Source of the DNA: Phanerochaete sordida
Lineage: Eukaryota; Basidiomycota; Agaricomycetes; Polyporales; Phanerochaetaceae
NCBI GenBank assembly: GCA_019973155.2
Contig: BPQB01000011.1
Span: 248,001 to 312,000 of the forward strand
Length of the DNA: 64,000 bases
Direction of reading: 5' to 3'
Shown: piece after piece, positions 1 through 64,000 of the stretch
How positions within the stretch are numbered: position 1 is the first letter of the stretch
Layout: each line of letters opens with the position of its first letter
Made by a program: the position numbers and the translations under genes
Notes under the pieces: generated by a model
Databases searched by the model: none
What the model was told of the DNA's origin: nothing
Seen by the model: the letters and a program-made list of their open reading frames with translations, nothing else

Positions 1-2078
1 CGAGCACGAGTACGGCGCACACAAGTGAGTACCGCGCGTGTCTCTGTAGAAGATGATGGGGTCACGGAGGTCGCCCCCCTGCTCTCTGATATTATAGCAT
101 CTCACCTGGAGCGCGCTGACCCGAGTCCGAGCGGATGTCTGGGGCGCCAGGGTGTCGGCCCCGGTTGACAGTAGTAGTTCGCTCGTCCACTTGTATGCGC
201 TCCCAGACGCTGGTGCTGATCGGTCTCTGTTTGCTGCGGCAGTTACCATCCGCTCCCGGTCGTCTTCGAACGCGCGAAGGGGGCAAAGTGAGTGACTTCT
301 GCCGCCACCTTCGCGGGAGCATCATCTGATGCTGCTGGCCGTCGCAGAGTCTGGGACCCGGAGGGCAATGAGTACATCGACATGCTCTCGGCATATTCGT
401 GCGTACCACTCGCTATCGCATTCATGCCAGCGCATCTGACCTACAATCCTATTCGTGAATAGTGCCGTGAACCAGGTCCGTGCATCAGACCGACCTTGAT
501 ACCCCCTGCTGTGCTGACAGTCTGCACGTCCAGGGACATTGCCACCCGCGAATTGTCGCAACGCTCGTAGAGCAGGCGCAGAAGCTTACTCTATCTTCGC
601 GCGCCTTCTACAATTCCCTCTTCGGTAGATATGCGCAGAAGGTCACAACTATGTTTGGCTTCGACATGGTTCTGCCCATGAACACGGGTGCTGAAGCAGT
701 TGAGACGTCCATCAAGCTCTCCCGCAAGTGGGCATATGAGAAGAAGGGCGTGCCGGAAGGCGAAGCGATCGTGCTCAGCGTCGCAGGGAACTTCCATGGG
801 CGAACTATTGGCGTTATAAGGTTTGTGTTTTATAATAGGTCTCCTACTATGCCACGTCAGTTACTGATTGCGGTCAACAACCCAGCATGAGCACGGACCC
901 GGAGAGCCGCACAGGCTTCGGACCCTACCTGCAAGGCGTCGGCCCTACCTTTGTTGACAATGGAGTTGTCAGGTCCATCCGCTATGGCGAGATCTCCGAC
1001 CTTGAACGTGCCTTGGAGCTCTACGGCTCCAAGGTTGCAGGCTTCCTCATCGAGCCGATTCAGGGCGAGGCAGGGTGAGTGTTAGCCCACTGCGCTGAGA
1101 TCTCGCTGCTCAATCCCACGCCAGGATCGTCGTGCCTCCTGCAGGGTACCTTGCCAAGGTGCGCGAGCTCTGCACGAAGCACCGAGTGCTCTTGATATGC
1201 GACGAGATCCAAACGGTACGCCCCCTCGGAGCGGCTTGATTGGAAATCTCTGATTGTCCTGCAGGGTCTCTGCCGCACTGGCAAGATGATGGCATACGAG
1301 TACGAGAACATCCGTCCCGACATGGTTCTTCTCGGCAAGGCCTTGTCAGGGGGCGGTAAGTCAACGCGCTCACCGTGACGTGAACCGGGGTAACTGATCT
1401 GCGCCCCCAGTGTACCCTGTATCGGCGGTCCTTGCTGACCGCGATGTGATGCTCTGCATCCGCCCCGGCGAACATGGAAGCACCTACGGCGGGTAAGTCT
1501 CTTTGTTTTTCGTACGATACGCCGCGCATGACGCCCGCAATCTTTCTAGCAACCCGCTGGGCTGTGCGGTCTCCATGACTGCGTTGGACGTCCTCGTGGA
1601 GGAGAAACTCGCGCAGCGGGCGTACGACCTGGGTGAGAAGTTCCGCGCGGGGATAATTGCGATCAAGTCGCCCCTGGTGAAGACTGTCCGTGGACTCGGA
1701 CTTCTGAACGCGGTCGTCATCGACGAGGAGAAGAGCACACGCGGAAGGACCGCTTGGCAGTTCTGCCTGCTTCTCAAGAGCCGCGGGGTGCTCGCGAAGC
1801 CGACGCATGTCAACATGTAAGTCGCCGTCGCCCCGCTTTTCGCTGCAGATTTTTACCGGCCCTCTCACAGCATCCGCTTCGCGCCTCCCCTCGTCATTTC
1901 CGAAGAAGAGCTGATGAAGGCCGTAAAGATCATCGCCGAGTGCCTCGAGGATCTTGACACGGTCAGTTCGCGTTTTTGTCTCGCTTAGCAGCAGGCTGAC
2001 GTTTTTTCTGCGCAGCTCGATGAAATTCCCGGCGAAGCTGATAGCGAGAAGGGTTTCAAGGAGGTTCTTGACGACTAG
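1..2078 (+). CDS. Ornithine aminotransferase, 5' end outside window
   Basis: PLP-dependent class III aminotransferase that converts ornithine and 2-oxoglutarate to glutamate-5-semialdehyde and glutamate in arginine/proline metabolism. The window opens inside the conserved N-terminal EHEYGAHNYHPLP block. Exons I join: ..24, 243-287, 348-398, 521-820, 886-1074, 1125-1215, 1265-1355, 1411-1492, 1550-1816, 1871-1961, 2016-2078 (TAG). Family blocks seen in order: [64 protein letters not shown], and [10 protein letters not shown], whose Lys is the PLP-binding lysine. All introns are 49-220 nt GT..AG. The first exon(s) lie upstream of base 1. Nothing looks broken. Identification is by motif recall, not by search. 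Confidence 0.93.
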
Positions 2079-4160
2079 AACTGTATTCATCCGATGACCG
2101 CTGCACATCTGGACAATTTTTGGCCCACGTCACCCTCTCGCATCTTGACTATGCTCTGTAATACTAATGGTGGTTGGCCCCTGTAGCATTCTTGTACACC
2201 TAATCAGTATCTCTGCTGCTGTTGGAACTCTTGCAATGCATGCCGGACGCGGTGATGTTCGACAGCGAGCGTCTCTGATGACACGGGCACACGGAGGCGC
2301 GGGCCTGATTTACGCGCAAGAACTTCGAAGAAATCTTTCCGAGAAAGGATCAAAGCAAAACGGATCGAGATGCGTACAGGCTCATGCTTCGCGGTTGGCT
2401 GTCACCCGAAAAGTTTCGTGCAGGATGCGGCAGGCAGGTGCGGGCCCGGCGCACTGCGCAGCAGAGCGAACCTAAGCGGCTGAAGTTTATAAGTTGAACG
2501 CGCAGACCCAACGCTGCTTTGCGCAAAGTGCGTGTCTGCTGCGTTTCTGCTGATAAGCTGCCGCTCATTTCTGGTCGACGCGGCACCTACCGCACACGTA
2601 AACAGGGTCGCCCTGCGCGGCGCCAGCACTGCAGTGCTGACGGGAGCTCCGGTGCAAGGTGAGTAGCTCTCGGCACATATCGAGGACGCACCCGCCGCTG
2701 AGCCCGCCTGCGGTCGTGGAGCAATACAATCCGGAGATAGGCGAGGCTGTGGGTGGGTGGCAGCCCGCCCCGCGCGCGCTGTACCGTCCCCGTGAGGCTG
2801 CGCAGCCCTCCTCCCGCGGGCTCCGCACGAGCGTCCGGGACGTCACGTCGACTATGCCTGATGCGCTCATGCATGCTTGCGCGTCCGTGCCGCCGTGATG
2901 GCCAAGTCGCGCGCAGGGTGCGCCGCGAGCTTCGCCGGATCATCGAGCCAATGTAATCTGGGGGCCGCGCCGTGCGTCAGGGACGATGGCCGTCGCTGTC
3001 AGATTGCCTGGCCTATACCGTAATCGTTAGCAACAAAAGGACAGGCCTGCAGGCTCGCACCGCGCCCCAACCCTCGCACTGCAGCCCCGCAGGTGATCGA
3101 TGCTTCCTCCTAACGGGAAGAGGAAACTCGGTGCCCCCGGCAGTTGATGCAGACCGTCGCCGTAGTCCGCACATGACGGTAACAGCTTGAGTAATTCTTA
3201 GAAGGCTGACACGGGATTGATGCAGGGCTCAAAGCACGGTGACGCAAGACATTAATATTGCCGCGAGGTGTCTCACAAGAAAACAAGAATACCTGGCGGC
3301 TTTGCGTTTGGAACGGAGAACGAAATGAAGCAGGAGCGTCGGTGCTGGACGGCGCAACTGCAGGCAGTCGATGGCAGGTAGGAGATCATTGTAGTACAGC
3401 TGCTATCGAAGTACTCATATTGCACCGCAGAACATGTCAAGAGGTTATCCCCAGTGGCTGCGAACAATATTTGCCTGAACTACAGCGGTTCCCTTTCTCG
3501 GAAGCGCTCCCGCCCCGAACGCATCTCCGACCGCCCGAGCTTCACGCTTGTCCGTGCCTCGCTCAAAGCAGGCCCTTACATCGGAAAGCCATCTATCACG
3601 GCGCCTCCGTCACTATTTGTCTGTAAGCCTAATTGGTTCCGAGGAGGCCCGTCACCGAGTCAATGCTGATAGCGACACACCTTGCCAAAGTCGCGGGATG
3701 CACCAATTTGAATACTGCCAAGTAAACGCTGCAGTGTCATGTCTGCTATCCACGCCCCGGATACCAAGCTTTACGGCAGCACGCCCTAAACCTGTGCGTC
3801 GTCCGTTACCGTTGCAAGTCTGACCCGGGAGAGACCGCGCGGAGCGAACGCCGCACGGCTGCGCAACGGCCTCCGTCGGACGCCAATTCTTATATCGTGC
3901 CAGGCGTAGCGCCTCATACCCGGGGCAGTCTGTAGCAGACGTCGCTCCAACAGCTCGCGTAGAACAAAACCTGTGCAGGGCACCATCTTTTGGCTCGCCT
4001 CCGGTTCCGCCGGGAAAGAGATCGGTGAGTCCATGCTGAGTTGCCCCAATACGGCTCCCTGCACGTCTGATTGAACGAGACCCTGCTTAATCACGACAAC
4101 AGCGTGTTGTAGGAGGCTTTCTTCGGACGGCCTTTATGCTCGAGTGGCGCCTGCCCCAGA
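2079..4160. other. Gene-poor tract, nothing recognised
   Basis: No reading frame here shows codon bias, recognisable domains or a convincing set of splice sites. Open frames on both strands are short and low in conserved character. It may hold decayed repeats or non-coding transcripts, but I see no terminal repeats or poly-A tract to support that. Confidence 0.4.
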
Positions 4161-4164
4161 GGTC

Positions 4165-4171
4165 TATATAT
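4165..4171 (+). promoter_or_regulatory. TATA box of the small Zn2Cys6 gene
   Basis: TATATAT sits about 95 bases before the ATG at 4259, a usual distance for basidiomycete TATA promoters with short leaders. Confidence 0.5.
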
Positions 4172-4258
4172 GCCGGACGTGAAACCTAGGGCGCCACTCT
4201 CCATTCCACCGTCGGCACAATACCCCCTCGTTGGCGCACGATACGACCCGCCCCCATC

Positions 4259-4558
4259 ATGAACACGAATGAGGTGTGTCAGCGCGTTAGCTGCTTCGCT
4301 GAAGAGACAATAAACGTCTCGCTTCAGCCTAGCAATAGTGCCCCGGGGCCCCAGCAGGAAGGAGAAGTTCCTCGGATACCCAGGCGGACACCTATGGCCT
4401 GCTCCTTCTGCAGAGGTGCGCGCTCGCCCCACATCATTCCCGGTAGGTCTTTGTCAGCGCTGACTAGCGACGCAGGACGCAAGCTCAAGTGTGATGGGCG
4501 CACGACATGCGGGAACTGCGAGCGGCGCGGGATCCCATGCACCTACGTACCCGTGTAG
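4259..4558 (+). CDS. Very small Zn2Cys6 (Gal4-type) zinc-cluster protein
   Basis: Exons 4259-4415 and 4476-4558 give 79 residues. Residues from about 46 on form a binuclear cluster: ACSFCRG, then RKLKCDG, then CGNCERRGIPCTYVP, so all six cysteines are present with the normal basic loop. The intron lies after CRG, a place often interrupted in basidiomycete zinc-cluster genes. Known members are nuclear DNA-binding transcription factors of several hundred residues. This one stops right after the cluster. Either it is a stand-alone DNA-binding peptide, or a further splice (GT at 4549 or nearby) leads to downstream exons I could not establish; a Ser-rich frame follows at about 4635-4760. Function beyond DNA binding is unknown. 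Confidence 0.6.
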   Translation: MNTNEVCQRVSCFAEETINVSLQPSNSAPGPQQEGEVPRIPRRTPMACSFCRGARSPHIIPGRSLSALTSDAGRKLKCDGRTTCGNCERRGIPCTYVPV

Positions 4559-4642
4559 GTGCTTCCGCAACACAATCACCAGCTGCGATCAGAGCGCTGA
4601 TACTGCATTCCCGCTCTAGGGCTGCTCAGCAGAAGTAGCTCT

Positions 4643-6460
4643 GTGCCCCCGTCCGCGGTGGATGCTGGCAGCTATCTCGACGGTCCCGGTGTTCTGGGAC
4701 GGCTGGCCGTCTCGTTAGCTTTCAGACCTCCTGTATCTATGATGCCCCGCTCACTGCAGCCACAGTGTAATTTATCCTCTTGCGTCTACGACATGCACGG
4801 ATGGCCGCCCCGATTCGTGGGCTGCCTCCTCGACCGGACCGCTTCCACGCGTCCAGACCCGCCTACGTCATAACAGGCTGTGGTGCTCTGGACTTTAGGG
4901 AGGAGGTCGCCGAGCGGACGTAGTCAAGCTGCATCCTGGCTATCGTGTGCTGCGACCGCGTCCAGGCCCCTCGACGCTAGGTCGTCTAAGGCAGGTTGGC
5001 ACAAAGAAAACGGGGGGCTCGAGCCGGGTGACAACCGCAAGGCGGGGCACGCGCTGGCGTATAGCGTCCGATTTCAAGGCGATCCCTGCCCCGATGCCGC
5101 GTGATCGCGGTACCTGACGTCGAGGCGGCCCAGACGATCCCGACGCGGACACACAACGCAAACAAAACCCGTTAGGCTGTGCACCCGCGCGACAGGCATA
5201 TCACACGCGAGTGCGCCCACTGGCCTTTATCCCCGATAATGACGGTAGGTGCGGTCGCCGTATTCAAAGAGCGGTCATAAGACGAGGCATCGATTCGCGC
5301 CACACAGCCTCGGCCATGACTGCTGATAGCCCGTGCCATGGTGCGCCGGGCCCAGTGCTAGCCCACCCACCTGACAGCGACACCCGCCGTCATGCTGCTT
5401 GCGCGCTGGAGCTGTACAGCTCACCCGTTTCATGCTCGCGCGGTCCCGCGGTCGGAGGGTCTGGCGGGAGCGGGGCGCGACTCAGCGGCATGGCGGGCAC
5501 ACTTTAGAGTCGTTAACCGCGGCCGACGCCCACCTTGCAGTGCAGGGAACACGTAAGGGGTATCGCCGCCTGCCGCACCGTACAGTGCAAACTGCTCGCG
5601 CTACACAGCGTTCAGCGCCCGGCCATAACTTTGTTTGCCATGGCAGACTAGCAAACGCTGCGGTACGTGCCTGTGAACAGCGGGACCGGAGATATCACTG
5701 CCGAAGCGCGGAAAGCCCCGCGGCGGGCTGTTAATTCGGGTTCATGTTCGAAAATCTCACTTTATCTATGTTGCGACGGCTCTGAGCATCAGTAAAATTA
5801 CAGCGGTGTGCGTGTCAGGTACGCACCATACCATACGCTAGCTGGCGTCTTGCAATAGGCTTAGCCCGACGCATTTCGCATTTCTATTTCAGAGAAAGCG
5901 GTGGCGGCCGACATGTACGCTCGACACTACCCTCCACGAGGTGATACATGAATCTATGGGAGAATCATTAAGTCCTCGAGCATACTGCTGATCAGCTACT
6001 GTCACCTCTGAATTGATCAAGGCTATCGGACCCTTCCGGCTGAGATGCTGTCTCGGCAGTGGGCGACGTTGTCTGGGATTCGACCCGCAGCTAAACGTGT
6101 GGCACTCGTTTTTCACTCACACATTAACTACAGACGCACACCGCGTGCGTCGCAGATGCTACTGCCGCCGGACCTGAGAGAAATCGCGCATCACCGTTGG
6201 TCAGCTGCAGCACATCTGCACGACTGGATCTCGCGCACTCACCCCATCCATGTCCAGCATCGAAGAGTCCGATCTGAGCATGAGCCAAGTCATCAATCAC
6301 AACTGAAGCTTGCGACCCTGGCTTCCTGGCTTCCTCGCTTCACACTTGCTTCTGGCGACCGAAGGCCCCTGCACATCCTGCACGATCTCGGTTGGATCAT
6401 GGCCCATGTATTCCGAACGGGTACCCGTGTATCGTCTAGGCTCGTCGTAAGTACGTCTCC
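4643..6460. other. Gene-poor tract, nothing recognised
   Basis: Apart from a possible continuation of the zinc-cluster gene near its left edge, I find no supported gene, RNA or element. Frames on both strands look random and Arg/Pro-rich, as expected of GC-rich non-coding DNA. Confidence 0.4.
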
Positions 6461-8598
6461 TCATTGTCCGTGGTGAGTCCAATCCGCGTCGCAACCCGCT
6501 CCCGCCGCACTATCTACGCCCGCCAGCCCCGCCGCAGCGGCAGCGCGGGGCAGGGCTGTGCCCCTGCTTCCATTCAGTGCGTCCGCCGCGCGCGCGCCCG
6601 CACCGAAGAGCTCGCTGCTCGGCGACGGCGCCTCGACCGGCGAGTGCGCGAGCACGACGCTCGCCGTGATGCTGTTGCTCCGGCTCACCGACGGCGAGCC
6701 CGCGACCTCGCTCATCGTGAGCGTGTTCGCGCGCGTCGGCGGCCGCGAGAGCGTGTGCGCCGAGCGGTCGCCGCCGAGCGGCCCGCTCGCGAGGCTCATC
6801 AGCTCGCGCGAGCCCAGCGACTCGATCGTCGGCATCCGCTGGATGATCTTCCCGACGACGGGCACGTAGTAGTCGTCGTCGTCGCGCCCGTAGGAGTCCG
6901 CCGGCGAGGGCAGCGTGTCGTCTGCGTAGTGTGCGCCGTCGTGTCCGTGTCCGTGGCGGCCGTCGTGCTCGTGCTCGTCTCCGTCGCGCTGCGCGAGCTC
7001 CAACCCGGCCTCGGTCTCGCGCGCGACCTGCTCCATCATGGCGCGGAAACGCTCGACGAAGATCTCCATCTCCTCCTGCGTGGCGCCACGCCGCGCCGGG
7101 TCCGGGGCACCCTGCCCACCTGTCGCCGGCGGCACGCCAGGCGTGGCGGAGAGGGCGTGTGCGCCGGGCGCGCTGCCGTAATGCGAAGATCCCGCGTCCG
7201 GCGGTGCAGAAAGATCTTCCGCAGAGGAGCCCGTGCTCGCGGCGTCGCGGTCGTGCGCAAAGCGGATCGTGGTGCTGCCGTGCCCGTCAGACGACAGCAG
7301 CGAGCGGTCCGCGCTTAGCGGCCGCACGGGTCGTGGCCGCACGTCCGCTGACAGGCGGTCCGCGCTGATGCGGGACTGGGATCGTCGCAGCGTACGCGGC
7401 CGGGAGCTGCTGGAGACCGCAGTGAGGCTGCTCTCGTGGGTCAGGTCGCTCGTCGAGGCCGCCGAGTCCTTGCGCAGCATCCGCGGAGCCACTATCGGCG
7501 TCGTGGAGGTGGAGACCATGGTGTGCAGGCTTCGAGTGGAAGACGAGTTGAGCGTCTCCGCTCTCGCACCAAAGGCCATCGAGTGGGAGTGCGTCCGTGC
7601 ACCTCTTCGCCGGCGCGGGGCACGAGTGGCAAGGTATCGGTGTGATACGCCGTGATAGGTAACCTGCGGGGGCGGTTAGGGCCTCGCCAGCAATTCATCA
7701 GTGTAGGGCGGCTTACGAGAATCAGCGCGGTGAGAACCAGGCGGACGATGGAGCCTGCAAGCCACGATCCCCACGCTACAGCATTGCTACCGCTGCATTG
7801 CAGTCCCGTGCCCGTCCAGACGACGTCGATGTCCCAATGACACCGTCCTTGCGCCGATAAAGCAGGGTCTGCAGAATGTCTCCATATCGCCACGAATGCT
7901 AGGTTGGCGACGGCGGGTCCGAGTAGCAGTAGAGACGCTGCGTAGTCAAAGAGAGCAGAGATGCGCACATGTAAGGAACGCGTGTGATACTGTCGGCGCA
8001 GCTGGGGCAGAAAAAATGACAGAAGGAGGGGCAACAGGGCGGAAGCAAGAGAAAGCGCGGAGGCAGTGCCGAGGACCAGCAGAACAATTTGACGGTCCCG
8101 CGCTGTATAAATAGTGAAGGCGACAAAGTAGCGGACCGTGGTATACACGCCCCACGCGGCTGCGGAAGCCGAACATTAGCTTTCAGAACTTTGACATCAT
8201 ACAAATTGATGACATAAAGTCTCACCAATGACACCCTTTAGAACGCGCTTCGCCCAACGGAGCCGGCGCAGCTTGGCACGGATCTGCAGCTCCCAGTGCC
8301 GCTTTCGCTCAGTTGCAGAGAGCGGGTCGCCCGCGAGGGAGAGCGCTGTCGTCCATGAGGCCCGATGGGACTCGGAGTAGACGGGTTGGCTTGCGAGGAT
8401 GTCCTGGTAGGCAGCCGAGGGGCCATAGGGGCCGTTGAGCAGCGGCTCGGTGGGGTGGGAGCCTTCCGAGGTGGACGTGCGCAGCGTCACGCCGGAGAGC
8501 GAGAGGTCGTGCGGGCCGCGGCTGTTCCGGAGCGGCTGCGCGGAGGGCGGAGGGGTATCGTTGGCGAAGAGGGCCTGGTGAAGGTACAGCGCGGCCAT
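6461..8598 (-). CDS. Multi-pass membrane protein with long Ser-rich tail, function unknown
   Basis: Exons 8598-8226, 8159-7717 and 7663-6461 give 672 residues (2019 nt, divisible by three). The first exon codes a polar N-terminus ending in basic RAKLRRLRWAKR. The second holds about four hydrophobic segments, including IVLLVLGTASALSLASALL and WLAGSIVRLVLTALILV. The third is a roughly 400-residue Ser/Thr/Arg-rich cytosolic-looking tail with a His-rich stretch (HEHDGRHGHGHD) and an acidic patch. An acceptor-like site just upstream (about 8620) suggests an intron in the leader. The layout, a short membrane core with a long phosphorylatable tail, resembles orphan fungal receptor-like proteins, but I do not recognise the family. 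It is divergent to the gene at 9645. Confidence 0.72.
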
Positions 8599-9644
8599 GC
8601 ACTCGTCGTGTCGGTCTCTGTGGGTGCGAAGGTGGGAGTGGGTCAGGAACGAGGAGGTGACGAAGCGGAGGGCCGTCGCGCACCTGGGCCGCTAGCGTCG
8701 GGCGATGTGGTCGGGTCTGAGACAGACGACTGTCTCAGCACACTGCCATGAGAGCGGGAGGAGCTGGAGGACGGCGGGCAAGCGCTCCGCAGGAGGACTG
8801 CCTGTGAACCTGTTTATCGGCATCAGCGGGTGGCGTTGCGTGGTGATCAGAGCCAATCTGACTGAGACACATTGCTGCACTCACGCTCATATCCGGCAAC
8901 TGTCCAAGAACCTCGTCCCCGCGTTGCACGCTCTCAGCGCCGCACATCCGTCGCTTAGAATCCCAGGGCCCGTCGTCGAGGGGACCTACTTCGGTGGCAG
9001 TAGTGCGCCGCTTGTGCGAACGTCGGCGTTTGGCAGGAACGCCAGCCCAGCTCTTGCGCACGACAGGTCTTCTAGAAGCGGCACACCGCGAGCTTGGAGC
9101 ACCTGCACCGGCTACACAGGCCTACACAGGCTCGCCAGCAACCTAGACCGCAGAAGTCGTTGCGCATCAGCCGCCGGCGCACTCACAGGAAGAACCCCAG
9201 CGCAAGCGCACGGCGCAGGGCTCGGCAGATTTTCGGACTTCGATCCAGAGCACTGCCGAGCACTGCATGATATCGCACGATGGCGGGACGCCTTGCAGCA
9301 TCGTCGTTCGCAATGGTGTGCAAGGCTGAGTGTCATCGACCGCCGCGGATGGAAATGCAAGTGTATTGCAGTAATAAACCAGCTAGTAGCGAATCCTTAC
9401 CAGGTAGCCGCCGCTGTTAGCACACGTAATAAAGACTCGCTTAGTCCACTTTGTTACCCGCCCTTACACCCTGTTGTTACCCCTCTATCACTTCCGGTAT
9501 TAGGATGCTCCTTGCAGCCCTGAGGTGATTCGGTATCACCACCGCTCCTCTGGACTCATCCCATCACCGCCATGTCCGCCACATACAGATTGTTGTGAGC
9601 AGGCTGCTACGTCTGCAGCCACAACGTCAGCAGCGACAGTCGCC
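8599..9644. other. Divergent intergenic region of two membrane-protein genes
   Basis: About 1 kb between two genes reading outwards. It must carry both promoters and 5' leaders, possibly with a leader intron for each gene. No clear TATA box or repeat was seen. Confidence 0.4.
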
Positions 9645-11128
9645 ATGTCGTGGTCGAGAAGAGACTCTGCTTCATCTGTCCACACCACCTCCAGCCATCA
9701 GCAAAACGCCGACGAGGGTGCCCCCGGGCAGCCGCTCTTGAACAACCCAAGACACACTCAGACAGCCTCAAGATACGGAGCTATCGACGCCCACGATGCC
9801 AGCGGGGACCGCACACCACGCGCCAGCAGGCGGTCCAGCCCGGAGGTCTGGAGACGTGACTCCCAGTTAAACCAAGTGCCAGAGGAGGAGACCGGCGCCG
9901 GAGAAGGCGCAGACGAGGACGACGAGGACGATCTGGAGGCGATAGAATGGTCGCTCGAGCAGCAGGGCCTGTACGCCGGTGCGTGACCCACACCCCGCAG
10001 CGCGATCAGCAGCTGACCGCCATGCAGGCTCCTACCGGTGGGTCGTCGCACTGTACACCTTCGTGCCGCTCAGCTCGCTGCTGCTGCTCGCCTTCCTCGC
10101 ATACTGCCCTTACCTCTTCTGGAACCTCCCGACGACCCCTCCTGAGCCGCACCCGCCGTACTTCCCCGCGCCGCTGCCCTATGTCCTCGCCGCGTCCGGC
10201 ATGTGGTCGCTCGCATACCTCCTGCGCACGCCCGTCTTCGCCGCCGTGTCCGCCGCGCTCGGCGGCGCGCCGCCGGTGCTCGCGACGCTCGCGTTCCACG
10301 CGCTGCACGTGCTGCTGTACAACGCGCTGCGCCTCGCGCCGCTCGCGCTCCTGCGCATCCGCGGCGGCATGGCGCACGACCGTGCGAGCTGGCGCGACCC
10401 CGCGTTCGCGCGCGTCTGGTGGGTCGCGCTCGGCTGGGCCGCGACCGACGTCGCCGTCGGCATCGCGCAGAGCTACGCGCAGCTCGCGCTCTACCGCGCC
10501 GTCATGGTCCCGCCCGAGCGCGTGCAGCAGGTGCTCGCGCACAGCGCCGGCGCCGGCGCGAGCATGACGAGCCTCCTCGCCGCGGACCTCGAGGAGGCGC
10601 TCCCGCTCAGCCCGCGCTCGGACACGCCGAAGGCGGGCAGCGTGCCGACGACGCTCGACGACGCGATCCGCGCGGCCGTCGACCAGGACCTGGAACAGCT
10701 TGTGAATCTCAAGGACCGGGAGGACGTGGAAGAGATCTACGGTCTGCCTCCCATTGTGAGTTCCTGCCGTCCGCCTGGTGTCTCGGCGCTGACCCTGCGC
10801 GCAGAAAATACCCGTGTTCGTGTCTTGTCTGCAACGCATCGACTCTATCCTGCTCTCCACCGGAATCACGCTGACGCTCTCGGCGTCGTATCTCAACTCT
10901 GCGCTCTCGCTGCCCATCTCTACCAACGCCCTCACGCACCCGCCGACGAGCAACCGCCCGTTCCACATCGCCTTCCCATGCATCGTCCTGCTCAATCTGT
11001 TTCTGAACCTCATCTACACGCCGCTCGTCCTGCCGCGCATCGGCGTGCACACCACAGCGTACATCGGCTTCCTGCTCGGGCTCGGCACGTTCTTCACGGG
11101 CCTCGGGCTGTGGGGCGCATTGGCTTAG
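9645..11128 (+). CDS. Conserved-looking multi-pass membrane protein, function unknown
   Basis: Exons 9645-9978, 10028-10755 and 10805-11128 give 461 residues. ATG 9645 was chosen because it has a good context (cgccATGtc) and starts a typical Ser-rich cytosolic N-terminus; an earlier in-frame ATG at 9525 adds low-complexity sequence. Residues 1-110 are polar and acidic and end before YRWVVALYTFVPLSSLLLLA. About eight hydrophobic segments follow in two blocks, separated by a charged linker (DDAIRAAVDQDLEQLVNLKDRED). The last exon has three segments, ending LGTFFTGLGLWGALA. The polytopic design with a central hydrophilic loop suits an endomembrane or vacuolar protein. I cannot name the family. 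Confidence 0.75.
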
Positions 11129-12022
11129 CTACTCAAGTTGCTCTACTCTGCTCTATCTTGCTTCGTATGCGATGTAACATAGGTTTTCGTGCACACAAGG
11201 AATTATGATGAACATCATATATTGGAAAGAACTATAGAGACATGGAAGACGAGCGCAGACCTGAAGATCTTGAGTCAGTACGACGTCGTTTGCAAGCCGT
11301 GAGAGGAGAATCAGGTTCTCGATGCGTTTCAGCTGGTACCCAGCCCCCCTCACTTTGTACACTGGAGGGTTTGGTGTAGGCTGAGCACATTCTGTCCGCC
11401 CATCGAATAGAATTTCATCCGATGGGATGTCAAGAAATGAGGCTCACCAATTGACCACATTAAACCATCCCACAGCTACAGTACAAGGACATACATCTAG
11501 GGGGAGAAGAGTCAGCAAAGAGGACTTGCAGAGGTAGAGCAAGCGAGGGGTCAGACAAGGCTGAAACTTTATGGTAGTAGATCTCCACATTGTGTGTTCG
11601 GACAGCAGTTGGAAATGGTACTATCGGAATCATCACTGAAAGAAGGCTCGGAGGCGGGACTCACCATCTACAGAACGCTGCACAGGCTTCGGGGACGCGA
11701 GCACGACGTCGAGGTCGTCGGAGAGAACAGGCAGACGCGACGCGCGAAAAATGCGAATTTGAAGGGTAGGGTTCGAGCTCCGCCTGAAAGCTAGCCGAGA
11801 AAATCAGTCACCAGAACTATTGGCGATCGGCGGGATCGAATCGGTGTTCGCACACCTTCGAGCCGCTTCGAGGTCCCGCCTGCGCGCAAAGCGTTCAAGT
11901 ATTCCTCCGCCAACGTGAGTTCCAGCTTCCTACCACACCCTCGTATACCCCACACGCCTCTGCGCCACCTCTCTTTCTCTCACAGACCACCCTCACAACC
12001 CGCCCTCGACTGACAGAACGCC
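11129..12022. other. Intergenic region with weak minus-strand coding signs
   Basis: On the minus strand around 11700-11640 a frame reads SDDLDVVLASPKPVQRSVD next to a good donor (atGGTGAGT), and one at about 11340-11250 reads KVRGAGYQLKRIENLILLSRL. These could be exons of a small unrecognised gene reading towards 11150, but I could not join them into one frame. The right end, about 11900-12022, is a pyrimidine-rich leader for the Fes1 gene. Confidence 0.3.
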
Positions 12023-13305
12023 ATGCAGTCCCTCCTCAGATGGAGCATCGAAAACTCGGCGGGCGATGGCTCCGCCCAGCCACCACAGCCGCCTCAGCCG
12101 CGGAAGGATCTGGACCCTGGGATCATTGACATGATCCTGGGCAAGCCAGACTCGGAGCTCATGAAGGAGAACCTTGCAATCGCTGTGGACGAGAAACGTA
12201 GCGAGGACGAGCGGCTGGAGGCCCTCGATAATTTCGAGATGGTGCGTCGCAAAGCGAATATATGCGCGCAAAAATACTGACGGCACACGCTACAGCTGGT
12301 AGAGAGCATCGACAACGCAAACGGTATGTAGTCACAGCCGGAATGATGTGTGGAATACTGATATGCCTTGTAAGATTTGGTCAAGCTCAACATGTGGGAG
12401 CCGCTACACAACTTGATTACCTCCCCCTCTTCGTCAAACGACATCAAGACGCAAACCCTGTGGATAGTAGGCACAGCAGTACAAAACAACCCCGCAGCAC
12501 AAAATGCCGTGAGTATCACCCTTTTCTGCAGCCTTTCCCCCTCTGAATTATCTGCCAGTACCTCGCGCTCTCACCAATGCACACCCTCCTCTCGTTCCTC
12601 AACCCCTCCAACGGCGCGCCAAAGCTGCGCTCGAAAGCCGTCTACGCGCTCTCAGGGCTCACGAAGCACAGCGCACCCGCGCTGCGCCAGTTCGCGGACG
12701 CGGACGGCTGGGACGCCCTGCGAGGCGCGCTGCAGGACTCGGACGTCTCCGTCCGGCGCAAGGTCGCCTTCCTGCTCAACGCGCTCCTCATCCCCAGCGT
12801 ACCCGAGGCGCCGCGGGCAAACCCGCCGAACCCGCGCGCCGCGGGCGCGACGCTGCATGGCGCGGACGCGGACGCGCCGGCGCACGCGGACCCGGTGCAC
12901 CCGAACTCGCATGCGGCGATGGCGGACCCGGGGGCGTTCGCGACGTCGGCGGCGACGCGCGCGGCGCTCGAGCAGCGCGGGCTGCTGGGCGCGCTCGTGG
13001 ACGCGCTCGTGCGGCCCGTGCCGCACGGGCCCGACGGCGAGCGGCTCGGCGACGCGGAGTTCGAGGAGAAGCTTGTCCAGTGCGTCGCTGCGTTTGCTGC
13101 TGCGTGCGCGCCGGCCGCTGACGACCGCAGTGTGCTGTTCACGTACACCACGAGCCTCCAGGGCGAGCTCGCGCCCGAGCACAAGCAGGCTCTGGCGGCG
13201 TACCTCAAGGAGAAGAGCGCGGCCGCGGGCGGGGACGGGCCTCTCGCCGAGTCGTGGGGCCTGTCTGCAGACGAGCTTCGCGCGCTCAGGAAGATTGTCG
13301 AGTAG
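12023..13305 (+). CDS. FES1: Hsp70 nucleotide exchange factor Fes1
   Basis: Exons 12023-12241, 12296-12323, 12375-12508 and 12559-13305 give 375 residues. Fes1/HspBP1 is a cytosolic armadillo-repeat protein that releases ADP from Hsp70. Family landmarks seen: N-terminal MQSLLRWSIENS, DPGIIDMILGKPDSELMKE, ALDNFEMLVESIDNANDL, WEPLHNLI, QTLWIVGTAVQNNP, and KLRSKAVYALSGLTKH. The C-terminus ends LRALRKIVE. A Pro/Ala/His-rich insertion of about 45 residues (PEAPRANPPNPRAAG onward) interrupts the last repeats, as in other basidiomycete copies. The second exon is only 28 nt. Promoter and leader lie in 11.9-12.0 kb. Confidence 0.92.
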
Positions 13306-13430
13306 ACCAAAAGCACGATCGTCTCAACATCATAGTGTATCCATTACCCACTGTATCAATATGTCTCTGCTAATGGTACATTGAACATCCTTTGAAAGCG
13401 AAAGTCCAGAATTGTCCTGCCCGAAGGCTT

Positions 13431-16400
13431 TTAGACACGGATACTCTCCGGTGGGCCGAGGTAGCTCTGGCGCACACCTCCAGTATCTGCGCGAATGGAC
13501 CACATCAGCAACCCTCTTAAGTGCACACAGCGAACGCGACTCACCGATGATGATCTTCTGCACAACGACCGTCGGCTCGACCATCCAGACCTTGAGCGTA
13601 TGCGGGCCGGGCGCGAGACTGAAGTTGTTTGGGACGTCGATGAAGCTGTTCGCGACGAAGCCGTCGGTGCCGTCCCACTGCGGCGGGAGGCTGCCCGGGG
13701 CCGCCGCTGGGAAGAAGTACGTCGTCACCGGCGCGATCCCATCGACACTCACCGCGAGCGCAACGGGCCGGGTCGGGTCGTAGTTGTTCAGCGTCGGCGC
13801 GACCTGCGTGTGCACCGTCACGTTGCCCGCGCTCCCGATCGTGTTGAACAGCATGAAGTCGTACTCGCTGTGCCGAGGTGAGCGGGGGCGGCACGCGGAG
13901 GGAGGGAGACGTACACGTGTGGGCCGGTGCCGGCGGTGAAGTTCAGCTCGTTGCCGCCGCGCGGCCAGGGCGTGATGCCGGACAGCGTGCGTCCGTAGCC
14001 GGGGAGCTCGACCCAGGTGATGCCCGCGACGGTGGTGTTGCGCGAGGTGTGCGCGGCCTCGATGGAGATGCCGCCGTCGCCCTCGACAAAGCCTGCGACG
14101 CGCGTGAGCAGGACGTCACCGCAAGGTGTGCGCAAGACCTACCCTTGAAGCCCGCGGGCACGGCAGTCTTGTTAGCGACGAAGAACGCGTTCTGCGCCGA
14201 GGTCGGCTGGCCGGTCGCGTTCGCGACAAAGTTGATGTTCGCGAACTCGACGCCGGTGACCTTGCTCCAGTCGACGCTGATGAACACGCGCGTCTCGGGG
14301 CTGCTGGGGCTCACGGACCCGCTGCTCGGCTCGATCGTGAGCCATGAGACGTTGGACGAGACGCTGAACGCGAACGGCGCAGGCCCGGCGGCGCCGACGT
14401 CGACGAAACGGTTGCCGAAGGGCACGAACGGGTCGAGCGTGAGCGTCGGCGGGCCGCACGAGTACATCGCCGCGCAGTCGTTCATGTTGTCGCCGGGCCA
14501 CGCGCCGAGGGTACCCTCGGGCACGATGCGCATGGGGCCGGGCAGCGCCTGCTTCTTTGCCTGCACCTTTGTCACCGCGGGCATCCTATCCCGTCGTCAG
14601 CACAAACACCCGCTCCCGCAAGTAGAGGGCACGCACGAGTTTTGCATGGGCTGCTGCCAGTAGACGTAGCCGACATGCGTCTGATCCATCATGTGGTCCC
14701 ACTTGCCGCCGAGGATGCTGTGGTATTGCTCCTCGAGGGCATAGTCGGCCTCGAAGAGCGCCTCGACGGAGTCCTTGAAGCCGTTCGCGCTCAAGCGCGC
14801 CTGCGACGCACGCAGGTTGTTGATGCCCGCGAAGATCCACATCGTTGCGAGCGTCGCCGACGCTTGCACGGGGTGCAGCACGAGCTGGAAGAAAGCGCCC
14901 TGCTTGTCCGCGGAGACCGAGTCGAACAGCTTCGTGGCGGTCGCGTTCAGGCTCTGCCACTCCGAGAGCATCGTCTCCGCCTCGCGGTAGTTGACCAGGC
15001 TGTAGACCGTCGAGTTGAGCAGCTCGGGCTTGCGGCGCGCGTTGAAGCGCGTCACGTTGGCGAGTATGTCGGAGACAGTCGCAGCGTCCTTCGCGGACAT
15101 GTCAAACTCGCGCTCTGCCCAGCTGTTGACGAAGGATGCAACATTGTTGCGGTCCCAGATGGAAGAGTTCCAGCCGTAGGTGATGAAGAACTCGATATCC
15201 ATCTCGTACGGTTTCAGGTCGCCGACGTTGACGATCCAGATGCGGGTAGCTTCGCGATCAATAGCCAGCGACATTTCTTCGTAGGTCTTCGAAATTTGGG
15301 TCGACTATATCAGAATGGCGTTGAGTCAGCGTGGTATACACTGAGAGAAACTGGAGTCCTACAGTAATCCATTTGAAGTCACGCGGGTCACCGACATAGT
15401 CGAACTGAACAATGATAAGCTCAGGTGGACCAGCAGCAAGTTAACAAGAACGCCTTACGTGGTAGTAGACACCAGCTCCGCCCGTGCGATTGCGCTCCGC
15501 CACAGTCGGGAACCTGCGAATATTGCCCCAGCTGCACGACAATCAGCACCGCCCACAACCCTCATATAACTGAACGCACTTGTCATCTGTCCAGAGGAGC
15601 GTGATGTCGTCGGGCACGCGCATGCCGTCATCGTAGAAGCCCTCGACCTCCTTGTCTGCGACGTGTCAGCGGGAGGCTCAGCGGGATATGCGAAGTCACT
15701 TACAGAGACACCACATCTGCGGGATCGTCGTGACGTCCGAAGTGTTGAATACGTTCGACAAGATCCCGCGCTGGTCCGAAATGACCTTCTCGAGCAGCTG
15801 AATGTTCTCGCCCTCCGAGAGCGGCACTGTCCGGCCCTGTCAGCACGCCGTAGAGAAGAGAAGACAGGGACGGGACGTACGGTCGCCCGCGCCGCGCATG
15901 CCCATCGTGTACACGTTCTCGTACGGCGCGGCGCGCTCGGTGCCGTTCACCCAGAAGTTGTAGATCGCGTCCGCGTTGACGCCGTAGTCCCAGGGCCCGG
16001 TCCCGAACAGGTTCCACTCGACGGGCGTGCTGCGCGTCATCGGCTCCTCGTGGCTCGTACCCATCGCGATGCCGTACCAATCAGCGAACACCTGGTTCAG
16101 ATGGTCGTCGACCGCGAACGCGCTGATCAAAACTCGGGTTAGCGCGAGAGTACGACGGGGAATATGCGTGCTCAAGTTGAATACGAACCTACTCCATTGT
16201 GCTGTTAGGGACGAAGGGAAAAGCGGGCACGTGGGGGTTAATGGGCGAACCTAGAGCGCAGAAGCACTACGTACCAGGCCAAAGATAGTTTGCCTTCAGA
16301 CGGAGTAATAATTCATAACTGTCAACGAGGGTCAGATGACTGCAGTCGACGACTAGAAGGCGAATTCACAGCTTGGTGTAGAACAAGTGGTTGAATGGCG

Positions 16401-17139
16401 AGCCGGTGAGGGCCGCGCCAGTGCCGTTCGTGAACTTCTCCATTGCCCAGTTTTGCAGAGCGGGCTGCTCGTCATTCAGGAAGATACCACGATACTTCAC
16501 CGAGGGCGAGCCATGAGAGCATCCAGAAGAGGTGACAAAGAGCTCGGAGTGCTTGGTTGTAGGGACGTCGGCCCACCAGTACCACGGCGAAACACCTGCG
16601 CATCCAGTTAGTGTCTATGGCAGCAAGAAATTCGTGGCAAACATACCGAATTGTTCAGAGTGATCGTACATAGAGAAGATCGTTCCGCGCTTGTCAGCCC
16701 CAATAAGCACGTACGCAGAGTCAATGCCGGGAAGCGGGTTCTTGACCTCTTTCGCGAGGAACGCTTCCCAGTTGCCCTGCACAGAGGAGACGTCGAGTCC
16801 TGTGTTGTTTACGACAGCATCGACGAGCGCGGAGCGTCCCAGGGTCCCCACGATAATCGCGTTCGAGGCTTTCGCTGTGGCCGTCGCGGTGCGGTTCGCG
16901 AGGCTAGGCTTCACGCCTGTAACGCGCTCGATGTCGGCGGCGAAGTCCTGGGCTGCCCGCTGCACGCCCGGCCAGTCGTCATCCGCGAGAAAGATCGGCG
17001 CGGCGCGCCCAGCGGAGACGACGGGGAACGTTGCGGACGCAGACTTGAACGCGACGCAGGTCGTCTGGCCGATCGCGTGTGCGGGCGCGGCGAGCGCGAG
17101 CAGCGCAGCGAACGCGGCGAGCCTCCAAGGTGTCGGCAT
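13431..17139 (-). CDS. Secreted GH115 xylan alpha-1,2-glucuronidase
   Basis: Fourteen exons: 17139-16647, 16595-16370, 16318-16275, 16201-16189, 16122-15881, 15826-15704, 15655-15580, 15531-15459, 15404-15363, 15304-14637, 14585-14143, 14092-13915, 13867-13545, 13486-13431. They sum to 3000 nt, 999 residues. The enzyme removes (4-O-methyl)glucuronic acid from xylan side chains. It starts with a signal peptide (residues 1-22, WRLAAFAALLALAAPAHA). Conserved GH115 blocks seen: SEQFGVSPWYWWADVP, KYRGIFLNDEQPAL, LLRLKANYLWPAQW, MGTSHEEPMTRS, YTMGMRGAGD, LLWTDDNWGNIRRFP, GGAGVYYHFDYVGDPR, and the typical end DTGGVRQSYLGPPESIRV. Exon 4 is a 13-nt microexon. Many N-glycosylation sites fit secretion. 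Nothing is broken. Confidence 0.93.
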
Positions 17140-17707
17140 CGCGGTTTGTGGAGCACGGTGCGTGTGTCGAAACGTACAGTGCGCGCCCGCCGTGCTTTAT
17201 GGACGGGCGCGGGTACAGCGTTCTGGAGACGGCCCGCGGCGCGTGATGCCTGCGCGTCCAATGCTGTCATCCTGGAGGTGATCCAGACCTTGTGACCGCG
17301 GTGCGTGGGACGGCATATCCTCGGTGGGAGAGCAGGCGACCTCCGAAGATGTCTGTGCGGTGCCGCGAGCCATGCAGCCCCGAAGCCTGTATACGCGACA
17401 TGTATTCTTGCGGGGCCGTCCCTACAACACACGCGGCCTTGTGACCTCGGATTGATGGCGAGTGAGCGAGCCCTCAGTCAGCTGCAACAGAAAAGCACCG
17501 GAAACTGTCTCTGAACGACCGAGGAGTGCTGTGCCTGAGCTCGTTCTACAGACATCAGCGACGAAGGTCTGATGGATTTTGACTGATGCCTAGGTATATT
17601 CATTACGGAGCGGTAGAGCAGGCTAGTACAGTATGCTCGGAGTAGGTAAGTTACGATAAGAGTCAAGAAGCCTGGCGGAAACACACCGAGTCGAAAGGGT
17701 CCACTGA

Positions 17708-18126
17708 CTAAGGCTTCGGTGGCACGGGTAACGGGTTTTGCAGAGGCACGTCCTCCGCTCTGGGATGGCCATCGAGTGCAGGCGGTACCTGCCTGCCCGA
17801 CGATGCCCACGGAGCCGCGGGGAGCGGCTCATCATCATGTGACGTGTCATCATCGTCCTCATTGTCTTCGTCTATAAATTCTCTGGCCGGAGGCCCGTCG
17901 TCCGTGGACAGACGGATACGTCCATCCCCGGTCCAGGTGCGCATCCTGCAGCAGGTCAACTGACGATCGACTGATAGAAACTGAGTTACGTACTGATGCG
18001 CGACGACCGTACGCAGCGCGGACGCACGCTTCCAGAGCAGGAACAGGATGCAGAGCGTGCATGTAGTGAAGAGAAACACGACGGTGAAGTTACCGAGCGG
18101 CTGTGGTTTGGGCGACTGCTTGGGTT
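17708..18126 (-). CDS. Small single-pass membrane protein with acidic Pro-rich tail, 5' exon unresolved
   Basis: Two exons are clear: 18126-17994 and 17945-17708 (stop). The first encodes a hydrophobic segment (VVFLFTTCTLCILFLLWKR) followed by a basic anchor, so it is a single-pass protein with a cytosolic tail. The tail carries an acidic run (DEDNEDDDDTSHDDE) and ends in Pro-rich LPVPPKP. The start is not settled: an ATG at 18203 would need a 31-nt intron, so a further 5' exon is likely. Size and exon layout (membrane exon, phase-2 intron, polar tail) recall the PPxY array at 50-64 kb, but the tail lacks PPxY. Function unknown. Confidence 0.5.
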
Positions 18127-18500
18127 CTGCGTGTTCAGAATTAACATTCCAAGCTACGATAGCGGCGGTACGACGTGCCTCCTGGCTGTAACGACGGCGC
18201 CATGTCTGTATGCGCTATGTGGGAACCTAAAGAGCTGCAGTCGTGGTGGTTGCGGAAAGAGCTCGAGACGCGACAGCCCGATCACCATGAGGTGGTTTCG
18301 ATTCCGCCGTTCGCCAATATTTTGTTTTTCGCGTCCTGTCCGCACAGAATCAGTGATCTCATTTAATTACGAATCTATGCTTGTTAAGCCCGTCTGACAG
18401 TCCTTACAGCTCAGTCGATCCGTCACCTGTTCCGTCATCAAGCAGACGGCAGGCAGGATCCTCCAGCGCTCGGGATCTCACGAGCCGGGCTCCCTCTTAA

Positions 18501-18582
18501 GGCGCTATAGCCAAGTGGTTAAGGCGATTGATTAGAAATCAATTCCCGTTTCGGGGCGCAGGTTCGAGTCCTGCTGGCGTCG
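18501..18582 (+). tRNA. tRNA-Ser (AGA)
   Basis: Full cloverleaf: acceptor GGCGCTA pairs with TGGCGTC (two G-U pairs), discriminator G, D arm GCCAAGTGGTTAAGGC, anticodon loop TTAGAAA with anticodon AGA, long type-II variable arm, and T loop TTCGAGT closed by GCAGG/CCTGC. The long variable arm agrees with serine identity. There is no intron. A TTTT run at 18589-18592 is a good Pol III terminator. Confidence 0.93.
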
Positions 18583-18783
18583 TCCTTGTTTTGTAGTTAA
18601 CAGGTACCTTTTTTGCTCGCCAGCTTACAAGCTTACAAGTTCTCTCCAGTGTCGTAATTGTGAGTCTTTAAGGTCCCAACGGTGTCCAATAGATCAATTG
18701 ATGTGCGATCATACGTGTTATAGCCATGATATAGAGTACACGTCGTCGACTCCATTCTCGAGCGAGGATCTCGTAGTCCCTGC

Positions 18784-19096
18784 TCAAGCGGACTCGGCCT
18801 CACTTGCTTTGATATGGACGCTGCCTGCAACGAGCAGACCGGCGCCGCGTGCTGTTGTAAAAGTGAGTTTTTTTAATGTCATAAATGTTGGCAACGAGCT
18901 GACCTTGCAATACGCTCTCCGCAGGATTCAGACTACGGGGAGCAACGGCCCTCTCTACGTTGGGAACAGCTAGAAACAAGAGGCGGTCAGTGTCAGCCTA
19001 CGCGTAGTCCAATATGCGCCGGTGCGTACCTAGAGGTGCTGCGAAACAAACACAAGCTAAAACGAACCATGTCGCCGCAGCCTCGAGGACGCGCAT
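18784..19096 (-). CDS. Small secreted peptide, copy 1 of a two-member family
   Basis: Exons 19096-19030, 18969-18904 and 18851-18784 give 66 residues. A signal peptide (MRVLEAAATWFVLACVCFAA) ends near residue 20. The second exon gives VERAVAPRSLNPAESVLQ, the third ARGAGLLVAGSVHIKASEAESA-stop. The gene at 30478-30793 has the same three-exon plan with the same phases, a matching signal peptide start (MR.L..AATW) and a matching C-terminus (G.L.AG.VH.K). There is no cysteine in the mature part, so it is not a disulfide-rich effector. I do not recognise the family; a processed signalling or effector peptide is possible. Confidence 0.6.
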
Positions 19097-20109
19097 TATA
19101 TCTTGCGAAGCGGAACAGGCTACGGCTACACTGCAGTAGTTTCACGGTGAGCAGTCTCCCTGTCCCTACTGCTTTATATCTACTTTTATTATTAGATGCG
19201 GTGCTCATCTTCCGCCTGACATCGCGCCGCGCGATATGCACATCTTTGATGGAGTTGTTGACCACAGTCAGTACGCACACGCGTTTCTCACAGAGATATC
19301 TCGGTTCAGCATGAGCTCCAATGCGAGAATTCGTAGCGACTCCGGGCAGGCACCAAATCTGTGCTATCTGTGTGGAGGGTTTGATTAACATTCAAGAAGT
19401 CCCTCGGCCCAGGCTTGGTGAGAGAAAATATGTCTGCAGCCGGCTTGCAGTCATTTCATGATGTTCTCGCCCCTGTTCACACTTGATTGAGTCGTTGTGA
19501 TGTGCACTAGAATGGTATATCGCATGACACGATAACCACGGAGTAGTCGCTCGCGTGCTGCGAAGCCGCGGTGTTGGTGATCGCAACAATACAACATATC
19601 ATTAGCCTGTCAAGGTACAAACGCAAAGGCACTGCAGAACGGACTGCCGTGGACCCCTGATAACCTGGTGGCCCCTGACGCGGCCAGCCTTCAAGCCTCA
19701 CTTCGTTCTGCGCCGCGGGCTTCCGACGAACGTGGGTTCGCGAAAGCTTGAAGTTTGAGCGCAAGGAGAGGCCTACTGGCCGCGGCACGCATACGTTACA
19801 TAAAGACAGCCGATAGATTGGTGCCATATCCACATATCCACTGTGCAGGACACTACAGCCTTCGATAGCGTGCTTGGTGAAGAAAAACAAGACTGAGACT
19901 GGAACAAAACAAGGAATAACGGAACAACAGGTACGGTAGGTATGCGGCAGTCCGGCCAGAGGCCAACATAAAATATACGTATTCCAGCCAATTATGTTAC
20001 GAGCCAATATATATATGCCACTACAACGGCGTGCATCAGCAGCAGGTCGAGGAAAAACGACGACGAACGCACAAATAGATAGATAGATCCGGAAGATGCA
20101 TCAAAAAGC
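19097..20109. other. Intergenic region, no gene recognised
   Basis: About 1 kb between the small peptide gene and the 3' end of the G-alpha gene. Frames present are short and without recognised motifs. AT-rich stretches near 20010 (TATATATA) and a GATA run near 20080 are probably 3' UTR or spacer. Confidence 0.4.
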
Positions 20110-22276
20110 CTAGAGGAGGTCGGCGTCGCGGAGCTGCGTGCGGAGGATGCTTTCGCCGACTGCAACCGGGATTTAGCAGGGAGTGATCATCAGCCCGAGC
20201 CGGAAACATACCGATGCCGAGGGTCAATGCGGTAGCTTTGGTGTCCTGGAAACGGCGTTAAGAATGCAGACTACTGACCGCCGGCAGAACAGCACGTACG
20301 ACGACAGATGTTAGATGGACGCGGAAAGGGCGAAGAGCGGAGGCATGCGACTTGGCAATTTCCTTGAAATGTTGCGCGAAATCTGCGTAGCAGTCAGCAA
20401 TCGACATCACAGGGTTCAAAGATGTATCTTACATTGAGCGACAGTCTGAAGGTCGTTTTTGCGATCACCGAAGCTCGGCACGAAATCTCGCACTCGCACT
20501 CCACTTTTGAGTTTCTTGTCCACTGCGCCCTTTTAGCATCGCGGGGTGATGGAAAAGAGATGGAAAACACGCACGTAGATCGCACTTGTTCAAAAACAAG
20601 ATAATCTGCGCTTTGCTCAGGAGCTTGTTCGCGCATATCATCTTCCACAGCTGGTAGCTGTCCTCGAGGCGATTAACGCGGCGGTCCTCTGCGAGCTTTT
20701 CGTCAAAGCAACTGATCGGGGCGAGGAAGATGATGGCGTCGCAGTCGTCGAAGTACGGGAACCACGCAGCGCGCTGCGTGCGCGAGCCCCCGACATCATA
20801 CAAGCACCACTCTGTGCCTGCAGCTGGGCCTGTGGATACTCAGACAAAGCGCGAGAAGGTCGATGCGGATACGCACCTGTCTCGAAATGTATCCGATGCT
20901 CCTGCACGCCGAGCGTGCGTAACCGGGACCGAACAACGTCGTCGTCGGAGGGCGTGTAGTCCCGCTTGGCGATCCGGTCGACGTCGCGCTCGTGCAAGAA
21001 GCTGGACAAGCTCAGGGTTAGACGGACAGGGCAGGCACGGAAGCCGGCGGCAGACTCACAACCCTGGGAGGAGGTCCAGTCGCAGCTTCCGCCGGCGAAG
21101 CATATCCTGGATGACATCATCCGCCCATAGGGCCTTGATGTCCTCCGCGCAGCCGGTGAGGACCTCGCCGGTCTCGTTATCCTCGTCCTGCTTGCGCCGG
21201 CTCCGCTCGGGCGATCGCTTGCCGGGGCGCAGGGACGACTTCCAGCCTGCGTTCGAGCGCACGAAGAAGTCCTGCATCTTGGAGCGGGGCTCGCTGCCGG
21301 GCGCGGGCGCGGGCCAGTCCGATGCGCCGAGGCGTGCCTGTAGGTCATCCTGCACGCTACGCAGGGGCGCGAGGCGCAGTTTGAGGAGGCGATGTTTCTC
21401 TGTGAACCGGAGCGGGAGGCTCGATGCGCTGGATGACCGCGATGGGCGCGCAGGCTCGTCGGAGTCGCTGCCGCTCTCTTCACTGGTGGATGCATTCATA
21501 TCCTGGCTGAGGTGCTCGAGGATGATGGTAACATGACGGATGAGGTTGAGCTGGATGACGGTTTTCCACGCGAGACGTTCTTCTGCCCAGGCATTCGCGG
21601 CATAGGCAAGCTGGAAGTCTGTTCATGGCTCGCGCGTCAGGGTCATGCAGTGCAATGTAGAGATGTTCTTACTCTTCAAAGTTGTGGATTTCCCTACAGA
21701 AAGATATCAGCTGTCGCGGAACTTCGGAGAAACACCGCAGGAACAAAATGGCCTCGCGGAGCCCAGCCAAGGAGGGTGTGCGGAAGTAGCACAGGCTTGT
21801 TTGAGTGCATCGAGCACGCTCAGGTCGTCGTCGCCGGCACCGCCTCCTACCGTCCGCCGCAACTCCAGGGACGTTTACCGACCCGTAGTCACCACCATTC
21901 CCCGCCTGACTAACACCGCGATACAAAGCGCTGCGGGCGTCATCGGTGCTGTACTGGACAGTCTCGCGAACGAGGAAGCCTGATGCCGCGGCGGGCGCGA
22001 CCTCCTGTGCAGCGCGCGTGGCGGGTGCTCCGCGCGGAAGGTGCGAGACAGAAGATGCGACTCACCGCTCTCACTCTGACCCAGGAGCAGCACCTTTATC
22101 GGCTTCTTCTGCTTCTTGAGTGCGGCACCCTCCTTCCTGAGCTGCTCGTCTATCTCCTCGCTGACCCTCCGTGCGCGTTCCTCCTCCTGGAGTCGCTGAA
22201 CGCGCTGCTGGTCGCTTTCATCTGCTGGGGGTGCGAGAGCGAGGGCAAGAGGGTCGATGTCTGTGATGAGGCCCAT
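20110..22276 (-). CDS. Atypical heterotrimeric G-protein alpha subunit
   Basis: Nine exons: 22276-22066, 21693-21673, 21618-21060, 21001-20877, 20829-20575, 20522-20433, 20382-20300, 20245-20212, 20159-20110; 475 residues. GTPase motifs in order: P-loop GQSESGKST (usual GAGESGKST), switch I RLRTLGVQE, G3 DVGGSRTQRAAW, G4 FLNKCDL, and G5-like TSVVDTKAT. The G3 glutamine that activates water for GTP hydrolysis in ordinary G-alpha (DVGGQR) is serine here. The N-terminus MGLITD lacks the Cys-3 palmitoylation site of MGC-type subunits. A Ser-rich insertion of about 100 residues sits in the helical domain (EESGSDSDEPARPSRSSS onward). Exon 2 is 21 nt. Such divergent subunits are an expanded group in Agaricomycetes. 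GTP binding looks possible; hydrolysis is doubtful. Confidence 0.88.
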
Positions 22277-22443
22277 GCCAAGACGCTAGGAGGCTGGCGA
22301 GGGCGAGGCGGATGTGGTAAGTGCAGAGGAAAGGCCGGTCGTCGTTGGTACTAGCGGGGATGGGCGGCTGTCCCTGTTTGATTAGGACTGGCGGGAGTTG
22401 ATTAGGCGAATCAGTACGGTATGTCTCACAGATAGGCAGGGTA

Positions 22444-22889
22444 CTAGAGGCGATTTCGTAGACAGAGCAACATATTACGAAAATATTCCTGTCGAATATC
22501 CTCGACGATGAGATGCAGTTGTCTCGGAAACGGACTCGGTTTGGCCAGAGACGCCCGCACTGTCAGCCGAAAGAGGCAGCGCTTGTGGACAGTTGTGGAC
22601 TGCACATCCAGCCCTGCGTCTCCGTCCAATGAGAGTCAAGGATGACCCACGTCATGGGCCTCTTGTTCCACAGCGCCCCCCGACAGATACAATGTACGAT
22701 AATCAGTGGCGCTTTGGGAGACGTACTCGGGGTACCGGTGGTGACAGCGTCGGCACGGATAGCGACCCCTAGATCTGCTAAATATTTGACAAGGCTGAAG
22801 GTCGCGGGGCGTAATTGAACGCCACAGCTCTCGTGTAGAAAGGGCGAGGGGTAATCAGGAAGAATTGGGGTATCTCGTCCTGGAGGCAT
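22444..22889 (-). CDS. Possible small hypothetical protein
   Basis: Exons 22889-22727 and 22613-22444 join at GT..AG borders to give 110 residues ending IRQEYFRNMLLCLRNRL. There is no signal peptide or domain I recognise. Support is only an intact spliced frame, so it may be chance. Confidence 0.28.
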
Positions 22890-23041
22890 GGTGCATTTGT
22901 AGACTAGCTAAGCATGACACGACGTCAATGTTGGAATTTTTGGGCCGGAGGATGAAACCAGGCGAACTCTCGCCACCGACAGCCAGCGGGAGAAAGCATT
23001 CTTGAACCCTAGCATGCACTTCTTCCAGGGCTGTGGTTCGC

Positions 23042-23771
23042 ATGTATTCCGAATTGCGTCGGCGAACTGGCGCCACGCACGAGGTACGGCGCTAATTCAC
23101 ACTCGTGTACGACGAGCACGCCAGCGAGGGATCCGATGGCGAAAGCTCATCATTACTACCAGTACGCCGCCGACGCCACCCCAGCAGGCTTGTGCTCACG
23201 ACATGCAGTGGACAGCGTTCGTATTCGTTCTACCCCGCAGACGTCAACGAGTTAGGTAGGCCCCTGATAGCACACTCGCGGCCCATCTGCATCAGCGACC
23301 AATCGCTGATTGTCCATCTCTCCCACCGCGGCCCATGCAGTCGAGGTGCGCGCGCGCCAGCGGACCTTTGATGGAGCATATGGCCGGAGCGCGCTGAGCA
23401 CGCTGGGGTACGCCCTGACGGTGCTGCGCCTCTTCGACAGACGATTCTACAACAGTGCGTGACACGCTTCACTGCCCCGGCAGCCGCGCAACTGACCCTC
23501 CGAGCTCCGCCTGCCAGTCGGGATTGTGTACACCGCGCTCTCCGGAATGATCTTCGCGATCGCGTTCATGCGCCAGCGGCACTCGCTCCACGACTTTGCG
23601 GACAGCTACTGGGCGCGCCCCTCGTTCACGAGCCCGATACGCACCGTCGGGCAGACAGGCAAGCGCGTTTTCGGACGGCCGTTCGTCACCGCCGGGTGGG
23701 TCGTCGTCTCACTCGCCGTTGTCGTCGCCGCGGTCGAAATCGGTCTTCTAGTCTTAATATTCCAGGTGTGA
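23042..23771 (+). CDS. DUF202-family small membrane protein
   Basis: Certain exons are ..-23255, 23341-23454 and 23518-23771. They encode VEVRARQRTFDGAYGRSAL, LGYALTVLRLFDRRFYNIG, MRQRHSLHDFADSY, VFGRPFVTAGWVVVSL, and a final helix VEIGLLVLIFQV. This is the DUF202 pattern (R..R.F...R.AL, a membrane helix, then two more), related to the membrane part of Vtc1-type proteins. The N-terminus is less sure: ATG 23042 (MYSELRRRTGATHE) joined by a 33-nt intron to 23117 gives 182 residues in frame, but 33 nt is very short for an intron. Probable endomembrane protein of unknown function. Confidence 0.72.
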
Positions 23772-24293
23772 CCCTGAGACCGGTGGTTAATCCCGCACGG
23801 ACTTCTCCACTTGCACGCTTCTTTCCGTGTGTGTTGGTCCTGTTCATCCGCTCATCTCAATACACGCCCATAGATCGCTTTGCTAGATATATTGTACTTG
23901 TACCCTAAGTAATAGCTGCCGATAGATCTTACCTTTCGCGCCCACAGGAGACGCTGTGACGATGTGAAGATCTCATCGCTCTAACCTTCGAGCCACCCCC
24001 TATGTCGTCCTACACTTCACATCGGACGTGTGCATGGGATGGCAGCCCCATGCGCGCAGCTGAATAGCTAATCGGCGGCGCGGTGTGGGGCTCGTGGAAT
24101 CTAAACTACCTGATCGGTTGCTTATAGTATGTGCGCCATACATATGTAGGGCTAAGGGGAGTTTGGTCGACCCAGCCGCGATGTTGATTAATGAAGCCAA
24201 GGTCTACTCGCCACACGAGACGCTATGATAGCAAACAGAATTCGTATCAAAGCACAGTTGTGCGTATCCACCTGAACTGAAGCTAACCAATTA

Positions 24294-24570
24294 CTGTACT
24301 ATTATGACCAAATCGGATGTCATCTGTCATAGGACCTCCATCCGGTCCGGTGTATGGCACTTGTCAGGTGTCATCGAGGGCTCATCCGGTTCTGACAAGT
24401 AGGATAAAATGCGAATAAATACCGATTTTCTTTTCGCGCCTGCGGCGCCCACTACCTGTCATCCGGACGGCCACCGGATGTCATAGGTCATCCGGTCGTC
24501 ATCCGGTTATCCGGTTCGGTGCGTGGCTGTCACTGTCATACGACCATCCGATTTGGTCGTATTTCTACAG
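24294..24570. mobile_element. MITE with TA target-site duplication (277 bp)
   Basis: Ends are inverted: CTGTAC..GACCAAATCGGATG at the left and CATCCGATTTGGTC..CTACAG at the right, about 27 bp with a few mismatches. TA lies directly outside both ends (24292-24293 and 24571-24572). The inside has several CATCCGGT/ACCGGATG repeats and no reading frame, so it is non-autonomous. TA duplication and CTGT..ACAG ends suit the Tc1/mariner superfamily. Confidence 0.75.
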
Positions 24571-24928
24571 TAGGCTCGCGGCGTGGAAAGGAACCGAAGT
24601 CTGCGGCAAAGTACAGTGCCGCCTCTTTGGCAAGCACGCTTCGTCCAGTCTGCGCTGCAAGCATACTGAAGCGCAGAGCTCAGGGATTTATAGGTACAGT
24701 ACGCTGGTGCTAGCTGCATCTTCAAGATACGCGTTTCGAAGTAAGTTACGGTCCACAGCTGCATGGCCTCCATGATTATCTGGAGACCTAGGCAGCAACG
24801 CCGATGTCTCCTACACATAAGTGATACTTGGGAAATCATGCCAGTAATGAGTGCACTGGCAGGCCCGAAGCAGCGACTCCGAGGCCGCAGAAATAAGAAA
24901 CAAAAACATTGCAAAACCGCAAAACAAA

Positions 24929-25023
24929 CGCTGACAGCAGGATTTGAACCTACGCGGGCAATGCCCAAGTGATGTTTGAACTGTGATTCAAATCACTCGC
25001 CTTAACGACTCGGCCATATCAGC
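24929..25023 (-). tRNA. tRNA-Ser (TGA) with 13-nt intron
   Basis: Acceptor GCTGATA pairs with TGTCAGC, discriminator G. D arm GGCCGAGTCGTTAAGGC. Anticodon stem AGTGA/TCACT with loop TTTGAA-A, anticodon TGA, interrupted one base 3' of the anticodon by about 13 nt that contain TTCAAA, able to pair with the anticodon region as pre-tRNA introns do. Long variable arm, T loop TTCAAAT. T-runs follow directly downstream as Pol III terminator. Confidence 0.88.
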
Positions 25024-25316
25024 ATGATCGAAAATGCTATCTAGATACACTATATCCACAATCGCATGCGTCCGCCTTACCCTGTGCGATTGCAGGTCTG
25101 CGGATTTTTTCATTGTCATATCCGTTCTGACACTCCGAAAACCTTTCTCTCGCGGCAGAGAGACGTTTTTACTCGTTTAGCGACCTGAGGAAGTGAGAAT
25201 GAGCGTGGACGAACGTGCATTTGGAGATCTTATCTGCCTGCCCTAAACTATGACCGGGATCGCCATAAAATTTGAGATCGATGTCTTCGCGTTCACCACA
25301 CTCACTCCCTTGCACA

Positions 25317-26370
25317 ATGTCTGTCAACTTCTCCAAGCTCGAGGCTCACCTTGCTACCCGCTCCTACATTGAGGGGTGAGTATTCTTTCTCGTCTGTCGT
25401 ACGCGTAGTGCTTTCCACGAACGAGATGAACACAACGCTATGGTCCGTGTTTCCAAGAAGCGACTAGACACCGCTGCTCAAATATGCCGACACCTCTTTA
25501 CCTAGCCTTCTGATTCTTCTTCCTATTGCGCAAGCATTCTGGACATTATTCTGACTTTACTGTCCCAGATACACCGCGTCCCAGGCCGATGTTACCGTCT
25601 TCAAGGCGATCACCTCTGCCCCCGACGCGGCTCACCCCAACGTGAGCCGCTGGTACAACCACATCAAGTCCTACGAGGCCGAGTTCAACACTCTTCCCGG
25701 CTCCAGCGCTGCCGGTGAGGCCTTCTTCGGCGGTGCTGAGGCTGCCGCCCCTGCTGCCGCGAAGGAGGAGGAGGACGACGATGAGGTCGACCTCTTCGGC
25801 TCTGACGACGAGGTGGACGAGGAGGCCGAGCGTGTCAAGGCCGAGCGCGTTGCTGCGTACAACGCAAAGAAGGCTAACAAGCCCAAGGTCGCTGCCAAGG
25901 TGCGCACCTTCCCTTTGCTCTGCCCCGCCTGTAGTACCATCCCCCATGTACATACGTCCGCCTATGAACAATGCGTTGACATACCTACTCGAATAGTCCG
26001 TTGTCACCCTCGAGGTCAAGCCCTGGGACGACGAGACCGACATGGCCGAGCTCGAGAAGTCCGTCCGCTCAATCGAGATGCCCGGTCTCGTCTGGGGTGC
26101 GTCCAAGCTCGTCCCCATCGGCTACGGTATCCGCAAGCTCCAGATTACCCTCGTCGTCGGTACGTGACAAGGTCTGTTACGCGGAACGCTCTAGCTCACA
26201 ACGCGCCCGCTTTGCAGAGGATGAGCTTGTCTCTCTCGACGAGCTCCAGGAGAAGGTCCAGGACTTCGAGGACTACGTCCAGTCCAGCGATGTCGCTGCC
26301 ATGCAGAGTGAGTCTATACACAGTTGTGTTATGCGTATCGCGTTGCTGACGACCTCCTACAGAGCTCTAA
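25317..26370 (+). CDS. EFB1: Translation elongation factor eEF1B-alpha (EF-1 beta)
   Basis: Exons 25317-25375, 25569-25899, 25997-26159, 26218-26307 and 26363-26370 give 216 residues. It is the GDP/GTP exchange factor of eEF1A. Seen: a short GST-C-like N-terminus ([22 protein letters not shown]), an acidic linker [20 protein letters not shown] with the conserved casein-kinase-like serine, and the catalytic domain from [15 protein letters not shown] through [23 protein letters not shown] to the C-terminal MQKL. The last exon holds only eight coding bases (end of the Lys codon, Leu, stop). Codon use is strongly C-ending, as expected for a highly expressed gene. Confidence 0.95.
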
Positions 26371-26765
26371 ACGCTTCCTGCTTGTATTCCGTGCTGTCTG
26401 TCCTGGGGTCTCATTGCTGTAGTAGAAGACGTGTCCTGTGTAGCTGGAAAACAAATCAATTGTACAACTAGAGATCGCTAGGCAACTCGGGCAATGCACT
26501 GGTTTTGCCCAAGATTTTGAACTGGTCTCGGCTCTGCATGGGCCGAACTCTGCCAAGGATTTGCGGGTCGCCAACGCCGTGACCTCGTGTTAGCCGCCTT
26601 GAGTTTGCGCTTATTTGGCCAGCCCAAGCGCCTTAGCAACAAACAAATCCACCCTCGTCTTGCCCTCGACCGCCTTCACGCTGCACGCTTTCTTTCCTCC
26701 TTCCACGTCGTCGTCGACACTAAAGAACCCGTCCACTCCTTAACCGTTACGGTGTACAGCCAGCC

Positions 26766-27676
26766 ATGAAGTCGTTCGCAGTCCTTTCCCTCTTCGCCGC
26801 AATTGCTCTGGCCGACAGCGTGAGTCCCCACACAGCACCAAGAGGCGCATATACTTAACCGCTTCCCCTCCGCAGTCCATCCCCACGGGCATCAGCTCGG
26901 GATGTTCATCTTTCATGACGAAGCTCGATAGCGATGACAGCCTCTCGTCATGCACGGACACGCTCATTTCTGCCACCAAGTCCTTCGGCCCCGGCGGCAG
27001 CGCGAGCACCTCCGCGTCGTCCGTCAGCTCTGCCCTCGACTCCCTTTGCGGCAACACCTCCGCCTGCCCAGAGACCACGATTCGCAGCACCCTCGCGAGC
27101 TTCTACAGCGCGTGCGAAGCCGAGCTCACATCGAGCGTGAACAAGCAGGTCCAGGAAGCATACGACGCGCTTTACGTCCTCATCCCCTTGACCACCGCGA
27201 CGTGCTCCAAGGACGACAGCGGCAACTATTGCGCCACCCAGATTGCCGGCTCCGCACCGTCCGCGTCCTCGCTCTACTCGTCCGGCGACCAGCAGGTCGT
27301 CACGCCCAACTTCGACGCCCTCGAGAGCAGCAACGCTGCGTTCCTCTTCCTCTCCCCGAGCCTGAGCTCCGACAAGCTCTGCACGCCCTGCACGCGCAGC
27401 ATCATTACCTCCTACATCAGCTTCGAGTCCGACATCTCCTACGCACCCGGCATGTCGAACAGCATCCTCCTCGGCGGCCAGTCCGCGCTCTACTCCGCCG
27501 TCCAGAGCACCTGCGGTGCCAGCTTCCTCAGTGGCGCCGTCCAGGCTGCCGGATCGCTCTCCGGTGGTGTCATTAGCCAGCACTCGAGCGGTGCCGCGCC
27601 CAACGCTCACGGCGCGCACGCCGGCGGCATCGCCGCGCTCCTCGGTGCCGTCACCGTTGCCATGGTCGCGCTCTAA
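26766..27676 (+). CDS. Ser/Ala-rich GPI-anchored cell-surface protein
   Basis: Exons 26766-26819 and 26876-27676 give 284 residues. A signal peptide (MKSFAVLSLFAAIALA) is cut off by an intron right after its end. The mature part has eight or more cysteines (SSGCSSF, SSCTDTL, SLCGNTSACPETT, YSACEAEL, ATCSKDD, YCATQI, LCTPCTR, STCGASF) and ends in a Gly/Ala hydrophobic tail (GGIAALLGAVTVAMVAL) after small residues, a GPI-anchor signal. This architecture is common in Agaricomycete surface proteins of unknown role. No catalytic motif is seen. Confidence 0.8.
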
Positions 27677-28001
27677 GCCAAGGTGGACGAAGAGAGTAGC
27701 AGAGGGGAACTGGGCAGGGGTCGATGTCAATGACTTGATGCTGTTGTTTTAATCCGCGCGTTTTTACCCGTTGGGCTTGTTTGATTTGTTTTCAGAGCCA
27801 GTATACCCCCATGCAACTGTTCTACCCTAGGCTCCTTGCAATCAGTTCACGCATCTTCTCGGTGCCCAATTAGTGTTTATTATTATTATTGCACGTCGTA
27901 AATGCTGCGAGAGACCATCAACGTCCAGTGCATAGTAAACAATGCGCTCTCTGCTGGTTCCCAGTCAGCCGCTGTCTAGGGCGCTTGGCCTAAACGCGAA
28001 G

Positions 28002-30192
28002 ATGACCTCCACCACCGATATCGTGGAAGCAACGAAGAAGTATCTGCGCACCATTCGCGCGTGGAATCCTCATTCAGAGTATGCGATGAAGCTCTTGTTC
28101 TGCTCTGTATCTCACGAGCATGGTAGGGAGCTGCTGGACGAGTCGCTTGCCGGTTTCGACGTAGATCTTGCACGTATCACGGGCGCGCTATCCAATCTGC
28201 AAGACGCTATAGAAGATGTGCGACGCACTCAAGCTTGCGTGGCTGCAAATAGAAACGCTCTGACACTGACAAGGCGACTTCCTGTCGAGCTCCTCCGACG
28301 CATCTTCGAGGGCAACATCGAGGCGTCCGGGTATATGGAACATGGATTCGCTCATCACCCCACCTTCACCGTCGCATCTGTATGCTCATACTGGCGCGCC
28401 GTTGCTCTGGGTCATCCAGCACTATGGAGCTACATCAATCTCGCCTCTCCCGTGCCTCAGATGGAATGTCTTTCCGAACGCGCGGGAGATCATCCGTTGA
28501 CCGTTGCATACAAGGACTTGTATGGTCGCGGTGTCTGGCCAGGTTACTACGCTGCTCCCGCTTATTGTGACTTCCTCAAGCACAATTTGCACAAGGTCAA
28601 AAGCTTCTCCTTCAGACTAGCTCACCGTCCGGCGAAGCTGGACCCCACGCTGCGAGTGTTTTTGGCGACCGTCCACACACCTCTGCTCGAACGTTGCACC
28701 ATCCAGTGCAGCAGGAACTTATCCCTTGGTTCACCATTTGAACAGCTGAATGGGCCTCTTTTCGGTGGCTGCACTCCGCGGCTGCAACACGCCGAATTCC
28801 ACGGGCTCTGTATACCGTGGGGCGTACCCTTCTTGGCCAATCTCACCTCCCTCATATTATTGGATGCCTCTATGATCCTACAAAAGGACACGGACTTGCG
28901 TTCGGTCCTGTCGGCTTCGCCGAATATAGAGCAGCTTTGTGTCAGGGGAACGTTCCACACACGCCTTAGCTCGCTCTCTTTGGTCAGACCTTGTCCACTA
29001 CTACCCCGCATCAAGCTGGACCGGCTACACACACTCGAAATCATGGTCCCTGCTGCGTTTAGTCATGCATTCCTCTCTCACATATCTTTCCCTGCAATCC
29101 ACTGTCTCGAGCTCAACATTGGCTGGCAAGCCGATTACTATCATGCTCCCGTCAATGCCGTCCACAACGTCTGCTCGCCCACCATACTGTAGGTTTACGA
29201 CCACAACGACGGCCGCTGTGACCGTGACCAAGAGCTCCGGAACGACGCAGCGACGGTGTGCAATGGTGACCTGTGACAGGTGCACCAGAGCGACGACCGA
29301 ACGACGTTTTGCGCGCGAACTGGGGCATTCTGGGGCCGTCGAAAGATTCCCTAGGTTCGATGAACGCGCATCACAATGTGTGCTGCACGAAGGACGGTAC
29401 ACCGGCGCGATACCGACCGCTTAGTGACCTCGGCGCCGCAGGCCGCAAAAATCGTGCGGCAGGAAAACCTGGTCACACAGCGACGGTGGTCTCCATGACC
29501 TAGTGACACTGGCCCCCGAACGACGATTTCGGCGGCGTGTGACCTGTGACCGACTTTCCGGTCGTAAACCTACAGTACTCTCGCCCGACTCATTCCCCTC
29601 TGTCACACACTTATCCGTATCATTTGTCGAGGGGCGCGATCCCGTCGAGGCGTATAGCCCCATGGTAGAAGGCTACGCGGGGGATCCCCGGGCCCCGACC
29701 CGAGCGTTTTCTCTGAAATGGTGGCGATATTCAGACAACCGGAGCGCAGTCAATGAGAGGCTCTACCCAGTTCTTCACGACATCGTCCACCATCACACGA
29801 TCTCTTCGCTCCGGGATCTCACCCTTTGGTCGGACCATGACAAGGACGATCATCCATTCGTCGCCGTCCTCGATTTGTTCTCGGACTACCGTCTCCCGAT
29901 CGAGCGGCTCACGCTCAAGGGGAGCGTGGCAAACAGGCTCGTGACGGAGATTTGCAACATAGACCCGCCGACCGTGGGGCAGTGGGGGAAGCTGCAGGAG
30001 ATAGTCCTCGAGGACTGTATACTCTGGGATGACACCGTAGCCGCTGTGCTGCGCTGGTGCGAGATCATGGACGCCAAACCCCGCATAGTCCTCGGCGAAA
30101 ATGCGATGGTATGGCAAGTGGACTCGGCCGCAGAGACGATCGCCGCAATGCAGGAGATCTCTGATGCTCAGGCCTACGATATATATTCCTGA
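28002..30192 (+). pseudogene. F-box/LRR-like gene interrupted by a MITE
   Basis: Exons 28002-28078 and 28127 on. It begins MTSTTDIVEATKKYL, like the other F-box genes nearby (MTTI.DI..). The F-box follows: LTRRLPVELLRRIFEG, then VASVCSYWRAVALGHPALWSYINLAS. Leu-rich repeat-like sequence continues to 29186. There a 389-bp element is inserted and its first bases give a TAG stop at 29190-29192. The frame resumes at 29578 (SPDSFPSVTHLSVSFVEG) and runs to the stop at 30192. Removing the element and one TA gives 583 residues, the same size as the intact paralogs (582-583). The present product would be truncated after about 400 residues. F-box proteins are substrate receptors of S. Confidence 0.82.
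29187..29575. mobile_element. MITE (389 bp) inside the F-box gene
   Basis: Perfect 16-bp terminal inverted repeats (CTGTAGGTTTACGACC and its complement) are flanked by TA on both sides (29185-29186, 29576-29577). The element has no transposase frame. Internal sequence is rich in CGACG/GTGAC words. TA duplication points to Tc1/mariner-type transposition. The host frame is restored exactly when the element and one TA are left out. Confidence 0.9.
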
Positions 30193-30477
30193 TGTACCTG
30201 TGCTTCATTGCAAATAGGTATTCTTCCCTCACATCGATCTGCTCGCCCTCTGACTAGAACTGTGTTATTGCAGATCGCACCCTGTCGAGACGACGGGTAT
30301 AGCATGCCAGCTTGGTGACATCATCTGCCGAAGATATGATAATAGACAGACCGGATCAGTGAGATCTCGACGAACTAGTCAGTTTGTATCCTATGCAATA
30401 TCGTCCTCTAAACAAGCTACTCTCTACTATTGATCGTCTTTGGCTGCTAGCTCTATCCTGAAGCTTAAAACCCAAGC

Positions 30478-30793
30478 TCAGGTCGACTCAGTTCCATTGA
30501 CTTTCATATGAACGCCGCCTGCAATAAGTATTCCCGATTCTCGTACTGCGGTAGCAAGGCAGGTGAGCTTATCCAGATCTCGCGTGTGTGGTCTGCGAGA
30601 AGCTTACCGTGCATTCCGTGCTCCTTCGGAATGGCGTGAGGATCAATAGCCCTCTCTTCATTGCCACTCGCTAAATATCAAAACTGCGGTCAGTCTTCAC
30701 GTTGCAAAATGCGTACGGTAGCTTACCTAGCGGCATCGTGTAGGTTATACCGGCAAGAAGTAGCCATGTAGCCGCTGTGCTGAGGATGCGCAT
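30478..30793 (-). CDS. Small secreted peptide, copy 2 of a two-member family
   Basis: Exons 30793-30727, 30670-30608 and 30545-30478 give 65 residues. Signal peptide MRILSTAATWLLLAGITYT ends near residue 20. Exon 2 reads ERAIDPHAIPKEHGMH, exon 3 VRESGILIAGGVHMKVNGTEST-stop. Intron positions and phases match copy 1 (18784-19096); identical or similar residues are concentrated in the signal start, in ERA(I/V), and in the last 20 residues. The mature part has no cysteine. One N-glycosylation site (NGT) is near the end. Family not recognised. Confidence 0.6.
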
Positions 30794-31697
30794 CGTAGAG
30801 TGTAGCGAGATGAGGAAGGCTGTCGGGGTTTTTGCTGGTGAGGATCTTACTCTGCCTCTTGAAGCGCATTATATATGTTTCTACCGCCGGGCTAACGCTC
30901 CGCAAAGTCCATCGGTGCACATGATCAAGCTGTACAGGAAGCATGCCTCCGAAAGATCATCTTCGAGCCCTTGATCACAGTCGATGCGCCGACGCCTCTC
31001 GCAAAGCAGCTTCTTCGCCTGGTACAAGGGCCACCATCTGCGTCAGTCTTCAATTGGCAAGGACATCCGCCACCATCCGCCGGAAGCACCTTTCAACAGA
31101 CAGACGTCGTGCCACCAAAGTTCATCAAGGGAAATAGGAAAGCAGCCGGTTATTGATCATCTCGAGGCACCTCCCAGTCCTGATAGCACTTGATGTAGCG
31201 CGGTGTGCGCCTGTTGTGCACACCAAGATGGGATGCGGAAGAGCGCGAGAGTCGTGAGAATGTAGCCGTATGCTATGCCTCATCATGTTGTGCATGTGAT
31301 GTCAAGGTGATCAAGAGTTGCGACAATACAATTGCAGGTTCAGGCTCGGTGACTCGGTCGACGTAGGGATGTATGGAGACAATGTGCTTTGTTTACTTTA
31401 CTGTCATTACAGCATAAGGCTGGCAAACGTATGCCATTTATTTGCCAAAATCCTAGTGTTAGTATCCGCTAGACGGCCTTCGACCCCCGCTGCCTTTTCT
31501 GCGCGCAGGCCTCAGCAGGCTGTCTCTGGCGCTGAGGCTATGGTACCGATACACGCTGCTCACCGTTATATAGAAGCGGATTCTTGCACAGTATTGTTTG
31601 ACTGTCATATTTCTTCGGCGCGTGGACTGTCGAATTTTATTGTGGGCTATCGACGCCGTCTGAGGCGCGGGCGCCAATCGATGCTGCAGCGTTGAAG
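30794..31697. other. Intergenic region, nothing recognised
   Basis: About 0.9 kb between divergent genes (secreted peptide copy 2 and the F-box gene at 31698). It should hold both promoters. A TATATA near 30870, on the minus side, is about 80 bases before the peptide ATG. Confidence 0.4.
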
Positions 31698-33651
31698 ATG
31701 ACCACCATCCACGACGTCGAACTGGCGTTCGATAATTTCATACAAACGGCTCACGCGTGTACGGCCCGTATACAGTGAGACTCTTTAGAAGATATGACGC
31801 AGTTCCTCGCTGATATATCTCCCAATATGCAGTGGCGAGGCCGGGTCGCTGGACATTGCCTCGACGGCCGGGACACGCGCTTCGCTGGCTATTGGCGACG
31901 CCAACCTTGCCAAGCTCGTGTCCATAGTCCTGCGTCTCAAGGATGGCAAGATGGAGCTCAGGCGGATCAGGCTCGATATGATCAGGGAGCGAAACAGCTA
32001 CACTCTGATCAGTCGGCTGCCTGTCGAGCTCCTCCAGCTCGTATTCGAGCACCACGATGCCCTATCCACTCACATGGAGGACCCTCGAGTCACTCACCCT
32101 GCTCTCGTCATTTCCGCTGTCTGCAGCCACTGGCGGGCGGTCACTCTTCACCATCCCGTCCTCTGGACCCGAATTAACGTCGTCGGCGGGACTCTACACT
32201 GGCTCAACTACCTCCGCGGCCATGCAAAAGATCTACCCCTCACAATCTCCTACCTACCATCCGACGACACTGGAGGCGGCGAACGATGCTCACATTTTTG
32301 GCATGTGCTCGCAGGAGAGCACTTGTGCGACTTCGTCAAGGCAGAGCTACCCAGAACACGAGATTTGACATTTCGACTCTTGCCCACGGAGACACCCGCG
32401 TCGTTTTTCAACGGGACATCTGCCTCTGCACTTGAACGATGCACGCTTTCTCAAGCCCAAACTACAACTCGTCCTTTGCCGATATCTGTTCTCGCCCCGT
32501 TCCTTGTCAGTCACTCCACGGTCCGACTACACCACTTGCAGCTCGAAAGTGTGGACGCAGACTTGAGCCCAAGTCTGCTCAGTCAGAACCTCACTAGCCT
32601 TATCCTCCTGCGCTGCAGGCTGTCTCTTCCCCACCCACGCGGCTGGTTCCTTATTCTGGAATCCATTCCAAAGCTAGAATTGCTGGTTGTTGATGCAGAA
32701 CGCTGTGTATCTGCTGGCCATCCTCCGGAGTTCGAAGCAGAGGAGCGCTTCGAGATGGTGCAGCTAAATACACTCAAGCTTCGCCTTCCCGTAGAGCATG
32801 CCTGCCACCTGATTTCGCATCTCTCCGCACCCAACCTCCATACCTGTCACATCGAGCTGCATCCAAGCGTGGCCTCCGCCGATGCAGCGTTCCTAGCTAA
32901 TATTTGGAACCCAGACGTCCTTCAGCCAGTGCTCTTCCCCGGTATCGCTCACCTCTGGCTTAAAGGGGAATACACGGACGGTTCCTCCATGGATACCATC
33001 ATCGAAGGTCTGTCAGATCGCGGAGAGCACGTTCTTCGCCTGCGCTGGCAGGTTACGCGACGGGATTCCGATTTGGGTCCAGTGCCCCAGCTCACTCGCT
33101 ATATCGACCAGTACCAACCCTCGCTATCCGCTCATACCCTCACCATCGATTGCAGAAAGAATGTCTACGGAGATATGAGCCCCTTGCCGCTGCTGCGCCT
33201 CCCTTCGCTCCATGCGCTCGTATTCGTCGAGAGCGTAGTCGGCCCTCTTCTACTTGAGCTCGCAGATGGTGTGACATCTCCCAACGCCATCAATAGTCTT
33301 CCCACCGTCTCGCGGCTTTCGCTACGGCACTGCAATCTCGGTGTTGCCTCGCTTGAGGCACTCTCGCAGTGGTGCAGGGGACGAAGGACTCGGCTGCGCG
33401 AACTGATCCTGGATCGCGTCGAAGTCGTTGTCCGCTCGAGACAGGATATACAACTCTCTCTTCAAACTGTTGTCAACCTGGCTGAAACTGTGCAGTGGAC
33501 TTCTGATCCAGGGCTACGCTTCAGCATTTCGAAGTACGACATTGTAGGGTCGCTCGTGGTAGAATCGGATGTTCGAGACTGCAGGAAAGGAAGGGAGTAT
33601 ACGATGCGCAAGACGGACGGTTCCATCTACCAGACTTTTGTTTTTCCGTAG
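31698..33651 (+). CDS. F-box protein with LRR-like region
   Basis: Exons 31698-31774 and 31833-33651 give 631 residues. It starts MTTIHDVELAFDNFI, the leader shared by this cluster; an intron separates it from the body. F-box: YTLISRLPVELLQLVFEHHD, then VISAVCSHWRAVTLHHPVLWTRINV. Leu-rich repeat-like segments such as LTSLILLRCRLSLP and LPTVSRLSLRHCNLGVASLEAL fill the rest. Known role of the family: the F-box binds Skp1, the C-terminal part chooses substrates for SCF ubiquitin ligase. Specific substrate unknown. The frame is intact. Confidence 0.85.
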
Positions 33652-34035
33652 CTGCAATATTTCATTCGCGTTCTGGGCTTCGTTCTTGACCATGACTGTC
33701 TCGTGGATTGGCGGGATGTTTCCTCTTTGAGGAGCGGGCGCATCAACACCGTCTGTGAGCGCTTGAGCGCCTGCACCGCAGCGTCACCCTTCGTTCCTGC
33801 GATCCTGCGACCACCCAGGAGGCGGGTGCACTGCTCTCTTGCCACTTCATCTCCCCTTTCTCGCCTGTTGTAGAGTACGCGAACCTTCAGCTCGTACACG
33901 GCATCTGGATTACTATCAGCGAGGCCCGCGACGCCCATCTCCGGAGAGTGAGTACGCGCAGTCACTGCCGCTGCGGGCATCGCCAACTCATTGTTAGCTA
34001 GATTGTATTCAGCTGCATAGTCCCCCTCTCGCAGA

Positions 34036-36414
34036 ATGGCTTCTTGGGACGGACCTACGCCAGTCGCATTGCAAACCCCGCTGCCGACGGCCACCCCCAT
34101 CGCGGAGGAAGAAGAATACTACTCGTCATGGTCGCTGTTCCTCGTCTGCCTGCTGCTCATCCTGTCACTATGGACGTCTTACTACCTACAAATCAAACGC
34201 ATAAAGCTCATACACGAAACGCTCGTCGCCATCTTCGCTGGAATGTTTGTGGGGTTGGTCGTGCGCCTTGCGCCGGGGACGATGATTCGTGAAATGCTGG
34301 TGAGTCGAAAGCCTGGTATGTTTGTCGTGCTTCCGCTCCATATACTGGCGCTGCGCGTGCATTACGTGGAGGTGTCCTGACGCGCTTTGTACAGACGTTC
34401 AAACACACTCTCTTCTTCAACCTCTTGCTACCACCAATCATCCTCAACTCTGGATATGAGCTCAAGCAGGTATGCATGCTAATCTGCCTCTAGGAAAGGG
34501 TCACTCACACCTCTGACCGCAGGAGAACTTCTTCCGCAATTTCGGCTCAATATTGACTTTCGCATTCCTGGGAACGATGATATCTGCAGTGGGAGTCGGG
34601 TGCGTGGTATATCATGCCGCGCCGCAATGATACTTACCACCCGCAGTGCAGAGTGCTCGTCTACATCTACTCATTCTTGGGCCTGGAGTCGCTCGAACTC
34701 TCGCTCATCGAATGCCTTATATTCGGTTCAACGTTGTCCGCCACAGACCCGGTGACTATTCTCGCCATCTTCAACCAGTACAAGGTCGACCCGAAGCTAT
34801 ATACCATTATCTTCGGCGAAAGTTTGCTCAACGACGCAGTCAGTATCGTTCTCTACGAGTAAGCACTCTTTGCACTCCTAGTGGATGTTCGATGCGCTTA
34901 CGGATCGCAGGACCCTCTCCCAATTCCATGCAAGCGAAATACACGTTGGCTCCATCTTCCATGGTATAGGGATCTTCCTGCTGTCGTTCAGCATATCCAT
35001 GGCTTTGGGAGTCGTATTCGGGCTGGCTATGTCCCTGCTCCTCAAGCACTCCTCCCTGTCACACTACCCTGGTATCGAGTCTTGCCTGGTCGCTCTCTCT
35101 GCCTACACCTGCTACTTCTTCTCGAATGGTTTGTCCATGTCCGGCATCGTTTCGCTATTGTTCTGCGGCATCACCCTGAAGCACTACGCGTATCACACCA
35201 TGTCAAAACGAACGCAGCGCACGACCAAGTACATATTTTCGACCCTCGCGCAGCTTTCCGAGAACTTCATCTTCATCTATCTCGGCCTTTCGCTCTTCAC
35301 GAGCCCACCATCATCGACCAAAGTCACGAACTACGTCAAGCCATTGTTCATCATCATCTCGACTGTCGCGGTCGTCTTCACCCGTTACGCGGCGGTGTTC
35401 CCGCTTTCAGAAGCTATCAACTTCTTCCATCGACATGCACGGGGACAACGTAGCGAAGAACTTCCACACTCGTATCAAATGATGCTCTTCTGGGCGGGTC
35501 TGCGTGGTGCGGTGGGTGTCGCTCTGGCTGCTGGCTTCAAAGGCGAAAACGCGCAAACGCTGCGCACTACCGTCCTCGTCGTGGTGGTACTTACCGTCCT
35601 CACATTTGGTGGCACCACTGCATATATGCTCGAAGTCCTCGGCATCCGCACAGGCGTTGAAGACGACGCGGCGAGCAGCAGCGACGAGGAAGACCTCCCT
35701 CGCACAGGGTGGTTTGGCTATGGCAGACGCGGAGCAGGCCGGTGGGGCGGGTACACGGACGACGACGACGGCTACATGGCCGCGCAGCAGGCTGCCGCGG
35801 TCCGCAACCGCGCAAACGTCGGCATCCACTACGGGAACCAGATACCACGGAGCTACAACCATCAAGCATTGGCAGACAACTCACCTGTCGCCACAAACGC
35901 GATTTTCTCTGCGGCGTCGTCAGACTACGATTCGGACGTCGAGGTCCTGCCGCTCGCCACCGCAGCAGCTGGCGACGTCCCCTCGCCTGGCGGCAAGCAC
36001 GCGTCGTCCTCGCGCGCGACCCCTCCCGTGGCGGGCCCGTCGGACGACGGCAAGTGGTTCCAGGAGCTCGACGAGCGATACCTGCTCCCGCTGTTCTCGA
36101 ACGCGACTGCGAGCCGGACGTTCCACGCGCGCAAAGCGCGGCGCGCGTCGGGTCTGGGCACGCCCGGCGGGCGTTTCTCTACGGTCGGCGAGTCCGACGA
36201 CGAGGACGTGGACGAAGGCGGGCACGAGGTCGACCTCACGAACGCGGCCACGCCTGTGCGGACGCCGCGCTACACAGGCTCGCCACCCGCGCAGCTCGAT
36301 CCGAACGCCCAGGAGATACCGCGAGCGGTGGACGAAAGCCGCATTGAACGGGGACTCGCGAGCCCGATGTTGAGAAGGGACAGCGAAGGTCAGACTCGTA
36401 ACGGAGGGCCATGA
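34036..36414 (+). CDS. NHX1: NHX-type Na+/H+ exchanger (CPA1)
   Basis: Exons 34036-34299, 34395-34469, 34523-34599, 34652-34858 and 34911-36414 give 708 residues. It exchanges cytosolic Na+ or K+ for luminal H+ in late endosome/vacuole membranes. Seen: about twelve hydrophobic segments, the amiloride-site block [19 protein letters not shown], the core [16 protein letters not shown], the ion-binding block [16 protein letters not shown], and the [17 protein letters not shown] segment. A tail of about 240 residues after [14 protein letters not shown] is acidic and Ser-rich ([21 protein letters not shown]), likely cytosolic. Assignment to the endosomal NHX1 branch rather than the plasma membrane is by motif similarity only. 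Confidence 0.9.
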
Positions 36415-36662
36415 CCGGACGTTCTATGTACTTCTCTCTGCTGTATCAACCGTCCTACTTCTACAGTTCTTGCCAGTCATTTAGAGGATGTTTGGACCAA
36501 AAGGAGCTGTCTGGCTGGGTTCTAGCGTGCCACGTAACCGTCGCGCTTGGGAAGCGTGGAGAGCACACATGCATCCGCAAAGAGTGGGGATATATCCTGA
36601 TTACTCGATATACGATGGTACCCTAAGCATCCGACGAAGACTGGAGACGCCTCTAACATGGT

Positions 36663-38087
36663 CTACCGCCTCTGCCGCGACTTCAAGCGAGCCTGGTACG
36701 CAGCATCTGCCTGTTTCTTCTGCCACCACTGCCCAAGGTAACGGATCGAGTCCATCATGCTGACAGACTTCGTGCCAGCATTGGCCGGGCGCACAGGGAT
36801 GTCCAGAGCGCGGCGCACCGCGGGCAGTCGGAGTACCGCGCTTTGCACGGACATGCAGACCGTTCCGGTCAGCAGATGGACAAGGACACCCTAGACATGT
36901 AAGTCAGCCAGCTAGGACAAGTGTGAGCGAGGCAAATGGGTCTTACAGCGGGCAGTTTGAGCATGAGCAAAACGCCAAGGATGGAGAGGATGCGGAGACC
37001 ATTGATGAGATGTGGCGTGGTCTCAGAAGCAGCCATGTCACGCATGCCGAGCTAGAGGAGATGTCAACCCGCGTTATTTGCGAATATGAAACAACTGCTC
37101 ACCGAGAGACCGATGTTCATACCGGCGGTCGCCAGAATAGGGAGTAAGTACGTCGGGTCAGGGATGGTCAAGTCCTGCCAGAAGCTGACGCCGCTCTGCT
37201 GGAGCTGCGGGACAGGAAGGTCGCACATGCGCTTGACGCCGAAGAACATGCCGAGGGTGATGGGGATCTGGGCGAACGGCGGGACCATCATGCCCGGGAG
37301 CGACACACCGATCTTTTTGTACATTATCTGTTGCTTCATGACCGCGCGCTGCATCTGGGCCATGTCGCCGGAGAGGCGCGCTATGTTGATCTCCTCGCGC
37401 AGCTTCTCGAAGTCGGCCTGGTGGGGTGCCATGCGTGCAGAGTTGCGGATGCTCATCACGGCGAAGGGGAAGACGATGACGCGGGAGACGACTGTCGCGC
37501 CGACAATCGTCCAAAACCAAGGCAGGCCGGTGGAGACGTGCAAGAGCTCCATACCCCACTGGGAGATGCCCGAGGGCCACCAGCTGGCGAGGCCCAGGGC
37601 GGCCAGGTCGCCGTACTGCATCGGTGCCAGCTGAGCTACGGTGTCAATGGCGCTGTTGGAAAACGTTGCTGTGGCATCCTGGGCAGCCTCTACGACCGGC
37701 GCGGCGTCCAGGAGGTCCGTTGACTCTACCAGCTGTGCGGCTTCGGCCGCTGGCTCTTCAAAGGTGACGGCAGTATCAACGTTATCTGCTGCTTCGACGG
37801 GTGCCGCAGAGGGGTTGGCGGGAGACGACCCGGAGCCTGAGCCTTTCGACGATGACCAGAAGTTGCGAGAGCTGCCGGGTAGCGCATACAGGCTAGGTCG
37901 CACTACCAGAGGTGCTTTTGCCTGTTTTGGCTTAGATAAGACGCTTCATCTATGGTATAATGCTCACCTGAAGGCTGCCGAGGGACAACAGTCTCACTTG
38001 CGAGCCCGACGCGAAATTGCGGGGCAGCCTGCGAAAGCATCCTCCGGTGAGTGTTATACACGCGCAGAACGACTGGGAAACGTACAT
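36663..38087 (-). CDS. OXA1: Mitochondrial inner-membrane insertase OXA1
   Basis: Exons 38087-37968, 37921-37103, 37051-36947 and 36890-36663 give 423 residues. Oxa1/YidC inserts proteins, including mitochondrial gene products, into the inner membrane. Seen: WGMELLHVSTGLPWFWTIV, SRVIVFPFAVMSIRNSARM, KKIGVSLPGMMVPPFAQIPI, TLGMFFGVKRMCDLPVP, and TYLLPILATAGMNIGLS, then LRILSILGVLLMLKLPA and a basic C-terminal tail (WWQKKQADAAYQARLKSRQRR) for ribosome contact. The N-terminus is Arg/Ser-rich without acids, fitting a matrix-targeting presequence. The start is uncertain: the same frame is open upstream, with other ATGs at 38147 and 38303. Confidence 0.9.
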
Positions 38088-38516
38088 TGCGCCTGCCCTG
38101 CGGGCACCGGTCCTACCTCCAGCACAGTACGCGCCCCGCAGAATCATGGTGGTAGTGTGGAGGAAGTAGCGAAAGACGAACGTAGCGCGGCGGACTGGCT
38201 GCTTTGCCCGAGACGCCCGAAAGTTTGGGACTGCGAAAGCGCCCGGCAGCGCGGCGGCCACTGCAGGGCGGCCATCCGACGTTGACAACAGCCCACACTC
38301 CACACTCGACTATGCCGAGAGCAAGCACTTCAAGGTCGCTGCACGAATTGAGTCGATATATTGCCGCGTGATTTCGAGCCGACGGCACCAGAGACTGAGA
38401 AATAGCACGGATCAGCACCGTCAAGCGATTGCTATACATGCAATAATCCGCCGGTACACATTGACATAAGTTACAGCGGCGAGTCCTTTGAATAAATGGT
38501 CAAGGCATCTGTAGAA

Positions 38517-40529
38517 CTAAGCCAAATCATTACAGGTGGAAGCAAGGTAGAAATCTGAGACGACGTCCCCGTCAGAATCTACCATGGTGTACCGCTGATC
38601 CTCAAAGCGCAGGCGGTATGCTCGCCCGTCGTCCGAGCAGCGGACATCGCACACGCCCCAGCCCCAGCATACCTCCAGCTGATAGATGCCCCCAAACCCG
38701 CGCACGTAGGCTTCCATAGCATTCGGGGACGCGACTTCGAAATCGACCCCATGAAATTCTAGCTTGCGCATCGACTCCCGGTGGTCGGCACACCACGCCA
38801 GAAGTGCGTCGAGGTCACCGCTCATCAGGGTGCAGTAGCGCACGAGTAGTGTATTCATTTGCCTCCATCGACGAGCGGCGGTAGCGGCGTCCTCCGAGCA
38901 CAGCTGCTCGATGACCTCAGGTACCAAGGTGCCATCGACCATCATTCCCTTGAGAGACGGTAAACGCGCGAGGATGGTCGCAGGATGCTCTTCGGCCTCA
39001 ACCTTGGAGTATAGGGACAGCTCTTCTATGTTATCCGTGGTGGAGAGTGCGAGCAGACGCGATGCGATCTGGCGCAGAGTCTCGCTGTATATCGCCGGGG
39101 ATGTGATGTCGGACCATTCTACTCGGAACTCGCGCTGAGGTGTGGCAAACGCCATGTCGCGCGGACCTTCATGAGCCGATATGCGTGTCCGGTCAGAGGG
39201 CGGGTTCTGTTGAACTACTGCGTGGTGAATATCGAGCGACTTCATGCCTGATAGGGCAGCAGACGGCAGGATATCTGGGTCAAACAAGCTCGCTACGAGG
39301 CCAGCCACTGTTTCGTCCACCATGTATTTGATCAAGATGCGTAAGGTGGAGATATAGTCTGCTTGCATGCAGGATAAAAGGTGATAGACCATCGAAGCAG
39401 GGAGGTCGAGGATAAGGCTTCGGAGGTTTGGCAACTGAACGCGGCTGCATGCTCGATGCGATGTCGACGTCGTCGGGATACTGTGATTCGGATCGTTGAA
39501 AACATCGCGTTCGTGGATACGTCCCGCTATTTCAAGGCCTTCGAGTAAGGGGGAGTCCCGGAGGACGCAACAGATATCATGATCCTGGGCAGATCTTGTA
39601 TGGAACAAAAAACCGCGGATGGTCAAGGTGGACAGGTTGCGGTAGTAGCCGCGCCTCCAGGGCATCCGGAGGCCACCTAGAGTGAGATGTCGTAGATGGT
39701 CGGCGGAGCCAGAGAACAACGGTGTCTCGATAATGGCATTGGATGAAGAAGTGGATATGGGAAAGAATTCGAATCGCTCCAGAGCCGGAGCGGGGGATCC
39801 GAGCATCGTGGCCGTGATCTGCTGTCCCATGGGAATATTGAGCGAGAGTTCTCTCACATGCGACAGTCGAGAGGGAAGGAATTGGAGCGCAAGCTGCGAC
39901 ACTCTCCCGATGTCTTCATGCGTGTGGCCGTGGCAATGTATGAACAGGAAGTGGTCCTTTGCTCGTTCGAACAAAGTCTGGACCATAGCTGATGAGTGCC
40001 ATCCGAGTGCGATGTGGCTCCAGATCTGAGGATCATTCAAGGCGATCCTTCGCCAGTTGGAGCATGCCCAGGAAAGAATAAATGCGGGGTGGATTCGAAG
40101 GGCAATGGATGGCGGGTGGAATGGTTCACCAAAGACAGACGAGTTGCTGAGGACCACCACGTTGCGCACGTAGCTTGCAAAGATCAAGCGCAGCACATCC
40201 TCGGGGAGCATGTTGATGTTCGCTCGAGCGTTGCGCCGCGCTGCGAGCCTCGCTCGAATGCGCTGAAGATCCTGAGCTCCGGCTGCGAGCCTTCCGAACA
40301 TATCGTTGACCAGGTCGAGATCCAGATCGCGATTAGGCCCCTCGCCGCCTCCAACGGTATCGCCGGCATTCTCATCGCGGAGGACATTGCTAGCAATTCT
40401 GACAGTACGACGCATACATAACCCGAGCATCCAGGAAGAGACTATGAATGTTACTCACCCCTCGTCCCATCTATGAACAGTGTCAATAAACTGGGCCAGT
40501 GTCCTCTCGATGTCGTGGATAGTGGTCAT
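38517..40529 (-). CDS. F-box protein, divergent cluster member
   Basis: Exons 40529-40459 and 40398-38517 give 650 residues. It starts MTTIHDIERTLAQFIDTV. F-box: ARANINMLPEDVLRLIFAS, then ILSWACSNWRRIALNDPQIWSHIAL. An extra stretch of about 60 charged residues lies between leader and F-box, unlike its paralogs. Leu-rich segments continue to the end, including LPNLRSLILDLPASMVYHLL and LLALSTTDNIEELSLYSK. It ends with a long aromatic tail (WGWGVCDVRC..). The frame is intact. SCF substrate receptor by family; target unknown. Confidence 0.83.
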
Positions 40530-40820
40530 GGTCCAACACAAGGAGACCAGGATTGACGCCCTTTGCGCTCTTGGGCACGAGTCGGAAGGTGCGCTTATAG
40601 CCTTATCCTAACGGTGCTTTCCACGCTTCGGCCAGCTCATCAGTGGTTCCTATAAGAACGAAGCGTGTGCACAGCTCAAGCAAGGCGATAAGCCAGCAAT
40701 GAAATTACTAAGATTCTCCGCAAGAGCGATATGCTACGTATACTGACAGAGTTGGAGGTATCGAGCCACAAGAACGACCGGTCGGAGAATATAGGTGGGG
40801 CACCTCGCGTGAGCAGGAGC

Positions 40821-41549
40821 CTAGTACAGGCCGACGAGGTGGAGGGCTACGGGCGTGCACTGCTCGAAGACATAGTCTTGCGCACCCTCGTCGGGATTGT
40901 AGACGATGTTTACGAGCGCGTTCGGGGCAGTCGTCTCGGGGCACAACGAGAACGAATCGGTGTCGCCGTTGACGGCGAGTTGGGGGAAGCCGCCGTGCGC
41001 AGGGTCGGTGTCAGCCTGTGTGAATGTCAGCTAGATGTCCGATGTCAGACCAGACTAGGGATTCCCGACGTACGACAGCGCAGAAAATCTGCGGGGCGGC
41101 GCCTTGCGGAGGAGTGACGAAGCTCAACGCTTTTCCCGTTGGGACACTCATGGCCTGAGCGTCTGGTACGTCCTCTCCGGACCCGGTCAAAACTCCGTTG
41201 ATGAGAGAGAGGGACGTCCATTGGTTGTACGGGAACGAGCCGAATGTCTGAAGATCGAGTGGAGTGAGCCTCTCGTTTGGGTCCGTGCGCAGTCAAGACA
41301 TACCGAAAGTGCCTTGTACTCCGCGCCGTCAGTCGCCGCCACAGATCCGAGGACCAAAGGCAGGCCGGTGGCGTTCGCGTTGGGCAGCGACGTATAGAAC
41401 GCCGCGAGGGTGAAGTTGTCGGCGGTGTCGAACGCTCCTGAGCCCAGACCGGCGCACGAGTCGACTGGTGCCTGCGTAGTGTCCGGGACGGTAGGGGCTG
41501 CGGAGGCCGTGGCGACAGCGAGGGAGAGCAAGGCGAGGCGTGCAAACAT
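40821..41549 (-). CDS. Secreted protein of unknown function
   Basis: Exons 41549-41304, 41247-41074 and 41015-40821 give 204 residues. Start MFARLALLSLAVATASA is a signal peptide; a longer in-frame ATG upstream would bury it. The mature part has N-glycosylation sites (NFT, NAT) and four cysteines (SCAGLG, IFCAVV, LCPETT, EQCTPV). Aromatic and polar blocks FGSFPYNQWTSLSLINGV and PQLAVNGDTDSFSLCP suggest a compact beta fold. I do not recognise the family. TATATAAAG at 41643-41652, on the minus strand, is about 95 bases upstream of the start. Confidence 0.7.
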
Positions 41550-41642
41550 GACGGCAGGGTGGAGAGGCTGAAAGAGCGTGAACTTTGAAAGGACGGACTG
41601 GGATTCGACTGGGATGAAGAGGTGAAGCTGAACGAAATCGAC

Positions 41643-41652
41643 TTTATATAAT
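41643..41652 (-). promoter_or_regulatory. TATA box of the secreted-protein gene
   Basis: Reads TTATATAAAG on the minus strand, about 95 bases before the ATG at 41549. Confidence 0.55.
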
Positions 41653-42368
41653 GAGGATGGCATGACAACCTACTAGCCGAGGCGAAGCTCACCTGAATGC
41701 CGCCACTCAAAGCCAAGACCAAAAGAAGCAGGATATACGCTCTGCCGGCGTTCGCAAATGACGTCTAGCGGGGATTCCGCGCAAACGGAAGTAGCTCTGC
41801 CGTGAAATGATGAGACCAATTATCAGATTGAGCGGACCCACCTGAGCCGAGAGCATAGAACGGTCGCCGCTGCGTACCTGAATGCGTTGCCTGAACCGAC
41901 GTGAACATGGTCCAAGAACTGCGAGCTGCGCAGCCGTCACACAGGAGGCTGACCAGCGGCAACGTGAAGGCACTCGTTTCCTAGACTATCGGCCGCACAA
42001 CAAGAAGCTTAGCTGATGTCGAGACATCGCGCACATGGTCCTGGTGAAAGTAGGTCATGGTTCACGACAAGATGCTTCCGGGGACGCCCGCCGGTTACTC
42101 GGCCGCGCGCTTGTCGACCGCCACAAAGCTCACGTCGGCGGCGAGGACATCATGTCATGGAATCTCCACCTGAAGCATAGAGATATCAGACAGATGATAT
42201 ATCGACACGAATTCTAATAAGAGTACGACAAAGAGCACCTGAGAACACAGCACAATCGAGTTTGCTGACCCCCGGGATGAATCTTGGACCACAGTCTGGC
42301 TGAGGCTCGGGCCCGGAGTGGGCATGTCGGCGGCACTGATGTTAATTGGCATATACGGCAGCTGCAAA
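41653..42368. other. Intergenic region, nothing recognised
   Basis: About 0.7 kb between the secreted-protein promoter and the end of the next F-box gene. Frames are short; no repeat or RNA gene seen. Confidence 0.35.
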
Positions 42369-44173
42369 TCACTTGCTGGGAGGGACTATAGTAAAACTCC
42401 TGACGTCCACCCGCGCGACGACGCTCCCCCAACCGTCCAGTGCGTTCTTGACGACTTCGTCCGAAGCGACAAGCCTGACATCCTCGGCAACTAGCGTCTC
42501 CAATCTGCCATCCAGCTTTCGAAAGCACGCCGAGAGGGCGTGTAGACCGTCTTCATTGAGCTCGAGCCGCTGAAGGGTGAGCTTGCGCAGAGCCGAAAGA
42601 TCTGACGGTGACAGCTCTCTGATGAACGTTGCAGAGAGGATGCTGGCATCGTCCAGACCCTTCAGCACAAGGCTTACGGCACCAGGCAGGCGCTCTAAAA
42701 ACACGATGAGCGGGTGTTCAGTCCGATCAAAGCTGGACTCGAGGACCAGGATGGGCATTGACGCTGCAAAATAATGCGCCTTGAGACGTTTTGCGAGTTT
42801 CCAAGCCATTCTGAATGCGTCGATGCCGCCTATAATGTCCGCGAAGTAGCATGACAACGAGAAAGCTAGCGTGCCATCGCTTGAGTGGCCGTTGAGCAAG
42901 GTATGTAGTGAAACGTTACGGAAGTATCCGATTTTCTCCGTGAAGGTGATGTGCAGACGGGTGATGGTCTCGAGCAGCGTTCGCGGGAGCATGCCAGGGT
43001 CGCATAGCGGCGGAATTTCCGTTGGACCATGACCACGCTCGTGTACCATGCGTGGCGTAAGGGACATGCTGCGCAGCGTCGGTAGCTCGAATGACGAGAG
43101 GATGTGGGAGACGACGGAGGCCGGCAGGTTCAGCGTGAGAGTTTGCAGACGCGCGAGCTCCATACGTCGCGTGCAGCTCTGTGTTTGCGACTCGGAAAAT
43201 AGCAGTCGCTGCAAGCACAGCGACTCGAGACCTGGCAGTGAACGGATGATGTCACAGAGGTCTGTGCCGGGCAGGAAGGTGATACTGCCACCTTTGATAG
43301 CCAACGAAGAGAGGTTGCTGAATAGCCCTGGGCTCCACGTGATGTCAAGGCCAGAGACAGTAACTCGGCGGAGGTGGGGGGCGTGGCCACCAAAAAGAGG
43401 ACGAGCGAGCGGGAATTCACAGTCGCTTGATATCTTGAACTCCGTAAGGGATGGGGCTTGTGTATGAAAGAGTGCATCTACGACCTCCTTGTGATGATCA
43501 TCGGCAGGATCTGCCAGTCCTTCCACCTTGAGGAACCTTGTCCGGCCAAGATTGGCCTCTATAAATTTCGCAACCGCATTCAACTGGAGGTATACATCCA
43601 GTTGTGTGGGGCCTAGAAGTATGGCATGGTCATAGTAGAGAGACAGAGGATAACCCCTGGTCCGCTCAGAGAGATAGCCCAAGTGTGCGCGCGGTGTGTT
43701 GAGGTCGAGGCAACTCCAGAGAGCAGGATACGCGAGGGCGACTGCGCGCCAGCGCGCGCAGACAGAGGCAACGACCACCGTCGGATGAATAGGGCTTTCG
43801 TCATAATGGCCGAAGTAGCGTGCGCCCGCGTCGTGGTGCTCGAAGATGAGCGCCAGAATCTCGTCCGGGAGACCATCCACGGGCGTGGATGAGTTGAGCT
43901 CTGCGGATACTGTGTCGCGGACGCAGTGGAGCTGAGTCATGCCTCGAGCACATTCTTCGAGGAGGTCGTTAAGCGTGCGGAGGTCGGCGCTGCGGGTGCC
44001 AGTGGTCGCGTTCGCCGGCCCGTCATTAGTTCGTCTCCTACATACACTATCAATTCAAAACGAAGCAGATTGAGTCGTGCTCAAGTAACTCACAGATAGC
44101 CATTGCTGTCCCACGAGCAAACAGCTTGGACGAAGCCATGGAGGGCCTTTCCGATGTCGTCGATGGTGGTCAT
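42369..44173 (-). CDS. F-box protein, tandem cluster member
   Basis: Exons 44173-44094 and 44037-42369 give 582 residues. Start MTTIDDIGKALHGFVQAV, then STPVDGLPDEILALIFEHHD and VASVCARWRAVALAYPALWSCLDLN (F-box). LRR-like region includes FGGHAPHLRRVTVSGLDI, GLFSNLSSLAIKGG, LARLQTLTLNLPASVV, and near the end LSALRKLTLQRLELNEDGLHAL. It is closely related to the next gene (44436-46242): same size, same exon layout, same spacing of motifs, so a tandem duplicate. The frame is intact. Confidence 0.87.
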
Positions 44174-44435
44174 GTTCAACTTGATCTCTTAGATAAGCGC
44201 CTACTTCGTCGGATTTGAAGGCCGTGCGCCGTTCGTTCTCACTGCACTGATTCGAGCATGGACGAAGCTTGCACACGGAATATGTGAGGTACGAGGCGTG
44301 ATATCGATTTCCATGCTGAGGTCGATCCTCAGTATCAGCAGTCCATGGGTCATTTGCTACAAGTGAATTTTATTGGAAGGATCGGAAAATTTTGCCAATG
44401 TACAGGAACAGCGTACACACGTTGTACGACCTGTC

Positions 44436-46242
44436 TTAAGGAGCTTCAATCGCGCCAGACACGTAAACACACGGCACTACGCCTCGAAGCTCGTCCAAGA
44501 TCCCCTCAACAGCCTCCCGTGACGGCATAAACTTGACGTCCTCGAACGCCATCCGCTCCAGCCTCCTGTCCGGCATGCGACACCACGCAAGCACAGTGCG
44601 CAGAGCGTCCTGGTCGACCTCCAAGCACCTCAGCACAAGCTCACGCAGATCCGCTCGCACACTCGCCGCGGCGCCCTCGACGAACGCCGCCGCCAGGACG
44701 CTGCGCGCCGCGGCGCGGCCCTCCAGCGTGAGCGTGCGGAGCGCGTGCGCGCGCAGCAGTGGCGCCAACGTGTGGTCGCGCCGCGCGAAGCCGGAACTGA
44801 GCGTGAGCGCGCGTGTCGCGGCGGACAAGTAGTGTGTTGTGAGGTTATCTGCGATGGCGGCGGCGGCGGCGTGTATGCGCTCCGGAACATCGTCGGAGAG
44901 GGTCCACGACAGCACGAAGGTGTGTGTGTCGTCCACCGACGCGGCGCGGACCGTGCTCTCGAGCTTGTGGCGGAAGCGGCCAGCTGCCTGCTGCTCGAGC
45001 GCGGTGGCGTGCACGTGGGCGAGGGGCGCGAACAGGGCGCGCGGCAGCATGCCGGGCGTGCACAGCGACGGGAGCCACGGGAGCCGCGGGCTGAGGTTCC
45101 AGGAGTCGTTCTCGATGTAGATGTCGTCCGGCGTGAGGACCACGCTATGCAGCGAAGGCGTTCCGAACGAAGACAGGACGTGATGGATGATCTTGATGGG
45201 CAGCGCCAACGTGAGCGTGTGCAGACGGGCGAGCTCCGTGCGTGGCGTGCAGGGGTGCTCGTGCAACATCAGAGCACTTTCCCAATGCTGGCAGTTCTTC
45301 AGGCATAGGGACTCGAGATGTGGGGATAATCGAAGGAGGTTGCAGATATCTGTTTCTGGTTCGAAAAGAATGCCCTTCCCTGAGACAGACAGCGAGGATA
45401 AATTGGCGAAAAGCCCTGAGGTCCACGTTATTTTGACGTCCCGCAGGCTCAGCTTCCGCACCTGCAGAGCAACGCCGCCGAAGATCGTCCCGCAGAGAGA
45501 CAGCCTCGCCAGGGACAATTCCTCGAGCAGGGGAGCCTGCGTGTTGATGAGAATATCGATCAGGTATCCTGGAGCTGAACGCAAGTTTATGTCTAGCGAC
45601 CATACTCTGGAGAGATGAGCCTTCAAGACTTCTGCCATTACCCGAGTGTCTGTAAATTCCTTTGACCATGACGTTCCGTTGTCGTCATCGCATAATATGA
45701 GCCGCATGGGGTGGCACTTGGCCCGCTCGACGAGTAGGCCCACGTGTGCTTGCGAAGCGTGAAGGTCGATGCGGCTCCAGAGCACCGGGTGTGCCAAGGC
45801 CACCGCACGCCAACGTGCGCATACCGAGGACACGGTGATGGTCGGATGGATGGGCCACTGGTCTCTGCGGCCGTTGTACTTGCGGAAGTACAGTGCGTCT
45901 TGGTCGTGGTGCTCGAACACGAGCGCGAGGACGTCGTCCGGGAGCCGGTCCACCGCCACGTACGAGTTGAGCTCCGCAACAACATGAGCGCGAACGCGGT
46001 ACAGCTGCTTGTGCACCTGGGTGCAGCTCTCCAACAGCCCGTCGAGCTTGAGGACATCGGCTTCGCGAGTCTTCGCGTTCGCCACAAGCTCGTCTTCGGC
46101 CAGCTTCCTGCATCCAACGCTATAAGGGCTGAGATTTTATGGGGATGTCCTTCCCGGCTCACCTATAACCGCTGTGGTTCCAAGAGTTTATAGCGTCCAA
46201 CAAACCGTGAAGTGCCTTGTCGATGTCCGAGATGGTGGTCAT
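44436..46242 (-). CDS. F-box protein, tandem cluster member
   Basis: Exons 46242-46163 and 46107-44436 give 583 residues. Start MTTISDIDKALHGLLDAI, then a Lys/Glu-rich linker, the F-box (VAVDRLPDDVLALVFEHHD, VSSVCARWRAVALAHPVLWSRIDLH), and LRR-like repeats such as LSLRDVKITWTSGLFANLSS and LRELVLRCLEVDQDALRTVL. The end reads RGVVPCVYVSGAIEAP. Its closest relative in the window is the decayed copy at 47130-48851. The frame is intact; substrate unknown. Confidence 0.87.
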
Positions 46243-46405
46243 GTTCAAGTTTGCATCCGTAATAGGCGCTTGCATATGGACGAATTTTGACTCCCGGACT
46301 TGCCTACTTGGCAGTACTTGCGACCATGACACACGCGGATTGGACTCGCTCTTGTGAGCTGTTCAGCTTGAGCTTGGAATTTAAGCACCGGGCGTATCGC
46401 GCATA

Positions 46406-47055
46406 CTGTGACGCACGGTAGATTGCAAACGTACAACAGATTGCAAACCGTTCCCGTCAGTCGATGACCTTCACTCCATCACTGCAAATATTATCCAGGA
46501 TAGATACGCTATGACGTACCTTGATTTGCTAGTATGGCGATATTCTGCAGAGATCCTGACAGTCTGTAGACGAATCGGCTGGTTTGCAACGTGCGGGACG
46601 AGTGTAAAACAGAGATTCACTCCGATGTAGTCCAGGTGTGTTCCTGAACAACCAGCGGTATGTGCGTCGTTCAACTGTTGTAGTTTGTGTCTACCCCGAT
46701 TGCCAGCGAGTGTGGTCTAACACGCTAAATACCGACTTCCAATCTTTTCGTGGTGAACGAAGCGTGACGTCGCGAGCGGTTATCACGGCGCAGCCAGCCA
46801 ATCAGGTGTCGATGCGCGCGCGATTTCCATCTGTCATTCGTTGTCACTGCTGTGACGACCTTACACCAGATTGCAAAACTCGACCATGGGCCTCCCATGA
46901 ACACAAACTCTTGATACAAAAAACTGGTAAAATTGCCTTCATATAGCTCTCTATGAGCTACATACTGCTGTGGCTACAGCGCCCGGTTTGATGGACAGAC
47001 GATTAATCTATGGCTTTTGAGGTCGAAACCGTTTGCAATCTACCCCACGCTACAG
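46406..47055. mobile_element. Candidate MITE with TA target-site duplication (650 bp)
   Basis: The left end CTGTGACGCACGGTAGATTGC and the inverted right end (GCAATCTACC..CGCTACAG) match over about 25 bp with four mismatches. TA lies just outside both (46404-46405, 47056-47057). The inside holds no convincing frame. A second copy of the AGATTGCAAAC word lies next to the left terminus. It occupies the gap between an intact F-box gene and its pseudogene. It is a non-autonomous Tc1/mariner-like element by its ends. Confidence 0.65.
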
Positions 47056-47129
47056 TACACTCGAAACTGCCAGTCAGAACAAATGATATGCCAGTGCGTA
47101 ACACGATACAATACAGCTATATCAGGTCC

Positions 47130-48851
47130 TCAGGCCTCAGCTGCTCCAGGCACGTCAACGCACGGCACGACGCCTCGCAGCTCGTCCAAGATTCCTTCGA
47201 CAACGTCCCACGACGGCACAAACTTGACGTCCTCAAACACCATCCGTTCCAGCCTCCTGCCCGGCATCTGACACCAGGCAAGCACAGCGCGCAGACGCTC
47301 GCCACGCCCGTCTCGACGAACGCCGTCGCCAGGACGCTGCGCTCCTCGGCGCGGCCCTCCGGCGTGAGCGTGCGGAGCGCGGGCGCGCGCAGCAGCGCCG
47401 CCAGCGCGTGCGCGCGCCGCGCGAGTCGCGGCAGTATGCCGCACGAGGCCCGCCGCAGTGGCGGCCGCGATGTCGTGCATGCGCGCAGGATCGCGGCAGC
47501 CGAGGGCCCACGCCAGCGCGCAGGCGCGTGTGCCGTCCGCCGACGCGGCCGTCGGCGTGGCATGGGGAAGGGCCTGCTCGCCGCCGGCTCCTCGAGCGCG
47601 GTGGCGTGCACGGCGGCGAGGGGCGCGAACAGGGCGCGCGGGAGCATGTCGGGGGCGCAGAGCGACGGGAGGAGCGGGAGGAGTGGGGGGCGCAGCCTGT
47701 CGTCGTCCTCGATGACGATGGCGTGCGGCGTGAGGTCTGCGTTGTGCAACGAAGGTAGCTCGAACGACGATAAGATGTGATGAATGAGGTTGATTGGCAG
47801 ATCCAGTGTGAGTGTGTGCAGGCGGGCGAGCGCCATGCGCGGCGTGCAGGGCTGCTGGTGCTCGTGGGCGATGAAGGCATGCTGCCGATGGTCGCGTTTC
47901 TTCAAGCACAGAGACTCGAGATGCGGAGAGGAGCGAAGGATGCCGCAGATGCCTGTCCCGGGCTCAAAGCGGTTGCCGATGTCTGAGACAGTGAGCGAGG
48001 AGAGATTGGCGAAAAGTCCTGGGCTCCACGTTATCTCGACCGAGCGCAGGCCCAGTCGTCGCACCCGGGGAGCATGACCGCCGAAGACAGGACTGAAGAA
48101 CGACAGGCCGGCAAGACACAGCTCCTCGAGCAAGGGAGCCTGCGTATTGACGAGAGTGTTGACCAGATGTTCGTCGTATGTGAAGCCGTTGATATCCAAC
48201 GAGCGCACTCTAGAGAAATTGTCCTCCAAGAAGCTTGCCGTCGCCAGCTTAAACGCGTGCTCTTCCCAGCCTTCCGCCCACCCACCAAAGAAGTGCTGGT
48301 ACATGAGCAGCAAAGGATGACACTTGGCCCGCTCGACGAGGAAGCCGGGGTGTGGCCGCGAAGCGTTGAGGTCGATGCGACTCCACAGTACCGGGTGCGC
48401 CAGGGCCACCGCACGCCAACGTGCACATACCGAGGACACGGTGATGGTCGGGTGGATGGGCCACTGGTCTTTGCGCTCGTTGTACTCGCGGAAGTACAGC
48501 GCGTCTCGGTCGTGGTGCTCGAACACGAGCGCGAGGATGTCGTCCGGGAGCTGGTTCACCGCCACGTACGAGTTGAGCTCTACAGCGACGTGGACGCGGA
48601 TGCGGCGCAGCTTCCTGCGTGCCTGTGTGTAGGATTCTCAGAGCTCGTCGAGCTTGCCCAAGTCGGCCTCGCGAGTCTTCGCGCTCGCTACCAGTTCAGT
48701 GTCCTCGGCCTGTTTCCTGTGTTCGACGTGGTGCATGAGCTGCAGTTTGACGAAGAGAGTCCGTTCTGACTCACCTGTAGCCATCATATCCCAAGAATCG
48801 ACAGCGTCCGCAGCCAAGCAGACTCTTGTCGATATCCGAGATGGTGGTCAT
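47130..48851 (-). pseudogene. Decayed F-box gene copy
   Basis: Clear relative of the gene at 44436-46242. The leader MTTISDIDKSLL is intact, but a one-base loss shifts exon 1 before DAVDSWDM. In exon 2 a TGA replaces a Leu codon (frame L-D-E-L-stop-E-S-Y at about 48630-48640). The body from VAVNQLPDDILALVFEHHD to LEEPAASRP is a good F-box/LRR frame. After that there are frame changes and a deletion: SVLATAFVETGVAS is in one frame, VLAWCQMPGRRLERMVFED in another. The original end (RGVVPCVDVPGAAEA) is still visible at 47130. It cannot make a normal product. Confidence 0.83.
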
Positions 48852-49072
48852 GTTCAACCTTCGTCCAGATAGACGCCGCCGCAGTCGTGTCCGTGTAATC
48901 TTGTTGCTCAACGTCCAGCTCAGAACAGGGCGCATACACTCAGTCAAGCCAGTCGCAAAAAGTGTGGTGTAAAATCGCGTTATGATACAGCTATGTTTCT
49001 CCTTCGATTAATGTCAATGTACAGGTATGAGTACAAGTTAATGCAGCTAGCGGGGTATCGTGTGTGACGCGT

Positions 49073-49501
49073 CTACTGCGTGGGGTCGTTGACATTCTGC
49101 TGGGCCTGGCCCTTGTCATGGCGGATGTTGCCTGCGCACGCTGTTAGCACCGCGTCTCCCCCTCCATGCAAAGACACACGCACCAGAAATCTCCTGCTGG
49201 CGGTCGCCCGTGACGGCGCCGACGACGGCGTCCTTCTTGCCGCCGAGGCGGTCGACGGCGCCCTCGGCGTAGCCCTTGGCCTGCGCGGCCTTGTACTCGG
49301 CCTCGCCCTGCGCGTGCTCGTCGCGCCCGCTCGTCTGCCACGACTCGAGGCCCGTCGCGTTGCCGATCATCTCGACGATGCTGCCCTTTGTCGAGTGGTA
49401 CTGGCCGGTGGTCTTGCTGTGGACGACGCGTCAGCATGTACTCAATCGCAGAGGACACGCGGAAAGACGTACTTGGGCTCGTTGTTGTTGTTGGCGGACA
49501 T
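49073..49501 (-). CDS. CsbD-like stress protein
   Basis: Exons 49501-49473, 49416-49184 and 49131-49073 give 106 residues. Seen: [77 protein letters not shown], and the end [16 protein letters not shown]. This Gly/Ala/Lys-rich repeat pattern is the CsbD family of small, highly hydrophilic stress proteins, first known in bacteria and widespread in fungi, with no enzymatic motif. It is soluble and without a signal peptide. The compact promoter with TATA box fits inducible expression, which is inference. Confidence 0.87.
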
Positions 49502-49594
49502 CGTGTAGAGTTCGTAAAGGTGGTTGGTTTGAGTGGGGTGTGTGTGGATGTGAGTGTGGAAGGTTTGCTGAGGATTCCCGCGCCGCTGCCCGCC

Positions 49595-49604
49595 CTTATA
49601 TAGC
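49595..49604 (-). promoter_or_regulatory. TATA box of the CsbD-like gene
   Basis: CTATATAAGG on the minus strand, about 95 bases upstream of the ATG at 49501. Confidence 0.55.
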
Positions 49605-50038
49605 GCGTCGCAGGCTAGACGTGGCAGGTGACGTCGACACCGCCCAGGGCAAGTGCGCTGTTGCAGAGGGCCGACGTGACGTCACCGTGGCGTGGTGGCG
49701 CACGGTAGCGCCGTTTGCTGGGGCAGCGTGCGCGGGGCGTCTCCAGGCGAGCACGCACCTGCCCACGTCGTCGCGCATGGTCCGACGGGCGCTGCGTCCG
49801 ACGGGGTGCTCCACACCCCGCCCAAGTGGAGCTGCTGCGCGGGGCCGTGCACGCGATTTGCGCTGTCTGGACTCCGGACAAGTGATTGGATTGCGTGCAG
49901 GTGTTGTACAAGAGTGAGGATGACGACATAGAGAGATGCTACAGGACACGTCAGTACGAGCGATGCGCAGCCAAGCCTAGTGATACACAGAGATGGACGC
50001 AAGATGGAAAGCAAGGAAGATGCTGGAAGATGCCCGCG

Positions 50039-50705
50039 CTATGCCTCCTCGTCGTACCGCGGCGGCCGCCCTGCCTCGCCCTCGTACGCAGGCACGGGGT
50101 CCCACTCGCCCGGCTCAACGGCACTCCGCGCCTCGGTGACGCTCCCGCGGCGGACGTGCGCCTGCGGCGGCGCGTGCACGACGTCCTGCCGCGTCGAGGT
50201 AAGCGCCCACGTAGGCGGATTCTCGGGCCAGGGCGGCGGCTGCTCGGGGTCGGCGCGCGCCGCGTCGGAGTGCCGGCGGTGCGGCAGGAACTGCGCGATG
50301 CGCGCCTTCCACGGCGGTCGCCGCGCGGGCAGCAGGTAGCGGGCGTGCTGCGGGGCGGCGCGCGGGGTGGGCGCGGGCGCGGCGCTCTGCACGGCCTCGC
50401 GCACCGCCGCCCGCCAGGACTTGCCCTGGCGCCGGAGGATAAGGCACCTGCGATAGACTATTAGAGTGGGCCTCGGCGCAGCAAGGAGAGACCCACTTGA
50501 TGCACGGCGAGAGCAGCACGCAGATGCTGACGACGATCGTGACGACGACGAGCGCGATGCCCGCCTTGTGCTGCTGCAGCGTCAGCTCGAGAGTCGCAGA
50601 GACACCCGCGGACACCCGGCGGCGTACCCGTGAGCCCTCGTCGCTGCGCCGCGCGTCGTCGACGATGATGACGGAGACCATGGCGCTCTCGAAGCAGAAG
50701 ACCAT
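50039..50705 (-). CDS. Single-pass membrane protein with PPxY tail (array member A)
   Basis: Exons 50705-50497 and 50447-50039 give 205 residues. After a basic N-terminus (ARRSDEGSRVRRRVS) comes one membrane helix (GIALVVVTIVVSICVLLSPC), a basic stop-transfer (LILRRQGKSW), and a polar Pro-rich tail ending PVPAYEGEAGRPPRYDEEA. PPRY is a PPxY motif, the ligand of WW domains in Rsp5/NEDD4-type HECT ubiquitin ligases. The intron between helix and tail is in phase 2, as in the other members. A TATA-like TATATAAGT-type site lies at about 50867-50876. Function is unknown; an adaptor role is inference. Confidence 0.68.
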
Positions 50706-50879
50706 CGCGGTGCGCCGTGGCTGGTGCGCACGGCGCCGACGCTGTCGCGGGAGGAGGCAAGGTGCGGTATCGCTATCGATGTGCGCCCACGTCCGCGGTA
50801 TGCGCTTCGCACGGCTGTCCTGCCCGCGGGGGCTGCCCTGGCCCGGCCCCCCGGCGCGTTGCGTTACTTATATGCCCGC

Positions 50880-52136
50880 GCGCGCCCCCCGAGGCGCCAG
50901 GCGATAGAGTTCGCCGTGCGGTGGGAGCGCGCCGCGGCTGCGCGGACGTGCCGGCCCATCAGGTCCTCGGCACGCGCAATCGCCCGCTCCCAGGGGCGGC
51001 CGTGCGCCGAGGGGTGCGCAGCGTCGCAAGTCGAGCGCGGGGAGCCTGTGAACGTAGCAATGGCGCACGACTCTGCGACTACGCGGACAGCCCAGCCCAG
51101 AGAGAAAGCCCTCGCATTCATGCACGGCAGCAGCCTGCTGACCTCGCCGATCTCGGGCCGAGCGCCCTGGGCGCGGCCTTCACGCACGCCCTTCGGATAC
51201 GGCACGTCGAGGCCCAGGCAGGTACCGTCCCACGGCGTATATACCGCAGTGCGGGGCCGACAGCATCTCCGCACAAGTGTCGCGCTCCTTGGGCAGGGCG
51301 CGAGAGCGGGCTGCGCGGCGTTCCCAGGGCCGGCGGGTCCCCGGGCTGCCCGCGCACCGCCAGGGCCGCTGCGCGGATACGCGGCAGCGGCTCACAGCGA
51401 CGGGTTTCGAGGAGAGGGGGCCCGACGAATCGGATGCCGGGGCTGGCTGGGGCGAGTCGCTCTGGTGCGTCCGGGACTGGGCGGACGAAGTCGCAGGCGC
51501 GGGGTGGGGTTAGGGGTACGCTGATGGCCGAAGACGTTGTGGCGCGGCAGAGTCCGGGGCTTGGCGGTGAAGCGCTTGAATTTCGTCTCCTCGCACACAC
51601 AACGTAGTGAGCCCAATTATTTTCTGGTAGCTGGATATACACACAGGAAAGAAAGTACTTGTAGTTTAGCATCAGTAAATATCTTTAAATCTGAACGCAT
51701 AATGGGGGAACAACACGAGCAGGTTGCTCTGGCACACCAGCCTGAGGGATCGGTCCGAATATAATTGTGTGTGCAAGCAACGCCGATTTGCGTATGGTCG
51801 AAATCCGACATGGTAAAAGCGCTCATCTCAAGAAATAACCTTGGTGCAATGTTAGGAATGGTATCAGAATATTTATCGCAAGGCGAGGGTGACGTCCGGC
51901 AGGCATTCTTTGTGTAAGGACCGACACAGATCCAAGATCAAGCACGACGACGCTCGCTCATTGCTGATTTTGGCACCAATTATCATTATATAAGATATGA
52001 AGGAGTGGGCGGAAGTCCATCGACCCCCGAAATAATGTACACTGTCCCTAGTACGGTCTCTGCGTTAGCCTTAAGCATATATCAGACGCGCAACACATAG
52101 GACTTCACCTTTGCAGTCTTGGACATAACACCTGCG
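50880..52136. other. Intergenic region, GC-rich, nothing recognised
   Basis: Long frames here on both strands are Arg/Ala/Pro-rich and look like GC-driven chance frames. A lone TATATA at about 51238 resembles the promoter of the Cys-rich gene at 55437 but no gene follows it. AT-rich sequence from 51600 to 52080 is probably spacer. Confidence 0.35.
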
Positions 52137-52577
52137 TTATTGTGTCGCAGCAACGTACTCGGGCAGCTTCGGCTCCACCTGGTACGGCGGGGGCGCAGCT
52201 TGCAGTCCCGCCTCCAGGTCGCCATCGCTATATTGCGACCGCGAGCGATGCACGTGCGCAGCGGGTGGTGCATTTGGCATAGACGGCGACGGCCCTATCA
52301 CAGGGGGCTCTGGAGGCTTCGCCGTAGCATAGGACGGCCCCCGTCGGTAGGCACTACAGTTCAATTAGTCGGGCGCTGGCGATGGTAGCGGCGTAGGACT
52401 CACAGGCCGAGAAACATGATCAGCAGCAACAGCGAGACCATTATAATGGGGATGGTGATGTACATCGCGCCCTGGAGCCTGCGTCAGCCGTGCACAAGCA
52501 GAACGCAGAACGGGACGTACGGGACTGGACATGGCGGCGCCGGCGCGCCTTGCGAGCTTGACGATGTCGTGTGGCAT
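52137..52577 (-). CDS. Single-pass membrane protein with PPxY tail (array member B)
   Basis: Exons 52577-52521, 52471-52404 and 52353-52137 give 113 residues. Exon 1: MPHDIVKLARRAGAAMSSP. Exon 2 is the membrane exon (MYITIPIIMVSLLLLIMFLGL). Exon 3 is the tail, with NAPPAAHVHRS and AAPPPYQVEPKLPEYVAATQ. PPPY is a PPxY motif; LPEY is a weaker copy. The phase-0 then phase-2 introns equal those of members E and I. The exon 2 acceptor was chosen at CTCCAG because it keeps the frame, as in member E. A TATA-like site is at 52619-52627. Confidence 0.68.
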
Positions 52578-52639
52578 GGGTTCGGGCAGGAAATGAGCAG
52601 CAAACCGTGCGGGGCCCCGTATAAGTCCTGCGCGGGGAT

Positions 52640-53940
52640 ACCCCAAAGAGAGTTGGTCGGGCGGCCGGGTGACGTCTCGACTCGCCGAGGTCGCGCCGAG
52701 CACGCTACGAGATGAAAGGGCTGGCGCGCCCTCGTTGCGGCTTCTGAGGTCACAGTAGCGCAGAGATGCCCATAGGTGGGCATGAGGATTGAATGCGGGG
52801 TTCGAGCTGCATCGCGCCAGGACGCGCCTGCCCGCTGCGTCTCGAGATCCGCGACGTCACGTTCGCGTCCACGTGCGGGTTCCGGTCTTCTTGAGACCGG
52901 CCAGCTGGATATTGCGGCAGATGTCATTGGAATCGGAGGTATGATGCTCGTGCTCTGGTTGCAGGTTGAACGCCATTCGGCATTTCGTTCTCAGGCGATA
53001 CCCGCGTTGTACGTCTGCGTCGATATTTCCTGCTATTCTCCGAGCGGTACACTCAAAAACAAGACTCGAATGATCATATACATGCGACGCACCTCAGGTT
53101 TTGGCACATTTCCCCGGCGAAACCTGCGCGCATCCTTGCTCAGGGCACCCGGCAGCACTTCTCGCCTGTCCCTTCACTGCGCCAGCCAAGTTCGCATCCC
53201 GGGATACGAGAGGTCGGAAGCTGATTCAGTCTCAGAGAGTGGTAGAAGCGCAAAATAATAGCACGCTCGGGCCAGAGACGAGGGAGGGCAAACAGTCTCG
53301 GAGCTGGCAGAGACCGTGGTGGTCGAGACGAGCGGCGGTGTCAGAAGTCTGAGCGGTTTACCGGGCGTCGCCACCGGGACCCCAAACGCAGCCGCTTGCC
53401 TGGGCTTCTCCTTCCACCTCCTTCACTGCCACAACCGCATTTCTTCTTGAACGACGGTCCGCATGTGCGGGCGCGGCTGCGTAAAGTTAACGTCGTGCCC
53501 ACGTGCGCTTCGAAGCTTGCCAGACGTGGACATGCGCAGGCCGCGCAAAGCCAGCGCAAAGCGGCTCGCGGAAGTGTGACGCACGGACTCGTACTGAGTA
53601 CTGAGTACGTGGTCCTTCGCTGGAAATCAGAGCTATAGTGCTGATGCCATTGCTCTGCGTTGCAGGATGTGCTAGCCACTCCAAACTTGTGACTCGGCAC
53701 GCTCTGGTGAATTGGGGAAATGGCATTGTCATGCACTGCAAGCCGCGAGCCGTGTCGCTGGTGTATAGACCTCGCCGATGCCGGTTTGGCCCCATGCCAT
53801 CGCGGGTTTCAAGACAAACTAGCCATGGTGCGCTCCTGAGCGAGTGAAGTGAGCACTTGTTTTACAGGTTCGCTTCCTGCTGCTGTCTCTGCGGTCACGG
53901 GCATCATGGAATTACCCTACATATGTGGCCCGCTCCATCT
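52640..53940. other. Intergenic region, nothing recognised
   Basis: No frame with conserved character on either strand, no repeats other than low-order ones, no RNA gene seen. Confidence 0.35.
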
Positions 53941-54307
53941 CTAGCCACTCACTACAATCAACCCAGACATCCACTCTCCGCGATGCACGGCGCATATTTG
54001 CGTCCAAACCCTCCATGCATGCCCAACCTCGGCCGACTAGTGAACCTGCCGCGCTGATCGCCCTCTGCGGCCGTTAGCGAGGCATGGAAGGGAAGCTCCG
54101 TGCGCCCTTTGTGCTCAAGCCTGATCAATTGGACGGACGACAGCGCAGAAGCATGGAAGGGACGCTCTGGGATCCACACTGGGACCCATGACTTTGGCAC
54201 AGCCTGCCGGGCGTGCGCTTCCGCCGGAGTGCAATTATATATAAAATAGGACGCGATATGCCCCTCGCCTAGCGCGACCGTGATCCCACTCTTCCTCTCT
54301 ACTGCTC

Positions 54308-54638
54308 ATGTCCGACAAGTGAGCTCCCCGCTCTCCAATCGCTGAGTTTTGCTGAATTTCGCTGATGTTGCTCCTGCCCCAGCTCAACCCAGTCCCAGCC
54401 TCCGACCGCGCCGCCGCCGGCAGGCAGCGTGGCGACGGGCGGAAACCGCCTCGCGCAGAGCATCCCGCCGGAAGTCTTCCAGACGCACTCGCACGTCGTG
54501 CTCGCGACGTACTGCTCACCGCCGCCGAGCTGCGTCCCGAGGTGTCGCCGTTGGCCGGGATACTGCGGGAGTGAGTATATCTCGCTTTTTGCTGTGTGGG
54601 TTGCAAGAGCTGATTGGTCGGTAGATGGGCGGTGGTGA
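54308..54638 (+). CDS. Small Cys-rich protein, copy 1
   Basis: Exons 54308-54318, 54383-54570 and 54625-54638 give 70 residues; leaving the last 54-nt intron in keeps the frame and ends at the same stop. N-terminus MSDNSTQSQPPTAPPP is polar and has no signal peptide. The C-terminus reads TYCSPPPSCVPRCRRWPGYCG. Copy 2 (55437) shares YC.PPP.C...CRRWPGYC. The four-cysteine, Pro/Trp-rich end could bind a metal or form disulfides. A strong TATA box (TATATATAAA, 54235-54245) precedes it. Function unknown. Confidence 0.58.
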
Positions 54639-55436
54639 GGCTGACGAGGACGCTGTAGCTGAGAAGTCGCGTTGGATGGCGCTGTACGTGTACAATTGCC
54701 TTTCGAGGCGACATCATACACCATCCACGTCGGGCCGCCGTGCGACGCGTTGACTGTGACGATCCCACCTTCGCGCTGCTAGTGAACAGCGCAAGCGATC
54801 ATCCTGTTGGTATGCAAGCCGCGGTCTGCACCGCTGGCTTAGGGCTGTATGCCGTTCGCCAGGTCTCGCGGCAGGTTTTGAGCCAGGGCAGAAGCCGATG
54901 CTACCGGATTCTCAGTCATGCCGCCTCGCGTCTCTATGACGGCTAGCTCCTGTGACGAGTCACTGTGGCGGAATGATGTCGTGTACAGGCCCGATATGTC
55001 ACGCCTGGGTCCATGGTGCATATTCAGCATCAGTATTAACGATATCTCTGATTAGCAGCCACGACAATCAGCGTTCATGCTCTCGCGATGCACAGAGCAC
55101 GTTCACGCGCAAACAGTCCATGCATGCCCATCCGCGTCCTGCGGTATCTGCCGGAGCTGATCTCACTCATCAGCCGTTGGCACAGGCATGGAAGGGAAGC
55201 CTACCGAGCCCACCACCCAGCTGGCCACTGAATGGCACTATCGACAGCGCGGAAGCATGGAAGGGACGTCCCAGAATCCACACTGGTACCCATGACTCTC
55301 GCAGACACAGCTTGCCGGGTGTGCGCTCCCACCGGGAGCCCTGCTGCACACAGGGCTGCACATATATACCGCGGGACCGCACCTCCGCACCTCAAGCTTC
55401 AAGGCCTCACCACCCACCCTTATCACCCGCGCAACC

Positions 55437-55736
55437 ATGTCCGACCCCGCGAAAGAGTGAGCCGCACACACCCTATCCTATCCACTCGAGTCGCTGACCT
55501 TGTCTGCAGCCAAGCTCAGACGAACCCCGCGCCGGCGACGTCGCCGACGGAGAAGGCCGCCGAGGGCGACCTCCCGGCAGGGGTGACGCCGCTTATGATG
55601 TTCAACCGGTCGCTCGTGCAGTACTGCCCGCCGCCCAACTGTGGCGGCGGGTGCCGCCGCTGGCCGGGGTACTGCTGCTGTGAGTCGCGCCGCGCGCGGG
55701 TGTGTGCATGCGCTAAATTCGTGTTGTATGACAGAG
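55437..55736 (+). CDS. Small Cys-rich protein, copy 2
   Basis: Exons 55437-55456, 55510-55679 and 55735-55736 give 63 residues; the last splice completes a TAG stop directly after the cysteines. Without that splice the frame runs on to 55822. The protein starts MSDPAKDQAQTNPAP, and ends LVQYCPPPNCGGGCRRWPGYCC. No signal peptide is seen. It shares exon plan and Cys motif with copy 1. A TATA box (CATATATACC, 55361-55370) lies 70 bases upstream. It interrupts the minus-strand PPxY array, as does copy 1. Confidence 0.58.
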
Positions 55737-56059
55737 CGACGGAACGACGGAGCAAAGAGAGGAGGGCGCGGGGAGGGTTGTATGCGGACGGGCGATTGCG
55801 GGTGCACTATGCGAAAGAATGAATATGCAGGGGTTCGACGCACAGACGGCGGGCACGATGTGTTGGTTCCTGCTCCTGGAACCTGGCGCATATATCCCAG
55901 TACGAAGACAGAAGGATGACGCTACTCGCACGCGAGCTTGCTACGCGGGACGGTGCCCGACGTCAGCTTCAGCGGTCCCTACAAAGAGCGAGGCGTACCT
56001 TGTACCTGCCTCTCCGACATATTCTGCCCGCATACCTCTCAGTGGGGCAGTGCCCGCCT

Positions 56060-56548
56060 TCAGGCAGCGCCGCCGTGCATGTACCGCGGCGGCTTCGGCT
56101 CGGCCTCGTACGGCGGAGGTTCAGCTCCTCGGTTGACGCTGCTGTCTAGAGCAACGTCTTGGTAGGCCGGTCCACGTGCGGGCGACGCGCGGAGGTGTGC
56201 GGCTGGCGGCGCATTTGGCGTGGTCTCATCTGCTTGGTCGCCTGCGCATGCGGACACCGGGGACGCAGATACAATGCACCCGTTTAGTGGAACGCGTGAT
56301 TGCTCTGCGCGGCGGGACCGGCGGGAGCTGCAAAACGAGTATGAGCGCGAGACGGATCGAGCAGCGCGGGGCACTCACAGGACGACGCAGACTGCGAGCA
56401 GCAGCGTGAGGCCTACAACCACGGGCAAAGTCACGTAGAGAGATGCCTGAAATGGTGTCAGCAAGCCCCGCACAACGTGAGGAGGCGTTCGTACCGTAGA
56501 CGGTGTGCCCGGCGCAGCGCGTTTGGCGAGGCTAGGTACGGGCGGCAT
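56060..56548 (-). CDS. Single-pass membrane protein with PPxY tail (array member E)
   Basis: Exons 56548-56495, 56446-56379 and 56327-56060 give 129 residues. Exon 1 MPPVPSLAKRAAPGTPST; exon 2 ASLYVTLPVVVGLTLLLAVCVVL (membrane helix); exon 3 starts with a basic patch SRRSRRAEQSR and ends NRGAEPPPYEAEPKPPRYMH. It has two PPxY motifs (PPPY, PPRY). The tail block NAPPAAHLRASP..GPAYQDV matches NAPPAAHVH in B and PAAHLHESPPY in K. TATATAAG at 56604-56613 is about 60 bases upstream. Confidence 0.72.
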
Positions 56549-57450
56549 GGCGATTACATCGAGGGAGATCCGCGGCTCGAGGGACTCGATAGTATCCCCC
56601 GCGAATATATAAGCCGAGGCGAGGGGCGCGCCGAGGGCACCGACAGCGCCGCCGCGCACGGTGCGCCACCTCAGCCGACGCGCAGCACGTCGGCGCGCGT
56701 GCCAAGGAGGCCGCCGCGGCCTTGAACGTCGCGCGAGGCGCACGCGAGAGCCGGATGCAGCGCGAGGCGCAGCCGCCGAGCCAGCGGCCGCCGCCTTGAT
56801 TCAGGGGCTGCCAAGGGTGCTGGAGGCTGGACGTGCTGGGTCCGTCGACTCGACTCAGACGATGCAGACAGTAGCCCTGGTGCAGAGAGCTCGAGACACG
56901 CGCTCCTGTCGTCGAGGACTGCCTGAGCAATTTCTGCGCCACATAGCCAGCGCGGTTGGAGGATGGCTGAGCGCGGCACACTCACAATATTTGTTGAATT
57001 TCTACGTGCAGGCGAGACGGTGGTCGTCGCCAGCGAAGCGCGAGCGGCCGGCGGCCGAGCGGGCGTTGTGGCGCCCGGCTGTCCACGTGCACCTTGGCCT
57101 CGCCGCTTTGGCGCGCGAGCAGGCTTGGCGGAGGACGCAAGGAGGACGGCGACGACGACGCTTTTCAGGTTTGGGTGTCTTGCGTAGACTCGCCGCGGGA
57201 AAAGGACTGTGCGTTGTATTCTACTTGTGCAATTCTATATTTATTTATTTTGCTGGGTCTACGTTAGTAGACTGCCCTCCCAATCGTCCTGAGGACCCAC
57301 TGGCGGTCCGCCGCCTGCCAAACTCGCGTTCCCAAACCGAATAAATTAGATGCACAGGTCAAGTACAATGTTTTCGAGGCCCATGAGAGATGCGTAGTGC
57401 CCAGCACGAGGGTGGATGAAACCCAAATACGAAAGAAAGGAGTAAGACGC

Positions 57451-57984
57451 TCAGACGACACGCAAAACGCCCTTCTTCGGCGCGTGCGCCGCGCTCGTGG
57501 GAGGCGTGTACGGCGGCGGCAGCTCGCCCGCGTCGCCCTCAGCCCCACCATCCTCCAATACGCCTACATCATTAGACGCGAACAGCGCGGGGCTGAGCAG
57601 CACCGTGCGGTCGGCGCGGTCCGGCAGCGGGTGCGTCTTCCAGAGCGGCGTGCGCGCGAGCTCGGGGAGCGCCACCTTCTCCTCGGGCCACACGTCGACC
57701 TTTTCCGCCTCGAACGCCTCGACGTCTGCGTCCTCGACTGCGCGCCAGGGGAGCCGCAGCGCAGGCAGGCGCGGGAGGTGCCGCGCCAAGCGGTGGCGGC
57801 GTACGCTGCTTCAGCGTCAGCGAAGGTGGAGAGGGGAGGGAGGGGAGACGTACATGAGCACGCCGGCGATGGTGGCGCACGTGCAGACGACGGTGGCGAC
57901 CACGACTGCGACGAAGGCGATCTGGGCTCTGGCGTCAGTACCCGCGCGTCCTCGCACCCTTCGCACTCACAGCTCCCGTTCCAT
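57451..57984 (-). CDS. Single-pass membrane protein with PPxY tail (array member F)
   Basis: Exons 57984-57971, 57928-57854 and 57805-57451 give 147 residues. MEREL leads straight into a membrane helix (IAFVAVVVATVVCTCATIAGVLI), a basic patch (VRRHRLARHLPR), and an acidic tail (VEDADVEAFEAEKVDVWPEEK) with one PPxY motif near the end (GELPPPYTPPTS). The last residues are basic (APKKGVLRVV). Phase-2 introns flank the membrane exon. A TATA box is at 58034-58042, about 55 bases upstream. Confidence 0.68.
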
Positions 57985-58509
57985 GCAGCCCCATCCTTCC
58001 AGCGAGTTGATGCTCGAGATGCACGGTTTTGGGGTATATATCGCCTGGCACAGGCGCGCCAGGGCCCGCCGGCACGCCGCGAGCAGCATGAGTCACCGGC
58101 TGGCGGACGCGGCGCACGCAGGCAGGTGGCGGTGCGCGGTTCACATCGACGCGAAACCGAAACTGCGATGTGATCAGGACGCGTTGATGCTCGTCGTGCG
58201 TCTGGCGGCGGGGTGGCGCTCGTGCTGTCGTAAGCACTGGGCACGAGGAGAGCTCTGGGAGATGGCGAACAACGCGTGTAGGTAAGGAGCGTCTGAGCTA
58301 GGCGGGAATCTATCGCGAGGGGGCGTGGAGAGGTGGACGAGGGAAGCGTACGACCTTGCAAGGCAGCACATTTTGTCTGTGATGCCAAGCATCATCCACG
58401 TGCTGCCCGAGGCTGTGCCCGATGCTCTCCTCCTCACGATGGTATCACCACGCATCACTGCTCTTGATCATACGCGTCCTCTCCAGATCTCCTGTTCTTC
58501 ATTCATCTA

Positions 58510-59278
58510 TCAGGGTGCGGGCTCGCGAGGCCTTGGCTGCCGGAGAGTGTCGTAAGTCGTGCCTGGGGCGCGTATGAGATGAGGAGGCGACGGCGGCGGT
58601 GTGGGCTCTGACGGCGTCGTGGCGTTTGTACTTCGGCAGGGTCTAAGATAGATCATGTGTATATGCTGGGCGTGCGAATCGTATCCATCCGGTGCCAGCT
58701 CGAGTCGTGTCCTCGAGCGCAGCGAAGGCGCCGTCGCGTCCGCGGACTGCGTGATCGTCGTGCGCGTACCCGCTGGCGTACGGTCTCCGGGCGCGAGCGC
58801 TCCCCATGCGTCTGGCGCGGAGGCCCCGGTGCGGGCTTCGGCCGCAGGAGAAGGCACCACGTCCAGCTTGCGTGACAGTCGTGTGCGAGGGCGTCCGACG
58901 TGGCGGCTCGAGGCACGGCGGAGGATCCGTGGACCGCGGAGATTGATACACGCCCAGTCGACAGCGGAGGCGGCTGGTGGGGATCGGTCTTGGGCAGCGC
59001 GGGGAGTGGGGACTCAAGCGTGTGCTTGCAGCAGGAGTCGAGGACCGCTTGGGCGTGGGCTTGATAATGGGCCTGAGGCGCGCGACGTGGTGAGCCTGCG
59101 AGACGTCACGGAGGACAGAGAGCAACGCACCAGCTGATGTACAAAACGACGAGGGCTGTTTAGGACGACACCGTGTGCTGACCGCGTGTGGATTGGACTG
59201 CGAACAGCGCCAGCGGCCCAGCGTTCGTGAGGGGAAGCGAAGGAGGACTGCGTGCCCCAGGGCTTGGTTGTCGGACAT
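58510..59278 (-). pseudogene. Possible decayed member of the PPxY array (G)
   Basis: Start MSDNQALGHAVLL resembles member H (MSDGLAVG). A hydrophobic stretch TALVVLYISWCVALC lies about where the membrane exon should be but a TAA precedes it in frame. A Pro-rich tail (LPALPKTDPHQPPPLSTGR) follows in a different frame. I could not make one open reading frame, so this is either a dead copy or a gene I spliced wrongly. Confidence 0.3.
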
Positions 59279-59847
59279 GGTGGCGAGAAGCGATGGCGTT
59301 GGGCATTGTTTGTACACGGGGACGCGAGAGCTTGCAAGCAGAGGCGAATGAAGGAAAAGTCTAATATATGCGTTATGGTGAGCTTTAATCACGAGGATTT
59401 ATCAGGGAATGCTGGAGGCTATTGCAACAGCGAACATGCGCGCCCTGGCGACAGGCCTTCCCTTGCACTGTCGATGACTTTGGTGGAAATGTGCCAGGTC
59501 CAGGTTGGAAATCCGGCCTCCGCGATGAGAGAGGTACAATTAAGTCGCAGATATACCTGAGCCTATGCCACAGCATTGTATGACGCCCCAACTGCAGGGC
59601 TTCCCGAGTGTCGTCGTCTGAGCAGGAAAAAAGGTTGCGTGCATGTCGTTGGTGTTACATTGTCCTGCGTGTCCGTTCGAATAGTATACATAACTTTCTG
59701 TAAAGTAAAGTTAGCACTCTCGCGTGCAGCGTAGAGATGTATCGGCACTCACAATCATTGTCCATCCCAACACACATCACCGGCATCGCCCTCTTCTACC
59801 CCAAAGTCCAAAGGAATCCACTGGCGACGACGGAAGAGCGCCGCGCC

Positions 59848-60528
59848 CTACCGCTCGCTCAGGTGCGACCCGCGCATCGGAACTGGCACCAAGGGCGCCT
59901 CGAGGGTATACGCCGGCGGGAGCTCGCGCGCGTCCTGCGCGTGCGCTGCCTCCGACGCCGCGTCCTCGGGCGCAAGGAACGGGTTCTCCTGGCCATGCCC
60001 AACCCGCGAGCTTTCCCCATCGTCATGTCCAGCTTGTGACGGTGCCGCGTACGACAGCGAAACCGTGGACCGCGGCGCCAAGCGCAGGGGGTCGGGGCGC
60101 GGCGGCTCGAGGCGCAGCTCCCCGTTTTCGCGAGAGAACACCGGCGCGGGGTCTGGTTGGGGAGGGTCGCGCGGCACGTGTACCGACGCGAGCTCCGTTG
60201 ACGTCGCGAGCAGCGCCTGCCCGGAGTCGGACTCGGCGCGTGTGGACGCGCCCGCTTCGAGCGTGCGTTCTGTTGGTGGCTTGCGTGTGCGATTCTGCGC
60301 TCTCTGCCGACGAATCCTGCAGCGCACGATAGGATGGGTCAGGACGAGAGGAGAGGACGCGAAGAGCGTGAGGCGCACCAGATGCACGCGCCGATGCCCA
60401 CGGCGACCTTGACGACAATGATGACGACGATAATGGCGACGATCTGTATTGGATACTATATCTTGAAATGCGTAGGACGAGCTCAAGAGGAAGATGCGTA
60501 CCGTGCCTACAGCAAGCCCGTCGGACAT
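59848..60528 (-). CDS. Single-pass membrane protein with PPxY tail (array member H)
   Basis: Exons 60528-60502, 60455-60379 and 60316-59848 give 190 residues. MSDGLAVGT, then a membrane helix (IQIVAIIVVIIVVKVAVGIGAC), basic IRRQRAQNRTRK, and a long Ser/Pro/Glu tail. A PPxY motif (ELPPAYTLEAP) sits about 18 residues before the stop. Other features: PAPVFSRENGELRLEPPRP, GQENPFLAPED (an NPF motif, which in other proteins binds EH domains in endocytosis; chance cannot be excluded). Exon phases 0 and 2 as in B, E and I. Confidence 0.7.
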   Translation of the reverse strand: MSDGLAVGTVRIFLLSSSYAFQDIVSNTDRRHYRRHHCRQGRRGHRRVHLVRLTLFASSPLVLTHPIVRCRIRRQRAQNRTRKPPTERTLEAGASTRAESDSGQALLATSTELASVHVPRDPPQPDPAPVFSRENGELRLEPPRPDPLRLAPRSTVSLSYAAPSQAGHDDGESSRVGHGQENPFLAPEDAASEAAHAQDARELPPAYTLEAPLVPVPMRGSHLSER

Positions 60529-61333
60529 GGTGGCGGGGGACGTTCGGGCTGTACGGAGAGGGGAGCGCGAGATCTTGAGCTACAGAGCTGATATACCCAT
60601 CATCCGCCAATATATGCGGTATAGCGATGACCAGGGCCCTGACTGGTGACGTGGGAAGGAGCCGTCCCCTTGACAGTGCGTACGCGAGCAGCTGGTGAGG
60701 CCTGAGGCGGTGTACTGGGAGGATAAGGTTTGATCCGCCCTGGTACAGCCGCGCTCTCGTTCTGCGCAGCGTAACCGCATTACATCCTGCGAACATCTAC
60801 TGAAGAGAAAGAAATCCATTCGTCATCTTGGGCTCGGCGGGCTGCTGAGGCCTGGCGCCGAGGAGCCGCTGTCGCAGAGCTGGAGGCGCATGAGCATAGG
60901 TGGCAGCGTGGAGCGTACAGCCCGTCACCTACGTGGTTCACAACATGCCATCAAGACTGCGAGCATCGCAGCTCCGCTCGATGCGATGAACCGGCCGACT
61001 CTACGCACGCGAGTGCCCAATTGACATCAAGGAGGCTGGAAGTGCTGCTTCCGCATAGCAAGAGCCCGTCGCGTCGACGCGGAGTAGGTGTACAGCGGGG
61101 AGCAACGCACTTATGCCGTAGATTCGAAGACGGACATTGTGATGGTATTTGAACTGCCAGCAAAGGAGCACAACATGATCTACGACCTGGGCCATCATGA
61201 ATATCTGTTCTGGCACCCACCAGGCCACGAAAATCACTCACAGCTACCACCGCCACGCCCGTGCCTGACAGCGACCTCTGGCTTCATGAGCCCCACCTCC
61301 ACTCCCCGTCCCCATGCCAATCACCATCACCGC

Positions 61334-61785
61334 TCAACGCGCCCCTCCACCCTCATACTCGACCCACTCATACGCCGGGCCCTCTTCAGGATCGTACGTC
61401 GAATGCGCGTGTACATGCGCGGCCGGGAGGTGCGCGAGCGCCGCGTCGTCTGCAGGCGAGGCGTCAAAGGACGAGTGTAAGGACGAGCGCAGGGCGCGGA
61501 TGCGCGCGCGGCGGCGGACCCGGTGGCAGCTATGGCGTGAGGTGAGTGGTGGAGGTGCGAAGGAGAGGAGAAGGCGTACAGGAGCGCCAGGAAGAGGACG
61601 GGCGCGAAGGCGAGGGCCGCGATGATTATGCCGGCGAGGGCGTTCTGCAGCACGGATAGGTGAGTAAAGGCATGTATGCGGGGATGGCAGGGTGCACGTA
61701 CGGATGCGAGGCCGCTATGGCGTTTTGTGAGTGATGACGTCGAAATCATCGCCTGTGCGTCTGTGTGCGATGTGCCGCGCGACAT
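61334..61785 (-). CDS. Single-pass membrane protein lacking the terminal PPxY (array member I)
   Basis: Exons 61785-61702, 61644-61580 and 61529-61334 give 114 residues. Exon 2 is the membrane exon (NALAGIIIAALAFAPVLFLALL), exon 3 begins with CHRVRRRARIRALR. The tail has LPAAHVHAHSTYDPEEGPAYEW, aligning with LPAAHLHESPPYDVEHGQAYEN in K and VPAAHVHAYPPYSTGIGPIYED in J. A TGA then ends it where J and K continue into LP.YDAEAKPP.Y. So it keeps the middle tail motif but has lost, or never had, the C-terminal PPxY pair. Confidence 0.66.
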
Positions 61786-62178
61786 TGGTGGACACGCGAG
61801 GCTTGCGGTGTGCGGTTACTATAACGTGCCGGTGCATTGCGCTGGGCGTGGCCCAGACCGTGCTGTTGTGCCGCGGCGATGCACCACAACAACAGCGGAT
61901 CATAGTCCGAGGAAAGATCGCGGGTCCAGAACGACTGGGCCTGGAGAGCGGGAGATATTTCGGAGTTCAGGGCGAACAGTGTATGGCCACTCTTTACAGC
62001 AGCCATCGAGGTATGTATCAGACTGTCCAGCATCGCATTCATCTTGGGCGACTTAGCATGGTTATTATTCGGACATTACGGTACAGTATCTATTTACTAT
62101 AGAACCGGTCAGAACTCTTTTGCGCGCTGATTGAACACGAAAGTACTCACGATGAGAATTCTTTTACGATGAAGCTCG

Positions 62179-62653
62179 TCAAGGCATATCTCGATAGTCC
62201 GGAGGCTTAGCCTCCGCATCGTATGGCGGGAGCTGCACCTGGTGCGACATTTCGCCTTCGGCCTCGACATCTTCATAAATTGGGCCTATGCCTGTGCTGT
62301 AGGGCGGATAGGCGTGTACGTGTGCTGCTGGTACGTGCGCGAGCGACGGATCTCCCATGAACGACGAAGAGTGGTACATATGGGCCGGGACGTGGGGGGA
62401 CTGCAGTGTGTATATGCGCGTGATTCGTCTACGGAAGGCTCTGTGTACGATAGTCAGCGGAAGCGAAAGAACGAGCAAGATTGAAACACACCCAATCACA
62501 GCAATACCTATCAGCAGAACCACAGTAGCCACGATAAAGAGTCCAGTGAGCCCGCTCTGTGCGACTGATAATCAGCATGCCAACCCCGTATCGACAGAAC
62601 GAACCACCTACAACCTGCGTCAAATCACGTCTACGCTGCGGTGCGCTTTGCAT
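62179..62653 (-). CDS. Single-pass membrane protein with PPxY tail (array member J)
   Basis: Exon 62564-62179 is clear; 62653-62629 (MQSAPQRR) is the best fit for exon 1, with a weak donor (GTGATT), giving 136 residues. Membrane region FIVATVVLLIGIAVIGCVSILLV, basic HRAFRRRITR, then tail with VPAAHVHAYPPYSTGIGPIYED and the end VQLPPYDAEAKPPDYRDMP. It has three PPxY motifs (PPYS region, LPPY, PPDY; strictly PPxY: PPDY). Here membrane and tail share one exon, so the phase-2 intron of the others is absent. Confidence 0.62.
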
Positions 62654-62699
62654 GTGCTACGAGCTGAGATCTATCATGTCGTGCGCGCAGCGGAGGACT

Positions 62700-63423
62700 G
62701 AGGATGATATACAGCATGCGCCGGGCGCACGCCAGGCCCAGTCCGGGCTAGTCCTGCGCCTCCCCGGGTCGATCCGCCGAGAGCGGCGAGAGCGACGCGG
62801 GCTGGAACCCCCAGAGAGAAGGTTGCGGGCAAGAGCCGGTTTTCCGTATCGCCGTATTGCGACAGGGTGCAGCAAGAGGGGGCATTGAAGAAAGTGCGAT
62901 GCGGCGAGGTCATCCTCGGGATCGTCTCCAGGCTGGGGCCCAGGGTGGAGGGTCTGTTGGGCAAGGCAGCATCTGTGGACGCAATATACCGCGCGGGCAA
63001 GGCACGAGCTTAGCGCTTAGTGACTGACGCTCTTGTTTACGAGAAGCTAGCGGGAGGGAGGAGGAGAGAAGGCGCACCCGAGCGACGCTGGAGATGATAT
63101 CGTGACGTGACCGCGCTCACGTGCACGTCGTCACAGTGCCGGGGTTCGATCCGCCCACCGTCGTCGCGTTTGCTTGCTGGCCTCACCCAACTTATGCTGG
63201 CTGCTTCTTGCGTTTCGTATCCTACATCTTTATCAATATGCACAAATGTAATATCCTAACAGATATTATATAGCTGCTAAACTACAATATCAGCCTGAGG
63301 GACCGTTGCTGAACAACTCTCGAAGGCATTCTGTAACTTATACGCTGGTGAGGTCCATCTCATTCTCAGCAACTTGACCGAGGCATAGCTTACCTATATT
63401 TCTGACTGCCATCCTTACCAGAG
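62700..63423. other. Spacer between array members J and K
   Basis: No supported gene. Like the other spacers in the array (56.6-57.4, 58.0-58.5, 60.6-61.3, 61.8-62.2 kb) it contains GC-rich chance frames, and probably the promoter of member J at its left end. Confidence 0.35.
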
Positions 63424-63834
63424 CTACGAAGGAACGTCCCCATACTCCGGCGGCTTCGCCTCCGCATCGTAGGCCGGAAGCCGCCTCGCCTCGCGTCCAG
63501 GCGCAGCTTGGAGCTCAATGTTCTCGTATGCCTGCCCATGCTCCACGTCATACGGCGGGCTCTCGTGCAGGTGCGCCGCAGGCAGACGCGCCAAGACGCG
63601 TCCTACCGCACTCTCCGGACGAATCCACCCTCGACCAGAGGAACGCCCCCGCGCACCCGAGGCCGCCCTGCGTTCCGCTCTCCAGCGGCGAAACCTGCGT
63701 AAATATGTGAGGGGCCTGGCGATGATACACAGAGGTGAAAGGGCGTACCAGAGGATGAACAGCGTCAACATGCCGATGACAGCGATCGCGACGATTATGC
63801 CGAAGACGGCCTGGAGGCCAGTTGCTATCGCCAT
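63424..63834 (-). CDS. Single-pass membrane protein with PPxY tail (array member K)
   Basis: Exons 63834-63749 and 63694-63424 give 118 residues; the 54-nt intron is also open in frame. ATG 63834 begins MAIATGLQAVFG and a membrane helix (IIVAIAVIGMLTLFILW), followed by FRRWRAERR. Tail: LPAAHLHESPPYDVEHGQAYEN and the end LPAYDAEAKPPEYGDVPS, with PPEY as PPxY motif. A further 5' exon is possible, as in B and E. It is closest to J in its last 40 residues. Confidence 0.65.
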   Translation of the reverse strand: MAIATGLQAVFGIIVAIAVIGMLTLFILWYALSPLCIIARPLTYLRRFRRWRAERRAASGARGRSSGRGWIRPESAVGRVLARLPAAHLHESPPYDVEHGQAYENIELQAAPGREARRLPAYDAEAKPPEYGDVPS

Positions 63835-64000
63835 TGCTGTCCGAAATCCGGGAGGGACCTCTGAAAGATTGCGTGTGAGCTGTGCGCTACCCAAATTCCA
63901 ATGGGAGCTGGCGTGGTGTGAGGTATAATGCGGTATGTTTTGCGTTGTGAGGATGTTTCTATTGGATGTCAGCCGTCGCTCATATACCTTGCACAGCGTG

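Follow-up and report, generated by a model that had tools for sequence, protein, structure and literature searches.

The 64,000-nucleotide stretch of Phanerochaete sordida DNA analyzed here (the window) carries, between positions 50039 and 63834, a run of minus-strand genes whose products resemble small membrane proteins with PY-type motifs in their tails. What kind of family do these genes constitute, and could their products serve a ubiquitin ligase? The choice of the transporters and receptors that a NEDD4-type ligase removes falls to PY-motif membrane adaptors, and the clusters of this white-rot fungus may perhaps encode newly expanded tags deciding which membrane proteins are removed.

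The original prediction, that at least eight minus-strand genes (A, B, E, F, H, I, J and K) share one design, was borne out, since all eight could be modelled with open frames and splice sites (Table 1), and the array proved larger than claimed. Each modelled gene contains short introns (48-62 nt, all GT-AG) and encodes one membrane helix, a basic stop-transfer and a Pro-rich tail. Introns were indeed found at matching places, in phase 0 ahead of the membrane exon and in phase 2 behind it, with the exception of gene K, which has the second intron only.

Table 1. Features of the array located in the window (positions are those of the window)
Feature	Position	Strand	Product (aa)	Exons	PY-type motifs (position)	Basis	Remarks
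A	50039..50705	-	187	3 (50705-50628, 50573-50497, 50447-50039)	PPRY (50054-50065); VPAY ten residues upstream of PPRY (looser pair)	spliced open model, architecture scan	introns of 54 and 49 nt, GT-AG, phases 0 and 2
B	52137..52577	-	113	3 (52577-52521, 52471-52404, 52353-52137)	PPPY+LPEY pair (52155-52193)	model	identical to deposited PsYK624_050970 (P0006)
E	56060..56548	-	129	3 (56548-56495, 56446-56379, 56327-56060)	PPPY+PPRY pair (56081-56119)	model	identical to deposited PsYK624_051000 (P0004)
F	57451..57994	-	148	3 (57994-57971, 57921-57854, 57805-57451)	single PPPY (57508-57519)	model, architecture scan	
G (possible relic)	59241..59381	-					stretch resembling the start region of H
H	59848..60528	-	186	3 (60528-60502, 60443-60379, 60316-59848)	single PPAY (59908-59919)	model, architecture scan	
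I	61334..61749	-	102	3 (61749-61702, 61644-61580, 61529-61334)	none	model	tail stops after the YE block
J	62179..62653	-	121	3 (62653-62615, 62556-62492, 62440-62179)	LPPY+PPDY pair (62194-62232)	model	deposited PsYK624_051040 (P0007) is one residue longer, at the first splice donor
K	63424..63834	-	118	2 (63834-63749, 63694-63424)	LPAY+PPEY pair (63442-63480)	model	near copy (K2) located outside the window

The array continues beyond the window. Fourteen intact members lie within C11:298039-332448, position 63834 being followed on the same contig by six further intact members and one pseudogene, and a second cluster of two members (C11:147083-148794) is located approximately 150 kb from the main array. 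The family therefore comprises at least 16 intact paralogs in two clusters (A, B, E, F, H, I, J, K, K2, M, N, O, Q, S, X and Y), which have a common exon design except that K and K2 lack the first intron. A scan of 104 kb for this gene architecture returned 12 hits with phase 2 and none when phase 0 or 1 was required instead, and five of the spliced models are letter for letter the same as deposited P. sordida proteins. The scan found no family member at the possible relic G (59241-59381), whose weak local match to H is confined to the start region (score 25.5; maximum of 100 shuffles, 21.0).

One membrane exon per gene is present in all 16 models. The flank behind the helix is positive (net charge +3 to +7) and exceeds the N-terminus in positive charge in 15 of the 16 members, the N-termini being 5-36 residues long (5 is assumed for K and K2). 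The AlphaFold model of member O consists of a single helix (7-44) followed by an unstructured tail.

The tails were expected to carry PPxY motifs, and this holds, as [PL]PxY, for seven of the eight window genes, four of which have a pair; gene I has none, and a family HMM from which it had been left out recognizes its tail (E 3.5e-8). Across the whole family, 15 of the 16 tails contain [PL]PxY, and in 10 of them two such motifs stand 9-10 residues from each other close to the C-terminus. When the 16 tails were shuffled 20,000 times, the motif was present in a mean of 1.5 tails (maximum 7) and the pair in a mean of 0.003 (maximum 1). Within the 120 well-filled columns of the family alignment, the tyrosine of the first PY motif is the same in 15/15 rows and its proline in 14/15, while the proline and tyrosine of the second are kept in 14/15 and 13/15, respectively; the share of the top residue in the median column is 0.375. 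The PY residues are thus among the best-kept columns of the alignment. Not every member requires the pair, as A, F, H, N and X have one [PL]PxY each and I has none.

Finer features of the tails were predicted with mixed accuracy. The PAAH(V/L)H block assigned to B, E, I, J and K is exact in four of them, E reading PAAHLR, and the end pair assigned to B, E, J and K is present in all four, but B has LPEY, not KPPxY, in second place. An extended LPxYD(A/V), too short a motif to show descent, occurs in J, K, M, O, Q and S, each with a PPxY further on, and half of the members have a G(P/Q)xY(E/Q)xPhi (YE) block upstream in the tail. A search of the genome with the second-PY pattern gave 19 hits (control, 4), and none of the 11 non-family hits, when read in frame and scanned, had the family design. 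The first-PY pattern gave 40 hits, 30 of them outside the family, all with one mismatch (reversed control pattern, 17), and a search elsewhere in the genome with the tail of gene A yielded four weak hits (E 0.03 to 3.4).

As regards a possible partner, one genomic locus (C60) contains three WW domains and HECT pieces, as in an Rsp5/NEDD4-type ligase, and its WW region matches, among other PDB entries, NEDD4L, Itch, WWP1 and Rsp5 chains. Five other WW matches over the cut-off are located on five further contigs, and the partner could therefore be a WW protein other than this ligase. Because a suitable three-WW ligase is present and the PY residues are well kept, it is a reasonable inference that the family members are ubiquitin-ligase adaptors or decoys.

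Decoys (or titrators) would occupy the ligase's WW domains at the membrane, carry no cargo, and lower or relocate ligase activity. This would agree with the lack of a recognisable cargo domain in Pfam, with N-termini of so few residues and with tails poor in lysine (0-5 Lys). However, a pure decoy would have no use for the variation seen among the paralogs in the membrane and juxtamembrane segments, and the low lysine content may simply reflect a GC-rich genome; we consider decoys unlikely. Another possibility is that these small membrane proteins are themselves substrates, turned over through the ligase and having their function elsewhere, e.g. in the membrane itself. Eight members of the alignment (B, E, J, K, K2, M, O and Y) have a lysine just ahead of the second PY motif, and J and K contain no other lysine. 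The same site is occupied by arginine in A, Q and S and by alanine in N, and a function elsewhere does not by itself explain why the PY residues are so well kept, which makes the substrate explanation quite improbable.

Judged from sequence, the family probably represents tandemly expanded, perhaps lineage-restricted, single-pass membrane adaptors for the P. sordida Rsp5/NEDD4-type ligase. On the best reading, by analogy, they would work like yeast Rcr1/2 and animal Commissureless/PRRG, homology to these not being established. The very short N-terminus would lie outside the cell or in the lumen, the helix in the membrane and the flexible tail in the cytosol, where the ligase would dock through its WW domains on the C-terminal LPxY/PPxY pair with its nine-residue spacing. 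The helix and juxtamembrane region, variable among paralogs, would select the membrane cargo, which would then be ubiquitinated and sent to the vacuole. The YE block may additionally serve as an adaptor-complex sorting signal; it is only its repeated context that points to this role, because plain YxxPhi motifs are not enriched in the tails (8 observed, 7.7 by shuffling).

Two recent duplicate pairs were recognized, K-K2 (dN/dS 0.50) and M-O (dN/dS 0.31), and constraint in both is loose. A pseudogene copy has an in-frame stop and has also lost the PY residues. This clear case of decay, together with the possible relic and the length variation, would fit recent duplicates of a membrane-helix gene that are neutral by-products of a turnover-prone region and mostly unexpressed. 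Such an origin is very hard to reconcile with frames, splice sites and PY motifs kept across paralogs at dS of about 1 to 2.6 (nine pairs, 40-45% identity), or with dN/dS below 1 in both recent pairs. That this is a PPxY-tail family without Pfam assignment, showing signs of recent expansion, is well supported, given the 16 paralogs, the two recent duplicate pairs and the decayed copy. More tentatively, and with considerable doubt, the repertoire may have arisen and expanded recently in the Phanerochaete lineage, with a constant PY tail, a variable helix and an LPxYDxE...PPxY arrangement independent of Comm/PRRG and Rcr. If so, one ligase could be aimed at many membrane cargos.

None of the 16 members matched a Pfam family above its cut-off, and none shows a cargo-binding domain. 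Below the threshold, K (19.1 bits, E 0.0023) and M (17.9 bits, E 0.0052) match Pfam RCR (PF12273; cut-off 27.8 bits) from the helix into the tail. These matches, along with the common design and the similar PY motifs, would accord with a diverged Rcr1/Rcr2 family by descent, an explanation that concerns origin and is compatible with the adaptor reading. Against it, RCR is matched at all (E up to 1) in only 2/16 members, and individual members match unrelated families no less well (E 0.0012 for FeoB_associated in S; E 0.0018 for DUF4328 in K), as any membrane helix may do; such descent is therefore improbable. A search of the P. sordida genome with the RCR profile gave no matches and was uninformative, as the control genomes likewise gave none.

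A single-sequence search with K among 5.8 billion proteins yielded nothing but K itself, in a read-through version from the window, and profiles built on 12 members and on six tails recovered P. sordida proteins only (5 and 4 hits, respectively); these searches depend on shared 5-residue words and suitably long gene models, so absence elsewhere is not proven. In the open-access literature on fungal PPxY adaptors, no such family appeared, under the terms used, in the titles or abstract openings among the matches listed. Of the idea of a fast-expanding, undescribed family, the signs of expansion, the missing Pfam assignment and the lack of relatives beyond P. sordida in these word-limited searches stand. 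The proposed mechanism is less new than first worded, because precedents are known in Rcr1/2, Comm and PRRG4.

Two other types of protein were considered and rejected. Basidiomycete pheromone precursors end in a C-terminal CAAX box, and cysteine occupies the fourth place from the end in 0/16 members. Sna3 has two membrane helices; the P. sordida proteins have one membrane exon per gene and, in the model of O, one helix.

At least sixteen small single-pass candidates, diverging nearly everywhere but in their docking motifs, would constitute a natural experiment on the expansion of an adaptor repertoire, and the array would also inform how short membrane proteins find their cargo. P. sordida has already been transformed (PMC8530024), so the array is testable.

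Among known systems, the alpha-arrestins, Bsd2, Tre1/2, Ear1 and Ssh4 are described, in the available parts of the sources, as bringing Rsp5 to membrane cargo by means of PY motifs (PMC9105457, PMC2810449). The PY-based recruitment would be alike, but the P. sordida members have no known adaptor domain over the Pfam cut-off; an alpha-arrestin identity was rejected, as no arrestin hit was listed in Pfam for the 16 members. Vertebrate CYYR1 is presented, in the text available, as a short transmembrane protein with PY motifs (PMC5578492); member X matches the corresponding Pfam family below the threshold (E 0.0048, 17.8 bits, cut-off 31) and differs in having no Cys-rich N-terminus.

Drosophila Commissureless and vertebrate PRRG1-4 are, according to the portion of the source available, short single-pass proteins with an extended LPxY(D/E), followed in PRRG by a later PPxY (PMC5578492). 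To the extent of that description, a similar succession of an LPxYD(A/V) and a later PPxY occurs in P. sordida, for example in LPAYDAEAKPPEY, over too short a stretch to demonstrate descent. The P. sordida family differs in being fungal and arranged in a tandem array, and no Pfam match to the Gla domain of PRRG was obtained in the 16 members, with their N-termini of 5-36 residues; the likeness in motifs may be convergent.

The yeast proteins Rcr1 and Rcr2 are described, in the available text, as short membrane proteins with two PY-type motifs, PPSY and VPEY, in the cytosolic tail (PMC5578492) and as membrane-spanning adaptors of Rsp5, with Chs3 as the target of Rcr1 (PMC9105457, likewise in part). 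They share with the P. sordida family one helix with a basic stretch and two PY-type motifs (10/16 members, plus the looser pair of A). The family differs from them in lacking a Pfam RCR match over the cut-off, in the nine-residue distance between its PY motifs near the C-terminus, and in copy number, with at least 16 members compared to two paralogs in yeast.

The original prediction of at least eight genes in the window was borne out and exceeded, since all eight (A, B, E, F, H, I, J and K) can be spliced into open frames and the array proved larger than the window. A scan of approximately 154 kb around two places on contig BPQB01000011.1 (C11; window position 1 is C11:248001), requiring an acceptor, a membrane exon leaving phase 2, a short intron and a basic tail that contains a [PL]PxY (PY) motif and measures 40 aa or more, identified 14 genes: 12 in the main array, which continues beyond the window edge (K2, M, N, O, Q and S), and two (X and Y) in a distant cluster, where the scan hits span C11:147189-148794. 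Together with B and I, both below the scan thresholds, this gives a family of 16. A control scan with phase 0 or 1 returned no genes in 104 kb. For the rest of the 40.8-Mb genome (222 contigs), only tail sequences and patterns served as queries. The tail of K gave 11 matches, 10 of them to the family on C11, including a pseudogene. Of the 19 genome matches to a DNA pattern representing the second PY motif, eight fell in the family. Outside the scanned region these queries revealed no further members, with 34 weak matches (30 to the first-PY pattern and four to the tail of A) set aside. The positions of the relevant features are listed in the table.

Features of the arrays, their surroundings and the candidate ligase locus (C60, contig with the ligase candidate)
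Feature	Position	Strand	Remarks
Window family genes	window 50039-63834	-	A, B, E, F, H, I, J, K
Gene I	window 61334-61749	-	
Main-array genes found by the scan	C11:298039-332448		
Pseudogene copy	about C11:325.2-325.6 kb		in-frame stop
Second small family cluster (X, Y)	C11:147083-148794		
Long ORF near X/Y	C11:152874-154340		
First gene between B and E	window about 54300-54620	+	
Second gene between B and E	window about 55440-55750	+	
Three tandem F-box-like ORFs, left flank	window 42372-48637	-	weak F-box matches below cut-off
F-box-like ORF, right flank	C11:332660-334390 (L049:660-2390)	-	F-box match over cut-off
Glycosyltransferase family 20 ORF, right arm between Q and S	C11:328323-329393 (L048:6323-7393)		E 4e-76
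ORF, right arm between Q and S	C11:330217-330591 (L048:8217-8591)		sub-threshold trehalose-phosphatase match
Three WW matches	C60:201831-202376		
HECT pieces	C60, downstream of the WW trio, reaching 203680	same as WW trio	

The introns of the window genes are of the GT-AG type, 48-62 nt long, with phase 0 upstream and phase 2 downstream of the membrane exon, except that K has the second intron alone. The 16 members have 30 introns in total (45-62 nt); a YTRAY resembling a branch point lies 10-35 nt before the 3′ end in 18 of them and is missing from the other 12. For the white-rot basidiomycete P. sordida YK-624, BRAKER2 prediction followed by manual curation gave 17,108 genes in the published draft genome (PMC8530024). 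Our spliced models of B, E, M, O and X are identical to deposited P. sordida proteins with PsYK624 tags (P0006, P0004, P0002, P0003 and P0005, respectively), and the model of J departs from P0007 in a single residue, at the first donor. Such identity represents agreement with another gene prediction, short of proof of expression. Among the proteins returned by the searches, no deposited spliced models were seen for the remaining 10 members.

The two arms of the main array are oppositely oriented, with the minus strand coding for A to M and the plus strand for N to S. M and O, one from each arm, are 79% identical, with a DNA similarity of 78% that extends into the 5′ flank, and the adjoining genes K and K2 share 70% protein identity. 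Nei-Gojobori point estimates for these pairs (K-K2: dN/dS 0.50, dS 0.34; M-O: dN/dS 0.31, dS 0.45) suggest that both are constrained, though loosely; for the other nine pairs listed, dS is about 1 to 2.6. The 16-protein tree is poorly resolved, only one of 13 inner branches (K with K2) being well supported.

A PY motif is present in 15 of the 16 tails, and 10 carry a pair of motifs spaced 9 (nine tails) or 10 residues (Q) apart, the second beginning 8-10 residues before the protein end. In 20,000 shuffles per tail, a mean of 1.53 tails contained [PL]PxY (maximum 7) and a mean of 0.003 contained the pair (maximum 1). A G(P/Q)xY(E/Q)x(V/I/L) block occurs in eight tails (E, I, J, K, K2, M, O and Y; shuffling expectation 0.009); bare YxxPhi is not enriched (8 observed vs 7.7 shuffled). 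Since paralogs are not independent, these counts are evidence that the motifs were retained and no evidence of many separate origins. Five of the ten most conserved among 120 well-filled alignment columns are PY residues, and all seven exact genome matches to the first-PY pattern (L/P)P(P/A)Y(D/E)AE lie in the family. In the pseudogene, the PY residues also appear lost (alignment read by eye). Gene I keeps the design together with the PAAHVH and G(P/Q)xY(E/Q)x(V/I/L) blocks, its frame stopping ahead of the PY-pair site; this natural PY-less member could be used as a control.

The array also contains two small paralogous genes, which share a Cys-rich end with CRRWPGYC (read by eye); the provisional protein of the second has no Pfam match. 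The long ORF a few kb from X and Y resembles, by eye, a retroelement polymerase. F-box-like ORFs lie on both sides of the array and might be viewed as another ubiquitin-related expansion, but as these fungi commonly carry genes of this type, their adjacency is probably coincidental.

In every member but Q (15 of 16), the flank that follows the helix has a more positive charge than the N-terminus, which, by the positive-inside rule, suggests a cytosolic tail. AlphaFold, run on six deposited proteins, predicts a single helix (7-44 in the model of O) and otherwise no structure. The mean pLDDT is 58.9, with values of 84-92 in the helix core only, and the helix is thus the sole informative part of the model.

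WW matches in the genome number 11, eight of them over the Pfam cut-off. Three of the eight form the trio on C60; in the WW and HECT searches of the genome, no other contig had matches of both kinds. The trio stretch matches PDB chains of NEDD4L, Itch, WWP1 and Rsp5. A suitable ligase is thus encoded in the genome, and the family tails are predicted to bind it; other partners could be engaged via the five remaining over-cut-off WW matches. The earlier reading of the family as ubiquitin-ligase adaptors or decoys is plausible and partly supported. We lean towards the proteins being Rsp5 adaptors for membrane cargo, the main rival readings being that they act as decoys or are themselves substrates.

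None of the 16 members reached a Pfam cut-off. The best RCR scores, 19.1 bits for K and 17.9 for M, fell short of the cut-off of 27.8, and the other 14 gave no RCR match at E up to 1; the family is therefore not filed under RCR. In protein databases, relatives were found only in P. sordida, by searches that relied on shared 5-residue words and prior predictions of small spliced genes, so that the family may occur unannotated in related species.

Among the known regulators of membrane proteins are short transmembrane proteins that have L/PPxY tails. Their motifs, as given in PMC5578492, are PPSY and VPEY in yeast Rcr1 and Rcr2, GLPSYDEAL in Drosophila Commissureless, and GLPSYEQAV, then PPxY, in vertebrate PRRG4. 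Rcr1/2, possible adaptors in an older paper (PMC2810449), are classed as non-arrestin Rsp5 adaptors, with Chs3 as Rcr1 cargo, in PMC9105457. According to PMC5578492, Rsp5 is not required for the effect of Rcr1 on chitin deposition, nor Nedd4 binding for the main effect of Comm on Robo; a PY tail alone is thus no proof of ligase action. On the evidence of its design, the family appears to work like RCR, and the VPEY of Rcr1/2 resembles the VPAY of gene A. The motif order of PRRG resembles the LPxYDxE...PPxY tail of the array, and the remarkably low conservation of Comm proteins outside their motifs (PMC5578492) parallels that of the array family.
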